From: a virus
Virus record (IMG/VR): IMGVR_UViG_3300009185_000001
Coordinates: 124,001 to 188,000 of that record
DNA length: 64,000 bases
Strand: one strand, 5' to 3'
Made by a program: the position numbers and the translations under genes. Below the pieces are notes generated by a model. The model was not told where the DNA came from. It made no database searches and saw nothing but the letters and a program-made list of their open reading frames with translations. Within the stretch, counting starts at the first letter, position 1, and every line of letters starts with the position of its first letter. Below, in pieces: positions 1-64,000 of this stretch.

Positions 1-57
1 GATAAAGTTTTAGGAAAAATGACAGCTTCACAGAAAGCTGCATTCATGAGCAAATGA
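1..57 (+). CDS. C-terminal end of an unidentified gene (partial)
   Basis: The first 57 bases are an open frame ending in TGA at 55-57 that encodes the last 18 residues of a protein that starts outside the window. The tail is basic and too short to assign. Its stop overlaps the next start in an ATGA arrangement, so the two genes are probably co-transcribed. Confidence 0.6.
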   Translation, partial: DKVLGKMTASQKAAFMSK

Positions 58-410
58 ATATTACAAAAACACCAACAGAAAATGCATGTATGTTTTTACT
101 ACAGAAAAACATATCATTAGAATTAAATAACAAACCATATAAGCAGGGAAAGCTTATAATTTTTTATCAGAAAAATTTTTATTTGACATTTGTAATAGAT
201 ACTGTTAAAAAGAAGAGAGAAAAAATAGAAATACCTATTCCTTTTGGAGTGGAAATGCACGAAGATGATGATTTGGTGTTTTTTGATTATAGATTAAAAA
301 CGCTTGCCAAACAAGCTCCAGAAGTGGAGAATTATCTGAGAGTATATTCCTCTAAAAAGAATTCTAATAAATTTTGGAACTCAATATTAACAATCGATGC
401 AAAAAACTAA
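54..410 (+). CDS. Hypothetical protein, 118 aa
   Basis: Not recognised. The 118-aa product is rich in lysine, phenylalanine and isoleucine with alternating hydrophobic stretches that look like a small beta-rich fold; there is no signal peptide or membrane segment. It overlaps the preceding stop by ATGA and the following gene by 14 bases, so it sits in a tight cluster leading into the helicase gene. A replication or recombination role would be guilt by association only. Confidence 0.6.
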   Translation: MNITKTPTENACMFLLQKNISLELNNKPYKQGKLIIFYQKNFYLTFVIDTVKKKREKIEIPIPFGVEMHEDDDLVFFDYRLKTLAKQAPEVENYLRVYSSKKNSNKFWNSILTIDAKN

Positions 411-654
411 TAATATTCTAATGTATAGTATCTTTTCTGGAACTTTTTATGAGGTTCCAGATTCAGATTTTCATCTTATGGATGGTGGTCAGATTCCTCT
501 GCTCAAAAAACCTTCTTCAAGCTGTAGCAAATGCTATGGAAGAGGGCACCTAGGCAGGGATACGCAAAGCTTTGGTTATACCGTGTGTAATTGTGTGCGA
601 AAAGTAGCAAATATTAACCTCCTCAAGACCGCCAAAGATGTTACAATTAGTTGA
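397..654 (+). CDS. Small zinc-finger protein, 85 aa
   Basis: The product has a CSKCYGRGHLGRD segment followed by CNC about 16 residues later. The CxxCxGxG spacing resembles half of a DnaJ-type zinc-binding repeat, so a single structural zinc site is likely. An internal ATG at 421 is an alternative start giving 77 aa. The gene overlaps both neighbours, and its last 17 bases lie inside the helicase gene, which suggests translational coupling. Function is not known; nucleic-acid or protein binding is inference. Confidence 0.65.
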   Translation: MQKTNNILMYSIFSGTFYEVPDSDFHLMDGGQIPLLKKPSSSCSKCYGRGHLGRDTQSFGYTVCNCVRKVANINLLKTAKDVTIS

Positions 655-2302
655 TTACCTAAAGACATTTCCCACCGATGCAAAAGCAAGACCACAGCAA
701 GAAGTTGCTTTAAATAAAATAGCCAAAGCATTTTCTAGTGGTAAAAAATTTGTTATAGCATCGCTTCCTACTGGTTCTGGCAAATCTCATATTGCAGCAT
801 CCGTTGCAAGATCTGCAACTCCAATAGATACCCGCCGAAAAGAGTTGGTAGATTCTTATATGATATATAAGAAGGACAGGAATGGAAATTTTAAGTATGA
901 AGATGATTTTTTAGACGGAACTTCATTCGGAAGTTACATTCTGACTATCACCAAATCATTGCAGGATCAGTATAAGGGGTTGTTTAAAGAGTCTGTAATC
1001 GTTAAGGGCAAATCGAATTATTCCTGTGATGTAGACCCCAACGTATCAATTGATTTTGCTCCCTGTTTATATTCACCAGAAATCAAAGAGGCTTGTTTTG
1101 CTGCTGACAGATGTCCTTATTATAGAAATCGAAATGCTGCGTTTACTTCGGTAGATCCTGTATTGAATTACAGAGCTTTCATGAATCTTCCTAGTTTTTT
1201 GAGAAAACGAGAAATCTATATATTCGATGAAGCTGGTGACATGGAAGCCGAATTAGTGGGTCAGTATTCTATATCAATAAATTATTCACATCTTTTGGCT
1301 GAAGATATTGATTTTAGAAAATTGAGTAGCGATGACAATAGAGAAGCTGGAAAATGGCTAAACGATGTTTATACTAAATTAAAAAGCGAATCTGATAAGT
1401 TAAAAAATCGACTCTCCAACCTAGAGAAGAAGGAATCACATAAAGCAGTTAAAAATAAAGACATTCAGAGATTAGGAAAGCTTAATGGAATGATTCATTC
1501 ATTGGAAAATGTTATTAATTTTTGGGAGGAGTGTGAGTATTTGGTTGAACGTAGAGATTCTGAGGGTGTAACATTTGTTCCTTATGATGTTAGACCATTA
1601 GCTGATATGCTTTTTAAGGGTGCAGATATGATTTTAATGATGTCTGCTACTATTTCTAATCCCAAACAATTTGCAAAAACACTGGGTATTCAAGAAGGCC
1701 AATATGAATTCATAGAAGCCTCTTCTTCGTTCAGTTCTACCAAATCTCCTATCAGGACATCTAGGAAATATAGTCTTTCATATAAAAACAATAATAAAGA
1801 TTTACCGAGAATAATAGAAGCCGCTGTAGAGCTTTGCAAATGCCACAAGGGGCAGAAGGGAGTTATCCATACCCATACAAATAAAATAGCCGAAGAAATA
1901 AAGAGAAAGGTTTCTGGTGATAGTAGATTTATTTTTAGAGAAATAGGAAATACCAATGAAGATATTTTGGAAGAGCATAAATCAAGAATCGATGATGATA
2001 CAATTTTGGTAAGTCCCTCTTTAGATACTGGAATTAGTTTGGATGGTGATCTGGGAAGGTTTCAGATAATACTAAAGGCTCCGTTTCTTCCACTAAGCTC
2101 TAAGAGAATTAAAAAAATATACGACAAGAATAAAGAATATTACATGATGAAGATGTTGGATAATTTGATTCAAATGTGCGGAAGATGTACAAGATCAGAT
2201 GAGGATCATTCTGTAACTTATATTTTGGATGCAAATGCTGTAAATTCTATCATTTCAAATAAACATTTATTACCTAAACATTTTTTAGAACGTATTTCGT
2301 GA
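638..2302 (+). CDS. DinG/XPD-like superfamily 2 helicase with probable iron-sulfur cluster
   Basis: ATP-dependent DNA helicase of the DinG/XPD type, probably acting in phage replication or recombination. Visible motifs are Walker A TGSGKS (about residues 45-50), a DEAG Walker B box (197-200), a motif III-like MSATIS, and motif VI QMCGRCTR near the C terminus. Between motifs I and II four cysteines (about 130, 143, 153, 159) have the layout of a 4Fe-4S cluster, which in this family couples ATP hydrolysis to 5'-3' unwinding. At 554 aa it is shorter than bacterial DinG (about 700 aa). The ATG at 638 overlaps the previous gene. The family call is strong; direction and role are inferred. Confidence 0.85.
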   Translation: MLQLVDYLKTFPTDAKARPQQEVALNKIAKAFSSGKKFVIASLPTGSGKSHIAASVARSATPIDTRRKELVDSYMIYKKDRNGNFKYEDDFLDGTSFGSYILTITKSLQDQYKGLFKESVIVKGKSNYSCDVDPNVSIDFAPCLYSPEIKEACFAADRCPYYRNRNAAFTSVDPVLNYRAFMNLPSFLRKREIYIFDEAGDMEAELVGQYSISINYSHLLAEDIDFRKLSSDDNREAGKWLNDVYTKLKSESDKLKNRLSNLEKKESHKAVKNKDIQRLGKLNGMIHSLENVINFWEECEYLVERRDSEGVTFVPYDVRPLADMLFKGADMILMMSATISNPKQFAKTLGIQEGQYEFIEASSSFSSTKSPIRTSRKYSLSYKNNNKDLPRIIEAAVELCKCHKGQKGVIHTHTNKIAEEIKRKVSGDSRFIFREIGNTNEDILEEHKSRIDDDTILVSPSLDTGISLDGDLGRFQIILKAPFLPLSSKRIKKIYDKNKEYYMMKMLDNLIQMCGRCTRSDEDHSVTYILDANAVNSIISNKHLLPKHFLERIS

Positions 2303-2308
2303 TAAATA
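2301..2308 (+). promoter_or_regulatory. T4-type late promoter, GATAAATA
   Basis: GATAAATA matches the T4 late -10 element TATAAATA. It overlaps the helicase stop codon and ends 6 bases before the GTG start at 2315, so transcription would begin at or next to the start codon. Confidence 0.65.
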
Positions 2309-2314
2309 TAGGAA

Positions 2315-3010
2315 GTGAAGAATTATACTTTCCATTTTGAAGCGCAAACATTATTAGAACAATTTGTAGCAGCTTTTAACGATATTGTTATTAAAAGATA
2401 TGATAATCAGGATACAACAGTATCTCCTACAAGTGGATTTAAGGTAAATTTTGTATATTCCCCTAAACAAAGATTATATGCTACTTTAAATACACCAGCA
2501 CCGGGTGGGCTAACGGTTCCTTGTGTTGCGGTTAGTATAAATGGCATATCAAGAGACAATACTAGAGTTTTTAATAAATTAGAAGGATTTACAGTTCCTA
2601 ATTTTGATATAGAATCTGGAAATTATGTAAAAAATATTCCACAACCAGTTCCTGTAAATATTGGTGTGAATATGACCATAGTTACTAAATTTCAAGCAGA
2701 TATGGATCAGATATTATCTAATTTTATACCATATTGTGATCCTTATATCATAATTTCATGGAAACTTCCATTTGCTAAAAATTTTGAAATAAGGTCTGAA
2801 GTATTATGGAGCGGACAAACAAACGTCCAATATCCAAGTGATATTGGACCTACACAAGCATTTAGAATATCCGCTGATACATCTTTTACGATAAAGGGAT
2901 GGTTATTCAAAAAAACTGATGAAATAGTTAAAAGAATTTATACAATAGATGAAAAATTCTTTATTTCTAATGACCCAACAAAGGATTATTTTAATTTACC
3001 AGAATTATAA
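2315..3010 (+). CDS. Tail sheath stabiliser / tail terminator, T4 gp15-like
   Basis: In T4, gp15 caps the tail tube and sheath and joins the tail to the neck. This 231-aa protein (T4 gp15 is 272 aa) shows the gp15 order: an N-terminal segment ending IKRY, a central FQADMDQILSNFIPYCDPYI segment that parallels the T4 'ED-Q---IPYF-P' region, then a beta segment with the KGWLF signature matching the T4 NGWMY region, and a short charged tail. It starts with GTG at 2315 right after a late promoter. Family assignment is from remembered family features, so moderately sure. Confidence 0.65.
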   Translation: MKNYTFHFEAQTLLEQFVAAFNDIVIKRYDNQDTTVSPTSGFKVNFVYSPKQRLYATLNTPAPGGLTVPCVAVSINGISRDNTRVFNKLEGFTVPNFDIESGNYVKNIPQPVPVNIGVNMTIVTKFQADMDQILSNFIPYCDPYIIISWKLPFAKNFEIRSEVLWSGQTNVQYPSDIGPTQAFRISADTSFTIKGWLFKKTDEIVKRIYTIDEKFFISNDPTKDYFNLPEL

Positions 3011-3013
3011 ATT

Positions 3014-3514
3014 ATGGACGCAAGAGTTCTAGTATACGCAAAACCAAGTGCAGCAGATGTATTTCCATATAACATATATGTGGTGACTCCTGAATTATCT
3101 TCCACACAAATTAAAAACATTATAGTTTCTGGAAAAAGTTTTTATCAATTAAGATCCTTATACCTAAGCGGAAGTGATATAAGCATATTTCAAGGATTAA
3201 GTTACAATTATTTCAATCCATTTGTTGGTGTAGAACATTTAGATGTTAAAAATCCTCCCTTTTCCGCAACTTTAATACCTACATTTACAGTAGTTAGTGA
3301 AAATGTTTTACAATTTGACATACCGGATAGAATTTTTTATAATATACATGGAAAAACACCTCCATATGATTCTCATTTGGATGTAATAGTAGAAAATGAA
3401 GCAGGATATGGTCTTTTAACAAGAGATAGTATTATGTATAGAGTTAGTTCGTGGAGTGGTTTTATCCAAGAACAAAAACCCTCAATATCTGGAATATATA
3501 TTGCAACAACATAA
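3014..3514 (+). CDS. Hypothetical virion-associated protein, 166 aa
   Basis: Not recognised. The 166-aa product is beta-rich, with many serine, tyrosine and valine residues and no membrane segment. It begins 3 bases after the gp15-like gene and precedes a 1128-aa structural gene, so a tail or neck role is the simplest reading. There is no obvious ribosome binding site before its ATG. Confidence 0.6.
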   Translation: MDARVLVYAKPSAADVFPYNIYVVTPELSSTQIKNIIVSGKSFYQLRSLYLSGSDISIFQGLSYNYFNPFVGVEHLDVKNPPFSATLIPTFTVVSENVLQFDIPDRIFYNIHGKTPPYDSHLDVIVENEAGYGLLTRDSIMYRVSSWSGFIQEQKPSISGIYIATT

Positions 3515-3533
3515 AGATTATTTGTCCGTTGTC

Positions 3534-3541
3534 TCTAAATA
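3534..3541 (+). promoter_or_regulatory. T4-type late promoter, TCTAAATA
   Basis: TCTAAATA lies in the short gap before the 1128-aa gene and ends 6 bases before its ATG at 3548, the same spacing as upstream of the gp15-like gene. Confidence 0.6.
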
Positions 3542-3547
3542 TATTAA

Positions 3548-6500
3548 ATGGCAGCAATTTTTAATATATACAACAAATTAGAATCAACGTATTGGAAACC
3601 CGTAAATTTTAATGTTGTTGGAGATCAAGTTAATGTTAAAAAAATTCCAATATTATTTGATAATGGAATGTATTTCTATTTGCATACATTTTTAAAAAAT
3701 TCAAATGATTTTACATTTAATAAAAAAACAGGTAATTTTTTAACAAATTTTTTATACAATTCTTATTTTTTAAAAAATAATGTAAATCCTTATATAAACA
3801 ATGAATTAACAAAAATAGAAAGTCCTATAACTTCATCTGAAAATAGTGTTTATAGTATATATAATGCAAATTCCTCTATACCAAACAATCCAACTGTTTT
3901 AAAAGATACTGAACAATTAAACTTTTCAAAAACTGATACGATAGAATTTTTATTTAAAAATGATTATGTAGTTGTTAAAAATATATACGGAAGAGTTCTA
4001 ACTTCTGATTATATAGGAGTAAATGGCATTAGTTTTAAAACGGAAGAATACCCACCAGCAGATAATCAAAAATTTGATTATTTTTTAGGAAATAATTCTA
4101 TAGTATTGTTTGAATATAAAAAGAATTATAATAATATTTTAATAAAAAATAGCACTTCTAATACTTTAGTACTTTCTAGTATTAGTTTAACTTCAACAAA
4201 TAATCTTCCTAAAAACTCAGTTCTCAAATTTACATCTTACGATAAAAAAGTATTAAACATTGATAATAGTGTATATGATAGTTATATTGTAAAATATAAA
4301 ACAGATCCAACAAAAAATGAAAACAATTTAGAAATAGATTATTCATTTTCAAATCAAAATTTGTTATCACAAAATTATTTAGGATTGTTTCCTGTAGAAA
4401 ATCCAGATATAAAAGAAAAGGAGTGCTTATATAATTTTCAAATACAAGGACTTAAAAACTATCAAACTCCAGAATATAAATACACAACAGCAAATCCTAT
4501 GCTAACCGCATCTCCTTCTATAAGAAGGATATATAATAAAATATTTTCTGGAACTAATCAAAATAAAGGATATGATAAAATATTTTTAGGATTTCAATCT
4601 GATACAAAAGAATATACATTTACAACGGATAATGAAAATTTATTTTACTATCCTCCAACCTGTAACAGAGAACCTCTAAGTTCGGTTGGCTTGATAGAAG
4701 ATGGTGCTATAGCAGGAGAAGTACCATTTACTTCGGATAGAATATCAATATATAGAACAAACTATGAAGAGCAGATACCCGAAGGACCGCAACCAAAAAG
4801 TATAACTAAATACGACAATACTTGGTTGTGTTCATGGTTATCCGGAACAAATTTAGGAGATAAAGTATGGTTTGATCGTTATTATAATTCTGCATACTAT
4901 ACTTTAGATCAAGCGTTAACGGCAAAAACTATGGTATATAACCAATCGCTATCTGCCAATGTTCCGTTTACATTTGATGTTCCTTCTTCTATAATACTGG
5001 AACCTGGAGTTTTATATAAATATGACAGAAGTGGAAAACGAAACAGCATAGATTTCATAAAACATTTAGATAGTGATATAAACAATCCACTAGGAGCAAA
5101 AGTTTTAAGTATAACAAGTTGGCTTTCATCGCCACTAATAGATGATTCTAATTATAAAAATAACGGATTGGTATTTTTTAACACTCCTGAAAACTTTAGA
5201 AAAGATTATTGGATATTAAATGGAACAAATCATGCCGTTTTTCCATCAAAAACTTCTTTATTGCAAAAATCTAGATTTACGATTTCAATGTGGTTGAATG
5301 TAGATGATTGGAATAATATATATGGAGATCAAATTTTTGGAAATTATTATGAAAGTGGATTTGGACTTATAAATGATGGTGCTTTAAACGTTCCCTTGTT
5401 TACAATTACAAACACGGCATCTGCGGTTGTTTATAATATAAATTATAAATTTACAAAACTTTCTGAAATTCCACTTCCTATTAATAACAATAGTTCATAC
5501 TCATTTATTCAGCGACTTCCAGACTATAGTTATTGGGTTTTTGATTCAAAACAAAAAACAGGTATAAAATACAACCCAATAAATAATATCGTTGCTTCTA
5601 TTTCAAGCTTACCATCGTCCGTAATAAAAAATATAGATCAAATAGAATTAGATTCAAATCAAAATTTTTATTTTTATGACAATACTCTTAAATCATATTT
5701 AAAAGTAAATCAATTAGGGGAATTCATATCTCAAGGTAGCTTTTCTTTAGATTCTGGTATTAATAGAATAGAAATTGACAATAATAATGTACTATTAGGA
5801 GTTTATGGAAATGCATCTACGATAGATAATAATAATAATATATGGGAAGTTGTTGGTGGAAATTTATATAAAAATCAACAAATATATGCCAATGTAGGAG
5901 TAACTCAACAAATAATTTGTGATTCTGAAAATAATTTATGGATTGCACACGAACAAGATAAAATTTCAAAATTAAATATAACTTCTGGTCTTTTTGAATT
6001 TTCTTCTAGATTGGGAAAGAACTCTGGAAAGCCATTAAATCCATGTTTATCCTCTGAAAGATTTCGTTATATAAATTTGTTAAAAGTTCCTAAAAACACA
6101 AAATCTTGTGATCAAAACAGTTCGTATGAAAATAATTTAATAATAGTAGATACTAGAGACAATAGTATTTATACATTAGATTCTACTGGGTATCTTCTAT
6201 CCAAATTAGATTTAATAGCACTATTATCAGATCCTAAAATCTCTTTAAATTTTTATGCAAATGGAGATTTTAGTGGATATCAATTTGCAAGAAAATTTGG
6301 AGGAATAAATAAGTTGCTTTCTTGGAAATTAAAAATAGCAGAGCCAAATGGGAATAATTACAAGTTAATTTCTCTTTCAAATAATGTGAATTCTTTACCG
6401 AAAGGATGGCACAATTTTTCTTTAGTTTTTGATTCTTTAAATGGAATAGCCAAGAGTTATATCGATTCTATAGAAGTTAATAGTGTTTCATTTGAACCAA

Positions 6501-6934
6501 GAAGATATCAAGTATATTATGATTACAGATCATCTTTACTACTAGGAGCAGCTACAATAAAAAATACAACATTAAATGATATTATAGGAATAGATAATAG
6601 TAACAAATTTATAGGAAGCGTTGCAGATTTAAGAATGTACTCCAAGGCATTAACACAGGGAGAGGTAGAACAAATTTATTTTGCTTCAAATTTTGCAGAT
6701 TCTCGAAAAGATTTGCATTGGAATATAAGAGTTGGTGACCGAAATTTTTTAGAAGAAATTGAATACTTCTATAAAGCTCAACTACCGGGAAGTAAAAGCA
6801 AGTACTTTAATATTAACATACACAATCTAAATATAGATAATAATATAAAAATGATTTTAGAAGAAGCTATAAAAACCAATATATCTAAAATAATACCAGC
6901 AGAATCTTCGCTTTATAAAATAAACTGGATGTAA
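3548..6934 (+). CDS. Large virion protein with LamG-type lectin fold and inserted propeller repeats
   Basis: The 1128-aa product looks like a tail or baseplate-associated adhesin. From about residue 560 a LamG/concanavalin-like jellyroll starts (FTISMWLNVDDWN), and its second half appears near residue 960-1050 (GWHNFSLVFDSLNG, then VADLRMYSKALTQGEVEQIY). Between the halves lie repeated W-x-D/N-x-N segments (for example NNLWIAHEQD, NNIWEVVGG) typical of NHL-type beta-propeller blades. The N-terminal 500 residues are asparagine- and serine-rich and unassigned. The C-terminal 80 residues form a separate charged domain. Binding to host glycans is inference from the fold; no catalytic site is seen. 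Confidence 0.65.
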   Translation: MAAIFNIYNKLESTYWKPVNFNVVGDQVNVKKIPILFDNGMYFYLHTFLKNSNDFTFNKKTGNFLTNFLYNSYFLKNNVNPYINNELTKIESPITSSENSVYSIYNANSSIPNNPTVLKDTEQLNFSKTDTIEFLFKNDYVVVKNIYGRVLTSDYIGVNGISFKTEEYPPADNQKFDYFLGNNSIVLFEYKKNYNNILIKNSTSNTLVLSSISLTSTNNLPKNSVLKFTSYDKKVLNIDNSVYDSYIVKYKTDPTKNENNLEIDYSFSNQNLLSQNYLGLFPVENPDIKEKECLYNFQIQGLKNYQTPEYKYTTANPMLTASPSIRRIYNKIFSGTNQNKGYDKIFLGFQSDTKEYTFTTDNENLFYYPPTCNREPLSSVGLIEDGAIAGEVPFTSDRISIYRTNYEEQIPEGPQPKSITKYDNTWLCSWLSGTNLGDKVWFDRYYNSAYYTLDQALTAKTMVYNQSLSANVPFTFDVPSSIILEPGVLYKYDRSGKRNSIDFIKHLDSDINNPLGAKVLSITSWLSSPLIDDSNYKNNGLVFFNTPENFRKDYWILNGTNHAVFPSKTSLLQKSRFTISMWLNVDDWNNIYGDQIFGNYYESGFGLINDGALNVPLFTITNTASAVVYNINYKFTKLSEIPLPINNNSSYSFIQRLPDYSYWVFDSKQKTGIKYNPINNIVASISSLPSSVIKNIDQIELDSNQNFYFYDNTLKSYLKVNQLGEFISQGSFSLDSGINRIEIDNNNVLLGVYGNASTIDNNNNIWEVVGGNLYKNQQIYANVGVTQQIICDSENNLWIAHEQDKISKLNITSGLFEFSSRLGKNSGKPLNPCLSSERFRYINLLKVPKNTKSCDQNSSYENNLIIVDTRDNSIYTLDSTGYLLSKLDLIALLSDPKISLNFYANGDFSGYQFARKFGGINKLLSWKLKIAEPNGNNYKLISLSNNVNSLPKGWHNFSLVFDSLNGIAKSYIDSIEVNSVSFEPRRYQVYYDYRSSLLLGAATIKNTTLNDIIGIDNSNKFIGSVADLRMYSKALTQGEVEQIYFASNFADSRKDLHWNIRVGDRNFLEEIEYFYKAQLPGSKSKYFNINIHNLNIDNNIKMILEEAIKTNISKIIPAESSLYKINWM

Positions 6935-6935
6935 A

Positions 6936-7715
6936 ATGATTACTTTTAAAAAAACAACACCAACATGTTCAAATATCTATTTAATAGATGAAAATGTTTG
7001 TTTATCAAATTCGCTAAACACTTTAAATTATAATTTTTCATCTTTAAATTTTTCTTTAAATTCTTTAGATAGCTATAGAAATTCTTGGTATAATTTATAT
7101 ACCACAGTAAGTCAAAACAGTTCAAACTGGATAAAAACCGCAACAAATATTAAAGCATATAGTGCAGTATGGATAGATACTTCATTAACAGTATCCTCTT
7201 TGAGTTCTACTTGGATAAAACCATATACTATATATTATCCAAAAATGTTGAATATAGATTATTGGTATTCTTTATCTACAAATGATAAAAATTTAATAAT
7301 AAAAAATTGGATGAATACAAACTTCATAAATACGAATAAAAACACATCTATAATAGCAGATGTTGTATTGTATTTAATTCAAAATCAATCATTTTCCTTT
7401 AGGTTTAATAGAAGTTTCAGAGAACCTTGCACACCAAATGGTGGAGGATTATCAATTGGTTGTAGTGGATGTGCAAGACCTAATAGAGGCTGCAATCATA
7501 CTAGCGGAAAGGGTAAAAACAAAAGACATTGGTGTACAAATGCATATGACAGTTGTAGCGTAAGTATACAATCTTCTACAGCATCAGTTGCTTGTGTTGG
7601 ATCTGGAGCAAAAATGTTAAATGTAGGATTGGCTAGAAATTCTACTGATACTAATGTTGCAAGAACATTAACTATAAGAGTTAAAACTATAAATGGAGAT
7701 TGGACGGTATTATGA
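6936..7715 (+). CDS. Fibre-type protein with shared WIKP domain and cysteine cluster
   Basis: The 259-aa product shares an N-terminal domain with the next two genes: a serine-rich stretch, then SSTWIKPYTIYYP (about residues 88-100). The second half contains about nine cysteines in CSGCARPNRGC and nearby segments, probably metal- or disulfide-linked. It starts 1 base after the previous stop and ends in an ATGA overlap with the next gene. Not matched to a named family; position and sharing suggest one of a set of alternative fibre or tip proteins. Confidence 0.6.
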   Translation: MITFKKTTPTCSNIYLIDENVCLSNSLNTLNYNFSSLNFSLNSLDSYRNSWYNLYTTVSQNSSNWIKTATNIKAYSAVWIDTSLTVSSLSSTWIKPYTIYYPKMLNIDYWYSLSTNDKNLIIKNWMNTNFINTNKNTSIIADVVLYLIQNQSFSFRFNRSFREPCTPNGGGLSIGCSGCARPNRGCNHTSGKGKNKRHWCTNAYDSCSVSIQSSTASVACVGSGAKMLNVGLARNSTDTNVARTLTIRVKTINGDWTVL

Positions 7716-8692
7716 GTAATATTATTTCACTTAAAACCACGGAAAGTATAGGAAATACGCTATCTACTGTTAATAACAATTATTTTAACTTAGAATTAAA
7801 TACTTTAAGCATACAGAATGATATTGAACAATATTGGAATTCTGTAATAAACTATTATTTAGATTTTCAAAAATTATTAAAGGAAACTACAAGCATAGCA
7901 CAATCATACTCATCAATTTTTATTGGAACATCGACTACAGTAGAAGCCAATTCTTCTTCTTGGATAAAACCGATAACTATCTTTTTTCCTTCTATATTTC
8001 CTACTTTCATAGAATCAAATAGTATAGTAGATACACTATCTAGTTGGATTATTGAATATTTTCCAGAAACGTCATTTTCGGAATATGATGAGATTACAAA
8101 TTCTTTTAATCAAGTATCAAATTATGTAGAAAACCAAGAATTAATAGTATATGCACATAGATGGAAATACGGATCTTCAATATCTGAAAATACTCTTCTA
8201 ACTGATTACACTCTTTGCACAACATCTAGTAAGTCAGTATGTGTGACTTGTACAAATAGATATTCAGGATATGTTCGTTGCGATAATGGGGATTTTAATT
8301 GCAATGGACAATCAAATTCATGTCAACAGTGTAAAACATTAAATTGTTTTTATGCTAGTCCGCCATATAATACATATGTGCCTCCACCAATAAGAACATT
8401 AAGATCAGTTGATCATTATAGTACTATACCAGAACGAATAGTCACTCCGGTATATAACAAAAAAGGAAAAATTATTAGATATATTAAAAAAGTAATTACT
8501 AAAGTAATACGTTGGACAACTGATGAATGGGCAGTTACGGCAAATCCGTCTCCGAATGGACAAAATTCATATGGATCTATTAGAGCAAATGTAGAAATGA
8601 CGTTTCAAGACAGAAATGAAGAAGAAAATATATTTGCTGTTGTTTTTAAAATAAAAAACTGTTCTTGGAGATTTGATAGATTTTTACAATAA
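7712..8692 (+). CDS. Fibre-type protein with shared WIKP domain, 326 aa
   Basis: The ATG at 7712 overlaps the previous stop (ATGA) and is preferred to the in-frame TTG at 7700. The N-terminal region carries SSSWIKPITIFFP, aligning with SSTWIKPYTIYYP of the preceding gene. The middle holds a cysteine cluster (CVTCTNRYSGYVRC, then CNGQSNSCQQCKTLNC). The last 120 residues are beta-rich and charged. Probably a paralogue of the preceding gene; exact function not recognised. Confidence 0.6.
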   Translation: MSNIISLKTTESIGNTLSTVNNNYFNLELNTLSIQNDIEQYWNSVINYYLDFQKLLKETTSIAQSYSSIFIGTSTTVEANSSSWIKPITIFFPSIFPTFIESNSIVDTLSSWIIEYFPETSFSEYDEITNSFNQVSNYVENQELIVYAHRWKYGSSISENTLLTDYTLCTTSSKSVCVTCTNRYSGYVRCDNGDFNCNGQSNSCQQCKTLNCFYASPPYNTYVPPPIRTLRSVDHYSTIPERIVTPVYNKKGKIIRYIKKVITKVIRWTTDEWAVTANPSPNGQNSYGSIRANVEMTFQDRNEEENIFAVVFKIKNCSWRFDRFLQ

Positions 8693-8698
8693 AAAATT

Positions 8699-10282
8699 AT
8701 GAGTAGAAAATTAACACAAGAAATTTTTAGAGAAGATTGCGTTGGAGATTCGTCTGGAAAACACAATTATAATCTTTTATCTTTAGATACGAATATATGT
8801 AATATTTCGAGTCAATATTTTATCGTTCCTAATAATATTAATTTAATTTTTAATGATTTCATAGCAAACGTCGAAAGCTTTACACAAGCAAATAATTTAT
8901 TTTTAGATCCAAAACGATTTAATTTAGTAAGTGCATCTGTAAATCTCTTAAGTTCTTATTGGACAAAACATGAATTTTCAGTTCATTATCCGTTAAACAT
9001 ATCATTATTGCAAAATATGACAGTTAGTTGTCCCACCGTTAATCAATTGGATGAAAAATTAATATCATTGGCAAAAATATATTTAAATACAAATTATGCA
9101 GCAACAGATTTTGAAGAAAATACAAATGTAAATGTGATATTTTTTCTTTATAATGTTCCAGTAAATCCTGCAAATCCCAATGATTTAATTACTTCTAAGA
9201 CAAGTCCAGAATTTTCTTTTAATGTTAGACATATGTATGCTGAATTTATAAGACAAGATGTTTCTCTTGGAAACGGTAAAATTTTTAAATTTAAAAATGT
9301 AAATAAAACTTGGATATTTAATTCAGTTACCATCGGAGCAACCGATTCTACAAAACAACCAGTATTTGTTCAAACAAATCCTCCTAGAATTTTAACAAAA
9401 CAAAATACTATCACTAAAAGATCTGAAATAAATATTATAATATCTTCAAATACTTTTAATTTTGATTTATATTATCAAGCAGTGAATTCTGGATTTTATT
9501 TTTCGGGAATAACTGATATAACACTTACAATAAATTCTGGAATTTATGTAGGAAGCAATTCGACAAACTCTCCTGCTCTTACGATTTCGGGATTTAGTGT
9601 CGGAGATACTATAAAAATAATAAACAATGGAAATATACTTGGATATGGAGGAAAGGGAGGAGAAGGACAAGATTTGGGAACTATTCCATCCGGTGCTAAT
9701 GATGGAAAAGAAGGAGGAGATGCTATTTTATTGAGATTTCCTGTATTGAGTATTGTTAATAATGGAGTTATTGGTGGTGGTGGTGGTGGCGGTGCAGGGG
9801 GAATTGCTTCGTATTCGGATAATAGATATCTAAAAGATTATTACGACCCCACAATTAGAGCAGAGCAGAACAAGTATGCAAACTACTCAAAACCCTCAAT
9901 AGGCTCTGGTGGCGGTGGCGGTGGTGGTGCAGGATATCTCGGAGGATATAACGGAGAATCGGGGGTTTCTCAAACATCACAACCAACTTCTACCAAGCAA
10001 TATTTATGGACATTACAATCTCCAGCACAGAACGGAAGTATAGGAACATTTTTTGCTGGAGGAGTAGGGGGAAGCGGAAATACTTCTGGAGGAAATGGTG
10101 GCTTATTAGGGCAACAAGGAACAAGTACTGGGAAAACCGATTCTAGTGGAATTAAATATCCACCTTTTGGAGGAAGTGCAGGATATGCAATACGAGGAAA
10201 AAGTTTTTTATCTTCAATAACAACAACAGTAGCAAATTCTTCTAATTTAAAAGGCGATGTTAGAGGTGCAATAGCTGATTGA
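8699..10282 (+). CDS. Glycine-rich receptor-binding adhesin, gp38-like C terminus
   Basis: The 527-aa product has an N-terminal domain related to the two preceding genes (SSYWTKHEFSVHYP replaces WIKP). From about residue 315 to the end it carries glycine-rich blocks such as GGGGGGGAGG and GGGGGGGGAGYLGGYNG separated by variable loops. Such blocks form polyglycine-II bundles in the distal adhesins of T-even phages (gp38 type), where the loops between them set receptor specificity. It is the last member of the three-gene set and is followed by small genes. Adhesin role is well supported by composition, not by residue-level homology. Confidence 0.65.
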   Translation: MSRKLTQEIFREDCVGDSSGKHNYNLLSLDTNICNISSQYFIVPNNINLIFNDFIANVESFTQANNLFLDPKRFNLVSASVNLLSSYWTKHEFSVHYPLNISLLQNMTVSCPTVNQLDEKLISLAKIYLNTNYAATDFEENTNVNVIFFLYNVPVNPANPNDLITSKTSPEFSFNVRHMYAEFIRQDVSLGNGKIFKFKNVNKTWIFNSVTIGATDSTKQPVFVQTNPPRILTKQNTITKRSEINIIISSNTFNFDLYYQAVNSGFYFSGITDITLTINSGIYVGSNSTNSPALTISGFSVGDTIKIINNGNILGYGGKGGEGQDLGTIPSGANDGKEGGDAILLRFPVLSIVNNGVIGGGGGGGAGGIASYSDNRYLKDYYDPTIRAEQNKYANYSKPSIGSGGGGGGGAGYLGGYNGESGVSQTSQPTSTKQYLWTLQSPAQNGSIGTFFAGGVGGSGNTSGGNGGLLGQQGTSTGKTDSSGIKYPPFGGSAGYAIRGKSFLSSITTTVANSSNLKGDVRGAIAD

Positions 10283-10287
10283 TTCCT

Positions 10288-10731
10288 ATGTTTGCACTAT
10301 TTAATAAAGATAAAAAGTTTATAGGATATAGTAATGATATTCCAGATAATTCTTGTATTTTAAAAAAAGAAATACCGCCTGAAACTTCTGATATGTTATT
10401 ATGGAGATGGGAAGGGGATTATGACAATGGAAAAATGATTTCCATCGGAATGGGATATCCCATCGAAGAAATTGAATTAGAGAAAAAGTTTTTTAATGAT
10501 ATAAACAAAAAATATCCAATAGAAACTCAAATTTTAAATATAATAAAACAGTTAAAAAAAATAGTTCAACATAATCAAGATATGATAGATGATGATTTTA
10601 TAGATATGGCTGATTGCATTATAAATGCGGAAGATAAATACAATAAAAGAATTAATTATTATAGAAATTACGAAAAATTAATATTAAAAAATGAATCAGA
10701 ACAACAATTCAAAAACATCTTTGGAAAATAA
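10288..10731 (+). CDS. Hypothetical protein after the adhesin, 147 aa
   Basis: The ATG at 10288 is preferred over an in-frame TTG at 10279 that overlaps the adhesin stop. The protein has an N-terminal beta part (MFALFNKDKKFIGYSNDIP) and a helical C-terminal half rich in lysine and asparagine with KKYPIETQILNIIKQLKKI. Small proteins of this layout next to fibre genes are often fibre-assembly chaperones, but no specific motif proves it. Confidence 0.5.
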   Translation: MFALFNKDKKFIGYSNDIPDNSCILKKEIPPETSDMLLWRWEGDYDNGKMISIGMGYPIEEIELEKKFFNDINKKYPIETQILNIIKQLKKIVQHNQDMIDDDFIDMADCIINAEDKYNKRINYYRNYEKLILKNESEQQFKNIFGK

Positions 10732-11173
10732 AAAAGATCCATATCTAAAATTTAGATATTCCCGTGGATTAGGAGATGTTATAGCTTGTATTTTACATAG
10801 TAAATTTTTTGGATGGTTGACAAAATTTATAACCGGAAAATCTAAGCCATGCAGTACTTGTTCAAAAAGAGCAGATGCATTAAATTTACTATTTCCCATA
10901 CCATTTTGGAAATTATTTTTTAAAAATGCAGAATTGATGATTCAAGCACTTGAGACAGACTTAAAAGATTTTGGATATGAAACAAGTATAACCGAAGATG
11001 GTTTGGGGGTATCTTCATTCAAAGCGGATGAGATTGAATTAAAAAATTCGGAAAATATAACTTCTATAGATTATAATGAAAATGATTATATAAAAAATTA
11101 TAGTTTAATTAATAGTGGAGAAAATATTTTAGGAGATTTTTTGATTAAAACAGAAATATACAAAAGAAAATAA
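10691..11173 (+). CDS. Hypothetical protein with CxxC motif, 160 aa
   Basis: Not recognised. It overlaps the previous gene by 41 bases. After a basic N terminus there is a hydrophobic segment (VIACILHSKFFGWLTKFI, about residues 30-47) followed by KPCSTCSKRADALN, a CxxCxxR motif seen in small phage virion-associated proteins. The C-terminal half is acidic and asparagine-rich. Membrane contact or zinc binding is possible. Confidence 0.5.
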   Translation: MNQNNNSKTSLENKKDPYLKFRYSRGLGDVIACILHSKFFGWLTKFITGKSKPCSTCSKRADALNLLFPIPFWKLFFKNAELMIQALETDLKDFGYETSITEDGLGVSSFKADEIELKNSENITSIDYNENDYIKNYSLINSGENILGDFLIKTEIYKRK

Positions 11174-11174
11174 T

Positions 11175-11642
11175 ATGGAAATAAAAATAATATCTACACA
11201 AAACATAACAAACTCTTTAGATTCTACTAGAGAATTTGGAAGTTTTTTACTAAAAGCAAATGCAGTCATTCATATGATACATTGGTATGTTTTAAACTAC
11301 AATTTACATAAAATATTAGGAAATTTATACGAAGATTTAGATGAATTGTTTGATAAATTGCAAGAAGAAATAATAGGAACAACAAGAAATAATAATTTAA
11401 ATTTTCCTAAAATTAATTTTCAAATTCCTGTTCTAGAATTAGATGATGTTTCTAGATTTGTAGATAATAATGATGAAATATTAAATATATATTTTGAGGT
11501 ATACAAAGAAGTTACCAGTGCAATAACTTCAATAGAATTTAATAATTTTACCACTCAGGTTAAAAGCGGAATACATAATACCGTAGATGAGATTCTATCT
11601 AGATTTAACAAGGCAAATTATCTTCTGTCTTTAGTTAAATAA
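11175..11642 (+). CDS. Ferritin-like four-helix protein, 155 aa
   Basis: The product starts with helix-forming sequence, then KANAVIHMIHWYVLNYNLHK (about 28-47) followed by LYEDLDELFDKLQEEIIG. The HMIHW--N--LH pattern and the next acidic helix recall Dps/ferritin-like phage proteins, in which histidines and acidic residues bind metal. The match is by pattern only. It ends 8 bases inside the convergent baseplate gene on the other strand. Confidence 0.45.
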   Translation: MEIKIISTQNITNSLDSTREFGSFLLKANAVIHMIHWYVLNYNLHKILGNLYEDLDELFDKLQEEIIGTTRNNNLNFPKINFQIPVLELDDVSRFVDNNDEILNIYFEVYKEVTSAITSIEFNNFTTQVKSGIHNTVDEILSRFNKANYLLSLVK

Positions 11643-14600
11643 GTCCTAATCCTTTATATAATTCATAGGACAGTTCGCTATCTAAAAATCCTTCATCTCC
11701 AAACCAGTATTTAGAAGTTGATAAATTTTCATTAATCGTTGTTTGTGGATTTTCCCAATCTATTAAACCTTCTAATTGTTTATAATCATAACTAGGAATG
11801 AATTCATAAAATTCATAATAAGAAGGCCAATTATAATCAGTTAGTCCTATAAAATTTGCTAAAATACCTACGGTGTATACCTGACATCCATTTATTTCTC
11901 CTGTTTGTATTGTTTTATATTTGTTTATGGATTTGTCTTTTAATATTACTGGAGTACCTGCTGTTATTTTATAACATAAAGAAGTAATAAGATCTCCTCT
12001 GTTTACAACGTTTTGATTGTTGACTGTTGTATATGAAGTTTCTTGTAAAGATTTTGCTCCTAACAATCTAGATTGATTTATGCTAGCATAATCAATTACT
12101 CGTTGAACATTAGGAGGAAAATTTAATCTGAAGTCTTCAGAATCCATTCCAACTTTTTTAGCCATATCATAAATTTGATTTATATTGCAGTAATCAATGT
12201 CTGCATTATTTGAAACAAAGTTTGCAATTTTTTCATATATAGAAACACCTAAATCATCATGCTCAAATGGATACTTTCCGTATATAGAACCTAAAAAGTT
12301 TTCAAACAAATTAGTACTTTCATTCAAAGAAGGCATGAAAGCCATTGATTGCATTTGTTTTGCCATATCAAAATCTTCGTTTAATTTAAAAATAGTTGTG
12401 TCTTGATGCTCTGTAAAATTCAAATAACGCGATTGTCCTGTTATTGTTTCTTTAAATGTGTCTGTTGTAAAATAAGGAAGATGTTCTTTTCCGTATTTAT
12501 TAACCCATTTAAGACCTGTCCAATCTCCGGTTGCTTGTAACGATTTATTCCATATAGAATAATTCATTATGGTTGGACTTGATTGATCTTCAAGATAAAA
12601 TGTAAATCCTTGTGGATTTATGTAAAATGTATTTAATATTTGTTTTGTGTTTCTATCTAAAATGTATATTTGATTTTCAATTGAATTTATAATATAAACC
12701 CTTCCTTTTAAATCACACCCAATACCTTCTAGTGCAGTTTCATCGGTATTTATATTTGGATCAAACCAATCAGGAGCATATGTCGTTTCAGTTGTTCCTG
12801 ACAAGTTTATTGTAAAAAGTGTTCCAGTACTATTATCCACAGAACCAACCCAACTATAACTAAAAGTAAACCAAGGGTTTTGATCCGTATCGAGAGTCAA
12901 ATGATTTAAGCCTATTATAGGATAAACAGAACTTAATAGAATTCCATTTGAATTTCTTTTTTCTAAAGAACATTCTCTAGTACTCCAAATATTGTTTGAA
13001 AGAGCAACCCAAACATTATTGTCTTTGTCTACTGCTATTTCTTGTGGGCAAGAACAAACTGGGTATGAATGAGAATATAGTAAGTTTCCATTAGAATCAT
13101 ATTTGATTAAATATCCACTAGCAAAGTATGAATATGTAACCCATACATTATCTTCAGTGTCAGTGTCTATTCCCGTTGGTTCTATGATGCCATTTGCTTC
13201 GTTATTGAGCAAATTATAATCATATGGAGAATTTTCGTCATATTCATAATATGATGTTTGTGAATACCAATCACCAATTGCTGGAGCGGGTGGAAATTTA
13301 TATTCAATAGCAGATGCAGGAGTTATAGCAAATAAAAAATTTCCATATCTATCAAATTTAAGGGTTGATATTGTATCATAAAGCGTAACCCATATATCCT
13401 GTTTACTATCTAAAACAACAGATGCTGGAGATACTTGATCATAAGACCAAAATCCTAAATTATTATCAGAAACTACTTTATTTATGTCTATTGCACATAA
13501 TATATCTCCTCTTGTTGTAAGTCTATAAAGATTATTTAATTCTGAATCCAATGCCCATGCATGATATGTAGGAGAAGGCATAGCTGCTACACTGCATATT
13601 CCATGAATACCAGAAAGTGCCATAGCATCTTTCGAAAAATCGACTTGATCATCATTAATGATTGGCATTTCAAAAGTTTTAATAACAGCAACGTTCATGT
13701 TTGGAGTATCCATTGCTGCTGATAATACGGGATTGTATATGTACTGAGCAACAGTCATCAGCCCCGCTTCTGGATTGGATATCCATAGCATGGGATTATA
13801 ATATTGTGTAGAAAGAGCAGGAAATTCTATGTCAACACTTCCGGTAATAACCGAATTTAAAGAAGAAGCAGTAGTGGTAAAAAACGTTCCCTTATAATAA
13901 CCCGGAGTTTTATATCCCGTTTCATCTATCCATTTAAATTCTGTTGGTTGTGGAGTAAAATTTGAATTCAATCCTGTCGTACCTACTTTTATAGATAAAT
14001 TTCCAGAAAGAGGAATGCTATGACAAAATGCATATTCTGGATTTAAAATTTTTATACCATTACTTCCATCGTTCCATTCATAGTTGTCGGGATATGGAAT
14101 AATGCTATTCGTATTTATTAATACAGGTTGTTGAGCTTGAGGCCATCTAGGATTTACATAATCTCTAATACCATTTTCAGTTATCCTTACATTATCTGGT
14201 GGTCTCACCATAAAAATATAAGGACATGAAACAGTTGCTAAACTATTTGAAAATCCCGGCAAGTCTTTGTCTGCATTGGCACTATCGTTAAAAGATCTTA
14301 TTCCACTTGTTCTTAAGGTTGCGATAAGTGTTGTATATGGCTTATCTTCTATGAAAAGATCATAATTGTGTATATCATCAATACAATAAAATTCGGCACT
14401 TCCAGTCACGCCAGCCACTAAACCGTCTCCATTGTTATTTATTTTTCCTACAGCATTGGAATATATCTTATCTTCTTTTGGAATTATTGTTTTTATTATA
14501 TTTCCATCCAGATCTAAAAATCTCCATTCTGGTCTTAAAAAAGACCACTTATTTCTAGGCTCTTGTGTTTGATATGATCTTGAAAATTGTGTCGCTAAAT

Positions 14601-15225
14601 CGATATAATGCGGACCTTCTTTCGAAGATGTGAAATTTATTTTAAATGGATATCTATTATAATGTCCAGCAAATGTAGGGGGTGGAACAACATCAAAATA
14701 TATAGACTCGTTTATAATAAGATTTACATTTAAACTAGAAGATAGGGTTACAACACCAGAAGATACATATGCAAATAAAGAAATTATATAATTTCCAGGT
14801 AACTCATATATATGACTTGGATTTATTTCAGTGCTCATACCCCCATCACCAAAACTCCATAATAAAGAATATGAAGAAAGCGTTTGTTGACTATTTGTTG
14901 TGAATTGATATCTAGTTGCCCTAGCATATCCCACATCTGGAGACACTCCAAAAGTTAAATTAGAATATGCAGCTTCTTTTATTGAAAATTCTATAATAGA
15001 AGAATTTGCTCCCTCTGAATTAGTTAAAGTTACATAAGCATATCGTTTTTCAGCTTTAATCGGAGTTCCTACTAGTTCTCCTGTGTTTGTTATAGAAATT
15101 CCACTCGGAAGACCAACCGCAGACCATGTAAGCGGACTTGTTCCAGAATGAGAAATAAACGCTGAAAAATAACTTCCAACAGTTAAATTAAAAGATTGTT
15201 TAGGAGTTATGTTTGGAGCAGACAT
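11635..15225 (-). CDS. Large baseplate-associated protein in the gp7 position, with Ig/PKD and propeller regions
   Basis: The 1196-aa product begins with an Ig-like repeat (LPSGISITNTGELVGTP, He_PIG type), then a PKD-like domain (LLWSFGDGGMSTEINPSHIY, about 120-145). Residues about 530-850 contain W/V-rich repeats (DSKQDIWVTLYD, DTEDNVWVTYS, DKDNNVWVALS) typical of NHL or SMP-30 propeller blades. The C-terminal 250 residues are helical. It lies 6 bases downstream of the gp6 gene, where T4 encodes the wedge protein gp7 (1032 aa). The gp7 equivalence is positional inference; the added adhesion-type domains are visible. Confidence 0.5.
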   Translation of the reverse strand: MSAPNITPKQSFNLTVGSYFSAFISHSGTSPLTWSAVGLPSGISITNTGELVGTPIKAEKRYAYVTLTNSEGANSSIIEFSIKEAAYSNLTFGVSPDVGYARATRYQFTTNSQQTLSSYSLLWSFGDGGMSTEINPSHIYELPGNYIISLFAYVSSGVVTLSSSLNVNLIINESIYFDVVPPPTFAGHYNRYPFKINFTSSKEGPHYIDLATQFSRSYQTQEPRNKWSFLRPEWRFLDLDGNIIKTIIPKEDKIYSNAVGKINNNGDGLVAGVTGSAEFYCIDDIHNYDLFIEDKPYTTLIATLRTSGIRSFNDSANADKDLPGFSNSLATVSCPYIFMVRPPDNVRITENGIRDYVNPRWPQAQQPVLINTNSIIPYPDNYEWNDGSNGIKILNPEYAFCHSIPLSGNLSIKVGTTGLNSNFTPQPTEFKWIDETGYKTPGYYKGTFFTTTASSLNSVITGSVDIEFPALSTQYYNPMLWISNPEAGLMTVAQYIYNPVLSAAMDTPNMNVAVIKTFEMPIINDDQVDFSKDAMALSGIHGICSVAAMPSPTYHAWALDSELNNLYRLTTRGDILCAIDINKVVSDNNLGFWSYDQVSPASVVLDSKQDIWVTLYDTISTLKFDRYGNFLFAITPASAIEYKFPPAPAIGDWYSQTSYYEYDENSPYDYNLLNNEANGIIEPTGIDTDTEDNVWVTYSYFASGYLIKYDSNGNLLYSHSYPVCSCPQEIAVDKDNNVWVALSNNIWSTRECSLEKRNSNGILLSSVYPIIGLNHLTLDTDQNPWFTFSYSWVGSVDNSTGTLFTINLSGTTETTYAPDWFDPNINTDETALEGIGCDLKGRVYIINSIENQIYILDRNTKQILNTFYINPQGFTFYLEDQSSPTIMNYSIWNKSLQATGDWTGLKWVNKYGKEHLPYFTTDTFKETITGQSRYLNFTEHQDTTIFKLNEDFDMAKQMQSMAFMPSLNESTNLFENFLGSIYGKYPFEHDDLGVSIYEKIANFVSNNADIDYCNINQIYDMAKKVGMDSEDFRLNFPPNVQRVIDYASINQSRLLGAKSLQETSYTTVNNQNVVNRGDLITSLCYKITAGTPVILKDKSINKYKTIQTGEINGCQVYTVGILANFIGLTDYNWPSYYEFYEFIPSYDYKQLEGLIDWENPQTTINENLSTSKYWFGDEGFLDSELSYELYKGLGLI

Positions 15226-15231
15226 TTTTTT

Positions 15232-17034
15232 TTAAAAATCAACGGCTTTTATATATCCACTTGGTTCAACAACTTCTATTCTAGAACCAATATTATTAAT
15301 ATTATTAAACACCGCATATTGATAAAATCCTAGCGTAACGTTTTGAGTATAAACCTTCGAATCTTGATTTGGGTATAAATCATTCCACAACAATATAGAA
15401 ATTCCGTTTACAGAAGTATTTGTATCATATCTATAGGTATCAACATTTGCTACTCCATCTATATTTAATATATCAGATGTTAATTTATATAAATCAATTA
15501 TTTGTCCTAATTTAGAAACTTTGTGATTAAAATTATTTAAAAATAAAGTTCTAATATCATTAACAATAGCCGAAGAAGCTCTTCTACTATTTTTATTTTT
15601 TGTTATTCTTAACTTAGAATTTGCTAAATCGTTTACACTTGATACACCATTAATAGGTTTTGCGTAAAAATCTAAATTCATATAAACAGGGTCCATAACA
15701 ACAATTTTTGATGTTATTGTTTTATTTTCATTCAATCCATTTATAATTAATTCTTTCTGCGGAGGAGCTAAAAAATCTTGTAATTCATTTTTTGGAACCG
15801 CATATACATATAAATTGTTAAAATTACAACTATTAGCAAATTTTATTTGATTTAATAAAATTTGATTTTCAAGCTGTGGATCGTTTAATCCTATTTCATA
15901 TAAATATTTTATATGACCTCTCATGTAATCATCATTGCTTATTACTTTAGAATCACATAAAATATTAAAATAATTTGCTTCTATAAAAGATTCATAGTCT
16001 CTATCGGTTACTAAACGATACTGAGATCTAAAGTTTTTTGGTGCATTCAATCGAATTGAATCTACATTTTCATAATCAGAATATGAATTGGAAGGATATT
16101 CATTAGACAGTGAAATAAAACTTAACTGTTGAGTTGAGAGTTTTTCTTCATAATTAAAACTAATATCAGATATAATTTCATTATATCGTACAGTATTGTA
16201 TTGAACAAATTTTGAACCATTTAATCCATTTGGAGCAACACCAGCAGCATTTGGATTTATTTGTAGATAATAAACAGCAACTTGATCACCCTCGTTTAAT
16301 TTTTTTCCATTGATACCATCTCCAAATTGTATTTCATATCTAAGATTTTCATTAAACCTTGTTGTAAAAACATTTTCAGTTGCAGTATATAAAAATAAGT
16401 CTGAAACATTTGTCCATTCTTGCCATTTAATTGCATTTTTTGGTTTTACATATACAAAAATATTAAAATGGTCAATTTGTATAGTAGTATCTAATGCCAA
16501 ATAAAGAACCTCATTGTCTATTCCAGCTGCACTATATAGTGGATATTCTTGAAAAGTTCCTTGATAAAGCAAATAGTTATTATTAACGTCTTCTATCTGT
16601 GAAGCAGCATCTACTAGCTTTGAAAATGCTATATCTTTATTTGTAGAAAATTGAGTTCCGCCTACATTGATATAACTATATCTAGAGATGAAGTAGTTGC
16701 CCCTAGAAAGCCCGTCAGTGGCTCCTAAACCAAAAGGAATGTTCTGCCCTATGCGACCAACAGGTTTATAATTTAAAAGCTTTACGATTCTATTCATGTT
16801 CTCATAAATTTGAGATTCTGAAAACATACTTTCTGAGGAAGTTTTATTCAAATAATACAAAAGAGTTGTAAATGTATAACTGATTATATCAATAAAACCT
16901 GATAGGTTAGATCCTTGATAATTTTGATCAGTAAAAACCTTTCCTTGATTTAATCGATTTACTATGATGTCTCTTATACTGACACCATCAAAAGCTACGT
17001 AGGAATTTTTATTGAAAGGAATTAAGTCACTCAT
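15232..17034 (-). CDS. 6: Baseplate wedge protein, T4 gp6-like (baseplate J family)
   Basis: The 600-aa product (T4 gp6: 660 aa) forms the ring that holds baseplate wedges together and drives sheath contraction. Support comes from the N-terminal segment GSNLSGFIDIISYTFTTLLY followed by MFSESQIYENMNRIVKLLNY, the usual start of gp6/J-type proteins, the central RFNENLRYEIQFGDGINGK strand pair with the conserved FGDG turn, and RLVTDRDYESFIEANYF. It starts next to the gp25 stop (ATGA overlap), giving the T4 order gp25-gp6-gp7. Confidence 0.85.
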   Translation of the reverse strand: MSDLIPFNKNSYVAFDGVSIRDIIVNRLNQGKVFTDQNYQGSNLSGFIDIISYTFTTLLYYLNKTSSESMFSESQIYENMNRIVKLLNYKPVGRIGQNIPFGLGATDGLSRGNYFISRYSYINVGGTQFSTNKDIAFSKLVDAASQIEDVNNNYLLYQGTFQEYPLYSAAGIDNEVLYLALDTTIQIDHFNIFVYVKPKNAIKWQEWTNVSDLFLYTATENVFTTRFNENLRYEIQFGDGINGKKLNEGDQVAVYYLQINPNAAGVAPNGLNGSKFVQYNTVRYNEIISDISFNYEEKLSTQQLSFISLSNEYPSNSYSDYENVDSIRLNAPKNFRSQYRLVTDRDYESFIEANYFNILCDSKVISNDDYMRGHIKYLYEIGLNDPQLENQILLNQIKFANSCNFNNLYVYAVPKNELQDFLAPPQKELIINGLNENKTITSKIVVMDPVYMNLDFYAKPINGVSSVNDLANSKLRITKNKNSRRASSAIVNDIRTLFLNNFNHKVSKLGQIIDLYKLTSDILNIDGVANVDTYRYDTNTSVNGISILLWNDLYPNQDSKVYTQNVTLGFYQYAVFNNINNIGSRIEVVEPSGYIKAVDF

Positions 17035-17534
17035 AAAATGTTTATATTATTTGCTTGAAAGTTTATTTGAAATCTATCAACCTTTCCAATATTTAATAGT
17101 TTATACACAAATAAAACATAATATTGATTTTCTTCGGGCATTGGCATTACTTGTACATTTTGCACTTCTATTCTAGGTTCTTGTGCAGCGGATTCTAATA
17201 TATTATTACCAAGTATTTTTGCTTTGAATTCTGTTATTCCTTCAAACAAATATTGGTCTAAAGATCCACCAAAGTTAGGACTTAATAATTTCTGTCCCTT
17301 TTTTGTTGTGAATATATTATAAAGAGAATTTCTTATTGCATTTGAATCATAATCAGCAACAATATCGTTACTTTCAACGGTGTTCAAACCATTTCCAACA
17401 TTATTATTTATAATTAAGTCCAAGTGCAAATCAGTATATACATATTGATTTTCCTTTGTTTCCTTTGAAGGATAATTAGTAGGAGAATTTACTTCTCTTG
17501 GTTTTATAAGATTATCTATGTAAATAGCAGCCAT
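17031..17534 (-). CDS. 25: Baseplate wedge protein, gp25/GPW family
   Basis: The 167-aa product belongs to the gp25-like family that links the sheath to the baseplate. The diagnostic region is NDIVADYDSNAIRNSLYNIFTTKKGQKLLSPNFGGSL (written here in part: NIFTTKKGQKLLSPNFG), matching the EPR-core area of the family, followed by ARI-type strands. The ATG at 17534 is chosen over an upstream in-frame TTG at 17564 because a palindromic late promoter lies just before it. It overlaps gp6 by ATGA. Confidence 0.85.
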   Translation of the reverse strand: MAAIYIDNLIKPREVNSPTNYPSKETKENQYVYTDLHLDLIINNNVGNGLNTVESNDIVADYDSNAIRNSLYNIFTTKKGQKLLSPNFGGSLDQYLFEGITEFKAKILGNNILESAAQEPRIEVQNVQVMPMPEENQYYVLFVYKLLNIGKVDRFQINFQANNINIL

Positions 17535-17540
17535 GTATGG

Positions 17541-17551
17541 TAAATATTTAT
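17541..17551. promoter_or_regulatory. Palindromic divergent late promoter
   Basis: The element TAAATATTTAT reads as a TAAATA box on the plus strand (17541-17546) and as ATAAATA on the minus strand (17545-17551). It lies 10 bases before the gp25 start at 17534 on the minus strand and upstream of the plus-strand gene at 17570. Confidence 0.5.
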
Positions 17552-17569
17552 GATAAAAACCCAATATAT

Positions 17570-18193
17570 ATGAGTAAAAAATTTAATAAATTTGAAACTT
17601 TATGCGAAAAGGCATTTACACACCATTCTAATGGTGGATTTCGTACAAATACACCAGTAAAACTTAGACCCGAATTTTTTAATTCAGATTTCTACAAGAC
17701 TCGTTACCAAACAGATTCTTTATTTGATACATGGCTGAGAGGATGTATTCAACAAAATCCTAATCTATTCTTTTTTATTCATGACATCGCAGCAAACAGC
17801 ACGAATGCAAGTGCTAAAGATGCAAACGACTTAGCAGGTTCTAATTACACCATCTTAACACTGAAAATGGATCCAAGAACATTGCAAGCACCTACGGAAT
17901 ATAATGAATTCTCGGTTCCGGGTGATTTTAATCTTATTGAGGTATTAGATTTTGGTATTAATCTTCCTCCTGTACAAGGAGTTCCTAATAAGTACGAAAA
18001 CTACGAAGCATATACTCAAAGCAAACCTGTACCCGCAAATCCTGATGATTTTAAAGCATTAGGAAATCAACCAATGGATAATAAACTTCCAGTGGCACAT
18101 ACAGCAATTCCTGCTTCTCCTGCTATTGCTAAAAAATATTTTACAGGTCCAACTCGCTCTAAAAAGAACGGCCCTAAGAAATTAAAAAAATAA
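17570..18193 (+). CDS. Hypothetical protein, 207 aa
   Basis: Not recognised. The ATG at 17570 is preferred because an in-frame ATG at 17537 would sit on top of the divergent promoter. The N-terminal half is well ordered (FETLCEKAFTHHSNGGFRTNTPVKLRPEFF as a charged/aromatic block, partly quoted: GGFRTNTPVKLRPEFF); the last 60 residues are proline- and lysine-rich and probably disordered. It stands alone on the plus strand between the baseplate and clamp-loader blocks and ends next to the convergent gp44 stop. Confidence 0.55.
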   Translation: MSKKFNKFETLCEKAFTHHSNGGFRTNTPVKLRPEFFNSDFYKTRYQTDSLFDTWLRGCIQQNPNLFFFIHDIAANSTNASAKDANDLAGSNYTILTLKMDPRTLQAPTEYNEFSVPGDFNLIEVLDFGINLPPVQGVPNKYENYEAYTQSKPVPANPDDFKALGNQPMDNKLPVAHTAIPASPAIAKKYFTGPTRSKKNGPKKLKK

Positions 18194-18194
18194 T

Positions 18195-19133
18195 TTAGAT
18201 AGAAGCTTCGATTGCCAAAATGCAACAGAAGAAATTGATTTCGTGATCTAATACGAAATTATCTCTATACATATATTCTCCAAGATTTAAGAGAAACATT
18301 TTTTTGCATTTTTCATCAATATCTGTACAATCATATACATAATTAAACATATTGATCATAAGTTTCTGATAATCATTACCAAATAACTTTTCAGATTCGA
18401 TTACAGTTTTTCTAATTTCCAAAGAAGACAATTTTGAAATTGCAAGTCCTTTAATTATAAAACTAAAAAGATCACAGACTTCATTTTTTTCTGGAAATAT
18501 AAGAGTTCCTGTTACAGAAAACTTCTGAAGATCATTAACAATTCTCCTCATATCAGGATATCGTTCGGTTAAAAACTCCGATAGCTTAACTTTCATTGTA
18601 TCAGAATCAAATTTAATATTTTCTTTCTGTAAAATTTCTATACAACGCTGTCCACAGGATTTTAAGGTAGGTTGAAGCTTAAAGAGTACACACCTAGAAC
18701 GAATGGGTTCGATTATTTTATTTATATAATTAGCAGTCAGAATGAATCGTGTAGTATCAACATATTCTTCCATGACATTACGAAGCATTCGCAAAGAATC
18801 TCCTGTAAGACCGTCTGCCTCCTCTAATATTACTATCTTCCTCTTACTATCAATAGAACGTGTTTGTGCAAAACTAATGACCTTGTTGCGAATAGTATCA
18901 ACACCATTTTCATCAGATGCGTTAATATACAAGTACTGGCACTTGAGAAGATCATTTACAATTATCTTTGATAAGGTACTTTTACCCGTGCCCGGTGAAC
19001 CATAAAACAACAAACTAGGAACATCATCCGTAATAGTTTTGAAGTGATCCTTTACTTCAGTATCTAAAAGAATTTCGTCTAATGTTTTTGGGCGGTATTT
19101 TTCAACCCAAAGATTGTTATAGTGATTAGTCAT
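18195..19133 (-). CDS. 44: Sliding-clamp loader ATPase, T4 gp44-like (RFC small subunit)
   Basis: The 312-aa AAA+ ATPase (T4 gp44: 319 aa) opens and loads the replication clamp. Visible motifs are the RFC box WVEKYRPKTLDEIL (residues 9-22), Walker A GSPGTGKS (45-52), Walker B VILEEADGL, the sensor TANY (about 135), and the SRC box IEPIRSRC with the arginine finger. It starts 1 base after the dUTPase-like stop, so the two are one transcript. No gp62-like small subunit is seen in this window. Confidence 0.9.
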   Translation of the reverse strand: MTNHYNNLWVEKYRPKTLDEILLDTEVKDHFKTITDDVPSLLFYGSPGTGKSTLSKIIVNDLLKCQYLYINASDENGVDTIRNKVISFAQTRSIDSKRKIVILEEADGLTGDSLRMLRNVMEEYVDTTRFILTANYINKIIEPIRSRCVLFKLQPTLKSCGQRCIEILQKENIKFDSDTMKVKLSEFLTERYPDMRRIVNDLQKFSVTGTLIFPEKNEVCDLFSFIIKGLAISKLSSLEIRKTVIESEKLFGNDYQKLMINMFNYVYDCTDIDEKCKKMFLLNLGEYMYRDNFVLDHEINFFCCILAIEASI

Positions 19134-19134
19134 T

Positions 19135-19518
19135 TTATTTAAATTCTGGTTCTATTGTTAAAAGAGGTAGATAAACAATTTTTGCTATCTCATCTCCAGA
19201 ATTCAATAAATAATCTCTGTCGGAAGAATTGTAAAGAAGAATTTTCAACTCGCCCCTAAAAGAATTATCAATGGATTTAAAAATTGGCTGTATTCCATAT
19301 TCTTTTACTAAATTTTCAAGCGGTAGAATCAATCCCCATGCTCCCTTAACAAAGTCTTCAATAATAAGACCAGTATCTATCAAAACACTCTTATGCTCTG
19401 CTATAATCTTGCAATCGATGGATTTTAAAATATAACCAGAATCGCTTTGATTATTTCGAAATGGAAGAACTGCATCTTCGTCACTTTTTGAGAATATTAT
19501 TTTTGGAACTGTAAACAT
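19135..19518 (-). CDS. dUTPase-fold protein, possibly divergent dUTP pyrophosphatase
   Basis: The 127-aa product has the order of trimeric dUTPases: SDSGYILKS (motif 1 position, usually AGYDL), VLIDTGL, IDNSFRGELKILLYN (motif 3, usually GVID-YRGEI) and GDEIAKIVYLPL (motif 4, usually G-RIAQ). The motif 1 aspartate is isoleucine and the usual PRSG of motif 2 is not obvious (LPLENLV), so activity is uncertain. Being co-transcribed with a replication gene fits a nucleotide-pool role. A dCTP deaminase-like or structural role is possible. Confidence 0.6.
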   Translation of the reverse strand: MFTVPKIIFSKSDEDAVLPFRNNQSDSGYILKSIDCKIIAEHKSVLIDTGLIIEDFVKGAWGLILPLENLVKEYGIQPIFKSIDNSFRGELKILLYNSSDRDYLLNSGDEIAKIVYLPLLTIEPEFK

Positions 19519-19524
19519 GATCTT

Positions 19525-19552
19525 ATTATAGTGGAATACTTGGCTTATTCAA
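19525..19552 (-). promoter_or_regulatory. Early-type sigma70 promoter for the dUTPase-like / gp44 operon
   Basis: On the minus strand TTGAAT and a perfect TATAAT are 16 bases apart, and TATAAT ends 6 bases before the ATG at 19518. Transcription should begin at the start codon. Confidence 0.7.
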
Positions 19553-19559
19553 CTAAATA
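19553..19559 (+). promoter_or_regulatory. Late promoter, CTAAATA
   Basis: CTAAATA lies 17 bases before the ATG at 19577. It is directly next to the divergent early promoter of the dUTPase-like gene, so early and late transcription diverge here. Confidence 0.5.
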
Positions 19560-19576
19560 TTTAAAATATATATAAC

Positions 19577-20050
19577 ATGGACCCTACTAATGATATAGAT
19601 AATATTATCGATCAACTTCGTGTTGATGCTGTTCCAACAGTTTCCAATCCCGTAAAAAGAAACGAAATTCAAAATTTAAATGATGAAAATGTAAGTGATT
19701 ATGTTTACAAAAAAACAGCAGAAATCATAGAGGTTGGATTGGAATCCATATCAAATTTAAAAGATATTATAACTTCTGGACAAGATCCAAAGGAAATAAC
19801 AGCACTAGCCAGTTTAATCAGCGCAACAACCAAAGCTATTGATAACCTAAATAAAATCAATTTACAATCTAAACAACATAAAAACAATTTAGAGGTTGCA
19901 AAGATAGAAGGAAATACCGCCAAACAACTTGGAATTGGCAGTCAAACAAATAACATTGTTATTGCAACAAGAGATGAAATCTTAAAAATTCAAGACAAAG
20001 AGCCTAAAAGACAAAAAATTGAATTGATTGAAGATAACTCTCAAGAATAA
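19577..20050 (+). CDS. Probable terminase small subunit, gp16-like
   Basis: The 157-aa product is mostly helical: a disordered acidic N terminus, a central pair of helices (SNLKDIITSGQDPKEITALA, then LISATTKAIDNLNKINLQSK) and a charged C terminus. Two long helices rich in A, L and N with a short turn are typical of T4-type terminase small subunits, which recognise DNA for packaging. The neighbouring capsid block fits. No large terminase is in the window and no residue-level signature proves the call. Confidence 0.45.
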   Translation: MDPTNDIDNIIDQLRVDAVPTVSNPVKRNEIQNLNDENVSDYVYKKTAEIIEVGLESISNLKDIITSGQDPKEITALASLISATTKAIDNLNKINLQSKQHKNNLEVAKIEGNTAKQLGIGSQTNNIVIATRDEILKIQDKEPKRQKIELIEDNSQE

Positions 20051-20103
20051 TTTTAAAATTTTTTGAAATTTTAAAATACGTAAATTAAAAAAGTACAAAA
20101 AAA

Positions 20104-20139
20104 TACCCATCCTCTTTCAAAGATGGGTAGATTTTTTTG
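20104..20139. terminator. Bidirectional hairpin terminator between convergent genes
   Basis: TACCCATC (20104-20111) pairs with GATGGGTA (20122-20129) around a 10-base loop and is followed by a run of T on the plus strand and preceded by a run of A. It separates the convergent terminase-like and gp23 genes and can serve both. Confidence 0.8.
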
Positions 20140-20151
20140 TGAGGTTTACTC

Positions 20152-21624
20152 TTAGAGATATCGCGCAGTCTGGTTAGAAGCAAAGCCTTCTCCGAGACCC
20201 TTGACGATGATTACATGGTAGTACAGAGAAGCACCAAAGATGTAATCTACAACTCCGTAGCGAGTCATAAGACCGACGCGAGGTGAGAAGTCATTTGGGC
20301 CGACTGTACGCTGAATCATGACAGGGATATACGGACAATATACGATACCTGTATCGTAGTATTCTGTGCCTTTATAACCAAGCAATGCATATTCCAATGC
20401 GGTTTGTCTTTGACCTGTTAGATACTGAGCATCTGTACGTGTGTCGCGGTAAACAGTAAATCTTCCACCCAATGTTCCAACTTTGGCAATGCCTGTTGGT
20501 TGTGTGTTGATATTTCCGTTTACTGGCATCCACGTAAACTCAGGGAGCATTTCAAGAATCGCGCAAACGCGAGGTGTAGCAATAATAAAATTGGCTGAAC
20601 CACGGCGGTTACGGATAGCAATGCGGTTAGCTTCGACGATGACCTTGGAGTAGAAATCACGATTTCTTTCTCCGAGCCAACGTGCGTCAGCTGACTGAGC
20701 GTACCAGAATGTGTATCCATTTGGGTTACCAGCATTAAGAGCGATTTGAATCATTCTGATGACCATTTCACGGTCGATCTCAGCCTGAATTTCATATGAC
20801 ATAGCATTTGTTAATTCAGAGTCGATATCGAGTCCGTTCATGTTCTTCAAGTCTTGCTCAAGTTCAACAGACCAGCGAGCGGCGAGGCGGCGTGTGCCAG
20901 CTTCAACGGCTGTTTTGCTGAATTCAACAGTAACTTGAGGAATGTTTCCAGTAAGTTCGAACTGGCTAAGGATAGCAGCAACACCTTGATCAGTAGAAGC
21001 AACGCTGAAATCAGCATTGCCTGTGAGTGAGGCGGCACTAGTACCTGTAAAGCGAGTATCGAGATACTGATAGCCAAGTTCATTCGGACCAGCAACACGG
21101 GGAACCGTGTAGTTGGTTGGGTCGTTTGAATCTTTAAATGAACCAGAAGTTGTTGATCCGGTTGCATATCCATCGATTCCATTTGAACCTAAGCTAGCAT
21201 TCTCATAGCGGTAACGAAGGGCAAATGCAAGTCCGACTGGACCACTCATAGGCTGAACACCGACGATCTCGTTAGTGATAAGCTCTGGGAATGTACGTCT
21301 GATCATCGGTATAAGAACCTTTGGTAAACGTGCATCACCATTAGCATAACCATCATTCGAGTTAACTGATCCCGGAGGAGCATAGATACCACCGATAGTA
21401 CTGCCAGAGCCGAAGGCTCCACCATTACCAGCGAAGTTTCCACCCTCTTCCAAGCACCAACGCTCTTGGTTTTCCATCAGCATAGCTGTGGTAACGCGAG
21501 CATGCTCGTCTTCAATTGGGCGGACTTTATCACTTGTGTAATTAAGTACCGGGGCCCATTTTTCGAGGAGTTGATTGGCACGGGATTTGTCGATGTAACC
21601 GGGTGCGGGTTTTACATTATTCAT
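20152..21624 (-). CDS. 23: Major capsid protein, T4 gp23-like
   Basis: The 490-aa product (T4 gp23: 521 aa) builds the HK97-fold shell. The N-terminal region ends in the family segment ENQERWCLEEG, followed by PKVLIPMIRRTFPELITNEI and VGVQPMSGPVGLAFALRYRY, which are hallmark stretches of gp23 proteins; VEAGTRRLAARWSVELEQDL and GNINTQPTGIAKVGTLGGRF follow. In T4 the first 65 residues are removed by gp21. An AAAGGAAA stretch lies about 12 bases before the ATG, one of the few Shine-Dalgarno-like sites in this window. The codon use is less AT-biased than its neighbours, as expected of a highly expressed gene. Confidence 0.93.
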   Translation of the reverse strand: MNNVKPAPGYIDKSRANQLLEKWAPVLNYTSDKVRPIEDEHARVTTAMLMENQERWCLEEGGNFAGNGGAFGSGSTIGGIYAPPGSVNSNDGYANGDARLPKVLIPMIRRTFPELITNEIVGVQPMSGPVGLAFALRYRYENASLGSNGIDGYATGSTTSGSFKDSNDPTNYTVPRVAGPNELGYQYLDTRFTGTSAASLTGNADFSVASTDQGVAAILSQFELTGNIPQVTVEFSKTAVEAGTRRLAARWSVELEQDLKNMNGLDIDSELTNAMSYEIQAEIDREMVIRMIQIALNAGNPNGYTFWYAQSADARWLGERNRDFYSKVIVEANRIAIRNRRGSANFIIATPRVCAILEMLPEFTWMPVNGNINTQPTGIAKVGTLGGRFTVYRDTRTDAQYLTGQRQTALEYALLGYKGTEYYDTGIVYCPYIPVMIQRTVGPNDFSPRVGLMTRYGVVDYIFGASLYYHVIIVKGLGEGFASNQTARYL

Positions 21625-21658
21625 TTGTTTATTTTTTCCTTTATGGATTTTAGCGTTC

Positions 21659-21680
21659 GAGAATGGCGGATTGCCTTCTC
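21659..21680 (-). promoter_or_regulatory. Hairpin between gp22 and gp23
   Basis: GAGAATGGC and GCCTTCTC form an 8-bp stem with one bulged base and a 5-base loop in the gap between gp22 and gp23. With no T-run it is more likely an RNA processing or stabilising element ahead of the capsid message than a terminator. Confidence 0.4.
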
Positions 21681-21690
21681 CACCTTGAAA

Positions 21691-22578
21691 TTATCTTATT
21701 TCCTTTAAAGCTGTGAGATATTTGTTAACTGGTGTGTTTTCAACAGTTGTAGACTCAGAGATTACTTTTGAAGCAGGAACTCTAGCATCTTTAGAAACCG
21801 CAGTTTTTTTGGCTTCTTCTACTAAAGTTTTTGACGTTTCGCTTTCTTCTCTTTCAAACATCTCAACAACATATTTAAAGTTCTCCTCAATGTATGAGGT
21901 AGATTTGTCATTCAACAGATTTGAAATATAACCTTTTTTAGAGGCTGACATTCCTTTTGTTTTTTGTTCTAAAATTAATGAAGATTTTACAGTTTCAAAT
22001 TTTTCTTGAAGATCAATATTTTCTTTGAAAGATTCATTCAATTGATTTTCTAATTTAGTAATCTTTGCTCTTCCTTCAGAAACGATTCTTTTAACATCGC
22101 TATTCAATGATGAAGGATCAAAGGCAATGATGCTTTTGATTTGCTCTAATTGTTTGATTGCTGTTTTATTAGAAACTGCTTCTTCTAATTGTGATTGTGG
22201 AATTGCTTTTGAAAGGTAAGCATCCATGAAGTTGCTGATTTCGTTAACAACTTTTTTGCTAAATTTTTCAGCCTTTTCATTTAAGGCTTTGCGATAAAAC
22301 CCAACAAGCTGTTCGAGTTTAATTGTATGGTTTTCGTTAATAGCAGATACAACCTTTTCAAGTTTTGAGGAATGATCAGTATCAATCGCTTCTAAAAGTT
22401 TTTCTAATTTTAAAGCATGTTCGTCGTCTTGTTTGCTGAGAGCCTTTTCAACTTGCAATTCAAGTTGATCTTCGACCTTTTCACTAACAGCTGATTCAAA
22501 CGCTTCAGCAATTGCGGAAGCAGCTTCTTCATTGAGAACGTTTGTATCAATATTTGAAATGATTGATGAGATATCCAT
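21691..22578 (-). CDS. 22: Prohead core scaffold protein, T4 gp22-like
   Basis: The 295-aa product is almost wholly alpha-helical with long heptad stretches, no cysteine, and high Glu/Lys/Ser, as in gp22 (269 aa). A repeated block (HALKLEKLLEAIDTDH, HSSKLEKVVSAINENH, HTIKLEQLVGFYRKAL; about residues 53-100) forms the central coiled coil. It lies between gp21 and gp23, the standard T4 order. The scaffold is degraded by gp21 on maturation; several I/L-x-E sites are present. Confidence 0.85.
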   Translation of the reverse strand: MDISSIISNIDTNVLNEEAASAIAEAFESAVSEKVEDQLELQVEKALSKQDDEHALKLEKLLEAIDTDHSSKLEKVVSAINENHTIKLEQLVGFYRKALNEKAEKFSKKVVNEISNFMDAYLSKAIPQSQLEEAVSNKTAIKQLEQIKSIIAFDPSSLNSDVKRIVSEGRAKITKLENQLNESFKENIDLQEKFETVKSSLILEQKTKGMSASKKGYISNLLNDKSTSYIEENFKYVVEMFEREESETSKTLVEEAKKTAVSKDARVPASKVISESTTVENTPVNKYLTALKEIR

Positions 22579-22590
22579 ATTATATATTAC

Positions 22591-22597
22591 TATTTAC
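22591..22597 (-). promoter_or_regulatory. Late promoter, GTAAATA, for gp22
   Basis: On the minus strand GTAAATA ends 12 bases before the gp22 ATG at 22578 and lies just inside the end of the upstream core gene. A weak match, supported by position. Confidence 0.4.
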
Positions 22598-22599
22598 TC

Positions 22600-22842
22600 T
22601 TACTTCTTTCCTTTTTTATTATTTTTTTTCAACTGCTTAAAATCAGCACCTGTGATTTTATTTTTTGGTTTTGCAGCACTTGCAAGTTTTTTTTGAGCAG
22701 GAGATAATTTTTTCTCGGCAATTTTCTTGACGCGAGATTTTACTTTTTCAGTAACCACTTTATCTAAAGTTGTGTTAGCATCAGAATAATTTTTTTCGCA
22801 GATTTGAGCTACCAATTTAGAAATTAAGTTTCGAATATTCAT
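22600..22842 (-). CDS. Small basic prohead core protein, gp67/gp68-like position
   Basis: The ATG at 22842 is chosen over one at 22875 because GATAAATA precedes it. The 80-aa product starts with a helical part containing NYSDANTTLDKVVTEKVKSR and ends in a lysine tail (KKNNKKGKK). T4 encodes small core proteins gp67 and gp68 between gp20 and gp22; size, charge and position fit such an internal core protein, but identity to either is not shown. Confidence 0.6.
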   Translation of the reverse strand: MNIRNLISKLVAQICEKNYSDANTTLDKVVTEKVKSRVKKIAEKKLSPAQKKLASAAKPKNKITGADFKQLKKNNKKGKK

Positions 22843-22853
22843 ATTAATATTAT

Positions 22854-22860
22854 TATTTAT
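22854..22860 (-). promoter_or_regulatory. Late promoter, ATAAATA, for the core protein gene
   Basis: On the minus strand GGATAAATA ends 11 bases before the ATG at 22842. Confidence 0.6.
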
Positions 22861-22876
22861 CCTAGTGCTATACAAA

Positions 22877-24655
22877 TTAAAGTTTCTTTAATGAATTAAT
22901 AAATTTAATTATTTCTTCAGTGAGATATTTATTGCCTTCTTTTGTGGGAATATTTGAAATGGCTTTTTCAAATCTGTCATATGCAGGAGCAAATTTACCA
23001 TCTTCATTTAATATCCATTGTTTAGATTCTAGAATACCATTTACAAAAGCAGAAGGAACCGAAGGATCAGCAACAACGTCAACGGCAACAAGTCTAAAAT
23101 CAGCAACACGATTAACACCGGATTTACTTTCTTCTAATCTGCCTAATGCACGACTAGAAACACCGAGCTTAACACCATCCATGATCAATGAACGAACGAT
23201 TTGTCCCATGGGAGTAGAAAGAACTTTTGATTTTCCTTCAAAAATATTGCCATTCTGTTTCAATTCTGTAACAACATGACAAACTCTTTCAAGGTTTATT
23301 TCTGGAGAGTTACCAGTCCAAGAACACTTGCCATTGTCCATGCAATAAAAATTTTCATTTGGAACAGAAACACAATATACTCTGTCATCAAAATCATTTA
23401 CTTCTTCTATTTTTAAAAACCTATCATCCAAACAAACATATTCTGTTTTTGCTATATTTAATTGATATAAGGGAACTTTATTTTCTGCTTTTATTATTCG
23501 ATCTGCAAATTTATAATCTGCTTCGGTAATAATAGTTGTAATATTTCCACATCCGCCAGATTTAAGGAGAATTTCATTGAAATCTAACATTAATTGTTTT
23601 GATGTAGAAAAGATATTTCTGATTTCATATTCTCCAGCTTCTTGAATAACTGTAGAAAACCTACCATCACCTAAATTAAACCAATATATCATTTCCTCTA
23701 AAAGAGGAGCAGAAATATTTTTAAATTGCTTTGGAATTTTTTTATTGTAACAATTAGTTCCAAAATTTTCTTTTAAAAATTGAGAAAGTCTTAAATCTCT
23801 TAAAATAAATGTGGATGTTCCACTAGAAGATATATTTTCAGACCATTTCATTTCTTCTGGAAACTTGGAAAGAAGTTCTCTTATTTGAATTTTTATTTCT
23901 TCTTTTCTTTGTGTAATTCCAATCGTTGTTTCTCTGTGGGTTACGGTATAACCTTCTGCCAACCATATACCCAAAAATTGAACAAATGTTTTATAATCAA
24001 TTTTAGAATCAATTTCTGGATTTATTAAATACTTTCCTTTTTTTAAAGTATTTTTAACTCCTTTTAAAATAAAAAAATCAGGAGTTTCAGCAAACCAGTT
24101 TCCTGTTTTTGGAATTCTGTGTTTATTGTATTTTGTTCTATTATTAAAAATTTCTTCGATTGTAACAAAAACAGGATTGTTATATCTATCAATTAAAAGA
24201 AGTCTGTGAGTAGGAGTAATAAGAGTGTTTATGTTTCTTCCATTTACTCTATACATTTTTCCTTTATATTCTTGATCTATTTTTTTTGTTATTTGATTGA
24301 GTTCTATTTCTCTGGTTTTAGGATTTAAAGTATAAACCTTTTCAGTTTCAGATATTTCGGTTATATTCTTCCAACCATCTTCGCAAAGTATTGATGCTGA
24401 TGATGTTATACAGGAAGGGTGATTCAATTCCCCGGTGGCTCTTTTTGTTACAATCATTTCGTCATTATAACGATTAACTTCTTTAACCATTTCTTCTAGT
24501 GGATAAACTCTTTTATTTTTATTGGCTTCATTAGCCATTAAAAATGGTCCTTGGATATGAAGGATTGAAGGAGTATTTCTATTACGTTCCTCGATGAGGT
24601 ACTGAACATCATAGGTTGGTTGTTCTACTAAAAGACTATAAGCATTTTTTGACAT
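22877..24655 (-). CDS. 21: Prohead maturation protease gp21 interrupted by an intein
   Basis: The 592-aa precursor contains a 224-aa protease (T4 gp21: 212 aa) split by a 368-aa intein. The N-extein (residues 1-81) ends ATGELNHPS and contains the catalytic-type His of the E-L-x-H-P motif; the C-extein (450-592) resumes SPEINLERVCHVV and holds LGVSSRA with the likely catalytic serine, then VDVVADPSVPSAFV. Removing the intein restores the family sequence ELNHPSSPEIN. The protease cuts capsid, scaffold and internal proteins during head maturation, so splicing should be needed for infectious heads. It lies between gp4 and the core genes. Confidence 0.9.
   Translation of the reverse strand: MSKNAYSLLVEQPTYDVQYLIEERNRNTPSILHIQGPFLMANEANKNKRVYPLEEMVKEVNRYNDEMIVTKRATGELNHPSCITSSASILCEDGWKNITEISETEKVYTLNPKTREIELNQITKKIDQEYKGKMYRVNGRNINTLITPTHRLLLIDRYNNPVFVTIEEIFNNRTKYNKHRIPKTGNWFAETPDFFILKGVKNTLKKGKYLINPEIDSKIDYKTFVQFLGIWLAEGYTVTHRETTIGITQRKEEIKIQIRELLSKFPEEMKWSENISSSGTSTFILRDLRLSQFLKENFGTNCYNKKIPKQFKNISAPLLEEMIYWFNLGDGRFSTVIQEAGEYEIRNIFSTSKQLMLDFNEILLKSGGCGNITTIITEADYKFADRIIKAENKVPLYQLNIAKTEYVCLDDRFLKIEEVNDFDDRVYCVSVPNENFYCMDNGKCSWTGNSPEINLERVCHVVTELKQNGNIFEGKSKVLSTPMGQIVRSLIMDGVKLGVSSRALGRLEESKSGVNRVADFRLVAVDVVADPSVPSAFVNGILESKQWILNEDGKFAPAYDRFEKAISNIPTKEGNKYLTEEIIKFINSLKKL
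23309..24412 (-). mobile_element. Intein with LAGLIDADG homing endonuclease domain inside gp21
   Basis: Residues 82-449 form the intein. It starts with Cys in CITSSASILCEDGWKNI (block A), has a block F VYCVSVPNENFYCMDNGK and ends WTGN with terminal Asn, followed by Ser as the +1 extein residue. The penultimate residue is Gly instead of the usual His. In the middle, LGIWLAEGY and YWFNLGDGRF are the two LAGLIDADG helices with their acidic residues (E and D), so the homing nuclease looks intact. Insertion lies two residues after the catalytic-type His. Confidence 0.9.
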
Positions 24656-24671
24656 ATGTATTCTTTTTATA

Positions 24672-24678
24672 TATTTAT
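24672..24678 (-). promoter_or_regulatory. Late promoter, ATAAATA, for gp21
   Basis: On the minus strand GATAAATA ends 16 bases before the gp21 ATG at 24655, in a 73-base gap after the gp4 gene. Confidence 0.55.
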
Positions 24679-24728
24679 CGATATTGCTATCAACTTTGTT
24701 ATTTATATTTACACTGGAAGATCACTAT

Positions 24729-25193
24729 TCAAGCATTTATATGCTTTTCAGTTAAAATTAAAAACTGATATCCTTTATTTTTAGCATATTGTTCTGCTGC
24801 TTTCCATTTGGCTTGATTTACAGCCCATTGTGTATTTTCATAAATCATTGTTTTAACTTTTTTATTCTTAGTAGCCTCTGGTTTCATGGTTTGCTTGTGA
24901 GGTTTTATTTCTATTAATAATTTTTTTATTTCACCAGATCTGTCTTTAAGAGCAGCAACAAGATCCACGAAGTATCTATGAAGTTTTCCATCTAAGGGAG
25001 ATTGATATGGAACAACAACACTTTCCGATCCCCATGTAATAACATTTAAATTATTATCAAACCAACGAAAAACCTTTAATTCTAAAGAAGAACGATATAT
25101 ACAAGGAAGAGAACCTTTATACTTTTCTGGATTTAATATACTATAAATTCCTTGTATATAGTTGGAATTTTTTTTACCAATTTTAGGTTTCAT
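24729..25193 (-). CDS. 4: Head completion protein, T4 gp4-like
   Basis: The 154-aa product (T4 gp4: 150 aa) finishes the DNA-filled head before tail joining. The segment YRSSLELKVFRWFDNN followed by VITWGSESVVVPYQSP and the RYFVDLVAAL...LIEIKPHKQT pattern is the family's nuclease-like core (E, D, E-x-K). It starts next to the stop of the upstream neck gene, so both are co-translated. Confidence 0.85.
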   Translation of the reverse strand: MKPKIGKKNSNYIQGIYSILNPEKYKGSLPCIYRSSLELKVFRWFDNNLNVITWGSESVVVPYQSPLDGKLHRYFVDLVAALKDRSGEIKKLLIEIKPHKQTMKPEATKNKKVKTMIYENTQWAVNQAKWKAAEQYAKNKGYQFLILTEKHINA

Positions 25194-25195
25194 TT

Positions 25196-26083
25196 TTAAC
25201 CGACAAAGAAGCGGATAGGATCTCTGTCAATAGTATCTTTGGTTATTTCTTCTTCTAAAGCAGCCTTTTCCTGAGTTCCTTGTGACATCAAATCACTATA
25301 GTTTAATGTTTGTCCTCCGAATAAGTTGGTTCCAGCAAATTTTCCTCTTGTATGACCAACGGCTATTTTTGTTAAAGCCAAAGTATATCTATAAACCCAC
25401 AGTTGACCTACCAAGTATTTTAAAGGCTTTAGTATTTTACAACCCAGTAATCCAAAGTATGGGGTGCTGCTTTGTTGGGATGGTTCTGGAATAATTTTTA
25501 AAATTTGAGAATCAGGATCAAATCTAAGATAAGGCGTCAGTGCCAATAACTTATCTCTTGTATCTAACCATGTTTTAAGTGCTTGCCAAGTAACTAAATC
25601 ATAACCAACATTTCCAAGCAATTGACCGAAGTATGCTTGTTGAGCAATTGTATTTTCAATAGTAAAAAGGGTATTAACTCCTGTATTATTTCCTTCTGCA
25701 AATGAGAATACGTCTACAACTCTTCTATAATCATCTAAGTCATAATCATAACAAGCACTTAACGAAGGATTGGATGTATTTGAATTATACATGTCTGGAG
25801 TAATGTTCATCAACTTTCCAATCTCAAGACCAACTCCAGATTTATATAGATCGGATCTAAAAATTAAATATTCTTCTTCCAAACCTGCAAATTTCGTGAA
25901 ATATTCGATTGCAATATCAATCATTTCATAGATTTGCTCACTACTAATTTCTATTTGAATTAAAGGTTCGCCCAAGCTTCTACGAACTCTTTGTGCCAAA
26001 AGATCATAGCTTTTAATTTGAGTATTAAAAGTTGTACCGCCATGAAAAGAATTAGGTAAAACTGGTTGTGATGGATAAGGCAT
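25196..26083 (-). CDS. 13: Neck protein, T4 gp13-like
   Basis: The 295-aa product (T4 gp13: 309 aa) resembles neck proteins that close the head and bind the tail. Features: RVRRSLGEPLIQIEISSEQI followed by IYEMIDIAIEYFTKFAG near residues 33-65, a central aromatic region, and a C-terminal GKFAGTNLFGGQTLNYSDLM helix-turn before acidic helices. Together with gp4 it forms a head-completion unit. gp14 would be the alternative, less likely by length. Confidence 0.65.
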   Translation of the reverse strand: MPYPSQPVLPNSFHGGTTFNTQIKSYDLLAQRVRRSLGEPLIQIEISSEQIYEMIDIAIEYFTKFAGLEEEYLIFRSDLYKSGVGLEIGKLMNITPDMYNSNTSNPSLSACYDYDLDDYRRVVDVFSFAEGNNTGVNTLFTIENTIAQQAYFGQLLGNVGYDLVTWQALKTWLDTRDKLLALTPYLRFDPDSQILKIIPEPSQQSSTPYFGLLGCKILKPLKYLVGQLWVYRYTLALTKIAVGHTRGKFAGTNLFGGQTLNYSDLMSQGTQEKAALEEEITKDTIDRDPIRFFVG

Positions 26084-26091
26084 ATATAATA

Positions 26092-26099
26092 TACTTATT
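26092..26099 (-). promoter_or_regulatory. Late promoter, AATAAGTA, for the neck gene
   Basis: On the minus strand AATAAGTA ends 8 bases before the ATG at 26083 and overlaps the stop of the upstream fibre gene. Confidence 0.5.
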
Positions 26100-26865
26100 A
26101 CAATGCTGTCGTAATTAACTGTCCTGAATTATCTACGGTAATTCTCCATCTATTGTTATTCGGTGATCTTAATATCACGCCTTTGTTAAAGTCCGTTACT
26201 TCTATGTCTTCTGTTATACTAGCATTACCCACAACATTTAAAGCTTCTGTAGGACTGTCTGTATTGATTCCAACCTTGTTTGATCCTACATATAAAGAAA
26301 TTGTTTCTTGATTGTTATTAATTTCTAAATTATTGGTTACATATAAACTTCCCGTAGAACTTAAATTATTTACATATGTAAAATTTTCCGCATGACTTGT
26401 TAGATTAGAACCTAAAGTAAAAACATTTTCGTGTTGAATTAAATTATTTGTACCCGCAGCATTAAAAGAATTGTTAGAATCTAATAAAATTTTATTATTA
26501 TATCCTGCACCTATAAATGAAAAATTACTTTGAATTTCATTCTCTTCTCCATTTGTTATTGTAGATGCCGCACCGGAAACTTTATTATTTATGCCATTAA
26601 AAACTGATGAAAATATTTCATCAGCTATATTATTTCCATATTGAAATGAATATGAACTTAGATTCTGATTAAATGTAAATAAATTATGCTCAGAATTTAA
26701 AAAAGAAATTAGAGACTCGTTTTCATCATTAATTTTTTTAAAAAATATCTTACCATCAGCAAGATTCAGTGCCAATTCACCCAATTCTAATGCAGATAAA
26801 TCAGGTGTTCTATTGGAAATTGTTGATCTTTTAAATTTTATGATACTTTCGCCTAGAGATGGCAT
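26098..26865 (-). CDS. Fibre-like virion protein, 255 aa
   Basis: The N terminus (IIKFKRSTISNRTPDLSALE, then GELALNLADGKIFFKK) is the attachment-type domain common to fibre proteins and shared with two neighbouring genes. The C-terminal third has VGSNKVGINTDSPTEALNVV and a final strand region, like the tips of trimeric fibres. The middle is Asn/Ser-rich with GAGYNNKI-type repeats suggesting a beta-helix. Probably a trimeric head or tail fibre. Confidence 0.6.
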   Translation of the reverse strand: MPSLGESIIKFKRSTISNRTPDLSALELGELALNLADGKIFFKKINDENESLISFLNSEHNLFTFNQNLSSYSFQYGNNIADEIFSSVFNGINNKVSGAASTITNGEENEIQSNFSFIGAGYNNKILLDSNNSFNAAGTNNLIQHENVFTLGSNLTSHAENFTYVNNLSSTGSLYVTNNLEINNNQETISLYVGSNKVGINTDSPTEALNVVGNASITEDIEVTDFNKGVILRSPNNNRWRITVDNSGQLITTAL

Positions 26866-26876
26866 AATATATCACA

Positions 26877-26883
26877 TATTTAG
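26877..26883 (-). promoter_or_regulatory. Late promoter, CTAAATA
   Basis: On the minus strand CTAAATA ends 11 bases before the ATG at 26865. Confidence 0.5.
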
Positions 26884-26906
26884 TAAAAAAATTGATTTTT
26901 TCAATG

Positions 26907-27074
26907 CTAAAATTCTTCTGCGGCTGAAAGACTTGGAATATTTGATCCGATATATAGAGTTTTATTGGTTTCGTTAAATGCCAATTCACCTTTATTAAGC
27001 ATTGGTGGTGGTCCTGCTTCTCCACTAACTCTTCTTTTAATTAAAATTGTGCTGTATATTCTTTGTTCTTCCAT
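26907..27074 (-). CDS. Stand-alone fibre N-terminal domain, 55 aa
   Basis: A 55-codon gene encoding STILIKRRVSGEAGPPPMLN then KGELAFNETNKTLYIG. This is nearly the same domain that opens the 799-aa coiled-coil fibre (NTILIKRRTTGEAGAPASLS, GELAFNEVNSVLYYG). It stops after that domain, so it is either a cap or adaptor that shares a binding site or a fibre truncated after its first domain. A late promoter 5 bases before its ATG supports real expression. Confidence 0.75.
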   Translation of the reverse strand: MEEQRIYSTILIKRRVSGEAGPPPMLNKGELAFNETNKTLYIGSNIPSLSAAEEF

Positions 27075-27079
27075 GACTA

Positions 27080-27087
27080 TACTTATA
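27080..27087 (-). promoter_or_regulatory. Late promoter, TATAAGTA
   Basis: On the minus strand TATAAGTA ends 5 bases before the ATG at 27074 and directly follows a terminator, so the 55-aa gene has its own transcript. Confidence 0.65.
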
Positions 27088-27093
27088 CAAAAA

Positions 27094-27127
27094 AATAAGG
27101 AGTATGCGATTAAACATACTCCTTATT
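27094..27127 (-). terminator. Rho-independent terminator after the 31-aa gene
   Basis: A 13-bp perfect stem (AATAAGGAGTATG with CATACTCCTTATT) around an 8-base loop. On the minus strand it is followed by a T-run and then at once by the next late promoter. Confidence 0.85.
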
Positions 27128-27149
27128 TTATATATTTTTTTAAAAAAAA

Positions 27150-27245
27150 TTATTTCTTTTTGTTCGCCCCTTTTTTGGAAGATTTAGAACCTTCTTTTTT
27201 TGGCTTTTTAACTTCTTTTTTGTGAGCGTTATTTCCTTTGGCCAT
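27150..27245 (-). CDS. Lysine-rich micro-protein, 31 aa
   Basis: A 31-codon frame encodes MAKGNNAHKKEVKKPKKEG and a SKSSKKGANKKK tail, nearly half lysine. It lies between two strong terminators, so it forms a one-gene transcript. Small basic proteins beginning MAKGNNAQKKEVKKPKK-like occur widely in bacteria; this looks like a phage version. DNA or RNA condensation, or packaging inside the head, is inference. Confidence 0.7.
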   Translation of the reverse strand: MAKGNNAHKKEVKKPKKEGSKSSKKGANKKK

Positions 27246-27270
27246 GATTTTTTCTTTCTATTTTTAAAAT

Positions 27271-27299
27271 CCCTGCACTGGGTTAGGACCAATGCAGGG
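27271..27299 (-). terminator. Terminator after the LamG protein gene
   Basis: CCCTGCA pairs with TGCAGGG around an inner weak stem (TTGG with CCCA) and is followed on the minus strand by ATTTTAAAAA. Almost the same element is repeated at 28043-28073. Confidence 0.7.
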
Positions 27300-27318
27300 T
27301 CTTATTTAATCGTTTATA

Positions 27319-27996
27319 TTATCCAACAAATTTAACTTTGCCGTAGAATTTAGCTTTACCTTGGATCTTGGTAAGTGTGTTTAAAGTAGGTGTTGTACCT
27401 AATTCCAGCCCAGTTCCATTGTTGTAGAGTTCGGCGACTTCTGCATCGCTCAATGCTCTGTTCCAGATACCAACTGCGTCGATTTGACCGTTGAAGTAAT
27501 TAATATTGCTTCCGCTACCAATAAAAAATTGGTCAACAGTTGCTAAAGTAGATTGAGAAGTTTGAATCAAAGAACCATTAATATAAAGGCTCATGTTTGC
27601 ACCTTCAGTTTTAAAGCAAACGTGATACCAATTATTTGTAGAAACAACCCCTTCGTTGCTTGACATTTGTGGGTAAGTGTAGTCATTCAACCAAACTTGT
27701 CCGTTAGGTTGAATTGCTAAATTTACAGTAGGTGTTGGATAGTTACGAATTCCGAAGAGAGTAGATTCTCCGTCTATAGAATTTGAATTAAACCAGAGCG
27801 AAACTGTAGCGGAATTAGAAAAAGGAATTTGGAAATTCCCATCCATTTCATTTGTTCCATCAAACACAGCAGCATTTCCAATTTTGCCAGAAGCAAAAGA
27901 GACATTGCCGTTGTTGGTGAGGGTGCGGTTGTTGCCGGAGGAGTCGTTTGTATTGTCTAGCTTATAAAAAGCCAATAAGTTGTTTGTAAGTGCCAT
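27319..27996 (-). CDS. LamG-domain virion protein, 225 aa
   Basis: A single LamG/concanavalin-like jellyroll covers residues about 5-195: LLAFYKLDNTNDSSGNNRTL, GNAAVFDG, FSNSATVSLWFNSNSIDG, NNWYHVCFKTEGANMSLYINGS and QIDAVGIWNRALSDAEVAELY. The last 30 residues (KIQGKAKFYGKVKFVG) look like an anchor. It is flanked by two copies of the same terminator, so it is a single-gene unit. Likely an outer capsid or fibre decoration that binds carbohydrate; no signal peptide. Confidence 0.75.
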   Translation of the reverse strand: MALTNNLLAFYKLDNTNDSSGNNRTLTNNGNVSFASGKIGNAAVFDGTNEMDGNFQIPFSNSATVSLWFNSNSIDGESTLFGIRNYPTPTVNLAIQPNGQVWLNDYTYPQMSSNEGVVSTNNWYHVCFKTEGANMSLYINGSLIQTSQSTLATVDQFFIGSGSNINYFNGQIDAVGIWNRALSDAEVAELYNNGTGLELGTTPTLNTLTKIQGKAKFYGKVKFVG

Positions 27997-28042
27997 AATA
28001 TTTTGTTTTTTTCTATTTGTTTTTTAATTGTTTTTTTTAAAA

Positions 28043-28073
28043 CCCCTGCACTGGGTTAGAACCAATGCAGGGG
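28043..28073 (-). terminator. Terminator after the coiled-coil fibre gene
   Basis: CCCCTGCA pairs with TGCAGGGG around a 15-base loop; on the minus strand GGGGTTTTAAAAAAAA follows. The loop matches the element at 27271 at nearly every base. Confidence 0.75.
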
Positions 28074-28098
28074 CTTAAGTTTGATTTATTCTAATTTT

Positions 28099-30498
28099 TT
28101 AGAATGATCCACCGTCAAGAACAGAAATCATGTAATCTACATAATTTTTTGTTGTTGCGTCAGTACCTTCTACTGGTTCACCTACGGATTTCAATGTGCG
28201 ATTTCCGATAGCAAGTTTGCCTGTCTCACCCCAACTTAAAACTAAACCTTCGCCGTTAGTTCTATATATTGCACTTTCTTCAAGACTGAGCGTATTAGCC
28301 CAAGCATTTGATGAAATCATACCAGATGAAACTGTAATATCTTCTCCGTTGTTATTTACTTCAAGTCTTGATCCTGAAATTTTAATATTTCCAACTACTT
28401 CGAGTGCTTCGGTAGGAGCTTCGGTATTAATACCTACAACACCATCACCAACAAACAATGAGGTTGATGCACCGCCACCAGAGATTTCTAAACCACCAGT
28501 AGCAGAGATAGTACCTTCAACTGTAACGTCACCAACAACTGTACCACCAGTGCGTTTGTCGAGGTAGTTACCTTCGATGTCGCTAACGCGAGTATCAAGA
28601 GCACCTTCGGCAGCTGTTGCGCGACTTGCTTCAGACGCAAGATCAACAGTAAGAACGCCTTCAGCAGCTGTTGCGCGACTTACTTCAGATGCAAGATCAG
28701 CAGTAAGAACGCCTTCAGCGGCAGTAGCGCGAGCAACTTCGTCAGCTAATGCAGAAGAAGCGGCATTTGCTAATGAGGTAATAGCACCATTAATATCATT
28801 ATCAGCATTTTGGAAAGCTGAAACGATTTCTGTTAAGGAATCAAGCGCAGCAGGGTCAACATTACTGAGAACGTTGTCAATTTGTGATTGAAGACCACTA
28901 ACTTGTGAATCAACTGATGATGACAAGCTTGCGATTGTTGTATTAAGAGTACCAACTTCTGAGGTGATTCTTGAATCAAGAATACCATCAGCTTCAATTA
29001 AAGCATCTATGTTGCCGTTTACATATGCTGTAATATCAGCTGAAACGGAAGCAACGGTTGAGTTTAATGTAGCAACTTCTGAAGCAATTGAGCTTTCGAG
29101 AGCAGCAACTTCTGAATCAATTTTAGAATCAAGAGTAGCTGAAACGGAAGCAACAGTTGAGTTCAATGTTGAAACTTCTGATGCAATTGCTGTCTCAAGG
29201 TCTGAAACTTCTGAAGCAATTGATGCTTCAAGAGTAGCAACTTCTGAGTCGATTTTAGAATCAAGTGTTGAAGAAACAGATTGAACAGTTGTATTCAATG
29301 TTGAAACTTCTGATGCAATTGAGCTTTCAAGTGTTGAAACCTCTGAGTTAATTTTAGAATCAAGAGCGGCTGAAACAGAAGCTAATTGTGTTGAAGCACT
29401 GTTTGCAAGGCTTGTGATTGTATTATTGAGATCACCATCAGCAGCTTGGAAAGCACTTACAATTTCAGTAAGCGAGTCAAGGGCAGCAGGATCGACATTA
29501 CTAAGAACATTGTCAACACGGGTGTTAACAGCGGCTAAGTCTGAAGCAAGAATTGAAGAAACAGATTGAACAGTTGTATTCAATGTTGAAACTTCTGAAG
29601 CAATTGCGCTTTCAAGATCAGCAACTTCTGAGTCAATTTTAGAATCAAGAGTAGCAGAAGCAGATGCCATTGCTGTGCTTAAAGCACCTTCAGCGGCAGT
29701 TGCACGGCTAACTTCAGCAGCTAGATCAGAAGTAAGAACTCCTTCAGCAGCAGTAGCACGACTAACTTCAGCAGCTAAGTCTGAAGAAAGAGCGGCTGAA
29801 ACTGAAGCAACTGTTGAATTTAAAGTTGAAACTTCTGAAGCAATTGCGCTTTCAAGACCAGCAACTTCTGAGTCAATTTTTGAATCAAGAGTTGAAGAAA
29901 CTGAAGCAACAGTTGTGTTTAAAGTTGAAACAGAGCTATCAATTTTTGAATCAAGAGCGGCTTCAACGGCCATAGCACGGCTAACCTCATCAGAGAGGGC
30001 TTGTGCAGAATCTGCTTCGAAGGCGTCTAACTCTGATTGCAAAGAACCAGAAATTGATGACATTGTTGAGTTAACATTGTTAAGAGTATTAACAAGGTTT
30101 GATGCAAAGTTTTCGTCATCACCTAAAGCAGCAGCCAACTCGTTAAGAGTATTGAGTGCTTCTGGAGCCATGTCGATGACAGCAGCGATTTGTGAATCGA
30201 TTTTGGCATCAAGAGTGCTTGAGACTGAAGCAACAGTGCTATTTAAAGCAGCAACTTCACTATCAACTTTAGCGTCTAAAGTTCCGATTTGTGAACTAAG
30301 GTCAGATGAGATAGAACCAACAAGAGTGTTAGTAGCAAATTCACCAGTACCCCCGATAGGTATTACACCATTTTCTGAACCATAGTATAATACTGAGTTT
30401 ACTTCGTTGAATGCCAATTCACCACCAGAAAGAGATGCAGGAGCACCCGCTTCACCAGTAGTACGGCGTTTAATAAGGATTGTGTTAATGTTTGACAT
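28099..30498 (-). CDS. Coiled-coil repeat fibre protein, 799 aa
   Basis: The ATG at 30498 (SNINTILIKRRTTGEAG) is chosen over 30534 because its product matches the stand-alone 55-aa domain from the first residues. After this attachment domain come about 550 residues of Ala/Ser/Glu-rich repeats such as TLDSKIDSEVA and SEVSTLNTTVASVS, in heptad phase, interrupted twice by NVDPAALDSLTEIVSAFQ. The C-terminal part has VGDGVVGINTEAPTEALEVV and ends TKNYVDYMISVLDGGSF. It is a long trimeric fibre or whisker. The DNA repeats make it prone to length change. Confidence 0.75.
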   Translation of the reverse strand: MSNINTILIKRRTTGEAGAPASLSGGELAFNEVNSVLYYGSENGVIPIGGTGEFATNTLVGSISSDLSSQIGTLDAKVDSEVAALNSTVASVSSTLDAKIDSQIAAVIDMAPEALNTLNELAAALGDDENFASNLVNTLNNVNSTMSSISGSLQSELDAFEADSAQALSDEVSRAMAVEAALDSKIDSSVSTLNTTVASVSSTLDSKIDSEVAGLESAIASEVSTLNSTVASVSAALSSDLAAEVSRATAAEGVLTSDLAAEVSRATAAEGALSTAMASASATLDSKIDSEVADLESAIASEVSTLNTTVQSVSSILASDLAAVNTRVDNVLSNVDPAALDSLTEIVSAFQAADGDLNNTITSLANSASTQLASVSAALDSKINSEVSTLESSIASEVSTLNTTVQSVSSTLDSKIDSEVATLEASIASEVSDLETAIASEVSTLNSTVASVSATLDSKIDSEVAALESSIASEVATLNSTVASVSADITAYVNGNIDALIEADGILDSRITSEVGTLNTTIASLSSSVDSQVSGLQSQIDNVLSNVDPAALDSLTEIVSAFQNADNDINGAITSLANAASSALADEVARATAAEGVLTADLASEVSRATAAEGVLTVDLASEASRATAAEGALDTRVSDIEGNYLDKRTGGTVVGDVTVEGTISATGGLEISGGGASTSLFVGDGVVGINTEAPTEALEVVGNIKISGSRLEVNNNGEDITVSSGMISSNAWANTLSLEESAIYRTNGEGLVLSWGETGKLAIGNRTLKSVGEPVEGTDATTKNYVDYMISVLDGGSF

Positions 30499-30576
30499 AT
30501 TTTTTTTTTTGTATAAAAGACCGCAAAGCGGCATTAATACTTATCCTAATCGATATGCCAATATTTTATTTTTTTT

Positions 30577-30906
30577 TTAAAAAGTTCCACCATCAACAAT
30601 CGGAGTCATATTTTCATATGCTTTTTCCCAATTTGCTGAAAGTCTATCCTGTACGGTATTAACCTCATGAAACGTTTCTTGCCAATTTGCAGTCAATAAT
30701 CCAACATGACTTAACATTTCTTTGTGTTCTGGATTTAAATACATCGCAGAATTTGATATAATATTAGTAGAAGCAACATCAAATTTTTCGTAATTATTTT
30801 GAATAGAATTTAATAATTTATAATAATGTAAAATATTAGGACTGCTATTGTCTATTATAACAGTAACATTATTTGATGTTTGTTCTATTGTTAATTTTTC
30901 ACTCAT
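30577..30906 (-). CDS. Small virion protein ending in DGGTF, 109 aa
   Basis: The ATG at 30906 overlaps the upstream stop (ATGA) and is preferred over 30933. The N-terminal half is beta-like, the C-terminal half helical with LTANWQETFHEVNTVQDRLS. It ends TPIVDGGTF, while the 799-aa fibre just downstream ends SVLDGGSF, which hints at a shared C-terminal docking or protection signal. Family not recognised. Confidence 0.6.
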   Translation of the reverse strand: MSEKLTIEQTSNNVTVIIDNSSPNILHYYKLLNSIQNNYEKFDVASTNIISNSAMYLNPEHKEMLSHVGLLTANWQETFHEVNTVQDRLSANWEKAYENMTPIVDGGTF

Positions 30907-31256
30907 CTTGTAGTTGTTGCAAGAATTTCCCATTCTCCCTTTAGATATGTTTTTATATATGCATTTGGTAAAATCGGAAATGTAACTTGTAAATCATAAT
31001 TATATCTTCCGACAGGTATATCTACTGTTCTTGGAGGTATAGATATAATTCCACTTAAAGGTTCTATAATTACTATAGTATCATCTATAGTTGAAAATTC
31101 TATAAATGCAGGAGAAGCAACACTATTTACAGATCGAACCTGAAGAGCTATATTACAATCTGTTAAATCTATGGGCAATCCTTGAGATAAAATAGTTATT
31201 GAAGAAACACCGTCCCAAGTGTCTCCGCTTATATGAGATGGAAAATCGTATGTCAT
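30903..31256 (-). CDS. BppU-N-like small structural protein, 117 aa
   Basis: The sequence HISGDTWDGVSSITI followed by LPIDLTDCNIALQVR, SGIISIPPRTVDIPVGRYNY and DLQVTF resembles the immunoglobulin-like N-terminal domain of baseplate upper (BppU) proteins that attach receptor-binding modules. Here it stands alone, 6 bases after the portal gene, and is translationally coupled to the next small gene. Confidence 0.5.
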   Translation of the reverse strand: MTYDFPSHISGDTWDGVSSITILSQGLPIDLTDCNIALQVRSVNSVASPAFIEFSTIDDTIVIIEPLSGIISIPPRTVDIPVGRYNYDLQVTFPILPNAYIKTYLKGEWEILATTTR

Positions 31257-31262
31257 AATTTA

Positions 31263-33146
31263 TTATGCAGGTGTAGGAGCTTCTGTTGGAGCAGCACTAG
31301 CAGCAGGAGCAGGAGCAGGAGCAGCACCTGCTTCTCCAGCGGCAGCTTCAGGAGTAGCTTCTGGACCACCTCCACCACCGCCTCCACCACCAAATTCAGG
31401 AATAGAAGAGGATGATACACCACCACCACCTCCAAATCCTCCACCACCGCCTCCTTCAACTCCGCTAGCGGCATTTTCAGCAGCTTCGATATGTTCTCTC
31501 CAATTTGGACCATTACCTTCGATTTGAGAAAGTTCCCATTTAAGAGCAGCTTCCTTTTTCTTCCATTCCATATTTTCTCCAATTTTTTCATCGGAAAATC
31601 CAAGATAATGTCTTTGAGCAAAAATATTTGAAATTCCCTCATTTTGACTCATATCAGAGAAATTTTTTAATTTCAATTCAAGAAGTTGTTGCTGTCTGAT
31701 TGCAAAAAAGTTTGAAGGAGGAGTAAAACTTAAACTAAACTGAGATTCGTGCAATTTGTATTCTTTCCACCATCCCCTGAGTTTTAAATGAGTTATAAAA
31801 GCATCTTTAAGACCCGCTGAAATTTGATTTTGCAGTCTAACTATCATTTTTGCAAATTTTAATTCCTCTTTTAATATTTCAGATCCATCTCTAAATGGTT
31901 CATTTGGATTTAAACGAGATACAGGAACACCAAGGCTCTTATATAATTTGTTAACAAAGTACATAAGATCATCGAGTTGGCCTAAATTTGCACCACCCTG
32001 CATTAATTCAACATCGGAACCAACTTCTCCGTTTCTTTTTGCAAACCAATAGGCATCTAGCATGGATTGTGGATTGTAGATATTTCCAGCACCGGGTGAG
32101 CTAGTATTGGAGTTATACGTCTGTTTGCTCCAATGTTGTTGCATCAATTGTTTTAAATATCCTTCTGCTTTTGCAGGAGGCATATTACCCACGTCAATCT
32201 TAAATTTAAGACGTTCGGGTGCTCTTACCATTCGATAAATAATAATAGAATCTTCTAGAAGAGAAAGTTGTTTATACGATCTTCGACAATTTTCTATATA
32301 TGGAATACGAATAGACTGGTCTTCATTCCATGATCCTGAATGAATATAGGTAATCTGATTTCCCTGTAGTGTGACTATTTGTTGTTGTAAAGCATTTATG
32401 GAACTAGTATTGCTTTGAATTTGAGAAAGTGGAGCAGATGGATCATTGGTTAGACTAATTGGTTTTTGGAAAACAAAGTTTTCTATGACATTATTTTGAA
32501 TATTGTCATAGATGGGATTTATCAACTCTCCGGGAATACTAAGAACCCCAATAATTCCCTTGTCTCTATTTTCTTCGTGAATTACATTTTCAAAGAACAA
32601 TTCACCTTCGACTAACAATCTGCGAGCATACATCCATCCCTTATGCTCCAAGTCATAAATATTAATAAATTTTGTAAATTCTTTTAATAATTCATTCTTT
32701 TCTTCTTGTCCTAAGTTCGAGTATGAAGAAAAGTCTAAATGAGTTATTTTTCCATTTTCATCCTTTACAATAACTTCATCACAGATTTCATTCAAAGCAT
32801 CGGAGATTTCAGCATATGCCGCCATTCTACGATATTCTGCCAATCTACGAATTTTATCAGCATCAACATTTGCATAGATGTATTTGTGATAAGCATGATC
32901 AGAAACAAATGAACCGGGATTGTAGTAGTCTCCAAATTCATTACGCATAAACGGTCCAGTAAGAACCGATTGTTGCATTATTTTTAATTCTTGTCTCTTT
33001 GACAAACGATCAAATAATTGATATTTAGGATTTCCAACATCAGCAGTAACAGCAGTAGCTACATATGGTAGTCTCTGCAATAATTGAGAAACAAAATTTC
33101 TACTGGTGTCTGGTATTCTATTAGAATTTGATGTGATATCTGCCAT
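31263..33146 (-). CDS. 20: Portal vertex protein, T4 gp20-like
   Basis: The 627-aa product (T4 gp20: 524 aa) is the dodecameric DNA channel at the head vertex. Family features: RLAEYRRMAAYAEISDALNE, ICDEVIVKDE, the long stem/wing region, YRMVRAPERLKFKIDVGNMP, YLKQLMQQHWSKQTYN and MLDAYWFAKRNGEVGSDVEL. The extra length is a C-terminal tail from about residue 545 with runs of glycine, then proline and alanine; such a low-complexity tail is unusual for portals. Confidence 0.93.
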   Translation of the reverse strand: MADITSNSNRIPDTSRNFVSQLLQRLPYVATAVTADVGNPKYQLFDRLSKRQELKIMQQSVLTGPFMRNEFGDYYNPGSFVSDHAYHKYIYANVDADKIRRLAEYRRMAAYAEISDALNEICDEVIVKDENGKITHLDFSSYSNLGQEEKNELLKEFTKFINIYDLEHKGWMYARRLLVEGELFFENVIHEENRDKGIIGVLSIPGELINPIYDNIQNNVIENFVFQKPISLTNDPSAPLSQIQSNTSSINALQQQIVTLQGNQITYIHSGSWNEDQSIRIPYIENCRRSYKQLSLLEDSIIIYRMVRAPERLKFKIDVGNMPPAKAEGYLKQLMQQHWSKQTYNSNTSSPGAGNIYNPQSMLDAYWFAKRNGEVGSDVELMQGGANLGQLDDLMYFVNKLYKSLGVPVSRLNPNEPFRDGSEILKEELKFAKMIVRLQNQISAGLKDAFITHLKLRGWWKEYKLHESQFSLSFTPPSNFFAIRQQQLLELKLKNFSDMSQNEGISNIFAQRHYLGFSDEKIGENMEWKKKEAALKWELSQIEGNGPNWREHIEAAENAASGVEGGGGGGFGGGGGVSSSSIPEFGGGGGGGGGPEATPEAAAGEAGAAPAPAPAASAAPTEAPTPA

Positions 33147-33163
33147 AATAACGTATTATATTC

Positions 33164-33171
33164 TATTTATA
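33164..33171 (-). promoter_or_regulatory. Late promoter, TATAAATA, for the portal gene
   Basis: A perfect TATAAATA on the minus strand ends 17 bases before the portal ATG at 33146, leaving room for a very short leader. Confidence 0.7.
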
Positions 33172-33195
33172 GTAAAAAGTCTAGTAATCAAATTA

Positions 33196-33993
33196 TTAAA
33201 CACCATCATATCCCAAAAATTCGCTCAATTCTGTTAGAATATAATAATAGTCTTCGGTTATGATACCATTTAATAATTGTGTAGGAAGATCTTTTAAAGA
33301 AATTATTTCACAATTTTCAGCATCAATTATAGCATATGGTAAAAATCCATCAACTTGGTTTATATACGGTTCATCAGTATTAAAAACATTAACACTTATA
33401 ATTCCTAATGTATTTGTTTCGTTTCTTACTATAAATGAAACATTAAATGTTTTTGTATCTGGATTATATGTTATTTTAGGATTTTCTATTGTTAATACTT
33501 CTGGATTCCAATTTTCAGATGAAAGAAATTTTATTATAACATTATCAATCAATAATGTTTTTATCAATCCTGTAGAACAATCAAAAACTTTAAATAGAAA
33601 AACAAAACTAAATGAATTTAAAGGAATTGTAGGATCAAGGAAATAATATAAATCAGTAAAAAATACTTTATTTTTCTTTTCATCAAACCAATAATCAACA
33701 GTTGTTGTTTTTCTTATATTGAAAAGATTTATTTGATTAAATGGTTTTATCGTATCATTGTTTATATAAAATTTTTCAAAAATACAACCATTTAAGGTTT
33801 CAACAAAAATTGTATCATAAAATACGTCAAACCTATTTATTTTATTTGCTGTTAATTCATTAAAAAATGAAGAATTTATTTCTTGATATTTAAAATATAT
33901 AGAAGATAAAACATTATAAGAAGGCTCTACGCTGTTTTTTAAATCTCTAAGCCAAAGCTCGCCTGAAGTTTGTTTGTTATAATATATACTCAT
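33196..33993 (-). CDS. Hypothetical structural protein, 265 aa
   Basis: Not recognised. It is beta-rich and has many Asn, Phe and Ile residues, without transmembrane or catalytic motifs. It overlaps the upstream gene by ATGA and precedes the portal gene. Its N-terminal YYNKQTSGELWLRDLKN segment is charged and may be an interface. Neck or head decoration is a guess from position. Confidence 0.55.
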   Translation of the reverse strand: MSIYYNKQTSGELWLRDLKNSVEPSYNVLSSIYFKYQEINSSFFNELTANKINRFDVFYDTIFVETLNGCIFEKFYINNDTIKPFNQINLFNIRKTTTVDYWFDEKKNKVFFTDLYYFLDPTIPLNSFSFVFLFKVFDCSTGLIKTLLIDNVIIKFLSSENWNPEVLTIENPKITYNPDTKTFNVSFIVRNETNTLGIISVNVFNTDEPYINQVDGFLPYAIIDAENCEIISLKDLPTQLLNGIITEDYYYILTELSEFLGYDGV

Positions 33994-34667
33994 TGGTACT
34001 CTCCTTCATATACAGTCATATCAGGACTTCCATCGTCAGGATTTGGACTAGCAGCAACTGGATTAATAAGGATAATATCCGTTCCGGTTTCTGCACTATT
34101 TACTAATTCATTTTCAAAAGGAGCAAGTAGTTTATAAGGACGATAATGATCTTTTATAGGAACAAACATAATTGGTTCTGGAGGTCTTGGTTTCCAGTTT
34201 ACAGAAACGGGTATAAGATAATTCGGAGTTATACTTTCAAAAATATATAAAATATCATTATTAGGACCAAACATTCTAGATCCGACCAAATGAAGTTCGC
34301 TAAAATAGTTAGAACACAATGTTTGAGATAACGTATCAATTCCTTCTAATTTTGGAACACTCAAATCTAGAGAAAAACTATAAGAATCATATGAAGAAGT
34401 TCCTAATTTATATATGTATGTTTTTACATTAAATGCTTTAGTAAATTCTCCCGTAAGATAATAAACATTTGTGCTAATATTTTTTAGAGGATTATTATCG
34501 GGTGATAATAAATCATGTATAATATTACCATCACCAAAATCATAGGTTATTTTATAAACCTTTGAACTTACTGAAATGCCAGAAGGAATCAGCGTTAATG
34601 TATATGGAGACGTTCCTGTAATTAAAGGACTAAAACTATTAAGATATACCTTCTGACTATTATTCAT
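33990..34667 (-). CDS. PKD-like structural protein, 225 aa
   Basis: An immunoglobulin-type PKD domain is suggested by YKITYDFGDGNIIHDLL and the following VYYLTGEFTKAFNVKTYIY (about residues 38-85), the D-F-G-D-G turn being the PKD hallmark. The last 60 residues are proline-rich. Coupled by ATGA to the next gene. Likely virion surface module; partner unknown. Confidence 0.5.
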   Translation of the reverse strand: MNNSQKVYLNSFSPLITGTSPYTLTLIPSGISVSSKVYKITYDFGDGNIIHDLLSPDNNPLKNISTNVYYLTGEFTKAFNVKTYIYKLGTSSYDSYSFSLDLSVPKLEGIDTLSQTLCSNYFSELHLVGSRMFGPNNDILYIFESITPNYLIPVSVNWKPRPPEPIMFVPIKDHYRPYKLLAPFENELVNSAETGTDIILINPVAASPNPDDGSPDMTVYEGEYQ

Positions 34668-34673
34668 TAATAA

Positions 34674-34681
34674 TATTTAAT
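34674..34681 (-). promoter_or_regulatory. Late promoter, ATTAAATA
   Basis: On the minus strand ATTAAATA ends 6 bases before the ATG at 34667. Confidence 0.5.
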
Positions 34682-34704
34682 GAAAAGTGTTAAAATTCCA
34701 ACTA

Positions 34705-37700
34705 TTATAATAATTTTCTAGCAATTATATAACTACCTGCTAGAGGAACACAGGATATACCACCACCCGCAGTACCTAAAGCAAATTGCCAATTTAAAGT
34801 ACCACCAACCGTTCCCGACCTTATATGCATTCTTCTTCTAACAAACCATGTGTTAGCAGTGTTACTACTTGGAGTTGTTAAATTTGTTGGAGTACTAGTA
34901 TTATCAGCACCAACTCCTGCATATGTAATAGCAGTAGGAGTTCCGGTAGCAGTGAACCATGCATCATCTATCATAAAATAGTTAAATTTTAAACTTCCGT
35001 CACCAGTAAATTGATATTTAACACCCCCTAATCCTGTAGTTGTTAATATAGCAATAGCAACAACTTCATAATTTGTATTAGCATCTAAGGACACTCCATT
35101 TACTATATTTGCTAAAGTTATAGTTGCATTTGAACCTCCCAATGTGCTTCCTTTTATTAAATTTCCATATCTAGTATCGCCTAAACCTCCAGTAATTACA
35201 GAACTATCACCAAGATATGTTTGATTAGGAGCAGTTACACTTGGACTGTTTACTACTGTTACATTAGAAGCTGTATTATTACCGATTGTCGTTGTTACTG
35301 CACCAGTACCAGTATTGATGTTGGTTGTACGAGCAGTTGTTGAGTTAATGTCAACCTGACCAGTTGTTGTCAAACCATATGTGCTTGCAGCAGCAGTTAC
35401 TACTCCTGTACTGTTTCCGATAGTTAGAGTATTAGCAGCAGTATTTGCTATTGTAGTATTTCCTGCTATTGTTGTTGTACCATTGATTGCAACTGTTCCT
35501 GCTGCATTTCCAATAGTAGTTGTTACAGCACCAGTACCCGTATTAATATTGGTCGCTGCTGCCGTTCCATTATTAATATTGAGTGCTCTTCCTGTAGTTG
35601 TATTAATGCCTATAGTACTTGCAGTTGTAATTGTTAAAGTACTTGCTTCTAAATCTGCTGTGCCAGTTTGATTTCCAACCACAAGAGTATTTCCTGCGGT
35701 ATCTGCTATTGTCGTGTTTCCTGCTATTGTTGTTGTTCCGTTTATAGCAACTGTTCCTGCATTTCCAATCGTAGTTGTTACAGCACCAGTACCAGTATTA
35801 ATATTTGTAGTTCTTCCTGTAGTTCCATTTATTGTAAATGTACTTGCAGTTGTAATTGATCCGGTATTTCCATTTAATGTAAGAGTTCCTGAAGAATTTC
35901 CGATACTAACCGTTCCAGTAGTTGTTCCTGTTCCGATATTAGTGTTGGTTGTGGTTCCTGAATCGTTGTTAATTCCAATAGGAGCACCTTTTGCATTAAT
36001 TACTGCGGAGTTATTACCAATTCTTACTGTTCCGGTAGATCCATTGATATTTATTTCAGTATCTTTAAATGATGCTGTGGTATTTCCATCATTTATTTTA
36101 ACATAACCTGCAACATTTACATTGGTTCCATTGGCATTGGAATTTCCAATATTAACATTTGTTAATGTTGTATTATTTGAATTGATGTATGTGCTTCCAC
36201 TTCCATCATAATTAATTCTAGTATCTCCACCTGCTATAATCGCACCAAATGCAGATCCATAGGCAGACAATGCTGTTGTTCCATTACTATCACCAAAAAT
36301 TGCTAGTTTAGCGGTTGGTGTAGCATGATTTATGCCCACATTACCATTTGATAATATGGTAACTTTTTGGGTATTGTTAGTAACAATATCAAATGGAACA
36401 GAATTTTCTGTGCCTATATATGGATTAGAAGCATTTGTACCAAAAGTACCAATTGTAATTTTATTTGTTGTTCCATCATATATTCTAACTTGTGGTTGAC
36501 CATTAGCTTCACTTGCTGTATTAGCTTTAACAATATTAAAGGGAGCAGTAGGCGTATTAACTCCAACACCAACCCAACCATTAGTAGCACCATCAACAAT
36601 TAATGACGCTTTAGAATGAGGAACATCAATGTCTTGATCAAAACATTGTAATATAGGATATGCTCCAGTTTGTATAATTGTAGTAGCAGCATCAGTTCCT
36701 TTGTTGTTTACTACAAGAGAACTAGTTATTTGAACTTTAGTATCAAGATAAGAAAATGTTCCTAGTGCTGAAAGATCTCCTGTTATAGTTGTGTTTCCAT
36801 CGATTCTAACATCTCCATTAACATCAAGAACTACTTGTGATGCTTGTTGAGGATAATATGGCTGTGGTACTTTATAAATTCCTACTCTACTATTGAATAC
36901 GTTTATTCCACCACCACCAGTAGAAAGAGAAATCATCGGACTATGAAAGGATGCCCCTACATTTCCCCCTTCGGCTTTAATACCTGTTAATGCACCATAG
37001 GCAGATAATGCAACATTATTAGAATATGCACCAACACCCATTGTATTTCCATATGAATTAACACCCCAATTGGAAGAATAAGCATCCAATCCAATGTTTT
37101 TACCATAAGCACTTAATGCTCTAAATGGGCTATAAAATTCTCCACCGACAAATCCACCGAATGCTGATATGCCTCTTGAGGACGAATAAACATCTAAACC
37201 AATCTGTCCACCATAAGCAGACAATGCTCTTATGGGACTATAAAATTCTCCACCAATTCTTCCGCCAAAAGCAGATATGGCCCTTGTAGGAGAATAAACA
37301 TCCAATCCTATTTCTCCACCCCAAGCACTTAATGCTCTTACAGGACTATAAAATTCTCCACTAATAAATCCACCATAAGAAGATATGCCTCTCGAAGAAG
37401 AATACACATCTAAACCAATTTGTCCACCATAAGCAGACAATGCTCTTATGGGACTATAAAATTCTCCAGCGATTCTTCCACCAAATGCTGATATTGCTCT
37501 TGTAGGAGAATAAACATCCAATCCTATCTGTCCACCCCAAGCAGATATGGCTCTCATAGGGGAAAGGGCTTCTATTGCAATTTTAGGAGCATTTGCAGAA
37601 ATACCAATTGATTTTGTACTGATAACCTCAAGACCTAAATATCCTTCACTATGTATATATGCTCCGCGAGTTCCTGCATATGCACACAAAGCTGTATTAT

Positions 37701-37887
37701 CAGTATATAAAAATGCTGCAAATGAACTTAAAGGACAAGTAGCACTTAAAGCACCTTTTAAAACAAATTCCCCAAGAAAGGGTTGTTGTTGGCTGGCTAT
37801 TGGATCATGCGATGCATCAGGATTTGTGTCATTACCATATGTATGGTGATTACGTCTATGCCATTTTGAATGAAAACGATTACTCAT
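34705..37887 (-). CDS. Tandem-repeat fibre protein, 1060 aa
   Basis: From about residue 85 to 310 the protein is built of 17-19-residue repeats of the type GGRIGGEFYSPIRALSAYG and GGQIGLDVYSSSRGISAFG, which should stack into a beta-helix. A second repeat field (about 540-900) is made of INTGTGAVTTTIGNAAG and VAINGTTTIAGNTTIA units. The final 150 residues form a separate tip domain (NTWFVRRRMHIRSGTVGG). This is a long trimeric fibre or spike. A TATAAATA lies 58 bases upstream at 37946-37953, overlapping the stop of the 1895-aa gene. Confidence 0.7.
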   Translation of the reverse strand: MSNRFHSKWHRRNHHTYGNDTNPDASHDPIASQQQPFLGEFVLKGALSATCPLSSFAAFLYTDNTALCAYAGTRGAYIHSEGYLGLEVISTKSIGISANAPKIAIEALSPMRAISAWGGQIGLDVYSPTRAISAFGGRIAGEFYSPIRALSAYGGQIGLDVYSSSRGISSYGGFISGEFYSPVRALSAWGGEIGLDVYSPTRAISAFGGRIGGEFYSPIRALSAYGGQIGLDVYSSSRGISAFGGFVGGEFYSPFRALSAYGKNIGLDAYSSNWGVNSYGNTMGVGAYSNNVALSAYGALTGIKAEGGNVGASFHSPMISLSTGGGGINVFNSRVGIYKVPQPYYPQQASQVVLDVNGDVRIDGNTTITGDLSALGTFSYLDTKVQITSSLVVNNKGTDAATTIIQTGAYPILQCFDQDIDVPHSKASLIVDGATNGWVGVGVNTPTAPFNIVKANTASEANGQPQVRIYDGTTNKITIGTFGTNASNPYIGTENSVPFDIVTNNTQKVTILSNGNVGINHATPTAKLAIFGDSNGTTALSAYGSAFGAIIAGGDTRINYDGSGSTYINSNNTTLTNVNIGNSNANGTNVNVAGYVKINDGNTTASFKDTEININGSTGTVRIGNNSAVINAKGAPIGINNDSGTTTNTNIGTGTTTGTVSIGNSSGTLTLNGNTGSITTASTFTINGTTGRTTNINTGTGAVTTTIGNAGTVAINGTTTIAGNTTIADTAGNTLVVGNQTGTADLEASTLTITTASTIGINTTTGRALNINNGTAAATNINTGTGAVTTTIGNAAGTVAINGTTTIAGNTTIANTAANTLTIGNSTGVVTAAASTYGLTTTGQVDINSTTARTTNINTGTGAVTTTIGNNTASNVTVVNSPSVTAPNQTYLGDSSVITGGLGDTRYGNLIKGSTLGGSNATITLANIVNGVSLDANTNYEVVAIAILTTTGLGGVKYQFTGDGSLKFNYFMIDDAWFTATGTPTAITYAGVGADNTSTPTNLTTPSSNTANTWFVRRRMHIRSGTVGGTLNWQFALGTAGGGISCVPLAGSYIIARKLL

Positions 37888-37945
37888 ATTTTTTAGTCTC
37901 TGTTGTTAGCAGGAACCGTTCATTTCTGAAGGTTACTATTATCAA

Positions 37946-37953
37946 TATTTATA
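37946..37953 (-). promoter_or_regulatory. Late promoter, TATAAATA, with longer leader
   Basis: A perfect late box on the minus strand overlaps the stop codon of the 1895-aa gene and lies 58 bases before the 1060-aa fibre gene, the longest late leader seen here. Confidence 0.55.
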
Positions 37954-40900
37954 CTGGAGGAATAACTTTATTACAACATTCTGAAGTAGCAGATCCCCAT
38001 GTTTTACTCGGAGCATAGGATATTGGGAAACTATTTTCAAGCTCTGCATATGTTATAGGATTTATGTTACATATACGTATTGCAGGAAAGGTTAATTTAT
38101 AACAAGACATTGCCTTCCAAGACCAACAGAATACATCATTACATCCATTACTGGAATTATTTGATTGCACGTTATAATCAACTATATTTAAAAACAAGTT
38201 TAAATCATTTAAAGCACTGCACAATTTAGACAATTCTCTATTCATTACTTGTGGTGTATGTAATTCATTTACACCAACACCTAATGTTTCACACTCTATT
38301 GTTCCATCAAAATAAGGCAAGTCATTTACATCAACAGGAACAGATGCAAAATATTTTACTATATTCGTAGAAGTTTGTTCGGTGGCTAATACTAATTTGT
38401 AATTTAATGAACTTCTAAGGGTTTTAATATTTTGAGCCATTCGTATTAAACATCTATTATAATTGGTATCTGATGCTAATTCATCCCTATCTATTAATAA
38501 TTGATCCCTAGACCAATACTGACTAGGCAATCCTTCTCCAACTTTATATACTTCTAAAACGTCTTGAAGTTTTATTATACATTTCTCGGTCAATAATAAT
38601 ATAGAACGATTTTTATCCTTTTTAGCACCAACAAAAACAAGATTTGCTGGAAGATCAAGTTGTGATATAAAGTAACCGGAAGCAGAATATTTGTAAACAT
38701 CTGTCGAAGTAACTGCATATATAAAATCGCCTACTTCATCAAATATAATTTTAATAATATTTGAAGTAATATTATTTATTTTAAATTTTGAAACATAAGA
38801 AGAACTAAATGAATCAAATATGTATATAGTTTTTGTTTCTGTTAATACATATAATAATTCAAATTCTGGATGAACTGCTATGCTTATCGGTCTTTCATCA
38901 AAAAACTCATCGGCTTCATATGTATAAACCCAATTTAAATCGGTGTTATATCTTTTAACACAGCGATTGTTAAAATCCAATACATACAGATTTTGTCTTT
39001 CATATGCCAATTCGGATGGAGAATTAAATTTATTAGTGTCTTTTTTAGAACCTAATCCCCCAACATTTAATGTATAATTTAATGTAGATTGCGTATTGAA
39101 TTCTAAATCAAATCTATAAACTCTATTTTTTGGAGGGTCTGCTATATATGCTATGGTTCCGGTTTCATCTACCTCTAATGAAATTGGATTTAAGAAAATA
39201 GTATTTAATGAATCTGCTCCATCTAATTGTATTTCAGAAGAAATATTATCGGAAGATAAACATCTGAATAAGTTTCCATCCAATACATAAATGCGATTAT
39301 TAACTTCTATAGCATCTTTTATTTTTGTAAAATAAGAAATTCCAGAAGAAACTGCTAATTCCGGATTATAATAAAATTCGGTTCCAAAATCTCTTGTATA
39401 CCATCTTATTCCACTACTTAAATTAAAGGGATTACTACCCAACCAACCAAAAAATATTGTTGGTGAATTAGTATTTATTGTTTGTAAATTTGATGCCAAA
39501 TAATCCAAATTATCTTGTATTCTACCTATTGAGGTATTGAATATATCAGAATCTCCCCATTCATTTGGTTGAATGAAAACTCCTTCGTTTGTATAGGGAA
39601 GTGTTAAAACAGCTTCTTCTACAAATCTTAATGAGTTTGGATCATATGTTTGCCAATTATTTTTTACAAAAATTGGATTTGGATGTTCATACATTTTTAA
39701 TGATCCATCATTATATAATGCACTATAAGAAATATAATATGTACCAGAATTTTTATATGAATAAAATAAAGAAGAATCGAATGCGGTAATTCTATCAGAA
39801 TCGTACTCACCAAAATTTACCATATATGCAATTATAGATATATTACCTGTAGAATCCGGTGTATCAAATTGTAGGAATAAATCTTGTCCAGTAAGAACAT
39901 ATGCAGTTGATATAAAAATTTCTGGACTTGCAGCACTGCTGCTTGATATTAACGTTTTAGTTGGTGAAATAGAAGTTGTTATTTGAGTAACAGTACTCCA
40001 TAAATCTCTAGAACCTGTATAAGCATTATCTGGATAGTTATTAAAGGTTGATGAAAATATTTTTTTATCTATATTTGAAGAAGCATGTAAAAAAAGAGTA
40101 TTCTTCTTGGTTCCCGATACTGTGAGTTCATTGGCAGGATCTCCTATTACTAATTCAAATACATCAAAACTTCCTGTTGTTGCTGGAATTTCTCTATTAA
40201 CCGACCAAAAATATGTTGAAAGGGTATATGTTATTGTTCCATTGACTATTTCTACGGGAGAATTTGGAATGCTTGTGCTTATACTTTGATATACTGATAT
40301 AACACGATCATTATCAATATCTATAGCAGTTGTATCTACCATATATGTTGTTGTTATATCTGTGTAAGGAATCAATTTTAAATTTTTTTGCAATCTATTT
40401 GCACTATTATTATCAGATTTTGCGGTTATATTAAATGTATATGTATTTAAATTTAAACCACTTGGCATTTTATAATATATTCCATTATTTTCTGGAAATA
40501 ATTCATCATTAAATGCTGTTAATGTTATAGGCAATCCAGATGATGAATACATTTCAGTTGCATATGGAATATTTGTTAATGTATAATAAGAAGAAAATTT
40601 TTCTAATTTTGTATTAAGATTTTCTCCGGTATAATATCTAAAATCATTCAGATATGATTTATTTGCAGATAGATAATATCCTTGGCTATTTGATTTTTTA
40701 TTTCCATATGCAGTATTAGATGGTATTTGTGTATAGTTATTTTGATCAGAAAGCGTTAGATACTTTCCATTTTTCCAAAAGAATTCTGGAATTGTTAAAA
40801 ACTGTAATGATTTATTAAATTCGGATGAATCTAAAATATTCACTACAGTATTTGCCTGAACATTATGTGCGCTTGTCCAGCCGGGCACAATGGCATTTAA

Positions 40901-43636
40901 AGCACTTAAGCTTATTATGGTTTTAGAAACATTTGATATATTAACATTTATAGGATTGTTTCCATATGTTAATGTATTAACATTATTATTACTAGATACA
41001 TTCCAAACAATTGTAGAATTTATATATGTTGGAATAACATCACCCAAAGAAGAAAATGTATAACTATTTGTTGCATTATTTGGTCTAGTAATTATATATT
41101 TTTTATCTCTTGTATTTGAAATTTCAGATGAAAGTTTTTGAAATGCTGTATAATATCCTAAGAAATTAGTATTAAAAATAGAAGGAGCAGGAAAATCATC
41201 AACATCAAATATATAACTTCCTTCTATCAATCCAGATTGAGTATCTATAGAAGCAACAATTCTAACGGTATTTATATTTGGAGTTTTAGTATTATATGGA
41301 GGAGTTACTTCTACTTTTATACTACTTAAAATAGTAGTTCCTAAGTCATATCCATATGAATATGTATTTAAAGATGGATATAAATAAGCATTTATAGGAA
41401 TTGTTTCATAATCAATATCATTATTATATGACCAAATCCAATTCAATTGAGTATCTGATGGTAGATTATACTGTCTTCCTTTATATGGAACTGCACATGT
41501 TAAATAAACACTTCTAGTTTCATTTAAATTGTTTATACCATAGGGTGCTCCAACTAATAATCTTTCTTCCGCAAAATAATTAAAAAGTGCAGAATTTGAA
41601 CTAAGGTTAGTAACTTCGTTATATTTCTGAGAAGATAAATTTATTACTGTTGTTTGCGGACCATATCCAGAAACAACTACAGACCAAGTATTAAAACCAA
41701 AAGGAACAGCACTAAATGCAGGTATATTTTGAATAAAATTGCCGTCTATGTCTACTGAATTTATAGTAACAGAATTATTTTCTGGAGTAAAAAACCAAGA
41801 TATATAAGAATCTCTAAGATCTCTTGTAGGCCAAGAACTTGTTGATATTAAAAAAGATCCATCAACTTCCATATAATCTTCGGTTTCATATATCTTAGAA
41901 AGAAATATTGGCTGACCGCCATTATATGGTAATTCACCTATTGCCAAACGTATTCTGGTTGCTTCGTATGCATCAATATATCCAGCAATCGTACATAAAG
42001 ATGGTCTCAAACTGAAATCTAATTCTCCATGAGTTGTTATTGGATATGTAATTAAAAATGAATTTGCAGAAGAAGCAGGAATCCAACCAGAATCTACCAA
42101 TGAATATGGAATGTCTAAATTATTTCCATAAAAACAATAAAGAGAAGATAGAAATACGCTATTAGAAGGAACCAATGGAGAAAATTTAATATAATCCGAA
42201 CTTGATCCATACCACAAATCATAGCTAATAAAATTAAAATCCGAGGCTATGAATGAAGAAACAGTTACAGATGATGTATAATTTTTACCAGATGTATATT
42301 TTTCAGAAACCGAAGAACATTTTAAATAAAATGTTAAATTCGCAGTTTCCATCAAACCAGTAATATTAGGTTCTGCGGAACCAGTTAAAGATGCTTTGTA
42401 GGAATAATAATGAGGAGGATATTTTGTAGTCCAATCTATACTCTGAGAATTGGTTGTCGCAAGAGGAACTCCTAATTGTGCTCCTGTTGTGGAAATAAAA
42501 GTATCTTGCCAAAACTCATTGCTAAATTTCATCGCAGGACAATCTGCTATGTAGCTAACCGAAATAGAAGTATCGGGAATTCCGGTTACAAGATTTATTA
42601 TAGAAGTCGAGGTATTTAAAGATCCGTTATTAAAATATGAAAAATTACTATTATATAAATCAAAGACACCACTCAACACACAATATCTAACATCTCCAAG
42701 ATCTATGTCCGCAGTATCATTTTTAATCTGTACCAATTGAAATGCTTGTTTATTGGCTGGTGTTTGTGGAGTAATTATACAAGAGGATTTTAACGTAGGA
42801 GATAGTCCTAAATTTTCATCTGGTCTTTGTTGTCCAAGGGAATACAGAGAAACGTTTCCTTGTGCATCAGATTCATAATATTTTACATTATAAGTTATGT
42901 ATGTTGTATCGGGCCTTATTCTAGAAGTTGATGTAGAATTTACAGGCGAAGGTTCTAATACTGTAGAATAAAATGTAGGATTGTATGAATCGGTAAAAGT
43001 TATAAGCGGAAGACCTACTCTAGTACGAGAAGCACAAAGATTATAAACAATTGAATAGTTTGCATCTGATATAAGAGAAGTGGTTACTGGAGTTTTTTTT
43101 AAAAAATTTATATTTCCACTTGCAGCATCTAAATCGGTAGTAGATCCTAAATAATACGTTGCAGCTGTACTTAATAAAACAGTTTGAGTGTTTAATCTCC
43201 AATTATTTCCATCTTTTATGGGTTTGGCAGTAGGTTTTAAAAAAAGTCTTTTTGGGTATAATAAATATGAGTAATATCTTTCACCAATTTGCTTTCCCGG
43301 AGCAATGTCTATACTCAATGAATTTAAAGTATTTCCAATATCAAATGCTCTTCTTTCAGCAGAAACATTCCAAACTAAAAGCGTATTACTTGTAGTATCT
43401 AATTCCAACAATCCCTGACTATAAAAGGTTGGAACAGAATTCAAATAATCATATTTTCCATAATTAGAAGGTAATCCATTCAAAGGAACCGTTTGATTAT
43501 TCACAAATCTAAATGAATTATCAGCGGGTATAGAAGCTAATGCTGGATTTATTAACTGTCCTGCAATAGATATTTTATACACTTCATTCGGCCAAGTACC
43601 GGATTCGGTTATGTAATATGCCTGATTTGATGCCAT
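37949..43636 (-). CDS. Giant virion protein with C-terminal NHL-type propeller, 1895 aa
   Basis: The first 1350 residues are beta-rich, Ser/Thr/Asn/Tyr-rich and look like a string of immunoglobulin-like domains. Residues about 1450-1680 contain propeller blades: NNRIYVLDGNLFRCL, GTIAYIADPPKNRVYRFD, ERQNLYVLDFNNRCVKRY, EFELLYVLTETKTIYIFD and GDFIYAVTSTDVYKYS. The last 200 residues are helical and then cysteine-containing (CNDVFCWSWKAMSC, ECCNKV). No enzyme motif is evident. Likely a tail-fibre network or large host-contact protein. Confidence 0.65.
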   Translation of the reverse strand: MASNQAYYITESGTWPNEVYKISIAGQLINPALASIPADNSFRFVNNQTVPLNGLPSNYGKYDYLNSVPTFYSQGLLELDTTSNTLLVWNVSAERRAFDIGNTLNSLSIDIAPGKQIGERYYSYLLYPKRLFLKPTAKPIKDGNNWRLNTQTVLLSTAATYYLGSTTDLDAASGNINFLKKTPVTTSLISDANYSIVYNLCASRTRVGLPLITFTDSYNPTFYSTVLEPSPVNSTSTSRIRPDTTYITYNVKYYESDAQGNVSLYSLGQQRPDENLGLSPTLKSSCIITPQTPANKQAFQLVQIKNDTADIDLGDVRYCVLSGVFDLYNSNFSYFNNGSLNTSTSIINLVTGIPDTSISVSYIADCPAMKFSNEFWQDTFISTTGAQLGVPLATTNSQSIDWTTKYPPHYYSYKASLTGSAEPNITGLMETANLTFYLKCSSVSEKYTSGKNYTSSVTVSSFIASDFNFISYDLWYGSSSDYIKFSPLVPSNSVFLSSLYCFYGNNLDIPYSLVDSGWIPASSANSFLITYPITTHGELDFSLRPSLCTIAGYIDAYEATRIRLAIGELPYNGGQPIFLSKIYETEDYMEVDGSFLISTSSWPTRDLRDSYISWFFTPENNSVTINSVDIDGNFIQNIPAFSAVPFGFNTWSVVVSGYGPQTTVINLSSQKYNEVTNLSSNSALFNYFAEERLLVGAPYGINNLNETRSVYLTCAVPYKGRQYNLPSDTQLNWIWSYNNDIDYETIPINAYLYPSLNTYSYGYDLGTTILSSIKVEVTPPYNTKTPNINTVRIVASIDTQSGLIEGSYIFDVDDFPAPSIFNTNFLGYYTAFQKLSSEISNTRDKKYIITRPNNATNSYTFSSLGDVIPTYINSTIVWNVSSNNNVNTLTYGNNPINVNISNVSKTIISLSALNAIVPGWTSAHNVQANTVVNILDSSEFNKSLQFLTIPEFFWKNGKYLTLSDQNNYTQIPSNTAYGNKKSNSQGYYLSANKSYLNDFRYYTGENLNTKLEKFSSYYTLTNIPYATEMYSSSGLPITLTAFNDELFPENNGIYYKMPSGLNLNTYTFNITAKSDNNSANRLQKNLKLIPYTDITTTYMVDTTAIDIDNDRVISVYQSISTSIPNSPVEIVNGTITYTLSTYFWSVNREIPATTGSFDVFELVIGDPANELTVSGTKKNTLFLHASSNIDKKIFSSTFNNYPDNAYTGSRDLWSTVTQITTSISPTKTLISSSSAASPEIFISTAYVLTGQDLFLQFDTPDSTGNISIIAYMVNFGEYDSDRITAFDSSLFYSYKNSGTYYISYSALYNDGSLKMYEHPNPIFVKNNWQTYDPNSLRFVEEAVLTLPYTNEGVFIQPNEWGDSDIFNTSIGRIQDNLDYLASNLQTINTNSPTIFFGWLGSNPFNLSSGIRWYTRDFGTEFYYNPELAVSSGISYFTKIKDAIEVNNRIYVLDGNLFRCLSSDNISSEIQLDGADSLNTIFLNPISLEVDETGTIAYIADPPKNRVYRFDLEFNTQSTLNYTLNVGGLGSKKDTNKFNSPSELAYERQNLYVLDFNNRCVKRYNTDLNWVYTYEADEFFDERPISIAVHPEFELLYVLTETKTIYIFDSFSSSYVSKFKINNITSNIIKIIFDEVGDFIYAVTSTDVYKYSASGYFISQLDLPANLVFVGAKKDKNRSILLLTEKCIIKLQDVLEVYKVGEGLPSQYWSRDQLLIDRDELASDTNYNRCLIRMAQNIKTLRSSLNYKLVLATEQTSTNIVKYFASVPVDVNDLPYFDGTIECETLGVGVNELHTPQVMNRELSKLCSALNDLNLFLNIVDYNVQSNNSSNGCNDVFCWSWKAMSCYKLTFPAIRICNINPITYAELENSFPISYAPSKTWGSATSECCNKVIPPV

Positions 43637-43645
43637 GTTATCTAA

Positions 43646-43652
43646 TATTTAG
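43646..43652 (-). promoter_or_regulatory. Late promoter, CTAAATA
   Basis: On the minus strand CTAAATA ends 9 bases before the ATG at 43636 of the 1895-aa gene. Confidence 0.6.
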
Positions 43653-43688
43653 ACAGAACATCTAAAAATAAAGTTTTTAAACATCATC

Positions 43689-43865
43689 TTATTCCTCATT
43701 TGGAATAAGACCAGTTGCATATTTTTCTGATATAAATTCGTTTTGTGGTGTTGTCGTTTTTGTAGTTACTAAACAATCATTAGGATCATCGGTAGAAACT
43801 AAAAAACTTCCTCTAATAACGGATCTTCCCTTAGTATATGAATTAAGTTTTATTATATTTGACAT
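43689..43865 (-). CDS. Hypothetical protein, 58 aa
   Basis: The ATG at 43865 is chosen because a late promoter ends 7 bases before it. The product (MSNIIKLNSYTKGRSVIRGS then a Thr-rich part) has no known motif. It lies between the lectin and the 1895-aa gene and is probably a small virion or assembly factor. Confidence 0.55.
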   Translation of the reverse strand: MSNIIKLNSYTKGRSVIRGSFLVSTDDPNDCLVTTKTTTPQNEFISEKYATGLIPNEE

Positions 43866-43872
43866 TTTATTA

Positions 43873-43879
43873 TATTTAT
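43873..43879 (-). promoter_or_regulatory. Late promoter, ATAAATA
   Basis: On the minus strand ATAAATA overlaps the lectin gene stop and ends 7 bases before the ATG at 43865. Confidence 0.55.
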
Positions 43880-44787
43880 GAAACAATAAGATAATCTTTT
43901 AAATCTATAGAATATGATATAGAAGGATTCAATGGCTTAGTATTTAAATCAGAACTATATATTTTTAAAACTCCATTTATATAGTCTACCCAATTATAGA
44001 TATATTTATTGGTTCCTGTTGTGCCACACAAATCAAATGATGGTGTAAATGTTATTAATGAGCTTGAGACACTTCCATTTACATCTATTTCTATGTGATT
44101 ATTGTTAGGATCAAAATAATTTTGATAAGAATCATATCCAACAGCTATACTATCAGGAATTCCATCGTATGCCAGTCCACCACCATAACCACCCGCAATG
44201 TTGGAATAACTTTGTAAAATAAATGTGATGCCATCAGCCCTGCTGCCTCCACCCATTGAAAATACATAGTAACAAGACCAATTTAATAAATTTGAATTGC
44301 TATCTATAAAATATAAAGGATTTTTATAAAAAATATTTCCGGTTTGGTTTCCTCCTGCTTCTGTAAATCTAATAGAATTTCCTATTTTTGTTGCATTGTT
44401 TAAATAATTAGAGGTATTTAAAACATCTGAATGACTTAAAGAATTTAAGGAAGAATTCCATGTTACATTGTGTAGCCAATGCTCATTAGTTGAAGCTCCA
44501 GTAGATCCACCAAATCCCATATAAAAAGAATTTTTGCCTATTATTGGAGGATTAATTGTATTAATACATTTAATCGGTGGAAGCGGAACGTCTAAAGAAG
44601 GATTTGGAGGACGATTTCCAACAATACCATCTATGCTTGTAGAATAAGTCGAAGGGCTGCTGGAAACTATATATGGATTTCCATGACCTAAATCACAACC
44701 ACAATCTGATGTAGTAGTGACTGGTTCATTTTGAGTTTTTGAAACTGTTATATCATATGATTTTCCAAATCCAATGTAATTTACCAT
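43876..44787 (-). CDS. L-type (legume-like) lectin-domain protein, 303 aa
   Basis: Residues about 95-300 show the L-type lectin pattern: FTEAGGNQTGNIFYKNPLYF, GGGSRADGITFILQSYSN (the ADG metal/sugar loop), GGGLAYDGIPDSIAVGYDSY and NNHIEIDVNG, matching the ADGxxFxxQ, LGYxGIxNSxAVExDT and H-hydrophobic-I series of the family. These residues normally bind calcium/manganese and sugar. The N-terminal 90 residues are proline-rich with CGCDLG. Likely a fibre-tip module that binds host polysaccharide. Confidence 0.75.
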   Translation of the reverse strand: MVNYIGFGKSYDITVSKTQNEPVTTTSDCGCDLGHGNPYIVSSSPSTYSTSIDGIVGNRPPNPSLDVPLPPIKCINTINPPIIGKNSFYMGFGGSTGASTNEHWLHNVTWNSSLNSLSHSDVLNTSNYLNNATKIGNSIRFTEAGGNQTGNIFYKNPLYFIDSNSNLLNWSCYYVFSMGGGSRADGITFILQSYSNIAGGYGGGLAYDGIPDSIAVGYDSYQNYFDPNNNHIEIDVNGSVSSSLITFTPSFDLCGTTGTNKYIYNWVDYINGVLKIYSSDLNTKPLNPSISYSIDLKDYLIVS

Positions 44788-44796
44788 ACTATGTAA

Positions 44797-44804
44797 TATT
44801 TATA
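44797..44804 (-). promoter_or_regulatory. Late promoter, TATAAATA, for the lectin gene
   Basis: A perfect late box on the minus strand ends 9 bases before the ATG at 44787. Confidence 0.7.
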
Positions 44805-44861
44805 GTTACATGCTTAGTAAATTTGTATTTATTTTAAAGTTTGACCCTGCCAACATATTTC

Positions 44862-45010
44862 GTATATTATATTCAGTATATTACATTTACTATATTATAT
44901 TTAAATATTATCTTTCCTATATTATATTGATGCATATTATATTTGGTATTTTATATTTGTATATTATATTTCGTATATTATATTTACTATATTATGTTTA
45001 CTATATTAAA
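44862..45010. repeat. Imperfect tandem repeat, 13-15-bp unit TATATTATATTTAC
   Basis: About ten imperfect copies of TATATTATATTT plus 2-3 variable bases run head to tail. The array holds no usable frame; the apparent plus-strand reading frame is simply its translation. It begins right where the group I intron ends, so it would be the 3' exon side. Possible roles are a transcription buffer or easily melted DNA; none is proven. Confidence 0.75.
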
Positions 45011-45014
45011 ACAG

Positions 45015-45299
45015 CTTTATGTTATCACGATAGTTCTTTATCTATCGTTTCTAACTATTCCTAGTTAGATCAGACTATATCTTCACTCTATTTTTTTTAT
45101 AAAAGAGTGTCAGGCGTTCTTGGGAAGAATTACTGTCCGTTTTGGACTCGCTTCCTAGTCGTTGCACCTTCAAATGCATTCCTGCATATGCTTGGTTCAG
45201 GATTGTCCGTTCTGGAGTTTCCCTGAGTTAACCTGATATGGGCCTATTTTTATGTCAAAGAGCTATTTCCATTAAAGGAATTGTTTATACTTATTTATT
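45015..45299 (-). other. Group I intron (subgroup IA type), no internal ORF
   Basis: On the minus strand the conserved core is clear: Q ACAATCCTGAACCAAGC (45190-45206), R GGTGCAACGACTAGG (45154-45168) and S GAAGATATAGTCTG (45071-45084), with P7 GACTA/TAGTC. TCAGG/CCTGA pairs can form both P3 and P4. Between P7 and P3 lies a GGAAG...CTTCC helix holding GTCC/GGAC, the P7.1-P7.2 insertion of IA introns; P8 is at 45083-45108 and P9 hairpins at 45028-45068. A P1 forms between exon AATTGTATAT and GTATAAACAATT with the U-G pair at 45300/45290. The 3' end near 45015 is approximate. It follows the stop of the vWA gene. Confidence 0.85.
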
Positions 45300-45310
45300 A
45301 TATACAATTT

Positions 45311-48300
45311 TTAATTGCAACCGTAAATATTATATTTAGTATCACTTGAATACCAACCAGCAGGAGTCAATAAATTACCAGAATTATCATACGTTCCTCT
45401 TTTTCTCCATCCAAAAAATTCAAATGCAAATGTATATATTCCAACAATTAATGAAATTAAATTATTTGTTTGAAGAATTTCTACTAAATTTAAATTATTT
45501 GTGGAATTTCCGGATTGGCTTTGATTTATTATATTTCCAAATTGATCAATTTCTATCGTAACTGTTATGAAACATGCTTTATGCCTGCTAAAACCTTCTT
45601 CGGGTGTAGATTCTAAAGAATCATAACTATAAATTAACGTTCCATTATTTGTGCAATTATCTGTTGATGGAGGAGTCGGTGGATCGGTTGCTAATGGTGC
45701 GGTTGCCGTTAGCTTTGAATAAGGATCTTTAAACAAACCATAATCATTTCCATATATATCATTCTTCCAATCGGTCATTGTTCCTTTGTTTACAAGAAGT
45801 TCTTTTATTCTATTTTCATAAGAAGATGCTAAAACTTCTCTTCTTAATGTTATTGGATATTTTTCCGCGTAATCCCATGTAGATGGTAAAGGAAATTTCC
45901 AAAAATCAAAATCATCATTTTGTCTACAAAGACCTAAATTATTTCTTTTAATTATTTCGTATTTAGATTGATAAGGAGTAAATTTTTGATTGTTTAATGT
46001 ATCTGTTATTCTACCAGCAGCATCCGAAGAACTATAAGATTCCATCATCCAGCGATTATCAATGTCAGTAATCATGGAAGGAGAGTATTGATCTTTTTTT
46101 GTCAACCCTCTCTGTCTTCCGCTAAATTTATTTGTATTTAGAAACAATCTTTCTGCACTTATACTGTCTATAAATGTAAGAGTATCCTTACTAACTTCCA
46201 TGGAATATCCTCTTCCTCTCCAATATGAAACTCCTAGATTTTCAGGAAGCATATATTCTCCTAATTGCTTTTCTGATTTAGCTAAAGATGGTAATGAAAT
46301 AGTGGCTACTGTAGGATAGAACACATTATTCATGTTTGCATACGGATGAAAAGCTTCTACAGCAACCGCAGTATTAAAAACCGCAAAGGTATTTAAACAC
46401 TTGTTTCTTAGATAAAAATCTTGTGTGTATGTAAAAGCATTACGAGCATAATAGTTATACTTGGTTGGTATAAACGAAGAATAGCTTTCTAGTATAATAT
46501 CACTTGGTTCCTCTGAACTATAGGCAATTAAATCTAAAGTATTACCGTTTCTAAAAATGTCTTGTAAATTTGAAAAATCTTTATAAAATACTATTTTATT
46601 CCATTGATAAGAAGATAGCAAAACATTTAAAGTTAAAGGTTGTGTCCATAATAAATTTGTAATCCCTCTTCTTTGATATGTCATGAAACTTCCATTGGAT
46701 AGTGTCATATAAGATATTTCTGGTTGATGAACAGGTAGATATCCATCTATAAATCTTACTTGACCACCGAAGTACATTAATTGTTTTTCAAAGTGTTGAT
46801 CTAAATTTTCTTCTGGTTTTGTATATGATTTAGCCCAAAATGGTTTTCCCCCATATCCTAAACCAACTCCAGTAAGTTGAAACGAATTTGTAGAATAGTC
46901 CCATCCATTCAATTTCATATTTATTGTAAATGATATTGAAGGAGTAGTAAAAGAAGTATTATTTGATCCTTCATAGGAAACTTCTGATCTGTGTATGTAA
47001 GTCAAATAATCACCAGAACGCAATACCATATCAGAAATATCGTTTGTTGCAATCCATTCTCCAAAAGTATTTCTAATTGCTTTATACCAAGTCGGTACAA
47101 TCGATAGTTTAGAATAACTAAACAATGAAGCCAGATATTGAATAAAATTATTTAAATTTCCTTCTCCATCATACAAATATTTTTGTAAATTAAAGTACCC
47201 ATTTCTACTAGCAATTTGTTGCATATTTTCATTGAAATATGTATTAGGACCAATATCTACCGCATATATTTGTGTTCCTTTGTTTTTTAATTCAAGAGAA
47301 TATGGAACGGCACTTCCAACATTTATTGTTTCATAACCATCGCTCAATATGATTATATTCTTTATAGCATTACTTCTTGGTACGTTTCTATTTGTTTTAA
47401 ATTCTGCCTTTTTCTGAATAATTGCATTTAAAGAATTACAAATTTCAAAAAGACTGTCTGGTTCATTATTATCATATATTGTAGTATTTAAAATATAATC
47501 TGAAAGATACAGTGCATTGTATATGTCAGTCTGAGCAGTGTCTTTTATTGATTGTGATAAAATATCCTGAATAGCAAAATTAATTACATTCAAATCATTA
47601 GTTAAATAAGTGGCAACTAAAGCATTTTCATTGAAAGAAATTATTGAAATCTGTACATTTACATTTCCATTGATTAAGCTAGAAGCAAATTCTTTAACTA
47701 TTTCTATTGTTTTTTGTATGTCTTTGTTTTGTGAATAGCTTTTATCTATGACTATTGATATGTCAAAAACATTATCAGAAGTATTTGTGGTTATTCCTCT
47801 AATGTTTTTATATGGATAATTTACTATTAAATAAGGAGATGCATTATTTTCTTGCTCTGTTGTGCTTGCTACTAAATCACTTCTGAAAGATGTTCTATAA
47901 TATGTATATCTTCTTCCAGTTTTTAAAACCATTCTAGAACCATTTCCTGTTTTCCAAATACCACTACCCCAACCAACTTGTTTATCTCCAAATATTTCAT
48001 CTAATTTATAATAAGAAAATTGAGGACTTTGTAAAGGATTTAAACCTCTTGTATCCAACCAAGTATTAAAAGCAAAATCGGCTCCTAACCCCTGTGGATC
48101 AGCAAATAAATAATCTGCCATTCCGTTATAATCAGTTACCACTTCTCCTGAATGTCCTATTGGAGAATATTTTGTAGATTTACATCTACACTTTGTCCAT
48201 GCAGGTTTAGCATCAAATGGATCCGGATTTTGATAGTTTTGATTTGTATAATAATTATGAGGAGAACGTTTTACATACGGACAATCCGCAGAGTGTTCCC

Positions 48301-50230
48301 TATAAAAGAAAACATCATCCGCTATAGTATCCTCATCCATCCAAACAAACGAAACTTTTTGCTTTGGATTTATTTTAGCACATAATCCTCCCTGAACGAC
48401 ACCATCTATATGAGAAGCACAGTATATAGCATTGGTATCATATATAGAAATAGGATTCCCTCCATCTCTATTTAATAATTGAATAGACCCTGCTCCTAGC
48501 CATGCGGCTTCAATCGGATCTTCTGTTTTTGTATTTAATTTATATATTAAATCCGCATTATTAAAAGAATTTCCTGCAACAGCACCCGTCATTATTTTCG
48601 TAGCATCTACTTCAGAAAGATTAATCGGTAAGCAAGTATCATCTAAAACAGTAATTGGAAGATTTTCATTTAAGGCATCATATTTTAAAATAGGCCATGC
48701 AATATCATTGGTTCCCTCTGATATAGGAAGGTCTGTCTTTTCAAATTTATATAAATATGCTTGTTCTGTTTCACCAGAAAGAGCATCGCTATATGTAGGA
48801 TTTATTCCAGATCCAAAAGATCTTTTTGTCAACGTATCGGCTTCATCTGAAAATTTTTCTGAAAATGCATTGCTATAAACTAAATTCGAATCATTTATGT
48901 ATATAGGAGAGGCAGCAGAGTTTGGAAGAGTATTTGTATAATATTGAGTTAGAATTTCTTTCTTTTGCTCATCCAATAGCTTTAAGTATAAAAAATAATC
49001 ATCATCGTTTAAACTATATCCATCCCAAAGACTTCCTTTTGATGTCAATTTAAATCCAGGATACGGATATATAAATTCTCTCGATGTTTGTGCATTAATC
49101 GTAAACTGCATTTTATCTTCTGCTTTTATTATATTCGGACCTTTAAGCCATGCACCCTCAAGATTTCCTGATTTGTCTGTAAAAAATAAATCAGAATTAG
49201 TATAATCATCACCACCCGCTGCACCAGATTTTACAAACGAGGAATCATTAATAAGAATTGGATTGTATACATTATTAAAAACCGTTTCATCAACAATTCT
49301 GTCACCAGAAGGCCAGTAGAACCAATTATTTCCTTGCTCTAAATCTATATTCATAGTGAAATCTGGTTGATTTATTTCACTTGCCCTAATTGCCGTTAAC
49401 CCATATACAGTTTCACCTAAATATTGTTGTGTTGCAATAATTTCATTATATATTAAATTGCTTGCATTGGCAGACAATGCAGCAGTTGAAAGAGTAGGAA
49501 TTTCTAAAAGATATTGATTAAATAATCTAGACAATGGAGTATCCGCAACTCTTGAAAGATATCTAGTCGAAAGCAATTCCAACACTTCGTTTTCTTCTAA
49601 ACCTTGAAATGGTATTTCATTAACAACCTGTTCTAAATCAACATACTGATTTATTGAAATAGAAGGATCAGAGTCATGATAATTCTGAGAATCGTGCAAT
49701 TCTTCTAATTCTACGAAAAAATTTCCACTAACTGATGAAAGATCAGGAAAATAATTTGATAAAGAAGATATAGGAACCTGTGTAATATAATTCTCGTCTT
49801 TAGTAAATCCTTTTAAAATATATTCATACATCAATGCTTCTAGTCCCATGTTAGAACCTGCCAGATTATAACGAAGCTTTGCATTTTTTACAGACTCTCT
49901 TTTATATGATAATACTTTGCAAACTTCCTTTAGCTTTTTAACGAAATATGGAATTGCAAATATTAATTCTTCATCATTTTTATAATCCAAATCTGCTAGA
50001 AATAAATCTTTTTCTTGCGTACCAAAAAGAAAATTTAAATCTTTTAATAATTGTATGTAATTTTCTTTAATAGCATTGCTATTATTAGAAGTTAATAAAG
50101 TATTACTCCTATACCATTCGCGTAAATATTCTGAATAATATTCCTGTGCGGTATCTGGTTTTAAATTTTTCTGATACTTCAACCAAGTAGGATAAGTTAA
50201 AGGAGATACTGTATTTAATGGTGCTGACAT
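45311..50230 (-). CDS. Giant virion protein with von Willebrand factor A domain, 1639 aa
   Basis: A vWA domain spans about residues 820-1030: VFDISIVIDKSYSQNKDIQK carries the MIDAS D-x-S-x-S motif, followed by VNVQISIISFNENALVATYL, a conserved T in KDTAQTDIYNAL, and NIIILSDGYETI (second MIDAS aspartate). Such domains bind ligands through a metal ion, as in integrins. The N-terminal 200 residues are helical (AIKENYIQLLKDLNFLFGTQ) and resemble a virion attachment domain; the rest is beta-rich. It is transcribed toward the group I intron, whose 5' side begins about 11 bases after the stop. Confidence 0.7.
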   Translation of the reverse strand: MSAPLNTVSPLTYPTWLKYQKNLKPDTAQEYYSEYLREWYRSNTLLTSNNSNAIKENYIQLLKDLNFLFGTQEKDLFLADLDYKNDEELIFAIPYFVKKLKEVCKVLSYKRESVKNAKLRYNLAGSNMGLEALMYEYILKGFTKDENYITQVPISSLSNYFPDLSSVSGNFFVELEELHDSQNYHDSDPSISINQYVDLEQVVNEIPFQGLEENEVLELLSTRYLSRVADTPLSRLFNQYLLEIPTLSTAALSANASNLIYNEIIATQQYLGETVYGLTAIRASEINQPDFTMNIDLEQGNNWFYWPSGDRIVDETVFNNVYNPILINDSSFVKSGAAGGDDYTNSDLFFTDKSGNLEGAWLKGPNIIKAEDKMQFTINAQTSREFIYPYPGFKLTSKGSLWDGYSLNDDDYFLYLKLLDEQKKEILTQYYTNTLPNSAASPIYINDSNLVYSNAFSEKFSDEADTLTKRSFGSGINPTYSDALSGETEQAYLYKFEKTDLPISEGTNDIAWPILKYDALNENLPITVLDDTCLPINLSEVDATKIMTGAVAGNSFNNADLIYKLNTKTEDPIEAAWLGAGSIQLLNRDGGNPISIYDTNAIYCASHIDGVVQGGLCAKINPKQKVSFVWMDEDTIADDVFFYREHSADCPYVKRSPHNYYTNQNYQNPDPFDAKPAWTKCRCKSTKYSPIGHSGEVVTDYNGMADYLFADPQGLGADFAFNTWLDTRGLNPLQSPQFSYYKLDEIFGDKQVGWGSGIWKTGNGSRMVLKTGRRYTYYRTSFRSDLVASTTEQENNASPYLIVNYPYKNIRGITTNTSDNVFDISIVIDKSYSQNKDIQKTIEIVKEFASSLINGNVNVQISIISFNENALVATYLTNDLNVINFAIQDILSQSIKDTAQTDIYNALYLSDYILNTTIYDNNEPDSLFEICNSLNAIIQKKAEFKTNRNVPRSNAIKNIIILSDGYETINVGSAVPYSLELKNKGTQIYAVDIGPNTYFNENMQQIASRNGYFNLQKYLYDGEGNLNNFIQYLASLFSYSKLSIVPTWYKAIRNTFGEWIATNDISDMVLRSGDYLTYIHRSEVSYEGSNNTSFTTPSISFTINMKLNGWDYSTNSFQLTGVGLGYGGKPFWAKSYTKPEENLDQHFEKQLMYFGGQVRFIDGYLPVHQPEISYMTLSNGSFMTYQRRGITNLLWTQPLTLNVLLSSYQWNKIVFYKDFSNLQDIFRNGNTLDLIAYSSEEPSDIILESYSSFIPTKYNYYARNAFTYTQDFYLRNKCLNTFAVFNTAVAVEAFHPYANMNNVFYPTVATISLPSLAKSEKQLGEYMLPENLGVSYWRGRGYSMEVSKDTLTFIDSISAERLFLNTNKFSGRQRGLTKKDQYSPSMITDIDNRWMMESYSSSDAAGRITDTLNNQKFTPYQSKYEIIKRNNLGLCRQNDDFDFWKFPLPSTWDYAEKYPITLRREVLASSYENRIKELLVNKGTMTDWKNDIYGNDYGLFKDPYSKLTATAPLATDPPTPPSTDNCTNNGTLIYSYDSLESTPEEGFSRHKACFITVTIEIDQFGNIINQSQSGNSTNNLNLVEILQTNNLISLIVGIYTFAFEFFGWRKRGTYDNSGNLLTPAGWYSSDTKYNIYGCN

Positions 50231-50236
50231 TTATAA

Positions 50237-50243
50237 TATTTAG
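50237..50243 (-). promoter_or_regulatory. Late promoter, CTAAATA, for the vWA gene
   Basis: On the minus strand TCTAAATA ends 6 bases before the ATG at 50230. Confidence 0.6.
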
Positions 50244-50266
50244 ATTGAAAGATAATAATTTCAGCG

Positions 50267-50274
50267 AATAAGTA
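50267..50274 (+). promoter_or_regulatory. Late promoter, AATAAGTA
   Basis: AATAAGTA ends 10 bases before the ATG at 50285 and diverges from the vWA gene promoter about 25 bases away. Confidence 0.5.
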
Positions 50275-50284
50275 CAAATATAAC

Positions 50285-50476
50285 ATGGACACATTCACTT
50301 CAGACTATTCTTCTAATATTCCAACTGGAATAACTTCTAATCTTGTTAAAAGCGTTTCAAGAACCGTTAAAAAACCTATTAAGGTTTTAGAATATTCTTC
50401 CAAACATAAACAGGAAATAAAAAATATACAAAATATTTTATTAAAACTTGCGGAAATGTTATCAAAAGTAGATTGA
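50285..50476 (+). CDS. Hypothetical protein, 63 aa
   Basis: Not recognised. The product has a Ser/Thr-rich N terminus and a C-terminal helix (HKQEIKNIQNILLKLAEMLS). It is the first plus-strand gene after the long minus-strand block. Its last codons overlap the -35 box of the next promoter. Confidence 0.55.
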   Translation: MDTFTSDYSSNIPTGITSNLVKSVSRTVKKPIKVLEYSSKHKQEIKNIQNILLKLAEMLSKVD

Positions 50477-50500
50477 CATTTATATTTTTTGCTGTATCTT
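50473..50500 (+). promoter_or_regulatory. Early-type sigma70 promoter, leaderless spacing
   Basis: TTGACA (50473-50478), 16 bases, TATCTT (50495-50500), then 6 bases to the ATG at 50507. Confidence 0.7.
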
Positions 50501-50506
50501 TGAGGG

Positions 50507-51253
50507 ATGGGTAAAGTAATAGAGTTTATAGCAAACACAAAAGAAATGTTGGAGGTTATTGAAAAACCATATCCAGCAATAACAAAACTTCCTGATTGGA
50601 TTAGTAATACTCCTTCGTATATCAATTGTAAAAAATCTGTGGATGAATTTGGTGATCCTACCAGCACCATTAAAAAATGTCTACCCGTAGTAGATGCTAT
50701 GACTGCGGGATATCATATTCCACTTCATTGCGATGTTTGGGTAGAAAATGCAGGACCAAGTGATATTAATATAAAATGGTCTTGGGATACCCTACAAGTA
50801 ATTGATATGCAGAAGCAAGAACAAATGCAAACATATCCCGTTCCAGAAGGATTTTATCCTACATCATTTAAATTTATAAATCCTTGGATTGTAAAGACTC
50901 CTGCGGGGTGGTCTTGTTTGTTTACACATCCACTCCACTATGATGATCTTCCATATAAATGCCTTCCAGCAATTGTAGATACCGATAAGCATCCAATTCC
51001 TGTTAATTTTTTATTCTTTTTAAATAAAAATTTTTCCGGATTGATAGAAAAGGGAACACCGATGATACAAGTCATTCCATTTAAACGAGAAGATTTTAAA
51101 TCTCAATTTTCATTTGATACAGGAAGCTTTAAGCAAAAATGGGAAAAGGCTCATCAAGTATTTTTTGATAGATATAAAAGATTTTTCAGATCTCCCAAGA
51201 AATATGAACAAGGGGATATTAAAAATTGTCCGTTTGCATTTTTACATAAATAA
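50507..51253 (+). CDS. Conserved phage protein, possibly DUF6065-like, 248 aa
   Basis: The pattern KKCLPVVDAMTAGYHIPLHC, DVWVENAG, then SFKFINPWIVKTPAGWSCLF and FTHPLHYDDLPYKCLPAIVD resembles a conserved protein of cyanophages and other T4-like viruses (DUF6065 as I recall it). The paired HPLH and aromatic-rich strands suggest a cupin-type barrel that could bind metal, but this is inference. It has its own early-type promoter with the start codon at the expected transcription start. Confidence 0.55.
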   Translation: MGKVIEFIANTKEMLEVIEKPYPAITKLPDWISNTPSYINCKKSVDEFGDPTSTIKKCLPVVDAMTAGYHIPLHCDVWVENAGPSDINIKWSWDTLQVIDMQKQEQMQTYPVPEGFYPTSFKFINPWIVKTPAGWSCLFTHPLHYDDLPYKCLPAIVDTDKHPIPVNFLFFLNKNFSGLIEKGTPMIQVIPFKREDFKSQFSFDTGSFKQKWEKAHQVFFDRYKRFFRSPKKYEQGDIKNCPFAFLHK

Positions 51254-51260
51254 CTAAATA
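51254..51260 (+). promoter_or_regulatory. Late promoter, CTAAATA
   Basis: CTAAATA ends 5 bases before the ATG at 51266. Confidence 0.6.
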
Positions 51261-51265
51261 TTAAT

Positions 51266-51460
51266 ATGAACCTAACATTAACACATAAAACTGAGTTTAA
51301 ACCCAATTCAAGCTTCATGGAGCGTGAATCTTTGATCAATACCGAAACTCTTAAGATAATGGATACTCTTAGACAAAAAGGGTTCTATCCACTGGAACAT
51401 ACAGTTACAAACAAAAACGATAAGACAGCAACGATCACAGTTGCTTATAGAGCACAATAA
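51266..51460 (+). CDS. Hypothetical protein, 64 aa
   Basis: Not recognised. A compact alpha/beta sequence (ETLKIMDTLRQKGFYPLEHT, then KTATITVAYRAQ). It is preceded by a late promoter at 5 bases and followed directly, without any gap, by the next small gene. Confidence 0.55.
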   Translation: MNLTLTHKTEFKPNSSFMERESLINTETLKIMDTLRQKGFYPLEHTVTNKNDKTATITVAYRAQ

Positions 51461-51592
51461 ATGAGTGCAGGAAAGGGAGATAAACCTAGAAGTTGCTTTT
51501 CAAAGCAGTTTAAAGATAACTATGATTCTATAAAATGGAAGAGCAAAGAATCAGAACATAATCAAAATAATAAAACCAGCAAGAAAAAATAA
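51461..51592 (+). CDS. Small basic phage protein MSAGKGDKPR type, 43 aa
   Basis: A 43-codon frame begins immediately after the preceding stop. The start MSAGKGDKPRSCFSKQFKDN followed by YDSIKWK is typical of a widespread small phage protein family of unknown role beginning MSAGKGDKPRP. The C terminus is lysine- and asparagine-rich. Probably cotranscribed with the 64-aa gene. Confidence 0.65.
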   Translation: MSAGKGDKPRSCFSKQFKDNYDSIKWKSKESEHNQNNKTSKKK

Positions 51593-51598
51593 TTTTCA

Positions 51599-51742
51599 AT
51601 GTTAAAAGATTTTATTTATACTATAAAGTTTTTCTTTTGGTATGTTTTTTTTATAATAAAGAAACTTCCGACATTGACATACCTGTTCTTGTATAAAGAA
51701 TATCTTTATATTAGAGTAATGTTTTTAGAAATTTTTAAATAA
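51599..51742 (+). CDS. Small hydrophobic protein, 47 aa
   Basis: A 47-codon frame encodes a protein with one strong hydrophobic segment (FIYTIKFFFWYVFFIIKKL, about residues 5-23) and a second weaker one, so a membrane peptide is likely. It sits 2 bases before the next start. Its reality rests on compact gene packing; function unknown. Confidence 0.45.
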   Translation: MLKDFIYTIKFFFWYVFFIIKKLPTLTYLFLYKEYLYIRVMFLEIFK

Positions 51743-51744
51743 TC

Positions 51745-51924
51745 ATGTACAAAATTAAATATAAAATCGCAGAGTTTATTGTTAATATTCAATTGTTTTT
51801 CAGTAAGAAATATTCTTATCAATATTATCAGAATTTGTATCTTTTGGAAGACATAGTGAAAGAAGGATATATAGAAAAAATTTCTAAACAAACAAAAACC
51901 GATTGGACTAATTTTTACAATTAG
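51745..51924 (+). CDS. Hypothetical protein, 59 aa
   Basis: A 59-codon frame encoding a Tyr/Lys-rich product (KYSYQYYQNLYLLEDIVKEG, then KTDWTNFYN). It follows the hydrophobic gene by 2 bases. Not recognised; the C-terminal half looks like an ordered helix. Confidence 0.45.
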   Translation: MYKIKYKIAEFIVNIQLFFSKKYSYQYYQNLYLLEDIVKEGYIEKISKQTKTDWTNFYN

Positions 51925-52112
51925 GTAAAAACAGGTACAAAGTTGATCTAAAAAGTACTTTAAAATAGGAAAAAAGTTCCTAAAACTGGCATAAAACTTG
52001 CTATAGGTACATATTTTTTTCAATTTTTTAAAACCACTTTTGTTTATAATCAGGGACTTATATAATTTAATATAAAATTGAATTAAAATAAGAGACTTTT
52101 CTTTGTTTTAAA

Positions 52113-52120
52113 TATAAATA
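52113..52120 (+). promoter_or_regulatory. Late promoter, TATAAATA
   Basis: A perfect late box ends 5 bases before the ATG at 52126. The 188 bases before it (51925-52112) hold no gene that I can support. Confidence 0.75.
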
Positions 52121-52125
52121 GATAT

Positions 52126-52404
52126 ATGAAATTTGATTTACTTGTAGAAAGTTTGCTAAACGAAGCCGCTCGTTGTAAGGGTCCAACTAAAAAAACCCAA
52201 TCTGACCGAAAGGGTAAGAAATACATGCAGTGTGTAAAAAATCCAAAAGGCAAGGGATATAAAAGAGTTCATTTTGGACAAGCAGGAGTAAAGGTAACAG
52301 GAAAGTCTGGAAACACAAAACGAAAAAAATCATTTCGTGCAAGACACAAATGCTCCACTGCAAAACCGGGCACGGCCAAATATTTAAGTTGTAAAAATTG
52401 GTAG
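52126..52404 (+). CDS. Basic cysteine-containing virion-type protein, 92 aa
   Basis: The product opens with MKFDLLVESLLNEA, resembling phage head-internal leader peptides ending in x-E, followed by a strongly basic body (RCKGPTKKTQSDRKGKKYMQ, KRKKSFRARHKCSTAKPGTA) with five cysteines. Similar small basic proteins occur in T4-like cyanophages. A perfect late promoter lies 5 bases upstream. DNA-binding internal head protein is a reasonable inference. Confidence 0.6.
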   Translation: MKFDLLVESLLNEAARCKGPTKKTQSDRKGKKYMQCVKNPKGKGYKRVHFGQAGVKVTGKSGNTKRKKSFRARHKCSTAKPGTAKYLSCKNW

Positions 52405-52415
52405 GTTAAAAATGA

Positions 52416-53117
52416 ATGAAAACAAAAAGGCTTATAAAAGAAGAAATTCTTCATATAAAAAACCGTTTAAATGCTATAAGCCTGAAATGTGAGAGTTCAA
52501 GCGATATATGTAGTTTTTTTGATTATGAAATAAGCCCTAAATTGAAAAAAGCATGTAATTCCGACTCTAGTTTTTTAGATTATTATGCTACTTCCAAATC
52601 ACTTTTAGAAATTTTTGGCCAGCTTGCAGTCCTTCGACCAGAAAAATCATATGTTTTAGATGTAATGCAAAATGTTGAAAAAAGATTAGATGATATTATA
52701 GAAAATAATGTAGAAAGAAATTATCTTATGAATTATTCTTTATTTTTTAATTATATTTTATCTCGTAGAATTTTGTATAGTCTAGATACATTAATGAATA
52801 GTGATAAATTTAAAGAAACTTTTTTAAATATAGAAAAAATAGAAAAAATGATTACTCCAAGAAATTTTGACAGTTTTAAAACAATTATGTGGTATAATTT
52901 GTTGATATTATTTGGTATTTATGATGATAAAGATCCTGCTGGTTCTTTCAAAAAATCTGTTGAAAACTTTTTAACTTGTTTAGAATCTTTCGGTCCTTCT
53001 ATTCAAAATAATACAAGGGATTATTATAAAATGCTCAGAAATGAAGAGGAATACCACATACCACCTGATAAAAAAGAATTGTATAAAAGACATGATGGTA
53101 ATGATGATATGTTTTAA
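52416..53117 (+). CDS. Hypothetical helical protein, 233 aa
   Basis: Not recognised. Almost all helical, with a basic N terminus (MKTKRLIKEEILHIKNRLNA), a middle of alternating hydrophobic helices and a charged C terminus. There is no catalytic or membrane motif. It is 11 bases after the preceding basic-protein gene and probably belongs to the same late transcript. Confidence 0.55.
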   Translation: MKTKRLIKEEILHIKNRLNAISLKCESSSDICSFFDYEISPKLKKACNSDSSFLDYYATSKSLLEIFGQLAVLRPEKSYVLDVMQNVEKRLDDIIENNVERNYLMNYSLFFNYILSRRILYSLDTLMNSDKFKETFLNIEKIEKMITPRNFDSFKTIMWYNLLILFGIYDDKDPAGSFKKSVENFLTCLESFGPSIQNNTRDYYKMLRNEEEYHIPPDKKELYKRHDGNDDMF

Positions 53118-53127
53118 AATTTTTTAA

Positions 53128-53155
53128 TTGACATACTACGTTTTTATTATATCAT
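53128..53155 (+). promoter_or_regulatory. Early-type sigma70 promoter, leaderless spacing
   Basis: TTGACA (53128-53133), 16 bases, TATCAT (53150-53155), then 6 bases to the ATG at 53162. Confidence 0.75.
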
Positions 53156-53161
53156 ATTGTT

Positions 53162-54037
53162 ATGAGCAAAGTATTAATTTTAGGAAAAGGTTTCGTTGGT
53201 AACTATTTAAACAAACGACTGTCGGTTAAAAATAAACTTCACATCTCTAAAAAAGATGTGGACTACTCTGATTATAATACATTTTTTAATTTCTTAAAAA
53301 AGCATAAATATCCAGCACCAGAAGAACAAAGAATTGAGCATGTTATAAACTGTTCTGGATATACGGGATCTCCAAACGTAGATGCCTGTGAAGATAACAA
53401 AGAATCTTGTTATCACTACAATGTAACAATTCCATTATACATCACAGAAGCATGTAATCGTTTAAGCATTCCAATAACACATATCGGAAGTGGATGTATA
53501 TATGATGGGTATGAAAAATTTTATAGCGAAGAAGACATTCCGAACTTTGGAGCAGATTGTCATTATTCTTCGTTTTACTCAAAGACAAAAGATGCCTTTG
53601 AAAAACTTTCTGCTCGCTTTGATAGGTCTGTGTTGAGAATTAGGATGCCATTCTGCGAAGAAGTTAATCCTAAAAATTATATAAACAAACTCCTCAATTA
53701 TGATACTTTGATATCTAAACCAAATTCATTAACATCTTTATATGATTTGAGTTTATTTGTTAATAAGTTTATATCAAGCGGATTAAGTGGAGTTTATAAT
53801 ATTGTAAATGATGGATCCATCGACTCCATAGAAATTACAAGAATTCTTAAGACACATGGAGTTGATAATCCTAATTGGAAATTCGTTTCAATTAAAGATT
53901 TATCAACTAAAACACAAAGAAGTAACTGTATTCTCTCTACAGAAAAAATTGAAAAGAATTTTGGAAAGCTTCCAAATGTCACAGAAAGCCTAGAATGGGC
54001 AGTAAAATATTTTGCGGAAAATTTAAAAAAACAATGA
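53162..54037 (+). CDS. SDR-type NAD(P)-dependent sugar reductase/epimerase, RmlD-like
   Basis: The 291-aa product has a Rossmann start (SKVLILGKGFVGNYL, G-x-G-x-x-G), HVINCSGYTGSPNVDACED as in dTDP-4-dehydrorhamnose reductases, ITHIGSGCIYDG, and the catalytic YSKTK (Y-x-x-x-K, about residue 140). The substrate is probably a nucleotide sugar, so it may change host surface sugars or make a modified-base or glycan precursor; the precise reaction cannot be told. It has its own promoter. Confidence 0.8.
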   Translation: MSKVLILGKGFVGNYLNKRLSVKNKLHISKKDVDYSDYNTFFNFLKKHKYPAPEEQRIEHVINCSGYTGSPNVDACEDNKESCYHYNVTIPLYITEACNRLSIPITHIGSGCIYDGYEKFYSEEDIPNFGADCHYSSFYSKTKDAFEKLSARFDRSVLRIRMPFCEEVNPKNYINKLLNYDTLISKPNSLTSLYDLSLFVNKFISSGLSGVYNIVNDGSIDSIEITRILKTHGVDNPNWKFVSIKDLSTKTQRSNCILSTEKIEKNFGKLPNVTESLEWAVKYFAENLKKQ

Positions 54038-54363
54038 AATTTAACAATCTTTTTAAAAAATATCTGAAAGAAACTCAATTAGAATTTGATTTCAAATATC
54101 CCTCGAAAGAAGAAAAATCAGAAGAGAAGAAAAAACTTCCAGAACCTTCCTTGAAGGATAAGTCTTTGTCAGATTCAAAATTAAGAACCTTCACCGTATT
54201 TTGGGATAGAAATACATATGAAACAACTGCCATTTCAAGGCAAGAAGCAATTTCTCATATTGCTGCTAGATTGTCAAAAGGGTCAACCAAACCTATCGGA
54301 GTTCTAAAAAATGAAATGGCAAATTCATTAGTAAGAGACGAAAAGTGGAATGTAAAATATTAA
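54034..54363 (+). CDS. Hypothetical protein with head-leader-like N terminus, 109 aa
   Basis: The ATG at 54034 overlaps the reductase stop (ATGA). The start MKFNNLFKKYLKETQLEFDF resembles MKFDLLVESLLNEA of the basic virion protein. After a Lys/Glu-rich linker the C-terminal half (LRTFTVFWDRNTYETTAISR) forms a small alpha/beta domain. Function unknown; co-transcribed with the reductase. Confidence 0.55.
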   Translation: MKFNNLFKKYLKETQLEFDFKYPSKEEKSEEKKKLPEPSLKDKSLSDSKLRTFTVFWDRNTYETTAISRQEAISHIAARLSKGSTKPIGVLKNEMANSLVRDEKWNVKY

Positions 54364-54373
54364 AAGATTTTTC

Positions 54374-54402
54374 TTGATATTTCCAGAAATATCTCATACA
54401 GT
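54374..54402 (+). promoter_or_regulatory. Early-type sigma70 promoter, leaderless spacing
   Basis: TTGATA (54374-54379), 17 bases, TACAGT (54397-54402), then 6 bases to the ATG at 54409. Confidence 0.65.
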
Positions 54403-54408
54403 AAATCC

Positions 54409-54552
54409 ATGTTCACATTCATGGTAATTGCCACTTCAGAAGAAGAACCGTTTCTAGTAGAAGCAAACACTCAAGAAGAAGCACAGACAAAAGCATTAGA
54501 ACTCTTGGGCTGGCACGTAATCAAAACAGAAGATGATTCAGAATCTGAATAA
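54409..54552 (+). CDS. Small acidic protein, 47 aa
   Basis: A 47-codon frame encodes MFTFMVIATSEEEPFLVEAN and a helix EEAQTKALELLGWHVIKTED. The beta-alpha-beta layout with a conserved-looking GW is like small ferredoxin-fold phage proteins. A promoter with start-codon spacing supports expression. Function not known. Confidence 0.6.
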   Translation: MFTFMVIATSEEEPFLVEANTQEEAQTKALELLGWHVIKTEDDSESE

Positions 54553-54560
54553 GATTTTTA

Positions 54561-54589
54561 TTGACAGTAACAAAACCTTTTAATACTAT
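54561..54589 (+). promoter_or_regulatory. Early-type sigma70 promoter, leaderless spacing
   Basis: TTGACA (54561-54566), 17 bases, TACTAT (54584-54589), then 6 bases to the ATG at 54596. Confidence 0.75.
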
Positions 54590-54595
54590 ATAAAA

Positions 54596-54955
54596 ATGCC
54601 AAGAGGTAGACCAAGAAAAAACATTTCTACAAAGAATCTAATTGATAAAAGTATTGTGGGTGTACGCAAGAAACGTACCAAGTCTATTGTTCCAAGTATT
54701 GTGAAAAGACCAGTGGAAGAATTGACTACTAAAGAACGCGAAGAAAGAGAAAAATGGTTGGATAGCTTCTTGCCCAAGATTGATCTCAATAAGAAAACTG
54801 TTGTCCTTGATTTGAATAAGAATGTAGAAGCATGTAAAGAACATACCAAAGGTGCTTGCGTTCGCCCTGACATATATCTAGACTATGGATGTAATCACTG
54901 CTCGCTATTTGAGAATTGTGCATGTCGCCTAAAAAAAGTTAAAAAAAATTATTGA
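54596..54955 (+). CDS. AT-hook-like, cysteine-tailed protein, 119 aa
   Basis: The N terminus MPRGRPRKN contains the AT-hook core GRPRK, which binds the minor groove of AT-rich DNA. A charged helical middle (TTKEREEREKWLDSFLPKID) is followed by a C-terminal cluster of six cysteines (ACKEHTKGACVRPDIYLDYG, then CNHCSLFENCACR), probably a zinc site. A role as a DNA-binding regulator in early or middle infection is inferred from motifs and promoter type. Confidence 0.6.
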   Translation: MPRGRPRKNISTKNLIDKSIVGVRKKRTKSIVPSIVKRPVEELTTKEREEREKWLDSFLPKIDLNKKTVVLDLNKNVEACKEHTKGACVRPDIYLDYGCNHCSLFENCACRLKKVKKNY

Positions 54956-54980
54956 CTTTACCGGAAATTTGAAATATAGT
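54952..54980 (+). promoter_or_regulatory. Early-type sigma70 promoter at the start of the RNA region
   Basis: TTGACT (54952-54957) overlaps the stop of the AT-hook gene; 17 bases later is TATAGT (54975-54980). Transcription should begin near 54987, just before the ATG of a 32-codon frame and the twin hairpins. Confidence 0.7.
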
Positions 54981-54987
54981 CCTATAC

Positions 54988-55086
54988 ATGATTTCGAATG
55001 ACAAAGCTTGGTTGGTAAATAATAAGAGTTTCTGTGGTGGTTACTCTTATTATTTCGGAAGTCCTACCTTCTGTGGTGGTAGGTAG
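54988..55086 (+). CDS. Possible 32-aa peptide overlapping twin hairpins
   Basis: The frame MISNDKAWLVNNKSFCGGYS continues YYFGSPTFCGGR. It starts 7 bases after the -10 box, as do real genes nearby, but the frame spans two perfect hairpins whose repeated loop yields the repeated FCGG. It may be a leader peptide, or the hairpins may be the real product. Confidence 0.35.
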   Translation: MISNDKAWLVNNKSFCGGYSYYFGSPTFCGGR

Positions 55087-55093
55087 GACTTCC
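55021..55093 (+). ncRNA. Twin hairpins with the same 12-base loop
   Basis: Hairpin A has a 9-bp perfect stem AATAAGAGT/ACTCTTATT and the loop TTCTGTGGTGGTT. Hairpin B (55057-55093) has a 12-bp perfect stem GGAAGTCCTACC/GGTAGGACTTCC and the loop TTCTGTGGTGGTA. The stems differ but the loops share TTCTGTGGTGGT, so the loop is the likely functional part, for example a protein- or RNA-binding site. Confidence 0.7.
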
Positions 55094-55170
55094 TTAAATT
55101 TGTGAGTTGGTTCCCGATGAGCCAATGGGACTGGGAATACTCGGTCGAAACCAAAATCGGAAATTGATAT

Positions 55171-55377
55171 TTGACATTTTAATTTTTTGGTAGATAGAGT
55201 AGTAATACCTATCCCTGTGGACTCGAAAGAGGAGTGATATCTGAAAAGAAGCGTTTCGAGAGTATTCGCACTCACTTACCAAATAATATTTTAAACCCGC
55301 CATGCCTCTGCTTGCAAGAGTAGTTTCTGAAGGCCAAGGCAACTAAGCAAGTCATGCATAATTTGGCGGGTGTTTTT
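55171..55377 (+). ncRNA. Probable independent structured RNA with promoter and terminator
   Basis: TTGACA at 55171 with TAGAGT 18 bases later (55195-55200) could start a transcript of about 175 bases. It ends in a strong hairpin, ACCCGCC (55295-55301) with GGCGGGT (55365-55371), followed by GTTTTT. Inside the hairpin CATG and GCTTGC find partners further 3', making a long stem. No convincing protein frame exists. Family unknown. Confidence 0.5.
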
Positions 55378-55413
55378 ATCAAGCGCAGATGCTATTTAAA
55401 AAGCTCTACCGCG

Positions 55414-55456
55414 ACAGATGACAATGCAATGTTTCCGGAAACAACATTTAATCTGT
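55414..55456 (+). ncRNA. Long hairpin in the RNA region
   Basis: ACAGAT (55414-55419) pairs with ATCTGT (55451-55456), enclosing AATG/CATT and GTTTCC/GGAAAC. It is preceded by TTTAAAAAGCTC, a spacer-like motif that recurs before two other structured elements at 55810 and 55870. Confidence 0.45.
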
Positions 55457-55514
55457 AGGGAACTTCTCCTTAATAATCAAAAAAGAATGAGAAGTCTTGG
55501 TAATAAATTTAAAT

Positions 55515-55601
55515 GGGTTACTATACCGTTAAAGAGGCGGTCCAGACTGTAAATCTGGCGTGTTCTGCACTCACTAGGAGCATTACCTAGGTAGCCCACC
55601 A
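55515..55601 (+). tRNA. tRNA-Tyr (GTA), unusual T-loop
   Basis: Acceptor stem GGGTTAC/GTAGCCC, D-stem ACCG/CGGT, anticodon stem CCAGA/TCTGG with loop CTGTAAA (anticodon GTA), a short variable arm GTG/CAC, T-stem CTAGG/CCTAG, discriminator A and encoded CCA. The long variable region fits tRNA-Tyr. The T-loop reads AGCATTA instead of TTCNANN, so tertiary pairing with the D-loop may be altered. Confidence 0.8.
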
Positions 55602-55646
55602 TTTTAATATAGAAAGAATAGATAGTGTTAGTAATAAATTTTGACT

Positions 55647-55742
55647 GGGATGTTGGTCTAGAAAATCATCATCTAAGGAGTGGAACTGGACGTGGAGAAC
55701 TGGTAATTAGTAGGGACACAATTCATATAAGCCCTACATCCT
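55647..55742 (+). ncRNA. Structured RNA, possibly tRNA-like
   Basis: GGGATGT (55647-55653) can pair with ACATCCT (55736-55742) and an inner GTAGGG/CCCTAC hairpin lies at its 3' end. The layout recalls an acceptor plus T-arm, but the loop is 16 bases and no anticodon arm is clear, so it is not called a tRNA. Confidence 0.3.
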
Positions 55743-55816
55743 ATTTATAGGTACGGAGATGACCGTGAATTGCGTTTCACAGGATAGAGAAATCTATAAC
55801 CCCTTTAGCTTTAAAA

Positions 55817-55861
55817 AGCACACCAGTTTATTTTTGATAAGTCGGACGGGGAATGTGTGCT
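55817..55861 (+). ncRNA. Hairpin element following TTTAAAAAGC
   Basis: AGCACAC (55817-55823) pairs with GTGTGCT (55855-55861) around an inner TTAT/ATAA stem. It follows the same TTTAAAAAGC spacer as two other elements in this region. Confidence 0.4.
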
Positions 55862-55873
55862 GTGCATTCTTAA

Positions 55874-55975
55874 AAAGCTCACCGTTGCAGACGTATCACC
55901 AGACCCGATTAGGCAGGGGGTAACAAGTAACCTTCGTCCAACGTGTTAAAAACACGGTAGCCAATGAAGAGCTTT
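55874..55975 (+). ncRNA. Structured RNA of about 100 bases closed by AAAGCTC/GAGCTTT
   Basis: AAAGCTC (55874-55880) pairs with GAGCTTT (55969-55975). Inside are CGTGTT/AACACG (55942-55956) and other GC-richer segments that stand out from the AT-rich background. Lying among tRNA genes, it resembles in placement the stable RNAs C and D of the T4 tRNA cluster; family unknown. Confidence 0.45.
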
Positions 55976-56015
55976 CTGGAATTGATATTTAAAATTATAT
56001 TGTAAATAGTTTATA

Positions 56016-56088
56016 TGCGGGTTACAGTTCTGGCGAACTGAGGGGTTTCATAAGCCTCTTTAGGTGGATTCGATTTCCACACCCGCAA
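56016..56088 (+). tRNA. tRNA-Met (CAT)
   Basis: Acceptor TGCGGGT/ACCCGCA, D-stem CAGT/ACTG, anticodon loop TTCATAA with stem GGGGT/GCCTC (one internal and one closing G-T pair), T-arm GTGGA-TTCGATT-TCCAC, discriminator A, no encoded CCA. A lysidine-modified Ile acceptor is an alternative for CAT tRNAs. Confidence 0.8.
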
Positions 56089-56096
56089 TTTTTAAT

Positions 56097-56229
56097 TCCT
56101 CATTAGACGAATTGGTAAAGTCACGGGACTGTGGGAGAAGCAGGTTAGCGTAATATGAGTTCGATTCTCATAACTCCAAGTCTAATCCCGCGCAGCAATG
56201 CATTCTTCGTTCAAGTCGAAGATGAGGAG
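56097..56229 (+). tRNA. tRNA-Ser (GCT) with a 50-nt insertion in the anticodon loop
   Basis: Both halves fit one tRNA: acceptor TCCTCAT/ATGAGGA (7 Watson-Crick pairs), D-stem GAC/GTC with loop GG, anticodon stem CGGGA/TCCCG, variable arm GCA/TGC, T-arm CTTCG-TTCAAGT-CGAAG and discriminator G, which is the serine type. Joining G34 at 56131 to C35 at 56182 gives the loop CTGCTAA with anticodon GCT. The intervening 50 bases are far too short for a group I intron, so how, or whether, the RNA matures is unknown. Confidence 0.65.
56132..56181 (+). other. 50-nt insertion inside tRNA-Ser
   Basis: The segment forms its own hairpin: GGAG/CTCC enclosing TATGAG-TTCGATT-CTCATA, the latter looking exactly like a tRNA T-arm. 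It may be a remnant of another tRNA's 3' half or a small intron of unknown type. It interrupts positions 34/35, the same place as the group I intron in the neighbouring tRNA-Leu, and contains the ATG of a 58-aa frame. Confidence 0.55.
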
Positions 56230-56331
56230 CATTTTAGAATAGATAAAAAGGTTCTCGATGATCCAGATAAAAAAAATCGAAAATACTTCTTGACCTTTTC
56301 AGAAAAAATTGTTAGAGTATTTGAAGATTAG
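56155..56331 (+). CDS. 58-aa protein frame overlapping the tRNA-Ser 3' half
   Basis: The frame starts in the tRNA insertion and runs through the 3' half of tRNA-Ser, then continues EEHFRIDKKVLDDPDKKNRK and YFLTFSEKIVRVFED. The part after the tRNA looks like a true protein in composition. Either the gene gained its N terminus from the tRNA or two functions share these bases. Start is uncertain. Confidence 0.45.
   Translation: MSSILITPSLIPRSNAFFVQVEDEEHFRIDKKVLDDPDKKNRKYFLTFSEKIVRVFED
56290..56318 (+). promoter_or_regulatory. Possible sigma70 promoter before tRNA-Leu
   Basis: TTGACC (56290-56295), 17 bases, TAGAGT (56313-56318). It lies inside the 58-aa frame, 75 bases before tRNA-Leu. Confidence 0.4.
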
Positions 56332-56393
56332 TAAAGGTTATCTGAACCTTGTAAAAAAATCAGAAAAGATTTTTGATAGAATAGAATTTATAT

Positions 56394-56736
56394 GGTCGAG
56401 TGGTGGAATGGCAGACACAACGGACTTAGAGAAATTTGAGCTTTGATTGGGAAACCTTTCAAATGTAACTTGTCAAATTCGGTGAAGGGTTTAAACTCCT
56501 AATACCGAGCCAAGCATCGAAAGATGAAGGTGTAGAGACTTGACGGCAAGAACCTAAAGCGAAAGCAATGGTTAAGGTAAAGTCCAGACTACAAACAGAT
56601 TGAGAAAAGTAAATCCCGAAAGGATTGAACAGAGCGGTAAATACGCTGACTGACGAATCTGGTAACGAAAGTTATAGTAGTAAGAAAATCCGTTGCCAGT
56701 AATGGCGTGAGGATTCGAGTTCCTCCTCGACTACCA
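56394..56736 (+). tRNA. tRNA-Leu (TAA) interrupted by a group I intron
   Basis: Exons are 56394-56427 and 56685-56736. Joined they give acceptor GGTCGAG/CTCGACT, a Leu-type D-arm (GTGGAATGGCAGACAC), anticodon stem ACGGA/TCCGT with loop CTTAAAA (anticodon TAA), variable arm, T-arm GAGGA-TTCGAGT-TCCTC, discriminator A and encoded CCA. TTA is a common codon in the window's genes, so the tRNA should matter for late translation. Confidence 0.92.
56428..56684 (+). other. Group I intron (IC3-like) in the tRNA-Leu anticodon loop
   Basis: The 257-nt intron lies between U34 and A35, the insertion site of the tRNA-Leu(UAA) introns of cyanobacteria and chloroplasts. Core elements: Q AATACCGAGCCAAGC (56501-56515), R GGTGTAGAGACTTGACGG (56529-56546), S AAGGTAAAGTCCAGACTAC (56574-56592), an internal guide TTTGAG pairing with exon CTT through a U-G pair, and a terminal G at 56684. 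It has no ORF. Confidence 0.9.
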
Positions 56737-56744
56737 ATTTAAAA

Positions 56745-56838
56745 GCAAGGTTAGTGTAACTGGAAGCACCGACAGACTTATAATCTGTGTATCCTAGATT
56801 TGGATCGAGCGTGGGTTCAATTCCCACACCTTGCACCA
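56745..56838 (+). tRNA. Class II tRNA with anticodon TAT (Ile codon ATA)
   Basis: Acceptor GCAAGGT/ACCTTGC, D-stem GTG/CAC, anticodon stem ACAGA/TCTGT with loop CTTATAA (anticodon TAT), a 22-base variable region with stem ATCC/GGAT, T-arm GTGGG-TTCAATT-CCCAC, discriminator A and encoded CCA. A long variable arm is normal for Leu, Ser and Tyr but not for Ile, so the amino acid it receives is uncertain. Confidence 0.8.
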
Positions 56839-56861
56839 TTTTGTAAGTAGTTGATTTAGAT

Positions 56862-56933
56862 AGGGGTGAAGCATATTGGTCATGCGCTCTGCTCATAACG
56901 GAAGGAAAGTGGGTTCGATCCCCATCGCCCCTA
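56862..56933 (+). tRNA. tRNA with anticodon CAT (Met or Ile2)
   Basis: Acceptor AGGGGTG/CGCCCCT, D-stem GCAT/ATGC, anticodon loop CTCATAA with a weak stem (one mismatch), T-arm GTGGG-TTCGATC-CCCAT, discriminator A. It differs from the CAT tRNA at 56016. One of the two may be a tRNA-Ile2 read after lysidine modification. Confidence 0.75.
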
Positions 56934-56945
56934 CATTTTTCATAA

Positions 56946-57030
56946 GCACTTGTAACTCAACGCTCTTCTAAAGCGTCCTTTAACGAGTAATTGGATATAA
57001 GGTCTGTTGGTTCGAATCCAACCAAGTGCG
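56946..57030 (+). tRNA. tRNA-Arg (TCT)-like gene with rearranged D and anticodon arms
   Basis: Acceptor GCACTTG/CAAGTGC, T-arm GTTGG-TTCGAAT-CCAAC and discriminator G are normal, and ACGCT-CTTCTAA-AGCGT is a good anticodon arm for TCT (AGA codons). However ACTC and GAGT, which should form the D-stem, flank the anticodon arm, and the D-loop-like AATTGGATA follows it. It may be a pseudogene or an unusual functional fold. Confidence 0.55.
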
Positions 57031-57071
57031 CTTAATAAACAAAATACAGGTTCAAATCTCATTTCAATACA

Positions 57072-57188
57072 ATGCCCCACAAAAAACCCAAACCCTCCCA
57101 CAAAGAAATTCTAAAATATCTGGAATTTCTTTCCTCAATCAAAAAAGTAAAGCCTTCTAAAACTCTCTTGACACCCAAGAAAAACTAA
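57072..57188 (+). CDS. Small basic protein, 38 aa
   Basis: A 38-codon frame encodes MPHKKPKPSHKEILKYLEFL then SSIKKVKPSKTLLTPKKN. The basic, proline-containing ends flank one short helix. It follows the tRNA-Arg-like gene and its stop overlaps the spacer of the next promoter. Not recognised. Confidence 0.5.
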   Translation: MPHKKPKPSHKEILKYLEFLSSIKKVKPSKTLLTPKKN

Positions 57189-57196
57189 CATACCAT
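57168..57196 (+). promoter_or_regulatory. Early-type sigma70 promoter
   Basis: TTGACA (57168-57173), 17 bases, TACCAT (57191-57196), then 8 bases to the ATG at 57205. Confidence 0.7.
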
Positions 57197-57204
57197 CTAA
57201 CATC

Positions 57205-57513
57205 ATGGATATACTAAGAATCCTCCCAAAGGGAGAAAACATTGAAAACATAATAGAATCATTTAGAAGTACTTTAATCAATTCTAAATGTGAACATTCT
57301 GCCAAGGTGTCGGTTTTCGTAGTAACAAAAGAAAAGTTTGAAAGGTCATGGAATTTAATATATCCAAACAATGAAGATGCCTTGTTGGAATCCTTGAAGA
57401 AAGAATATTTGGAATTGATTAACCAGAGACGAGTAACCGTAACAGTGGCAGAGGAAGAGAATTATTTTTTAAAAAACATTAAAAAAAATATTGACGAGAA
57501 CGATATTTTTTAA
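57205..57513 (+). CDS. Hypothetical protein, 102 aa
   Basis: Not recognised. An alpha/beta protein with NIIESFRSTLINSKCEHSAK then KVSVFVVTKEKFERSWNLIY and a helical C terminus. It is the first of a run of small early-type genes. Its stop lies in the spacer of the following promoter. Confidence 0.6.
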   Translation: MDILRILPKGENIENIIESFRSTLINSKCEHSAKVSVFVVTKEKFERSWNLIYPNNEDALLESLKKEYLELINQRRVTVTVAEEENYFLKNIKKNIDENDIF

Positions 57514-57519
57514 TACATT
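57491..57519 (+). promoter_or_regulatory. Early-type sigma70 promoter, leaderless spacing
   Basis: TTGACG (57491-57496), 17 bases, TACATT (57514-57519), then 6 bases to the ATG at 57526. Confidence 0.7.
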
Positions 57520-57525
57520 CAAATT

Positions 57526-57690
57526 ATGGAAGAAAACTACATCAAACTAATAAGCAAATACGGAAATCAAAAAGTGGAATTCACAATTGATCCCGACATT
57601 GACATGACAGTAATGGTATCAACTCTGGAATGCTTCTTGAAAGCTATTGGATACCAATTCAATACACTGGAGGAATGGATTAACGAATAA
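57526..57690 (+). CDS. Hypothetical protein, 54 aa
   Basis: A 54-codon frame encoding MEENYIKLISKYGNQKVEFT, then a helix (MVSTLECFLKAIGYQF) and NTLEEWINE. The compact beta-beta-alpha layout and promoter support a real gene. Not recognised. It is followed at 1 base by two membrane proteins. Confidence 0.6.
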   Translation: MEENYIKLISKYGNQKVEFTIDPDIDMTVMVSTLECFLKAIGYQFNTLEEWINE

Positions 57691-57691
57691 T

Positions 57692-57859
57692 ATGAAACTA
57701 AAAGACATTGAAATACCAGATGGGCCAGTACTGGCAATTTTAGGATTTGGCTGCATATATTTTGGTGCTTGTTTGTTGGGCCTGACAATGACAATCGTCA
57801 AAGCAATTGCACTATACTTCTTTAACTATACTATTACAATCGGAGGAATACCACTATGA
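57692..57859 (+). CDS. Small membrane protein, 55 aa
   Basis: The ATG at 57692 is chosen over a TTG at 57647 inside the previous gene. A hydrophobic stretch (GPVLAILGFGCIYFGACLLG then LTMTIVKAIALYFF) covers two membrane segments. Coupled to the next membrane protein by an ATGA overlap; the pair could act together at the inner membrane. Confidence 0.6.
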   Translation: MKLKDIEIPDGPVLAILGFGCIYFGACLLGLTMTIVKAIALYFFNYTITIGGIPL

Positions 57860-58050
57860 AAAGTAATGATATGCTTTTTACCGGATTCGGATTAATTCTA
57901 TTTGGAATCGGACTTCTTCTTATCAGTCCCTTCCTCTTGATATGGTCGGTGAATGGATTGTTTGGATTGACAATTCCTTTCACATGGACAAATTGGTTCT
58001 ATGCCTTCATCATTATTATGTTGCTCCGAGGAAGTATTAGTAGCAAGTGA
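57856..58050 (+). CDS. Small membrane protein, 64 aa
   Basis: Two membrane segments are visible (GFGLILFGIGLLLISPFLLI and FYAFIIIMLL) separated by a loop with TIPFTWTNW, ending in a basic tail. It overlaps its neighbour at each end. A role in lysis control or superinfection exclusion is possible but not shown. Confidence 0.6.
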   Translation: MKSNDMLFTGFGLILFGIGLLLISPFLLIWSVNGLFGLTIPFTWTNWFYAFIIIMLLRGSISSK

Positions 58051-58052
58051 TT

Positions 58053-58340
58053 ATGAATTACGATAAAGTTGATACTAAAAAGGCAAATGGAACTTCCTTT
58101 CAGGGAAAGATTAAAACAAACTTCTATAGGTTGGAAGAAGTATTCGGAGAACCCTTGTATCCAAATAGCGGAGACGGAAAGGTTATCTGTGAATGGGTAT
58201 TGGAATTTGAAGACGAAACAATTGCAACGATCTATTGTTGGAAAGTTTCATCAATTCCTGTAGAAGAATATGATTGGCACATTGGCGGACATTCACAAAA
58301 AGCAGTTGAATATATTAAAACCTGTTTGAAAGAAAATTAA
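58053..58340 (+). CDS. Conserved phage protein, 95 aa
   Basis: Features: YRLEEVFGEPLYPNSGDGKV, ICEWVLEFEDETIATIYCWK and YDWHIGGHSQKAVEYIK. The FGEP, TIY-WK and WHIGGH patterns are shared with small proteins of unknown role in many phages. The ATG at 58053 is preferred over the GTG at 58047 that overlaps the previous stop. Confidence 0.6.
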   Translation: MNYDKVDTKKANGTSFQGKIKTNFYRLEEVFGEPLYPNSGDGKVICEWVLEFEDETIATIYCWKVSSIPVEEYDWHIGGHSQKAVEYIKTCLKEN

Positions 58341-58342
58341 TA

Positions 58343-58582
58343 ATGAATACAAAACAATATAGAATCAGTCTGGATAACCAAAAGAACTTCATTCTCAATA
58401 CCTGCCCGATTGATGAACTAACAGAAGGATTCATCAGGGATGTTGTCATTGCATATAGGCTCCGACATATTAACCTGTTGAAGGCTCTGGAACATTTCTC
58501 AAAGAAAGATATAGAACAGGTTCTAGAAGCAATGGCGAATCTTAATCATACTATTGAAGAATTTATCAAAGAAGAAGATTAA
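58343..58582 (+). CDS. Hypothetical helical protein, 79 aa
   Basis: Not recognised. Three helices are likely (FIRDVVIAYRLRHINLLKAL, KDIEQVLEAMANLNHTIEEF). It starts 2 bases after the previous stop and is the last gene of this small-gene run. Confidence 0.55.
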   Translation: MNTKQYRISLDNQKNFILNTCPIDELTEGFIRDVVIAYRLRHINLLKALEHFSKKDIEQVLEAMANLNHTIEEFIKEED

Positions 58583-58587
58583 AGAAG

Positions 58588-58595
58588 TATAAGTA
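58588..58595 (+). promoter_or_regulatory. Late promoter, TATAAGTA
   Basis: TATAAGTA ends 15 bases before the ATG at 58611. Confidence 0.6.
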
Positions 58596-58610
58596 ATTTA
58601 CAATTCAAAT

Positions 58611-59309
58611 ATGAAAACCAAAGATCAAATATTATTAGAAGATTTATATATATCTATATATAACGAAAACAATCAACAGGATGCATTAGCAAAACTTTCT
58701 CCGCACTTACAACAAATTGCTAATGATCTTTTATCATATCTTTCAAAGGGAGCAAGAAAGGCTAGTTTTTATTACCGATCTAAAATAAGCGGAAGAGAAG
58801 GAAAATATTACGTGGATCTTGGAGTTGATTATGGAACTGCAAAAAGAGAAAGCCATGAAACCATAAGAAACTATATCGACATGCTAAAGGAAAGCGATCC
58901 GGAAAATCCGGATATAGCAGTTGGAGAAAAAATTTTAAATCCATCAGAATCCACAAGAAAACCTTCGGTAGATAGAAAAATAAATCTTGGACATGGAATA
59001 TCAATTCAAGATACTGTAAAAGAACCAGAAGTATATCGCCTATATATCTATGCATATGCTCAAAATGACATAGAAAAGGATGAAGAGGGAAAGGCCATAA
59101 AAAACTTTGAAGGCAATTATGTTCGATCTTCTGCGGGAAAGGTAGATGAAGTTATTCCTGCATCAAAACCAAAATCTTTCAGCAGTGCAGAACAACTTAA
59201 TTATAAATTAAAAACAAAACTTTCTAGATTTCGAAGATTCATTCTCGATCCGGAAAACATTTCAGGAATTACATACAAAGGCGGAATAATAGAATTCCAA
59301 AATCAATAA
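58611..59309 (+). CDS. Leader-family late protein A, putative internal head protein, 232 aa
   Basis: Begins MKTKDQILLEDLYISIYNEN, one of five proteins sharing M-[KR]-x-K-D-x-[IV]-x-L-E. In T4, internal head proteins carry such a short N-terminal capsid-targeting peptide that gp21 removes after I/L-x-E; here L-L-E fits. The body is unassigned: a helical part, then a beta-rich part (HGISIQDTVKEPEVYRLYIY) and a basic C terminus. A late promoter supports expression with head genes. Confidence 0.65.
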   Translation: MKTKDQILLEDLYISIYNENNQQDALAKLSPHLQQIANDLLSYLSKGARKASFYYRSKISGREGKYYVDLGVDYGTAKRESHETIRNYIDMLKESDPENPDIAVGEKILNPSESTRKPSVDRKINLGHGISIQDTVKEPEVYRLYIYAYAQNDIEKDEEGKAIKNFEGNYVRSSAGKVDEVIPASKPKSFSSAEQLNYKLKTKLSRFRRFILDPENISGITYKGGIIEFQNQ

Positions 59310-59359
59310 TAAAAAGAAATTTTAAATAAAGTTTTTTTTTATATTTTGGCATACCGTGA

Positions 59360-59367
59360 TATAAATA
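59360..59367 (+). promoter_or_regulatory. Late promoter, TATAAATA
   Basis: A perfect late box ends 8 bases before the ATG at 59376 and justifies that start over the in-frame TTG at 59346. Confidence 0.75.
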
Positions 59368-59375
59368 TTATTATT

Positions 59376-59720
59376 ATGAAAACAAAAGATACAATACTAT
59401 TAGAGAAAGCCTATAAAAAAGTTTTGAAGGAAGCCGAAGTAGGATCTTATGGAGAACGTATGAATGCACAGGGAACACTTTCTAATGCTAATCCTGCGGA
59501 AGTTTATGCAAAATTTGAAGAACTTACAGATAACTTTTACGCCAGTTTAAAAAAGGTAAAAACCCTTTTAGATAGTGAGGTTTGGAAAAAATTAGCGAAC
59601 AATGGAGGGTTTAATGATATTTTGGATCATGAAGAGGGTGACGATTATGGTTCAGGTTCACATCCATTCGATTTTGACGACTGGGTAAGCCAAGTTGACG
59701 TTAAAGGTTATTATTTCTAA
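59376..59720 (+). CDS. Leader-family late protein B, putative internal head protein, 114 aa
   Basis: Begins MKTKDTILLEKAYKKVLKEA, the shared leader with the L-L-E site at residues 8-10 and a possible second site K-E-A. The body has a helical segment (YAKFEELTDNFYASLKKVKT) and an acidic C terminus (HPFDFDDWVSQVDV). No known family. Perfect late promoter directly upstream and terminator downstream. Confidence 0.65.
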   Translation: MKTKDTILLEKAYKKVLKEAEVGSYGERMNAQGTLSNANPAEVYAKFEELTDNFYASLKKVKTLLDSEVWKKLANNGGFNDILDHEEGDDYGSGSHPFDFDDWVSQVDVKGYYF

Positions 59721-59744
59721 GTTGTAAATATTTTATTTTAAATT

Positions 59745-59783
59745 AATACCACACCTTGTAAAAATACAACAGGGTGTGGTATT
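59745..59783. terminator. Bidirectional terminator between convergent late genes
   Basis: AATACCACACC pairs with GGGTGTGGTATT in an 11-bp stem with a 16-base loop. It lies between the plus-strand gene ending at 59720 and the minus-strand gene ending at 59791. Confidence 0.8.
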
Positions 59784-59790
59784 ATAGCAT

Positions 59791-60543
59791 TTAAATAAAA
59801 GTAAAATATTCTTTAAATTTAATACTACTAATTCCCTCTTCGTATTTGTGTAGAGGTTCTTTCATAAGTTCTTTATCCTCTTGTTCCTCTTTTAATTTAT
59901 AAGTCAAATTCAAAAGTTCTTTGCTACTTTTAATCCTTCCAAATTCTTGCGGAGATATTATTTCAATGTTTGGATTTAATTGCTTTAAGGTTTTAATTAT
60001 ATTAACATACTTCTGACTATTACTCGGCGGGGGCGTACCCCTTCCAATCCATTCTTGATTGGTTGTCTTGGGAACACTGGCAAAGACAACCTCGGCAGTA
60101 TTAAAATCCATAATACCTTCATCATAATGAAGAGATTCATCATATCCATTGAAGTCTTTATCAATGCCATGCAATCTTTCGTCCTTCAATCGCGGACTTG
60201 TTGCAATTCGAGAACCATCTGGAAGTTGCTTGGTATATGCATCAAAGTCATATAATTCTTTTATTTTACCAAATCCAACTATTATTATACTATTGTTTTC
60301 GTCTCTATATACCGAATTGCTTCTTATGGTTGAAACACAGATTTCAGCCTTTTTTCCGATTTGTTTCAAATTAACCAAATCATTTGCATTCTCTTCTGTC
60401 CAATAAAAGGAATGGATGAATATTCCATGATACAGACGATTATATTCCTCTGCCTTTTTTTGGCCTACTTTCATCATGTTTGAATTCGGTTGAATGTTTT
60501 CTTTATAAAGATTTTCTAAAAATACTTGATCTTTTCCGCGCAT
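59791..60543 (-). CDS. Leader-family late protein C, putative internal head protein, 250 aa
   Basis: Begins MRGKDQVFLENLYKENIQPN, matching the leader with F-L-E before the predicted cut. The body contains RLYHGIFIHSFYWTEENAND, IVGFGKIKELYDFD and a C-terminal helix. The YHG followed by later aromatic and acidic residues recalls phage ADP-ribosyltransferase-like proteins, a weak resemblance only. A perfect late promoter lies 6 bases upstream. Confidence 0.6.
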   Translation of the reverse strand: MRGKDQVFLENLYKENIQPNSNMMKVGQKKAEEYNRLYHGIFIHSFYWTEENANDLVNLKQIGKKAEICVSTIRSNSVYRDENNSIIIVGFGKIKELYDFDAYTKQLPDGSRIATSPRLKDERLHGIDKDFNGYDESLHYDEGIMDFNTAEVVFASVPKTTNQEWIGRGTPPPSNSQKYVNIIKTLKQLNPNIEIISPQEFGRIKSSKELLNLTYKLKEEQEDKELMKEPLHKYEEGISSIKFKEYFTFI

Positions 60544-60549
60544 ATGATA

Positions 60550-60557
60550 TATTTATA
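60550..60557 (-). promoter_or_regulatory. Late promoter, TATAAATA
   Basis: On the minus strand a perfect late box ends 6 bases before the ATG at 60543. The HNH gene begins only 10 bases away on the other strand. Confidence 0.75.
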
Positions 60558-60567
60558 AAAAAAAGTT

Positions 60568-61443
60568 ATGGAACAATTAGATTTTTTTGTAAAGTTGGAA
60601 GAGAAGAAACCAATTTGTCGTGTTTGTGGTAATGATTTTGAAAAAACTAGAAGATGGCAAAAATATTGTTCTAAAAGTTGTAAACACAGAAAGTTGAGAA
60701 TTAAAAAAAAACTATCTAATTTTGTAAAATTAGAAGAAAATAAACCAATTTGTTCTATTTGTGGGAATAGTTTTGAAAAAACTAAACATAATAAAATATA
60801 CTGTTCTAAAAGTTGTAAACATAGACAGGGGTGGATTAAAAACAAAAAAACAAAATCTATATCTAATAAAAAATATCGTTTAATTAATAAGAAAAAAATA
60901 AAAGAAAGAAGAATAGAAACATCTAAAATATATAGAGAGAAAAATAAAGAAGAAATAAAAAAAAAGCAATTAGAATTTTATAAAAAAAATAAAAAACGTC
61001 TGTGTGAGATTCAAAAAGAATATCGTAAAAATAACAAAAATTCTATATCAGAAACTAAAAAATTATATAGAAAAAATAATAGAACAAAAATAAATCAAAA
61101 TTTAAAGGAAAAATATTGTACTGATTTTTCCTTTAAACTTTCACAAATTTTAAGAAAAAGATTAAGAAACGGATTACGAGCACAAAAAACAACAAAAACA
61201 AATAAAACAGTTGATTTAATAGGATGCTCCTTTGATTTTGTTAAAATTCATTTAGAAAAACAATTCAAAGAAGGAATGACATGGGAGAATCATGGTTTAT
61301 ATGGATGGCACATTGATCATATTATACCTTGTGCATCTTTTGATCTAACAGACCCTGAACAACAAAAGAAATGCTTTCACTACACAAACCTTCAACCCCT
61401 ATGGGCAGCAGAGAATATGTCCAAAGGAGCAAAGATATTATAA
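60568..61443 (+). CDS. HNH homing endonuclease with two N-terminal zinc fingers
   Basis: The 291-aa product has two similar zinc-ribbon units (CRVCGNDFEKTRRWQKYCSK and CSICGNSFEKTKHNKIYCSK), a long Lys/Asn-rich helical linker, and a C-terminal HNH nuclease: YGWHIDHIIPCASFDL followed by FHYTNLQPLWAAENMSKG, with the HID-H and N-L-Q-P-L-W signature of phage HNH nucleases. Free-standing HNH genes spread by cutting phages that lack them. It is inserted between two leader-family late genes, with stops overlapping on one side. Confidence 0.88.
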   Translation: MEQLDFFVKLEEKKPICRVCGNDFEKTRRWQKYCSKSCKHRKLRIKKKLSNFVKLEENKPICSICGNSFEKTKHNKIYCSKSCKHRQGWIKNKKTKSISNKKYRLINKKKIKERRIETSKIYREKNKEEIKKKQLEFYKKNKKRLCEIQKEYRKNNKNSISETKKLYRKNNRTKINQNLKEKYCTDFSFKLSQILRKRLRNGLRAQKTTKTNKTVDLIGCSFDFVKIHLEKQFKEGMTWENHGLYGWHIDHIIPCASFDLTDPEQQKKCFHYTNLQPLWAAENMSKGAKIL

Positions 61444-61818
61444 ACCAAATGATCGGTAGTTTGTTTCTATGAAATTAATAAAATTTTGAATATTTGTATT
61501 ATCAAAATCTTTTATATTCTCGACATTTTGTAGCATACTCATCAAATTATTAAGAGTCTGCTTTAATTCATTATTATTATTAAAACTTTCAAATCTTCCA
61601 CTATTAGCCATGTCCTGTAAAATTCTAAAAAAGTGATTAAATAAATCCCCTTCTCTAGAACTCCCTAAGTTTTTTGATTTGATTTCATTTAATATGGGTT
61701 CTAAAACATCCATAAGTTCCATAAACAATCTTTGAAGATCTTGAATACCACTTCCATAAAAATTTTCAAAAACTTTTTCGTAGGCTTGTTCTAATAATAT
61801 AGTATCGTTTGTTTTCAT
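61438..61818 (-). CDS. Leader-family late protein D, putative internal head protein, 126 aa
   Basis: Begins MKTKDTILLEQAYEKVFENF; its first 16 residues differ from those of the next gene at one position. The body is helical with methionine- and asparagine-rich segments (QDLQRLFMELMDVLEPILNE). No family recognised. Its stop overlaps the convergent HNH stop. Late promoter 8 bases upstream. Confidence 0.65.
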   Translation of the reverse strand: MKTNDTILLEQAYEKVFENFYGSGIQDLQRLFMELMDVLEPILNEIKSKNLGSSREGDLFNHFFRILQDMANSGRFESFNNNNELKQTLNNLMSMLQNVENIKDFDNTNIQNFINFIETNYRSFGL

Positions 61819-61826
61819 ATTTTATA

Positions 61827-61834
61827 TATTTATA
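61827..61834 (-). promoter_or_regulatory. Late promoter, TATAAATA
   Basis: On the minus strand a perfect late box ends 8 bases before the ATG at 61818. The surrounding 30 bases are repeated almost exactly before the gene at 62422. Confidence 0.75.
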
Positions 61835-61867
61835 TTAAAAATAACCAAATTCCTCTTATTCTTTATA

Positions 61868-62422
61868 TTAATCTAAAGGAGCATTCGGTTTATCTTTAAA
61901 ATAAGAAGCCATGCCCTTACTTCTATTTGCCAACATATCAATGTATCTTTCAACATTGTATATTGTTTCCTCATCCTCAATCGGCCCTGTAATAATATCA
62001 TTAGGACGAATATCCAAACCACCCCTATAAGAACCCTCTTCCCCTTCTGAATTATAAATTTTATACTTAATTCCGGTTCTGGTATCAACATCATTAGTAG
62101 CAGGTGCTATTTCCTTCTGACCCATATCCCTTTGCTCATCCTCTACAAATATTTTACCCGCAGATAAGTCTGCAATTTTATATAACCTTGGATTATATCC
62201 ATCTTGTTTAGAATGAATATACCAAGAACCTTCTTTTAAATTTTCATTCTCAATAGCATCATAAAAATTTTGCTTCGGTAAGGAAGATACATTATCTCCC
62301 AATGCTTTTTTCAAAGGAGAACTAAAATCTGCACCCTTAAAGAATTCTTCAGAAGTTGAATTATCTTTCCCAAGAACCTTTTCATAGGCTTGCTCTAATA
62401 GTATTGTATCTTTTGTTCTCAT
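61868..62422 (-). CDS. Leader-family late protein E, putative internal head protein, 184 aa
   Basis: Begins MRTKDTILLEQAYEKVLGKD with the L-L-E site. The body is mixed alpha/beta (NLKEGSWYIHSKQDGYNPRL, then YRGGLDIRPNDIITGPIEDE) and may be a small enzyme or effector, but no catalytic motif is recognised. The shared upstream sequence with gene D suggests a duplicated promoter-plus-leader cassette joined to different bodies. Confidence 0.65.
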   Translation of the reverse strand: MRTKDTILLEQAYEKVLGKDNSTSEEFFKGADFSSPLKKALGDNVSSLPKQNFYDAIENENLKEGSWYIHSKQDGYNPRLYKIADLSAGKIFVEDEQRDMGQKEIAPATNDVDTRTGIKYKIYNSEGEEGSYRGGLDIRPNDIITGPIEDEETIYNVERYIDMLANRSKGMASYFKDKPNAPLD

Positions 62423-62430
62423 ATTTTATA

Positions 62431-62438
62431 TATTTATA
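62431..62438 (-). promoter_or_regulatory. Late promoter, TATAAATA
   Basis: On the minus strand a perfect late box ends 8 bases before the ATG at 62422. Confidence 0.75.
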
Positions 62439-62497
62439 TTAAAAATAACCAAATTCCTCTTATTCTTCATATAAGATATAAGAAGTATTGGGGAAAG

Positions 62498-62630
62498 CTT
62501 TTGAAGATTAAGAAAATTTTTGAAGACTTTTTTATATTAAGAAAACTTTTGAAGATTACGGAGAATTTTGAAGATTAAGAAAACTTTTGAAGATTAGGGA
62601 GAATTTTGAAGACTTTTTTATATTACACTC
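62498..62630. repeat. Tandem repeat field, TTTTGAAGATTA-type unit
   Basis: Six or seven imperfect copies of TTTTGAAGA[TC]T followed by AAGAAAAC or GGGAGAA, including two copies of the longer TTTTTGAAGACTTTTTTAT form. No reading frame of interest. Starts the 1.2-kb stretch without genes. Confidence 0.7.
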
Positions 62631-62638
62631 GGTTTTTT

Positions 62639-62985
62639 TTAAAAATTTTGCAAAAAAAATTTTACCAGAAATTTTTAAAAATGTCAAGAATAATCTTCAA
62701 AATCTTTAACTCTTTAATATCCAAAATTTTACACAATATTCCCAATACTCCCAAGCCTTCCCAAGTATCCCCCAAGGGGTATAGGGGGTATAAGATTCTT
62801 AATATTATATCAAATAGGGTATAGTGTTTTTATATCAACCTCTGTTTTAATAGAACATGGTGTAGCATTACAGCAGGATTTAAAATGACATTAGGTGTTG
62901 ATGCAGGTTTCTAGCATTTGTAATATTAAGCATATTAGTATAAATTTCCTCTAGGGGGAAAATTACTAATTGATATATAATATTA
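62639..62985. other. Gene-free stretch between repeat fields
   Basis: This AT-rich part holds no frame I would support. It includes CCCCCAAGGGGTATAGGGGG near 62768 and a TTCCTCTAGGGGGAAA palindrome near 62946 that links it to the next repeat field. No tRNA or terminator is seen. Confidence 0.5.
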
Positions 62986-63245
62986 AGAATACTTCCCAAT
63001 GCTTTTTAATATTACCGGAAATTTCTCCTAGGGGGAAAATTGAATATTACTGGAAATTTCTCCTAGGGGATTTTTAATATTACTGGAAATAATATTATGA
63101 AGAATTTTTAATATTACTGGGAATATTATTATGGGAAATTTTTAATATTACTGGGAATAATATTACGAAGAATTTTTAATATTACTGGAAATTTCTCCTA
63201 GGGGGATTTTTAATATTACTGGAAATTTCTTCTAGGGAATTATTG
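62986..63245. repeat. Direct repeats, TTTTTAATATTACTGGAAAT unit
   Basis: About eight copies of TTTTTAATATTACTGG[GA]AAT, each followed by one of two tails: TTCTCCTAGGGGGA (a near palindrome) or AATATTATGAAGAA. The alternating tails and even spacing (about 34 bases) suggest binding sites, for example iterons of a replication origin or a recombination site. Confidence 0.75.
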
Positions 63246-63380
63246 ATAATATTAGGAAGGGTATTGGGGGAGGGATGATTGAGTATTACTGGGAATTTTT
63301 GAGGATTTTTGATATTATTTTTATTGGGAAAATTTTTTTTGGTGTGAGTATGATTGTGCATATATTTATGCGTATATGAT

Positions 63381-63398
63381 GGGGGAGGGGAGGGGTAG
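63381..63398 (+). other. G-run, possible G-quadruplex
   Basis: GGGGGAGGGGAGGGGTAGG on an AT-rich background; three long G runs and one short run could form a two- or three-layer quadruplex. Confidence 0.4.
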
Positions 63399-63403
63399 GC
63401 AGA

Positions 63404-63547
63404 TTTTGCCTATCAAAAGTTTTTGGAGGTGTCGAAAAATAAAAATTTGACACCTCCAAAACTTTGAAATTTTTGATGCGGAAATTTTTGCCTATCAAAA
63501 GTTTTTGGAGGTGTCGAAAAATAAAAATTTGACACCTCCAAAACTTT
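63404..63547. repeat. Two identical 62-bp copies, each containing a perfect hairpin
   Basis: 63404-63465 and 63486-63547 are identical by eye. Each starts TTTTGCCTATC and holds an inverted repeat, AAGTTTTTGGAGGTGTC with GACACCTCCAAAACTT, around a 15-base AT loop. They lie shortly before the rIIA-like gene. Tandem terminators or protein-binding sites are both possible. Confidence 0.8.
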
Positions 63548-63599
63548 CCATGCTGTGGTTGCTCTCCCAAACTTTTTTTCATGTTTCCAAAAATAGTTC

Positions 63600-63628
63600 T
63601 TGCTTTTACCAGAAATAAAAACTATTCT
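63600..63628 (+). promoter_or_regulatory. Possible early-type promoter for the rIIA-like gene
   Basis: TTGCTT (63600-63605), 17 bases, TATTCT (63623-63628), then 9 bases to the ATG at 63638. Confidence 0.5.
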
Positions 63629-63637
63629 ATTTGCCTT

Positions 63638-64000
63638 ATGAAATTGCAAACCGCCACAACAACAATCGAACAAATCGGAAACATATCACAAGAGGCTCAA
63701 TTCACGATGAAGACATCGAGAAAAGCCTTTCAGATTCTTTCTGACTTGTATAGTGATAAACCCCTCGCAATCGTTCGTGAACTTGGAGCAAATGCCAAGG
63801 ACGCAATGGTTGCTGCTGGTAAAGGAGATCAACCATTCCATGTTAAACTTCCCAATGCTCTGGAGCCTTGGATTGTTATTGAAGATATGGGAACTGGTAT
63901 TTCCCATGAAGACATATACAATGTCTATACGAAATACTTTGAATCTACCAAGTCAGAATCAAATGATTTTGTGGGATGCCTCGGCTTGGGCAGCAAAAGC
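63638..64000 (+). CDS. rIIA: rIIA-like GHKL ATPase (5' part, runs off the window)
   Basis: The first 121 codons are present. FQILSDLYSDKPLAIVRELG followed by ANAKDAMVAAGK is the GHKL motif 1 (E-x-x-x-N-A-x-D), and IVIEDMGTGISHEDIYNVYT and YFESTKSESNDFVGCLGLGS (motif 2 and the ATP-lid glycine box) match T4 rIIA, where the usual ending is GLGSKSPF. T4 rIIA affects lysis inhibition and exclusion by lambda Rex; its molecular role is unsettled. Start codon by frame and homology. Confidence 0.85.
   Translation, partial: MKLQTATTTIEQIGNISQEAQFTMKTSRKAFQILSDLYSDKPLAIVRELGANAKDAMVAAGKGDQPFHVKLPNALEPWIVIEDMGTGISHEDIYNVYTKYFESTKSESNDFVGCLGLGSKS

What the first reader, a model, noticed from the sequence alone, without database searches (positions are those of the whole stretch)
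50473..57526. Early-type promoters place transcription start on the start codon (leaderless genes)
Eight sigma70-type promoters (before genes at 19518, 50507, 53162, 54409, 54596, 54988, 57205, 57526) have TTGACN-like and TAnnnT boxes 16-17 bases apart, and the -10 box ends 6, 6, 6, 6, 6, 7, 8 and 6 bases before the ATG. Since transcription normally begins about 6-7 bases after the -10 box, the start codon should be the first or nearly first bases of the mRNA. None of these genes has room for a Shine-Dalgarno site. Such a fixed arrangement points to a whole phage transcription class translated without leaders.
Basis: partly seen in the sequence, partly recalled or inferred. Interest (0 to 1): 0.8.

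Follow-up and report, generated by a model that had tools for sequence, protein, structure and literature searches.

The report
T4-like phage promoters abut start codons
An uncultured T4-like virus of bacteria, and several of its relatives, place their early and their late promoters so close to genes that the messenger RNA should begin on the start codon itself, so much of the infection probably runs on messages without the usual ribosome-binding leader.

Summary
All eight promoters exist as described, and the spacing is genome-wide. In the whole 202,880-nt record, 15 of the 31 TTGAC-N16..18-TAnnnT sites that have an ORF-opening ATG nearby place it 6-7 nt after the -10 box (binomial P about 1e-14; randomised genomes give 0.17). 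Six relatives show the same (27 of 87, P about 4e-19), and one orthologous gene keeps a gap of exactly 6 in four of them. Shine-Dalgarno motifs are close to chance level.

The phage encodes a homologue of gp55, the T4 late sigma factor. Its T4-type late boxes (TATAAATA) also sit flush with start codons, with a sharp lower edge at 5 nt, which puts ATG at +1. T4 itself places the box mostly 27-28 nt upstream and uses Shine-Dalgarno sites. Pelagibacter phage HTVC008M (an isolate) has the same flush late boxes; Rhodothermus phage RM378 has an analogous motif.

Corrections: the '54988 gene' is probably a structured RNA, and the capsid gene keeps a leader. Leaderless transcripts are inferred from sequence; no 5' ends have been mapped. 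Phage phiYS40 is an experimental precedent, so this is a new variant of a known kind. Host unknown.

The parts
50473..50509 (+). Early promoter TTGACA-N16-TATCTT with a 6-nt gap to ATG 50507 (DUF6065-like protein)
   Evidence: the orthologue keeps a 6-nt gap in G001, G002, G005 and G006
53128..53164 (+). Early promoter TTGACA-N16-TATCAT, gap 6, ATG 53162 (RmlD/epimerase family protein)
54374..54411 (+). Early promoter TTGATA-N17-TACAGT, gap 6, ATG 54409 (47-codon ORF)
   Evidence: no homologue found
54561..54598 (+). Early promoter TTGACA-N17-TACTAT, gap 6, ATG 54596 (119-aa protein)
   Evidence: protein C-terminal part conserved in G001, G002, G006
54952..54980 (+). Early promoter TTGACT-N17-TATAGT before 54988; probably drives a structured RNA and tRNA cluster, not a leaderless protein gene
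55017..55093 (+). Twin perfect 13-bp hairpins with the same 12-nt loop sequence TTCTGTGGTGGT, inside and just after the 31-codon ORF of 54988
   Evidence: inverted repeats I1, I2; direct repeat D5; fold z-score -5.2
57168..57207 (+). Early promoter TTGACA-N17-TACCAT, gap 8, ATG 57205 (102-aa protein)
57491..57528 (+). Early promoter TTGACG-N17-TACATT, gap 6, ATG 57526 (54-aa protein)
19516..19552 (-). Early promoter TTGAAT-N16-TATAAT, gap 6, ATG 19518 (dUTPase)
   Evidence: orthologues in several relatives keep a -10-like box about 6 nt from ATG
60543..60557 (-). T4-late-type box TATAAATA, gap 6, gene 59791-60543
61818..61834 (-). T4-late-type box TATAAATA, gap 8, gene 61438-61818
62422..62438 (-). 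T4-late-type box TATAAATA, gap 8, gene 61868-62422
59360..59378 (+). T4-late-type box TATAAATA, gap 8, gene 59376-59720
50230..50243 (-). Late-type box CTAAATA, gap 6, gene 45311-50230 (1639 aa)
43865..43880 (-). Late-type box ATAAATA, gap 7, gene 43689-43865
44787..44804 (-). T4-late-type box TATAAATA, gap 9, gene 43876-44787
3535..3550 (+). Late-type box CTAAATA, gap 6, gene 3548-6934 (1128 aa)
51254..51268 (+). Late-type box CTAAATA, gap 5, gene 51266-51460
52113..52128 (+). T4-late-type box TATAAATA, gap 5, gene 52126-52404
21625..21700 (-). Exception: leader of the major capsid gene (gp23, 20152-21624) with a hairpin and a purine-rich AAAGGA element

Best explanation
The window is part of the genome of an uncultured T4-like phage, probably of the Far-T4 group. 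It starts much of its transcription exactly at, or within a few bases of, start codons. Early units are read by host sigma70-type RNA polymerase from TTGACA-N16/17-TAnnnT promoters whose -10 box ends 6-7 nt before ATG. Late units are read by polymerase carrying the phage's gp55-like sigma from TATAAATA-type boxes that end 5-8 nt before the start codon. In both classes the AUG is then the first or nearly the first triplet of the mRNA, and it would be initiated without a Shine-Dalgarno site, presumably by 70S (leaderless) initiation. Downstream cistrons of operons are also almost free of Shine-Dalgarno sites. The capsid gene is an exception with a structured leader. Shown here: the sequence geometry, its statistics, its conservation, and the presence of gp55. 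Inferred: the transcription start positions, the early/late timing and the leaderless translation.
For: Gap 6-7 excess: 15/31 in this genome (P=1.3e-14, randomised genomes 0.17) and 27/87 in six relatives (P=4e-19). Genes were called from codon statistics alone, yet TTGACA peaks at -35 and TAAATA at -12 from the start codon. Shine-Dalgarno cores: 23 genes against 13.6 in shuffles here, 44 against 6.7 in T4 1-50 kb. Late boxes 5-8 nt from an ORF-opening ATG: 14/61 here, 38/57 in G003, 21/47 in G002, 18/44 in G001, 0/23 in T4. The distribution of late boxes has a sharp lower edge at 5 nt. A gp55 homologue is present (G000:106588-107226, E=3e-21). T4's late box starts at -13 (PMC2988020), so an 8-nt box followed by 5 nt puts ATG at +1; a -10 hexamer ending at -7 followed by 6 nt does the same (general knowledge of sigma70 promoters). 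Promoters mark first genes of units: 45% of divergent genes have a flush box against 8% of stacked genes (P=1.5e-6), and 67% against 17% in G003. The orthologue of 50507 keeps exactly 6 nt in four relatives at 46-61% protein identity.
Against: No 5' ends are mapped. Some late boxes lie 8-13 nt upstream, which gives leaders of 3-8 nt rather than none. The excess is weak in one relative for the early class (G001, 1/11) and in another for the late class (G005, 6/34). gp23 keeps a leader, with an AGGA/AGGAG-type element in many relatives, so the host's ribosomes can probably use Shine-Dalgarno sites. The binomial test assumes uniform ATG positions; the resampling control covers this for the early class only.
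Confidence: 0.82

Rival explanations
1. The boxes are real promoters, but transcription of these genes starts mainly further upstream from other promoters, so the mRNAs have A/T-rich leaders without Shine-Dalgarno sites, and the flush boxes are secondary or coincidental.
For: Many genes without a flush box have A/T-rich, Shine-Dalgarno-free upstream regions, as reported for Bacteroidetes and Cyanobacteria (PMC3160421).
Against: It predicts no fixed distance from box to ATG, but the distance is fixed in both classes and conserved at orthologues of 50507. Flush boxes concentrate at first genes of units.
Confidence: 0.1
2. TAAATA/TATAAT next to ATG is a translation signal (an A/T-rich unstructured start region), not a promoter.
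For: Start regions in low-GC phages are A/T-rich in general; AATT and TAAT at -4 are also enriched.
Against: The -35 hexamer TTGACA at -35 has no translational role. The late box equals the T4 late consensus and gp55 is encoded. In HTVC008M the same box also occurs 18 nt upstream with a Shine-Dalgarno site in between. Stacked genes, which are translated too, mostly lack the box.
Confidence: 0.04
3. Chance: with 32% GC, TAnnnT and ATG are frequent and the eight were picked by eye.
For: TAnnnT alone is common in such DNA.
Against: Markov-resampled genomes give 0.17 sites against 15 observed; reversed patterns give none in seven relatives.
Confidence: 0.01
4. The host is a Bacteroidota bacterium and these are its -33/-7 (TTG / TAnnTTTG) promoters with ordinary leaders.
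For: A Far-T4 relative has been assigned to marine Bacteroidetes by homology (PMC7198788); 50507 happens to fit TTG-N19-TATCTTTG.
Against: A genome-wide scan for TTG-N18..22-TAnnTTTG shows no peak near start codons, and the other seven -10 boxes do not fit TAnnTTTG. This speaks against the promoter type, not against a Bacteroidota host as such.
Confidence: 0.03

Closest known systems
Thermus phage phiYS40 (leaderless middle/late mRNAs)
   Same: A phage in which most middle/late transcripts lack a leader; reported experimentally (summarised in PMC3594737)
   Different: The host is a Thermus, a phylum rich in leaderless genes. Here both a sigma70-type class and a gp55-type class are flush with ATG, in a T4-like lineage. 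Whether this phage shifts IF2/IF3, as suggested for phiYS40, was not tested.
T4 late promoters read by gp55 (PMC2988020)
   Same: Same TATAAATA-type box; gp55 homologue encoded
   Different: T4 sets the box mostly 27-28 nt before the ATG with a Shine-Dalgarno site between; here it is 5-9 nt with none
Pelagibacter phage HTVC008M (isolate)
   Same: Late boxes TATAAATAGTA lie 5 nt from ATG in about ten genes of its first 50 kb
   Different: It also has many Shine-Dalgarno-led genes and a second box position at 18 nt, so it is a mixed system
Leaderless genes with a -10 box next to the ORF in Deinococcus-Thermus and Actinobacteria (PMC12340547, PMC3160421)
   Same: TAnnnT a few nt upstream of the ORF, no Shine-Dalgarno site
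   Different: Cellular genomes; in Deinococcus a -35 is not required; no second phage-sigma promoter class
Far-T4 phages (PMC4360716)
   Same: Divergent gp23, aquatic, T4 core genes
   Different: The words 'promoter' and 'leader' do not occur in that paper's held text, so this regulatory trait appears undescribed for the group

Membership tests
Leaderless gene class (sigma70 type) | -10 box ends about 6-7 nt before the start codon in significant excess | tested here: met
   15/31, P=1.3e-14; relatives 27/87, P=4e-19
Leaderless gene class (sigma70 type) | mRNA 5' end at the start codon | not testable with these tools
   No RNA data; expected from promoter geometry only
Leaderless gene class (sigma70 type) | No Shine-Dalgarno site upstream | tested here: met
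   Near chance, 23 genes against 13.6 in shuffles; T4 44 against 6.7
T4-type late transcription | gp55 homologue encoded | tested here: met
   G000:106588-107226, E=3e-21 with a three-sequence profile
T4-type late transcription | TATAAATA-type box before first genes of units | tested here: met
   TAAATA at -12 is a top positional k-mer; box enriched at first genes
T4-type late transcription | No conserved -35 element in the late class | not tested
   Not scored separately for the late-class genes
T4-type late transcription | Leader with Shine-Dalgarno site between box and start codon, as in T4 | tested here: not met
   Gap 5-9 nt without a Shine-Dalgarno site, against mostly 27-28 nt in T4
Far-T4 phage group | T4-like gp23 outside the Near-T4 and Cyano-T4 clades | tested here: inconclusive
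   490-aa gp23, best cultured matches about 35% identity to cyanophages; no tree with the Lake Pavin contigs was built
Bacteroidota-type promoters | TTG-N18..22-TAnnTTTG at a fixed place before genes | tested here: not met
   No peak
phiYS40-like leaderless phage | Phage-induced shift of IF2/IF3 favouring leaderless mRNA | not testable with these tools
   Needs infection data

The most novel reading that the evidence does not exclude
A widespread aquatic T4-like lineage, together with T4-like phages of Pelagibacter and possibly Rhodothermus, has merged promoter and translation start for its gp55 promoters and, in the lineage of the window, for its host-sigma promoters too. Most first cistrons are leaderless, and a Shine-Dalgarno-type leader is kept only for a few genes such as the capsid gene. 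The phage may therefore tilt host ribosomes towards leaderless initiation during infection.
Probability: 0.55. Interest if true: 0.75.

Novelty: new variant of a known kind. Interest (0 to 1): 0.6.

Why it matters
T4 late transcription is a textbook system in which promoter and ribosome-binding site are separate. Here its promoter appears to have slid onto the start codon across a large environmental clade, and also in HTVC008M, a phage that is in culture. That makes leaderless translation in phage infection directly testable, gives a simple rule for finding true start codons in these genomes, and raises the question of how these phages and their hosts came to favour leaderless messages.

Tried and rejected
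Chance was rejected by resampling and reversed patterns. Bacteroidota-type promoters were rejected as the general motif. Host assignment failed: scans of genome contigs with gp23 and UvsX found no relative, and no bS21 gene is encoded. The promoter of the 53162 orthologue is not clearly conserved in most relatives. S-SSM5 showed no flush boxes in the 50 kb examined. An early idea that the phage is wholly blind to Shine-Dalgarno sites was dropped because gp23 keeps such a leader. The alignment of gp23 leaders was too uneven for a covariation test.
Full report
What the window is. The window is bases 124001-188000 of a 202,880-nt IMG/VR virus record. It has T4-type structural and replication genes: head protein, baseplate wedge, clamp loader, head protease. 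gp23 is only about 35% identical to that of cultured cyanophages, and megablast of the 50-60 kb region finds no phage record. Hundreds of IMG/VR contigs carry gp23 relatives, of which the best 80 were kept. This fits the uncultivated Far-T4 phages (PMC4360716), but I did not build the tree that would prove it.

Checking the observation. All eight promoters are present with the stated spacing. The rest of the genome was fetched and genes were called by codon statistics alone, so that neither promoters nor ribosome sites influenced the starts. In that unbiased set TTGACA is enriched at -35 and TAAATA at -12 from the start codon, and Shine-Dalgarno cores are near chance. Without using gene calls at all, 15 of 31 TTGAC-N16..18-TAnnnT sites with an ORF-opening ATG nearby have it 6 or 7 nt after the -10 box (P=1.3e-14 under uniform positions). 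Thirty Markov-resampled genomes gave 0.17 such sites on average and at most one. Six relatives pooled give 27 of 87 (P=4e-19), although one of them (G001) shows 1 of 11.

Orthologues. The gene at 50507 has orthologues at 46-61% identity in G001, G002, G005 and G006. Each has a TTGA-type -35, a TATTAT -10 box and exactly six bases to its ATG. The dUTPase gene (19518) shows a -10-like box about six bases from the start in several relatives. By contrast, the promoter of the 53162 gene is not clearly kept in most relatives.

The late class does the same. The phage encodes a homologue of gp55, the T4 late sigma (G000:106588-107226, E=3e-21). T4 late boxes begin at -13 (PMC2988020), so a flush ATG should follow the 8-nt box by 5 nt. 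NATAAATA boxes lie 5-8 nt before an ORF-opening ATG in 14 of 61 cases here, 18/44 in G001, 21/47 in G002 and 38/57 in G003, against 0 of 23 in the two T4 stretches. T4 boxes are mostly 27-28 nt upstream, with Shine-Dalgarno sites. Over seven genomes, boxes are almost never closer than 5 nt, peak at 5-7 and then decline. That sharp lower edge is what one expects if the start codon cannot lie upstream of the transcription start. The two classes have different box-to-start offsets (6 and 5), and each has the offset that puts ATG at +1; in this genome the late gaps are looser (6 and 8 are commonest), so some late leaders may be one to a few nt long.

Promoters, not translation signals. A gene whose upstream neighbour points the other way must have its own promoter. 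Flush boxes occur at 45% of such genes but at 8% of tightly stacked genes here (P=1.5e-6), and at 67% against 17% in G003; in G004 and G006 the difference is not significant.

Isolated phages. Pelagibacter phage HTVC008M has TATAAATAGTA boxes 5 nt before the ATG of about ten genes in its first 50 kb, and a few at 18 nt with a Shine-Dalgarno site between. Rhodothermus phage RM378 has TTATTTAAA at the matching place before about ten genes; that this is its late promoter is my inference. The cyanophage S-SSM5 stretch has none. HTVC008M and RM378 make the claim testable.

Exceptions. The capsid gene, in this genome and in the relatives examined, is preceded by a leader with a hairpin and a purine-rich element, often AGGAG. 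Single folds give z-scores from -0.3 to -4.5, so the hairpin is clear in some but not all. The host's ribosomes therefore probably can use Shine-Dalgarno sites, which makes the near-absence elsewhere more striking. The '54988 gene' is a 31-codon ORF overlying two perfect 13-bp hairpins with different stems and the same loop sequence TTCTGTGGTGGT (z=-5.2), just upstream of a tRNA cluster. I read it as an RNA gene or the head of the tRNA transcript.

Mechanism and limits. Most likely, host RNA polymerase starts early units and gp55-polymerase starts late units on or within a few bases of AUG, and ribosomes begin on that terminal AUG without a leader. Geometry, statistics, conservation and gp55 are shown here. 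The transcription start sites, the temporal classes and leaderless translation are inferred. The host is unknown: two scans of GTDB genomes found no relative, and published host guesses for the group conflict.

Novelty. Leaderless genes with a -10 box next to the ORF are well known in Deinococcus-Thermus and Actinobacteria (PMC12340547, PMC3160421), and phiYS40 makes most of its middle/late mRNAs leaderless (PMC3594737). In the open-access library searched I found no report of T4-type late promoters placed on start codons, but that library lacks most subscription journals. I therefore call it a new variant of a known kind.

Noticed in passing
window 55017-55093 (+): Two perfect 13-bp hairpins with different stems but the same 12-nt loop sequence TTCTGTGGTGGT, directly after an early promoter and before the tRNA cluster; possibly a small RNA recognised through its loops.
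   Followed up: partly
window 56390-56738 (+): A group I intron (Rfam RF00028, 50.5 bits) apparently splitting a tRNA-Leu(UAA) gene in the anticodon loop, as in cyanobacterial trnL; ARAGORN does not report this tRNA. The resemblance to the cyanobacterial intron is from memory.
   Followed up: partly
window 55515-56230 (+): Several further tRNA-like stretches (apparently Tyr and His, read by eye) that ARAGORN and Rfam at gathering threshold do not call, and long untranslated sequence between them.
   Followed up: no
window 21625-21700 (-) and upstream of gp23 in L023-L102: The capsid gene leader holds a stem-loop whose sequence differs widely among relatives while a following ATCCATAGGAG-like motif is kept in many; a candidate conserved leader RNA.
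   Followed up: partly
L167 and L168 (RM378): TTATTTAAA-N2-AAA sits just before the ATG of about ten genes, a candidate late promoter of that phage.
   Followed up: partly
window 61438-61818 and 61868-62422 (-): The 45 bases upstream of the two neighbouring genes are identical, including the late-type box, suggesting a recent duplication of promoter or gene start.
   Followed up: no
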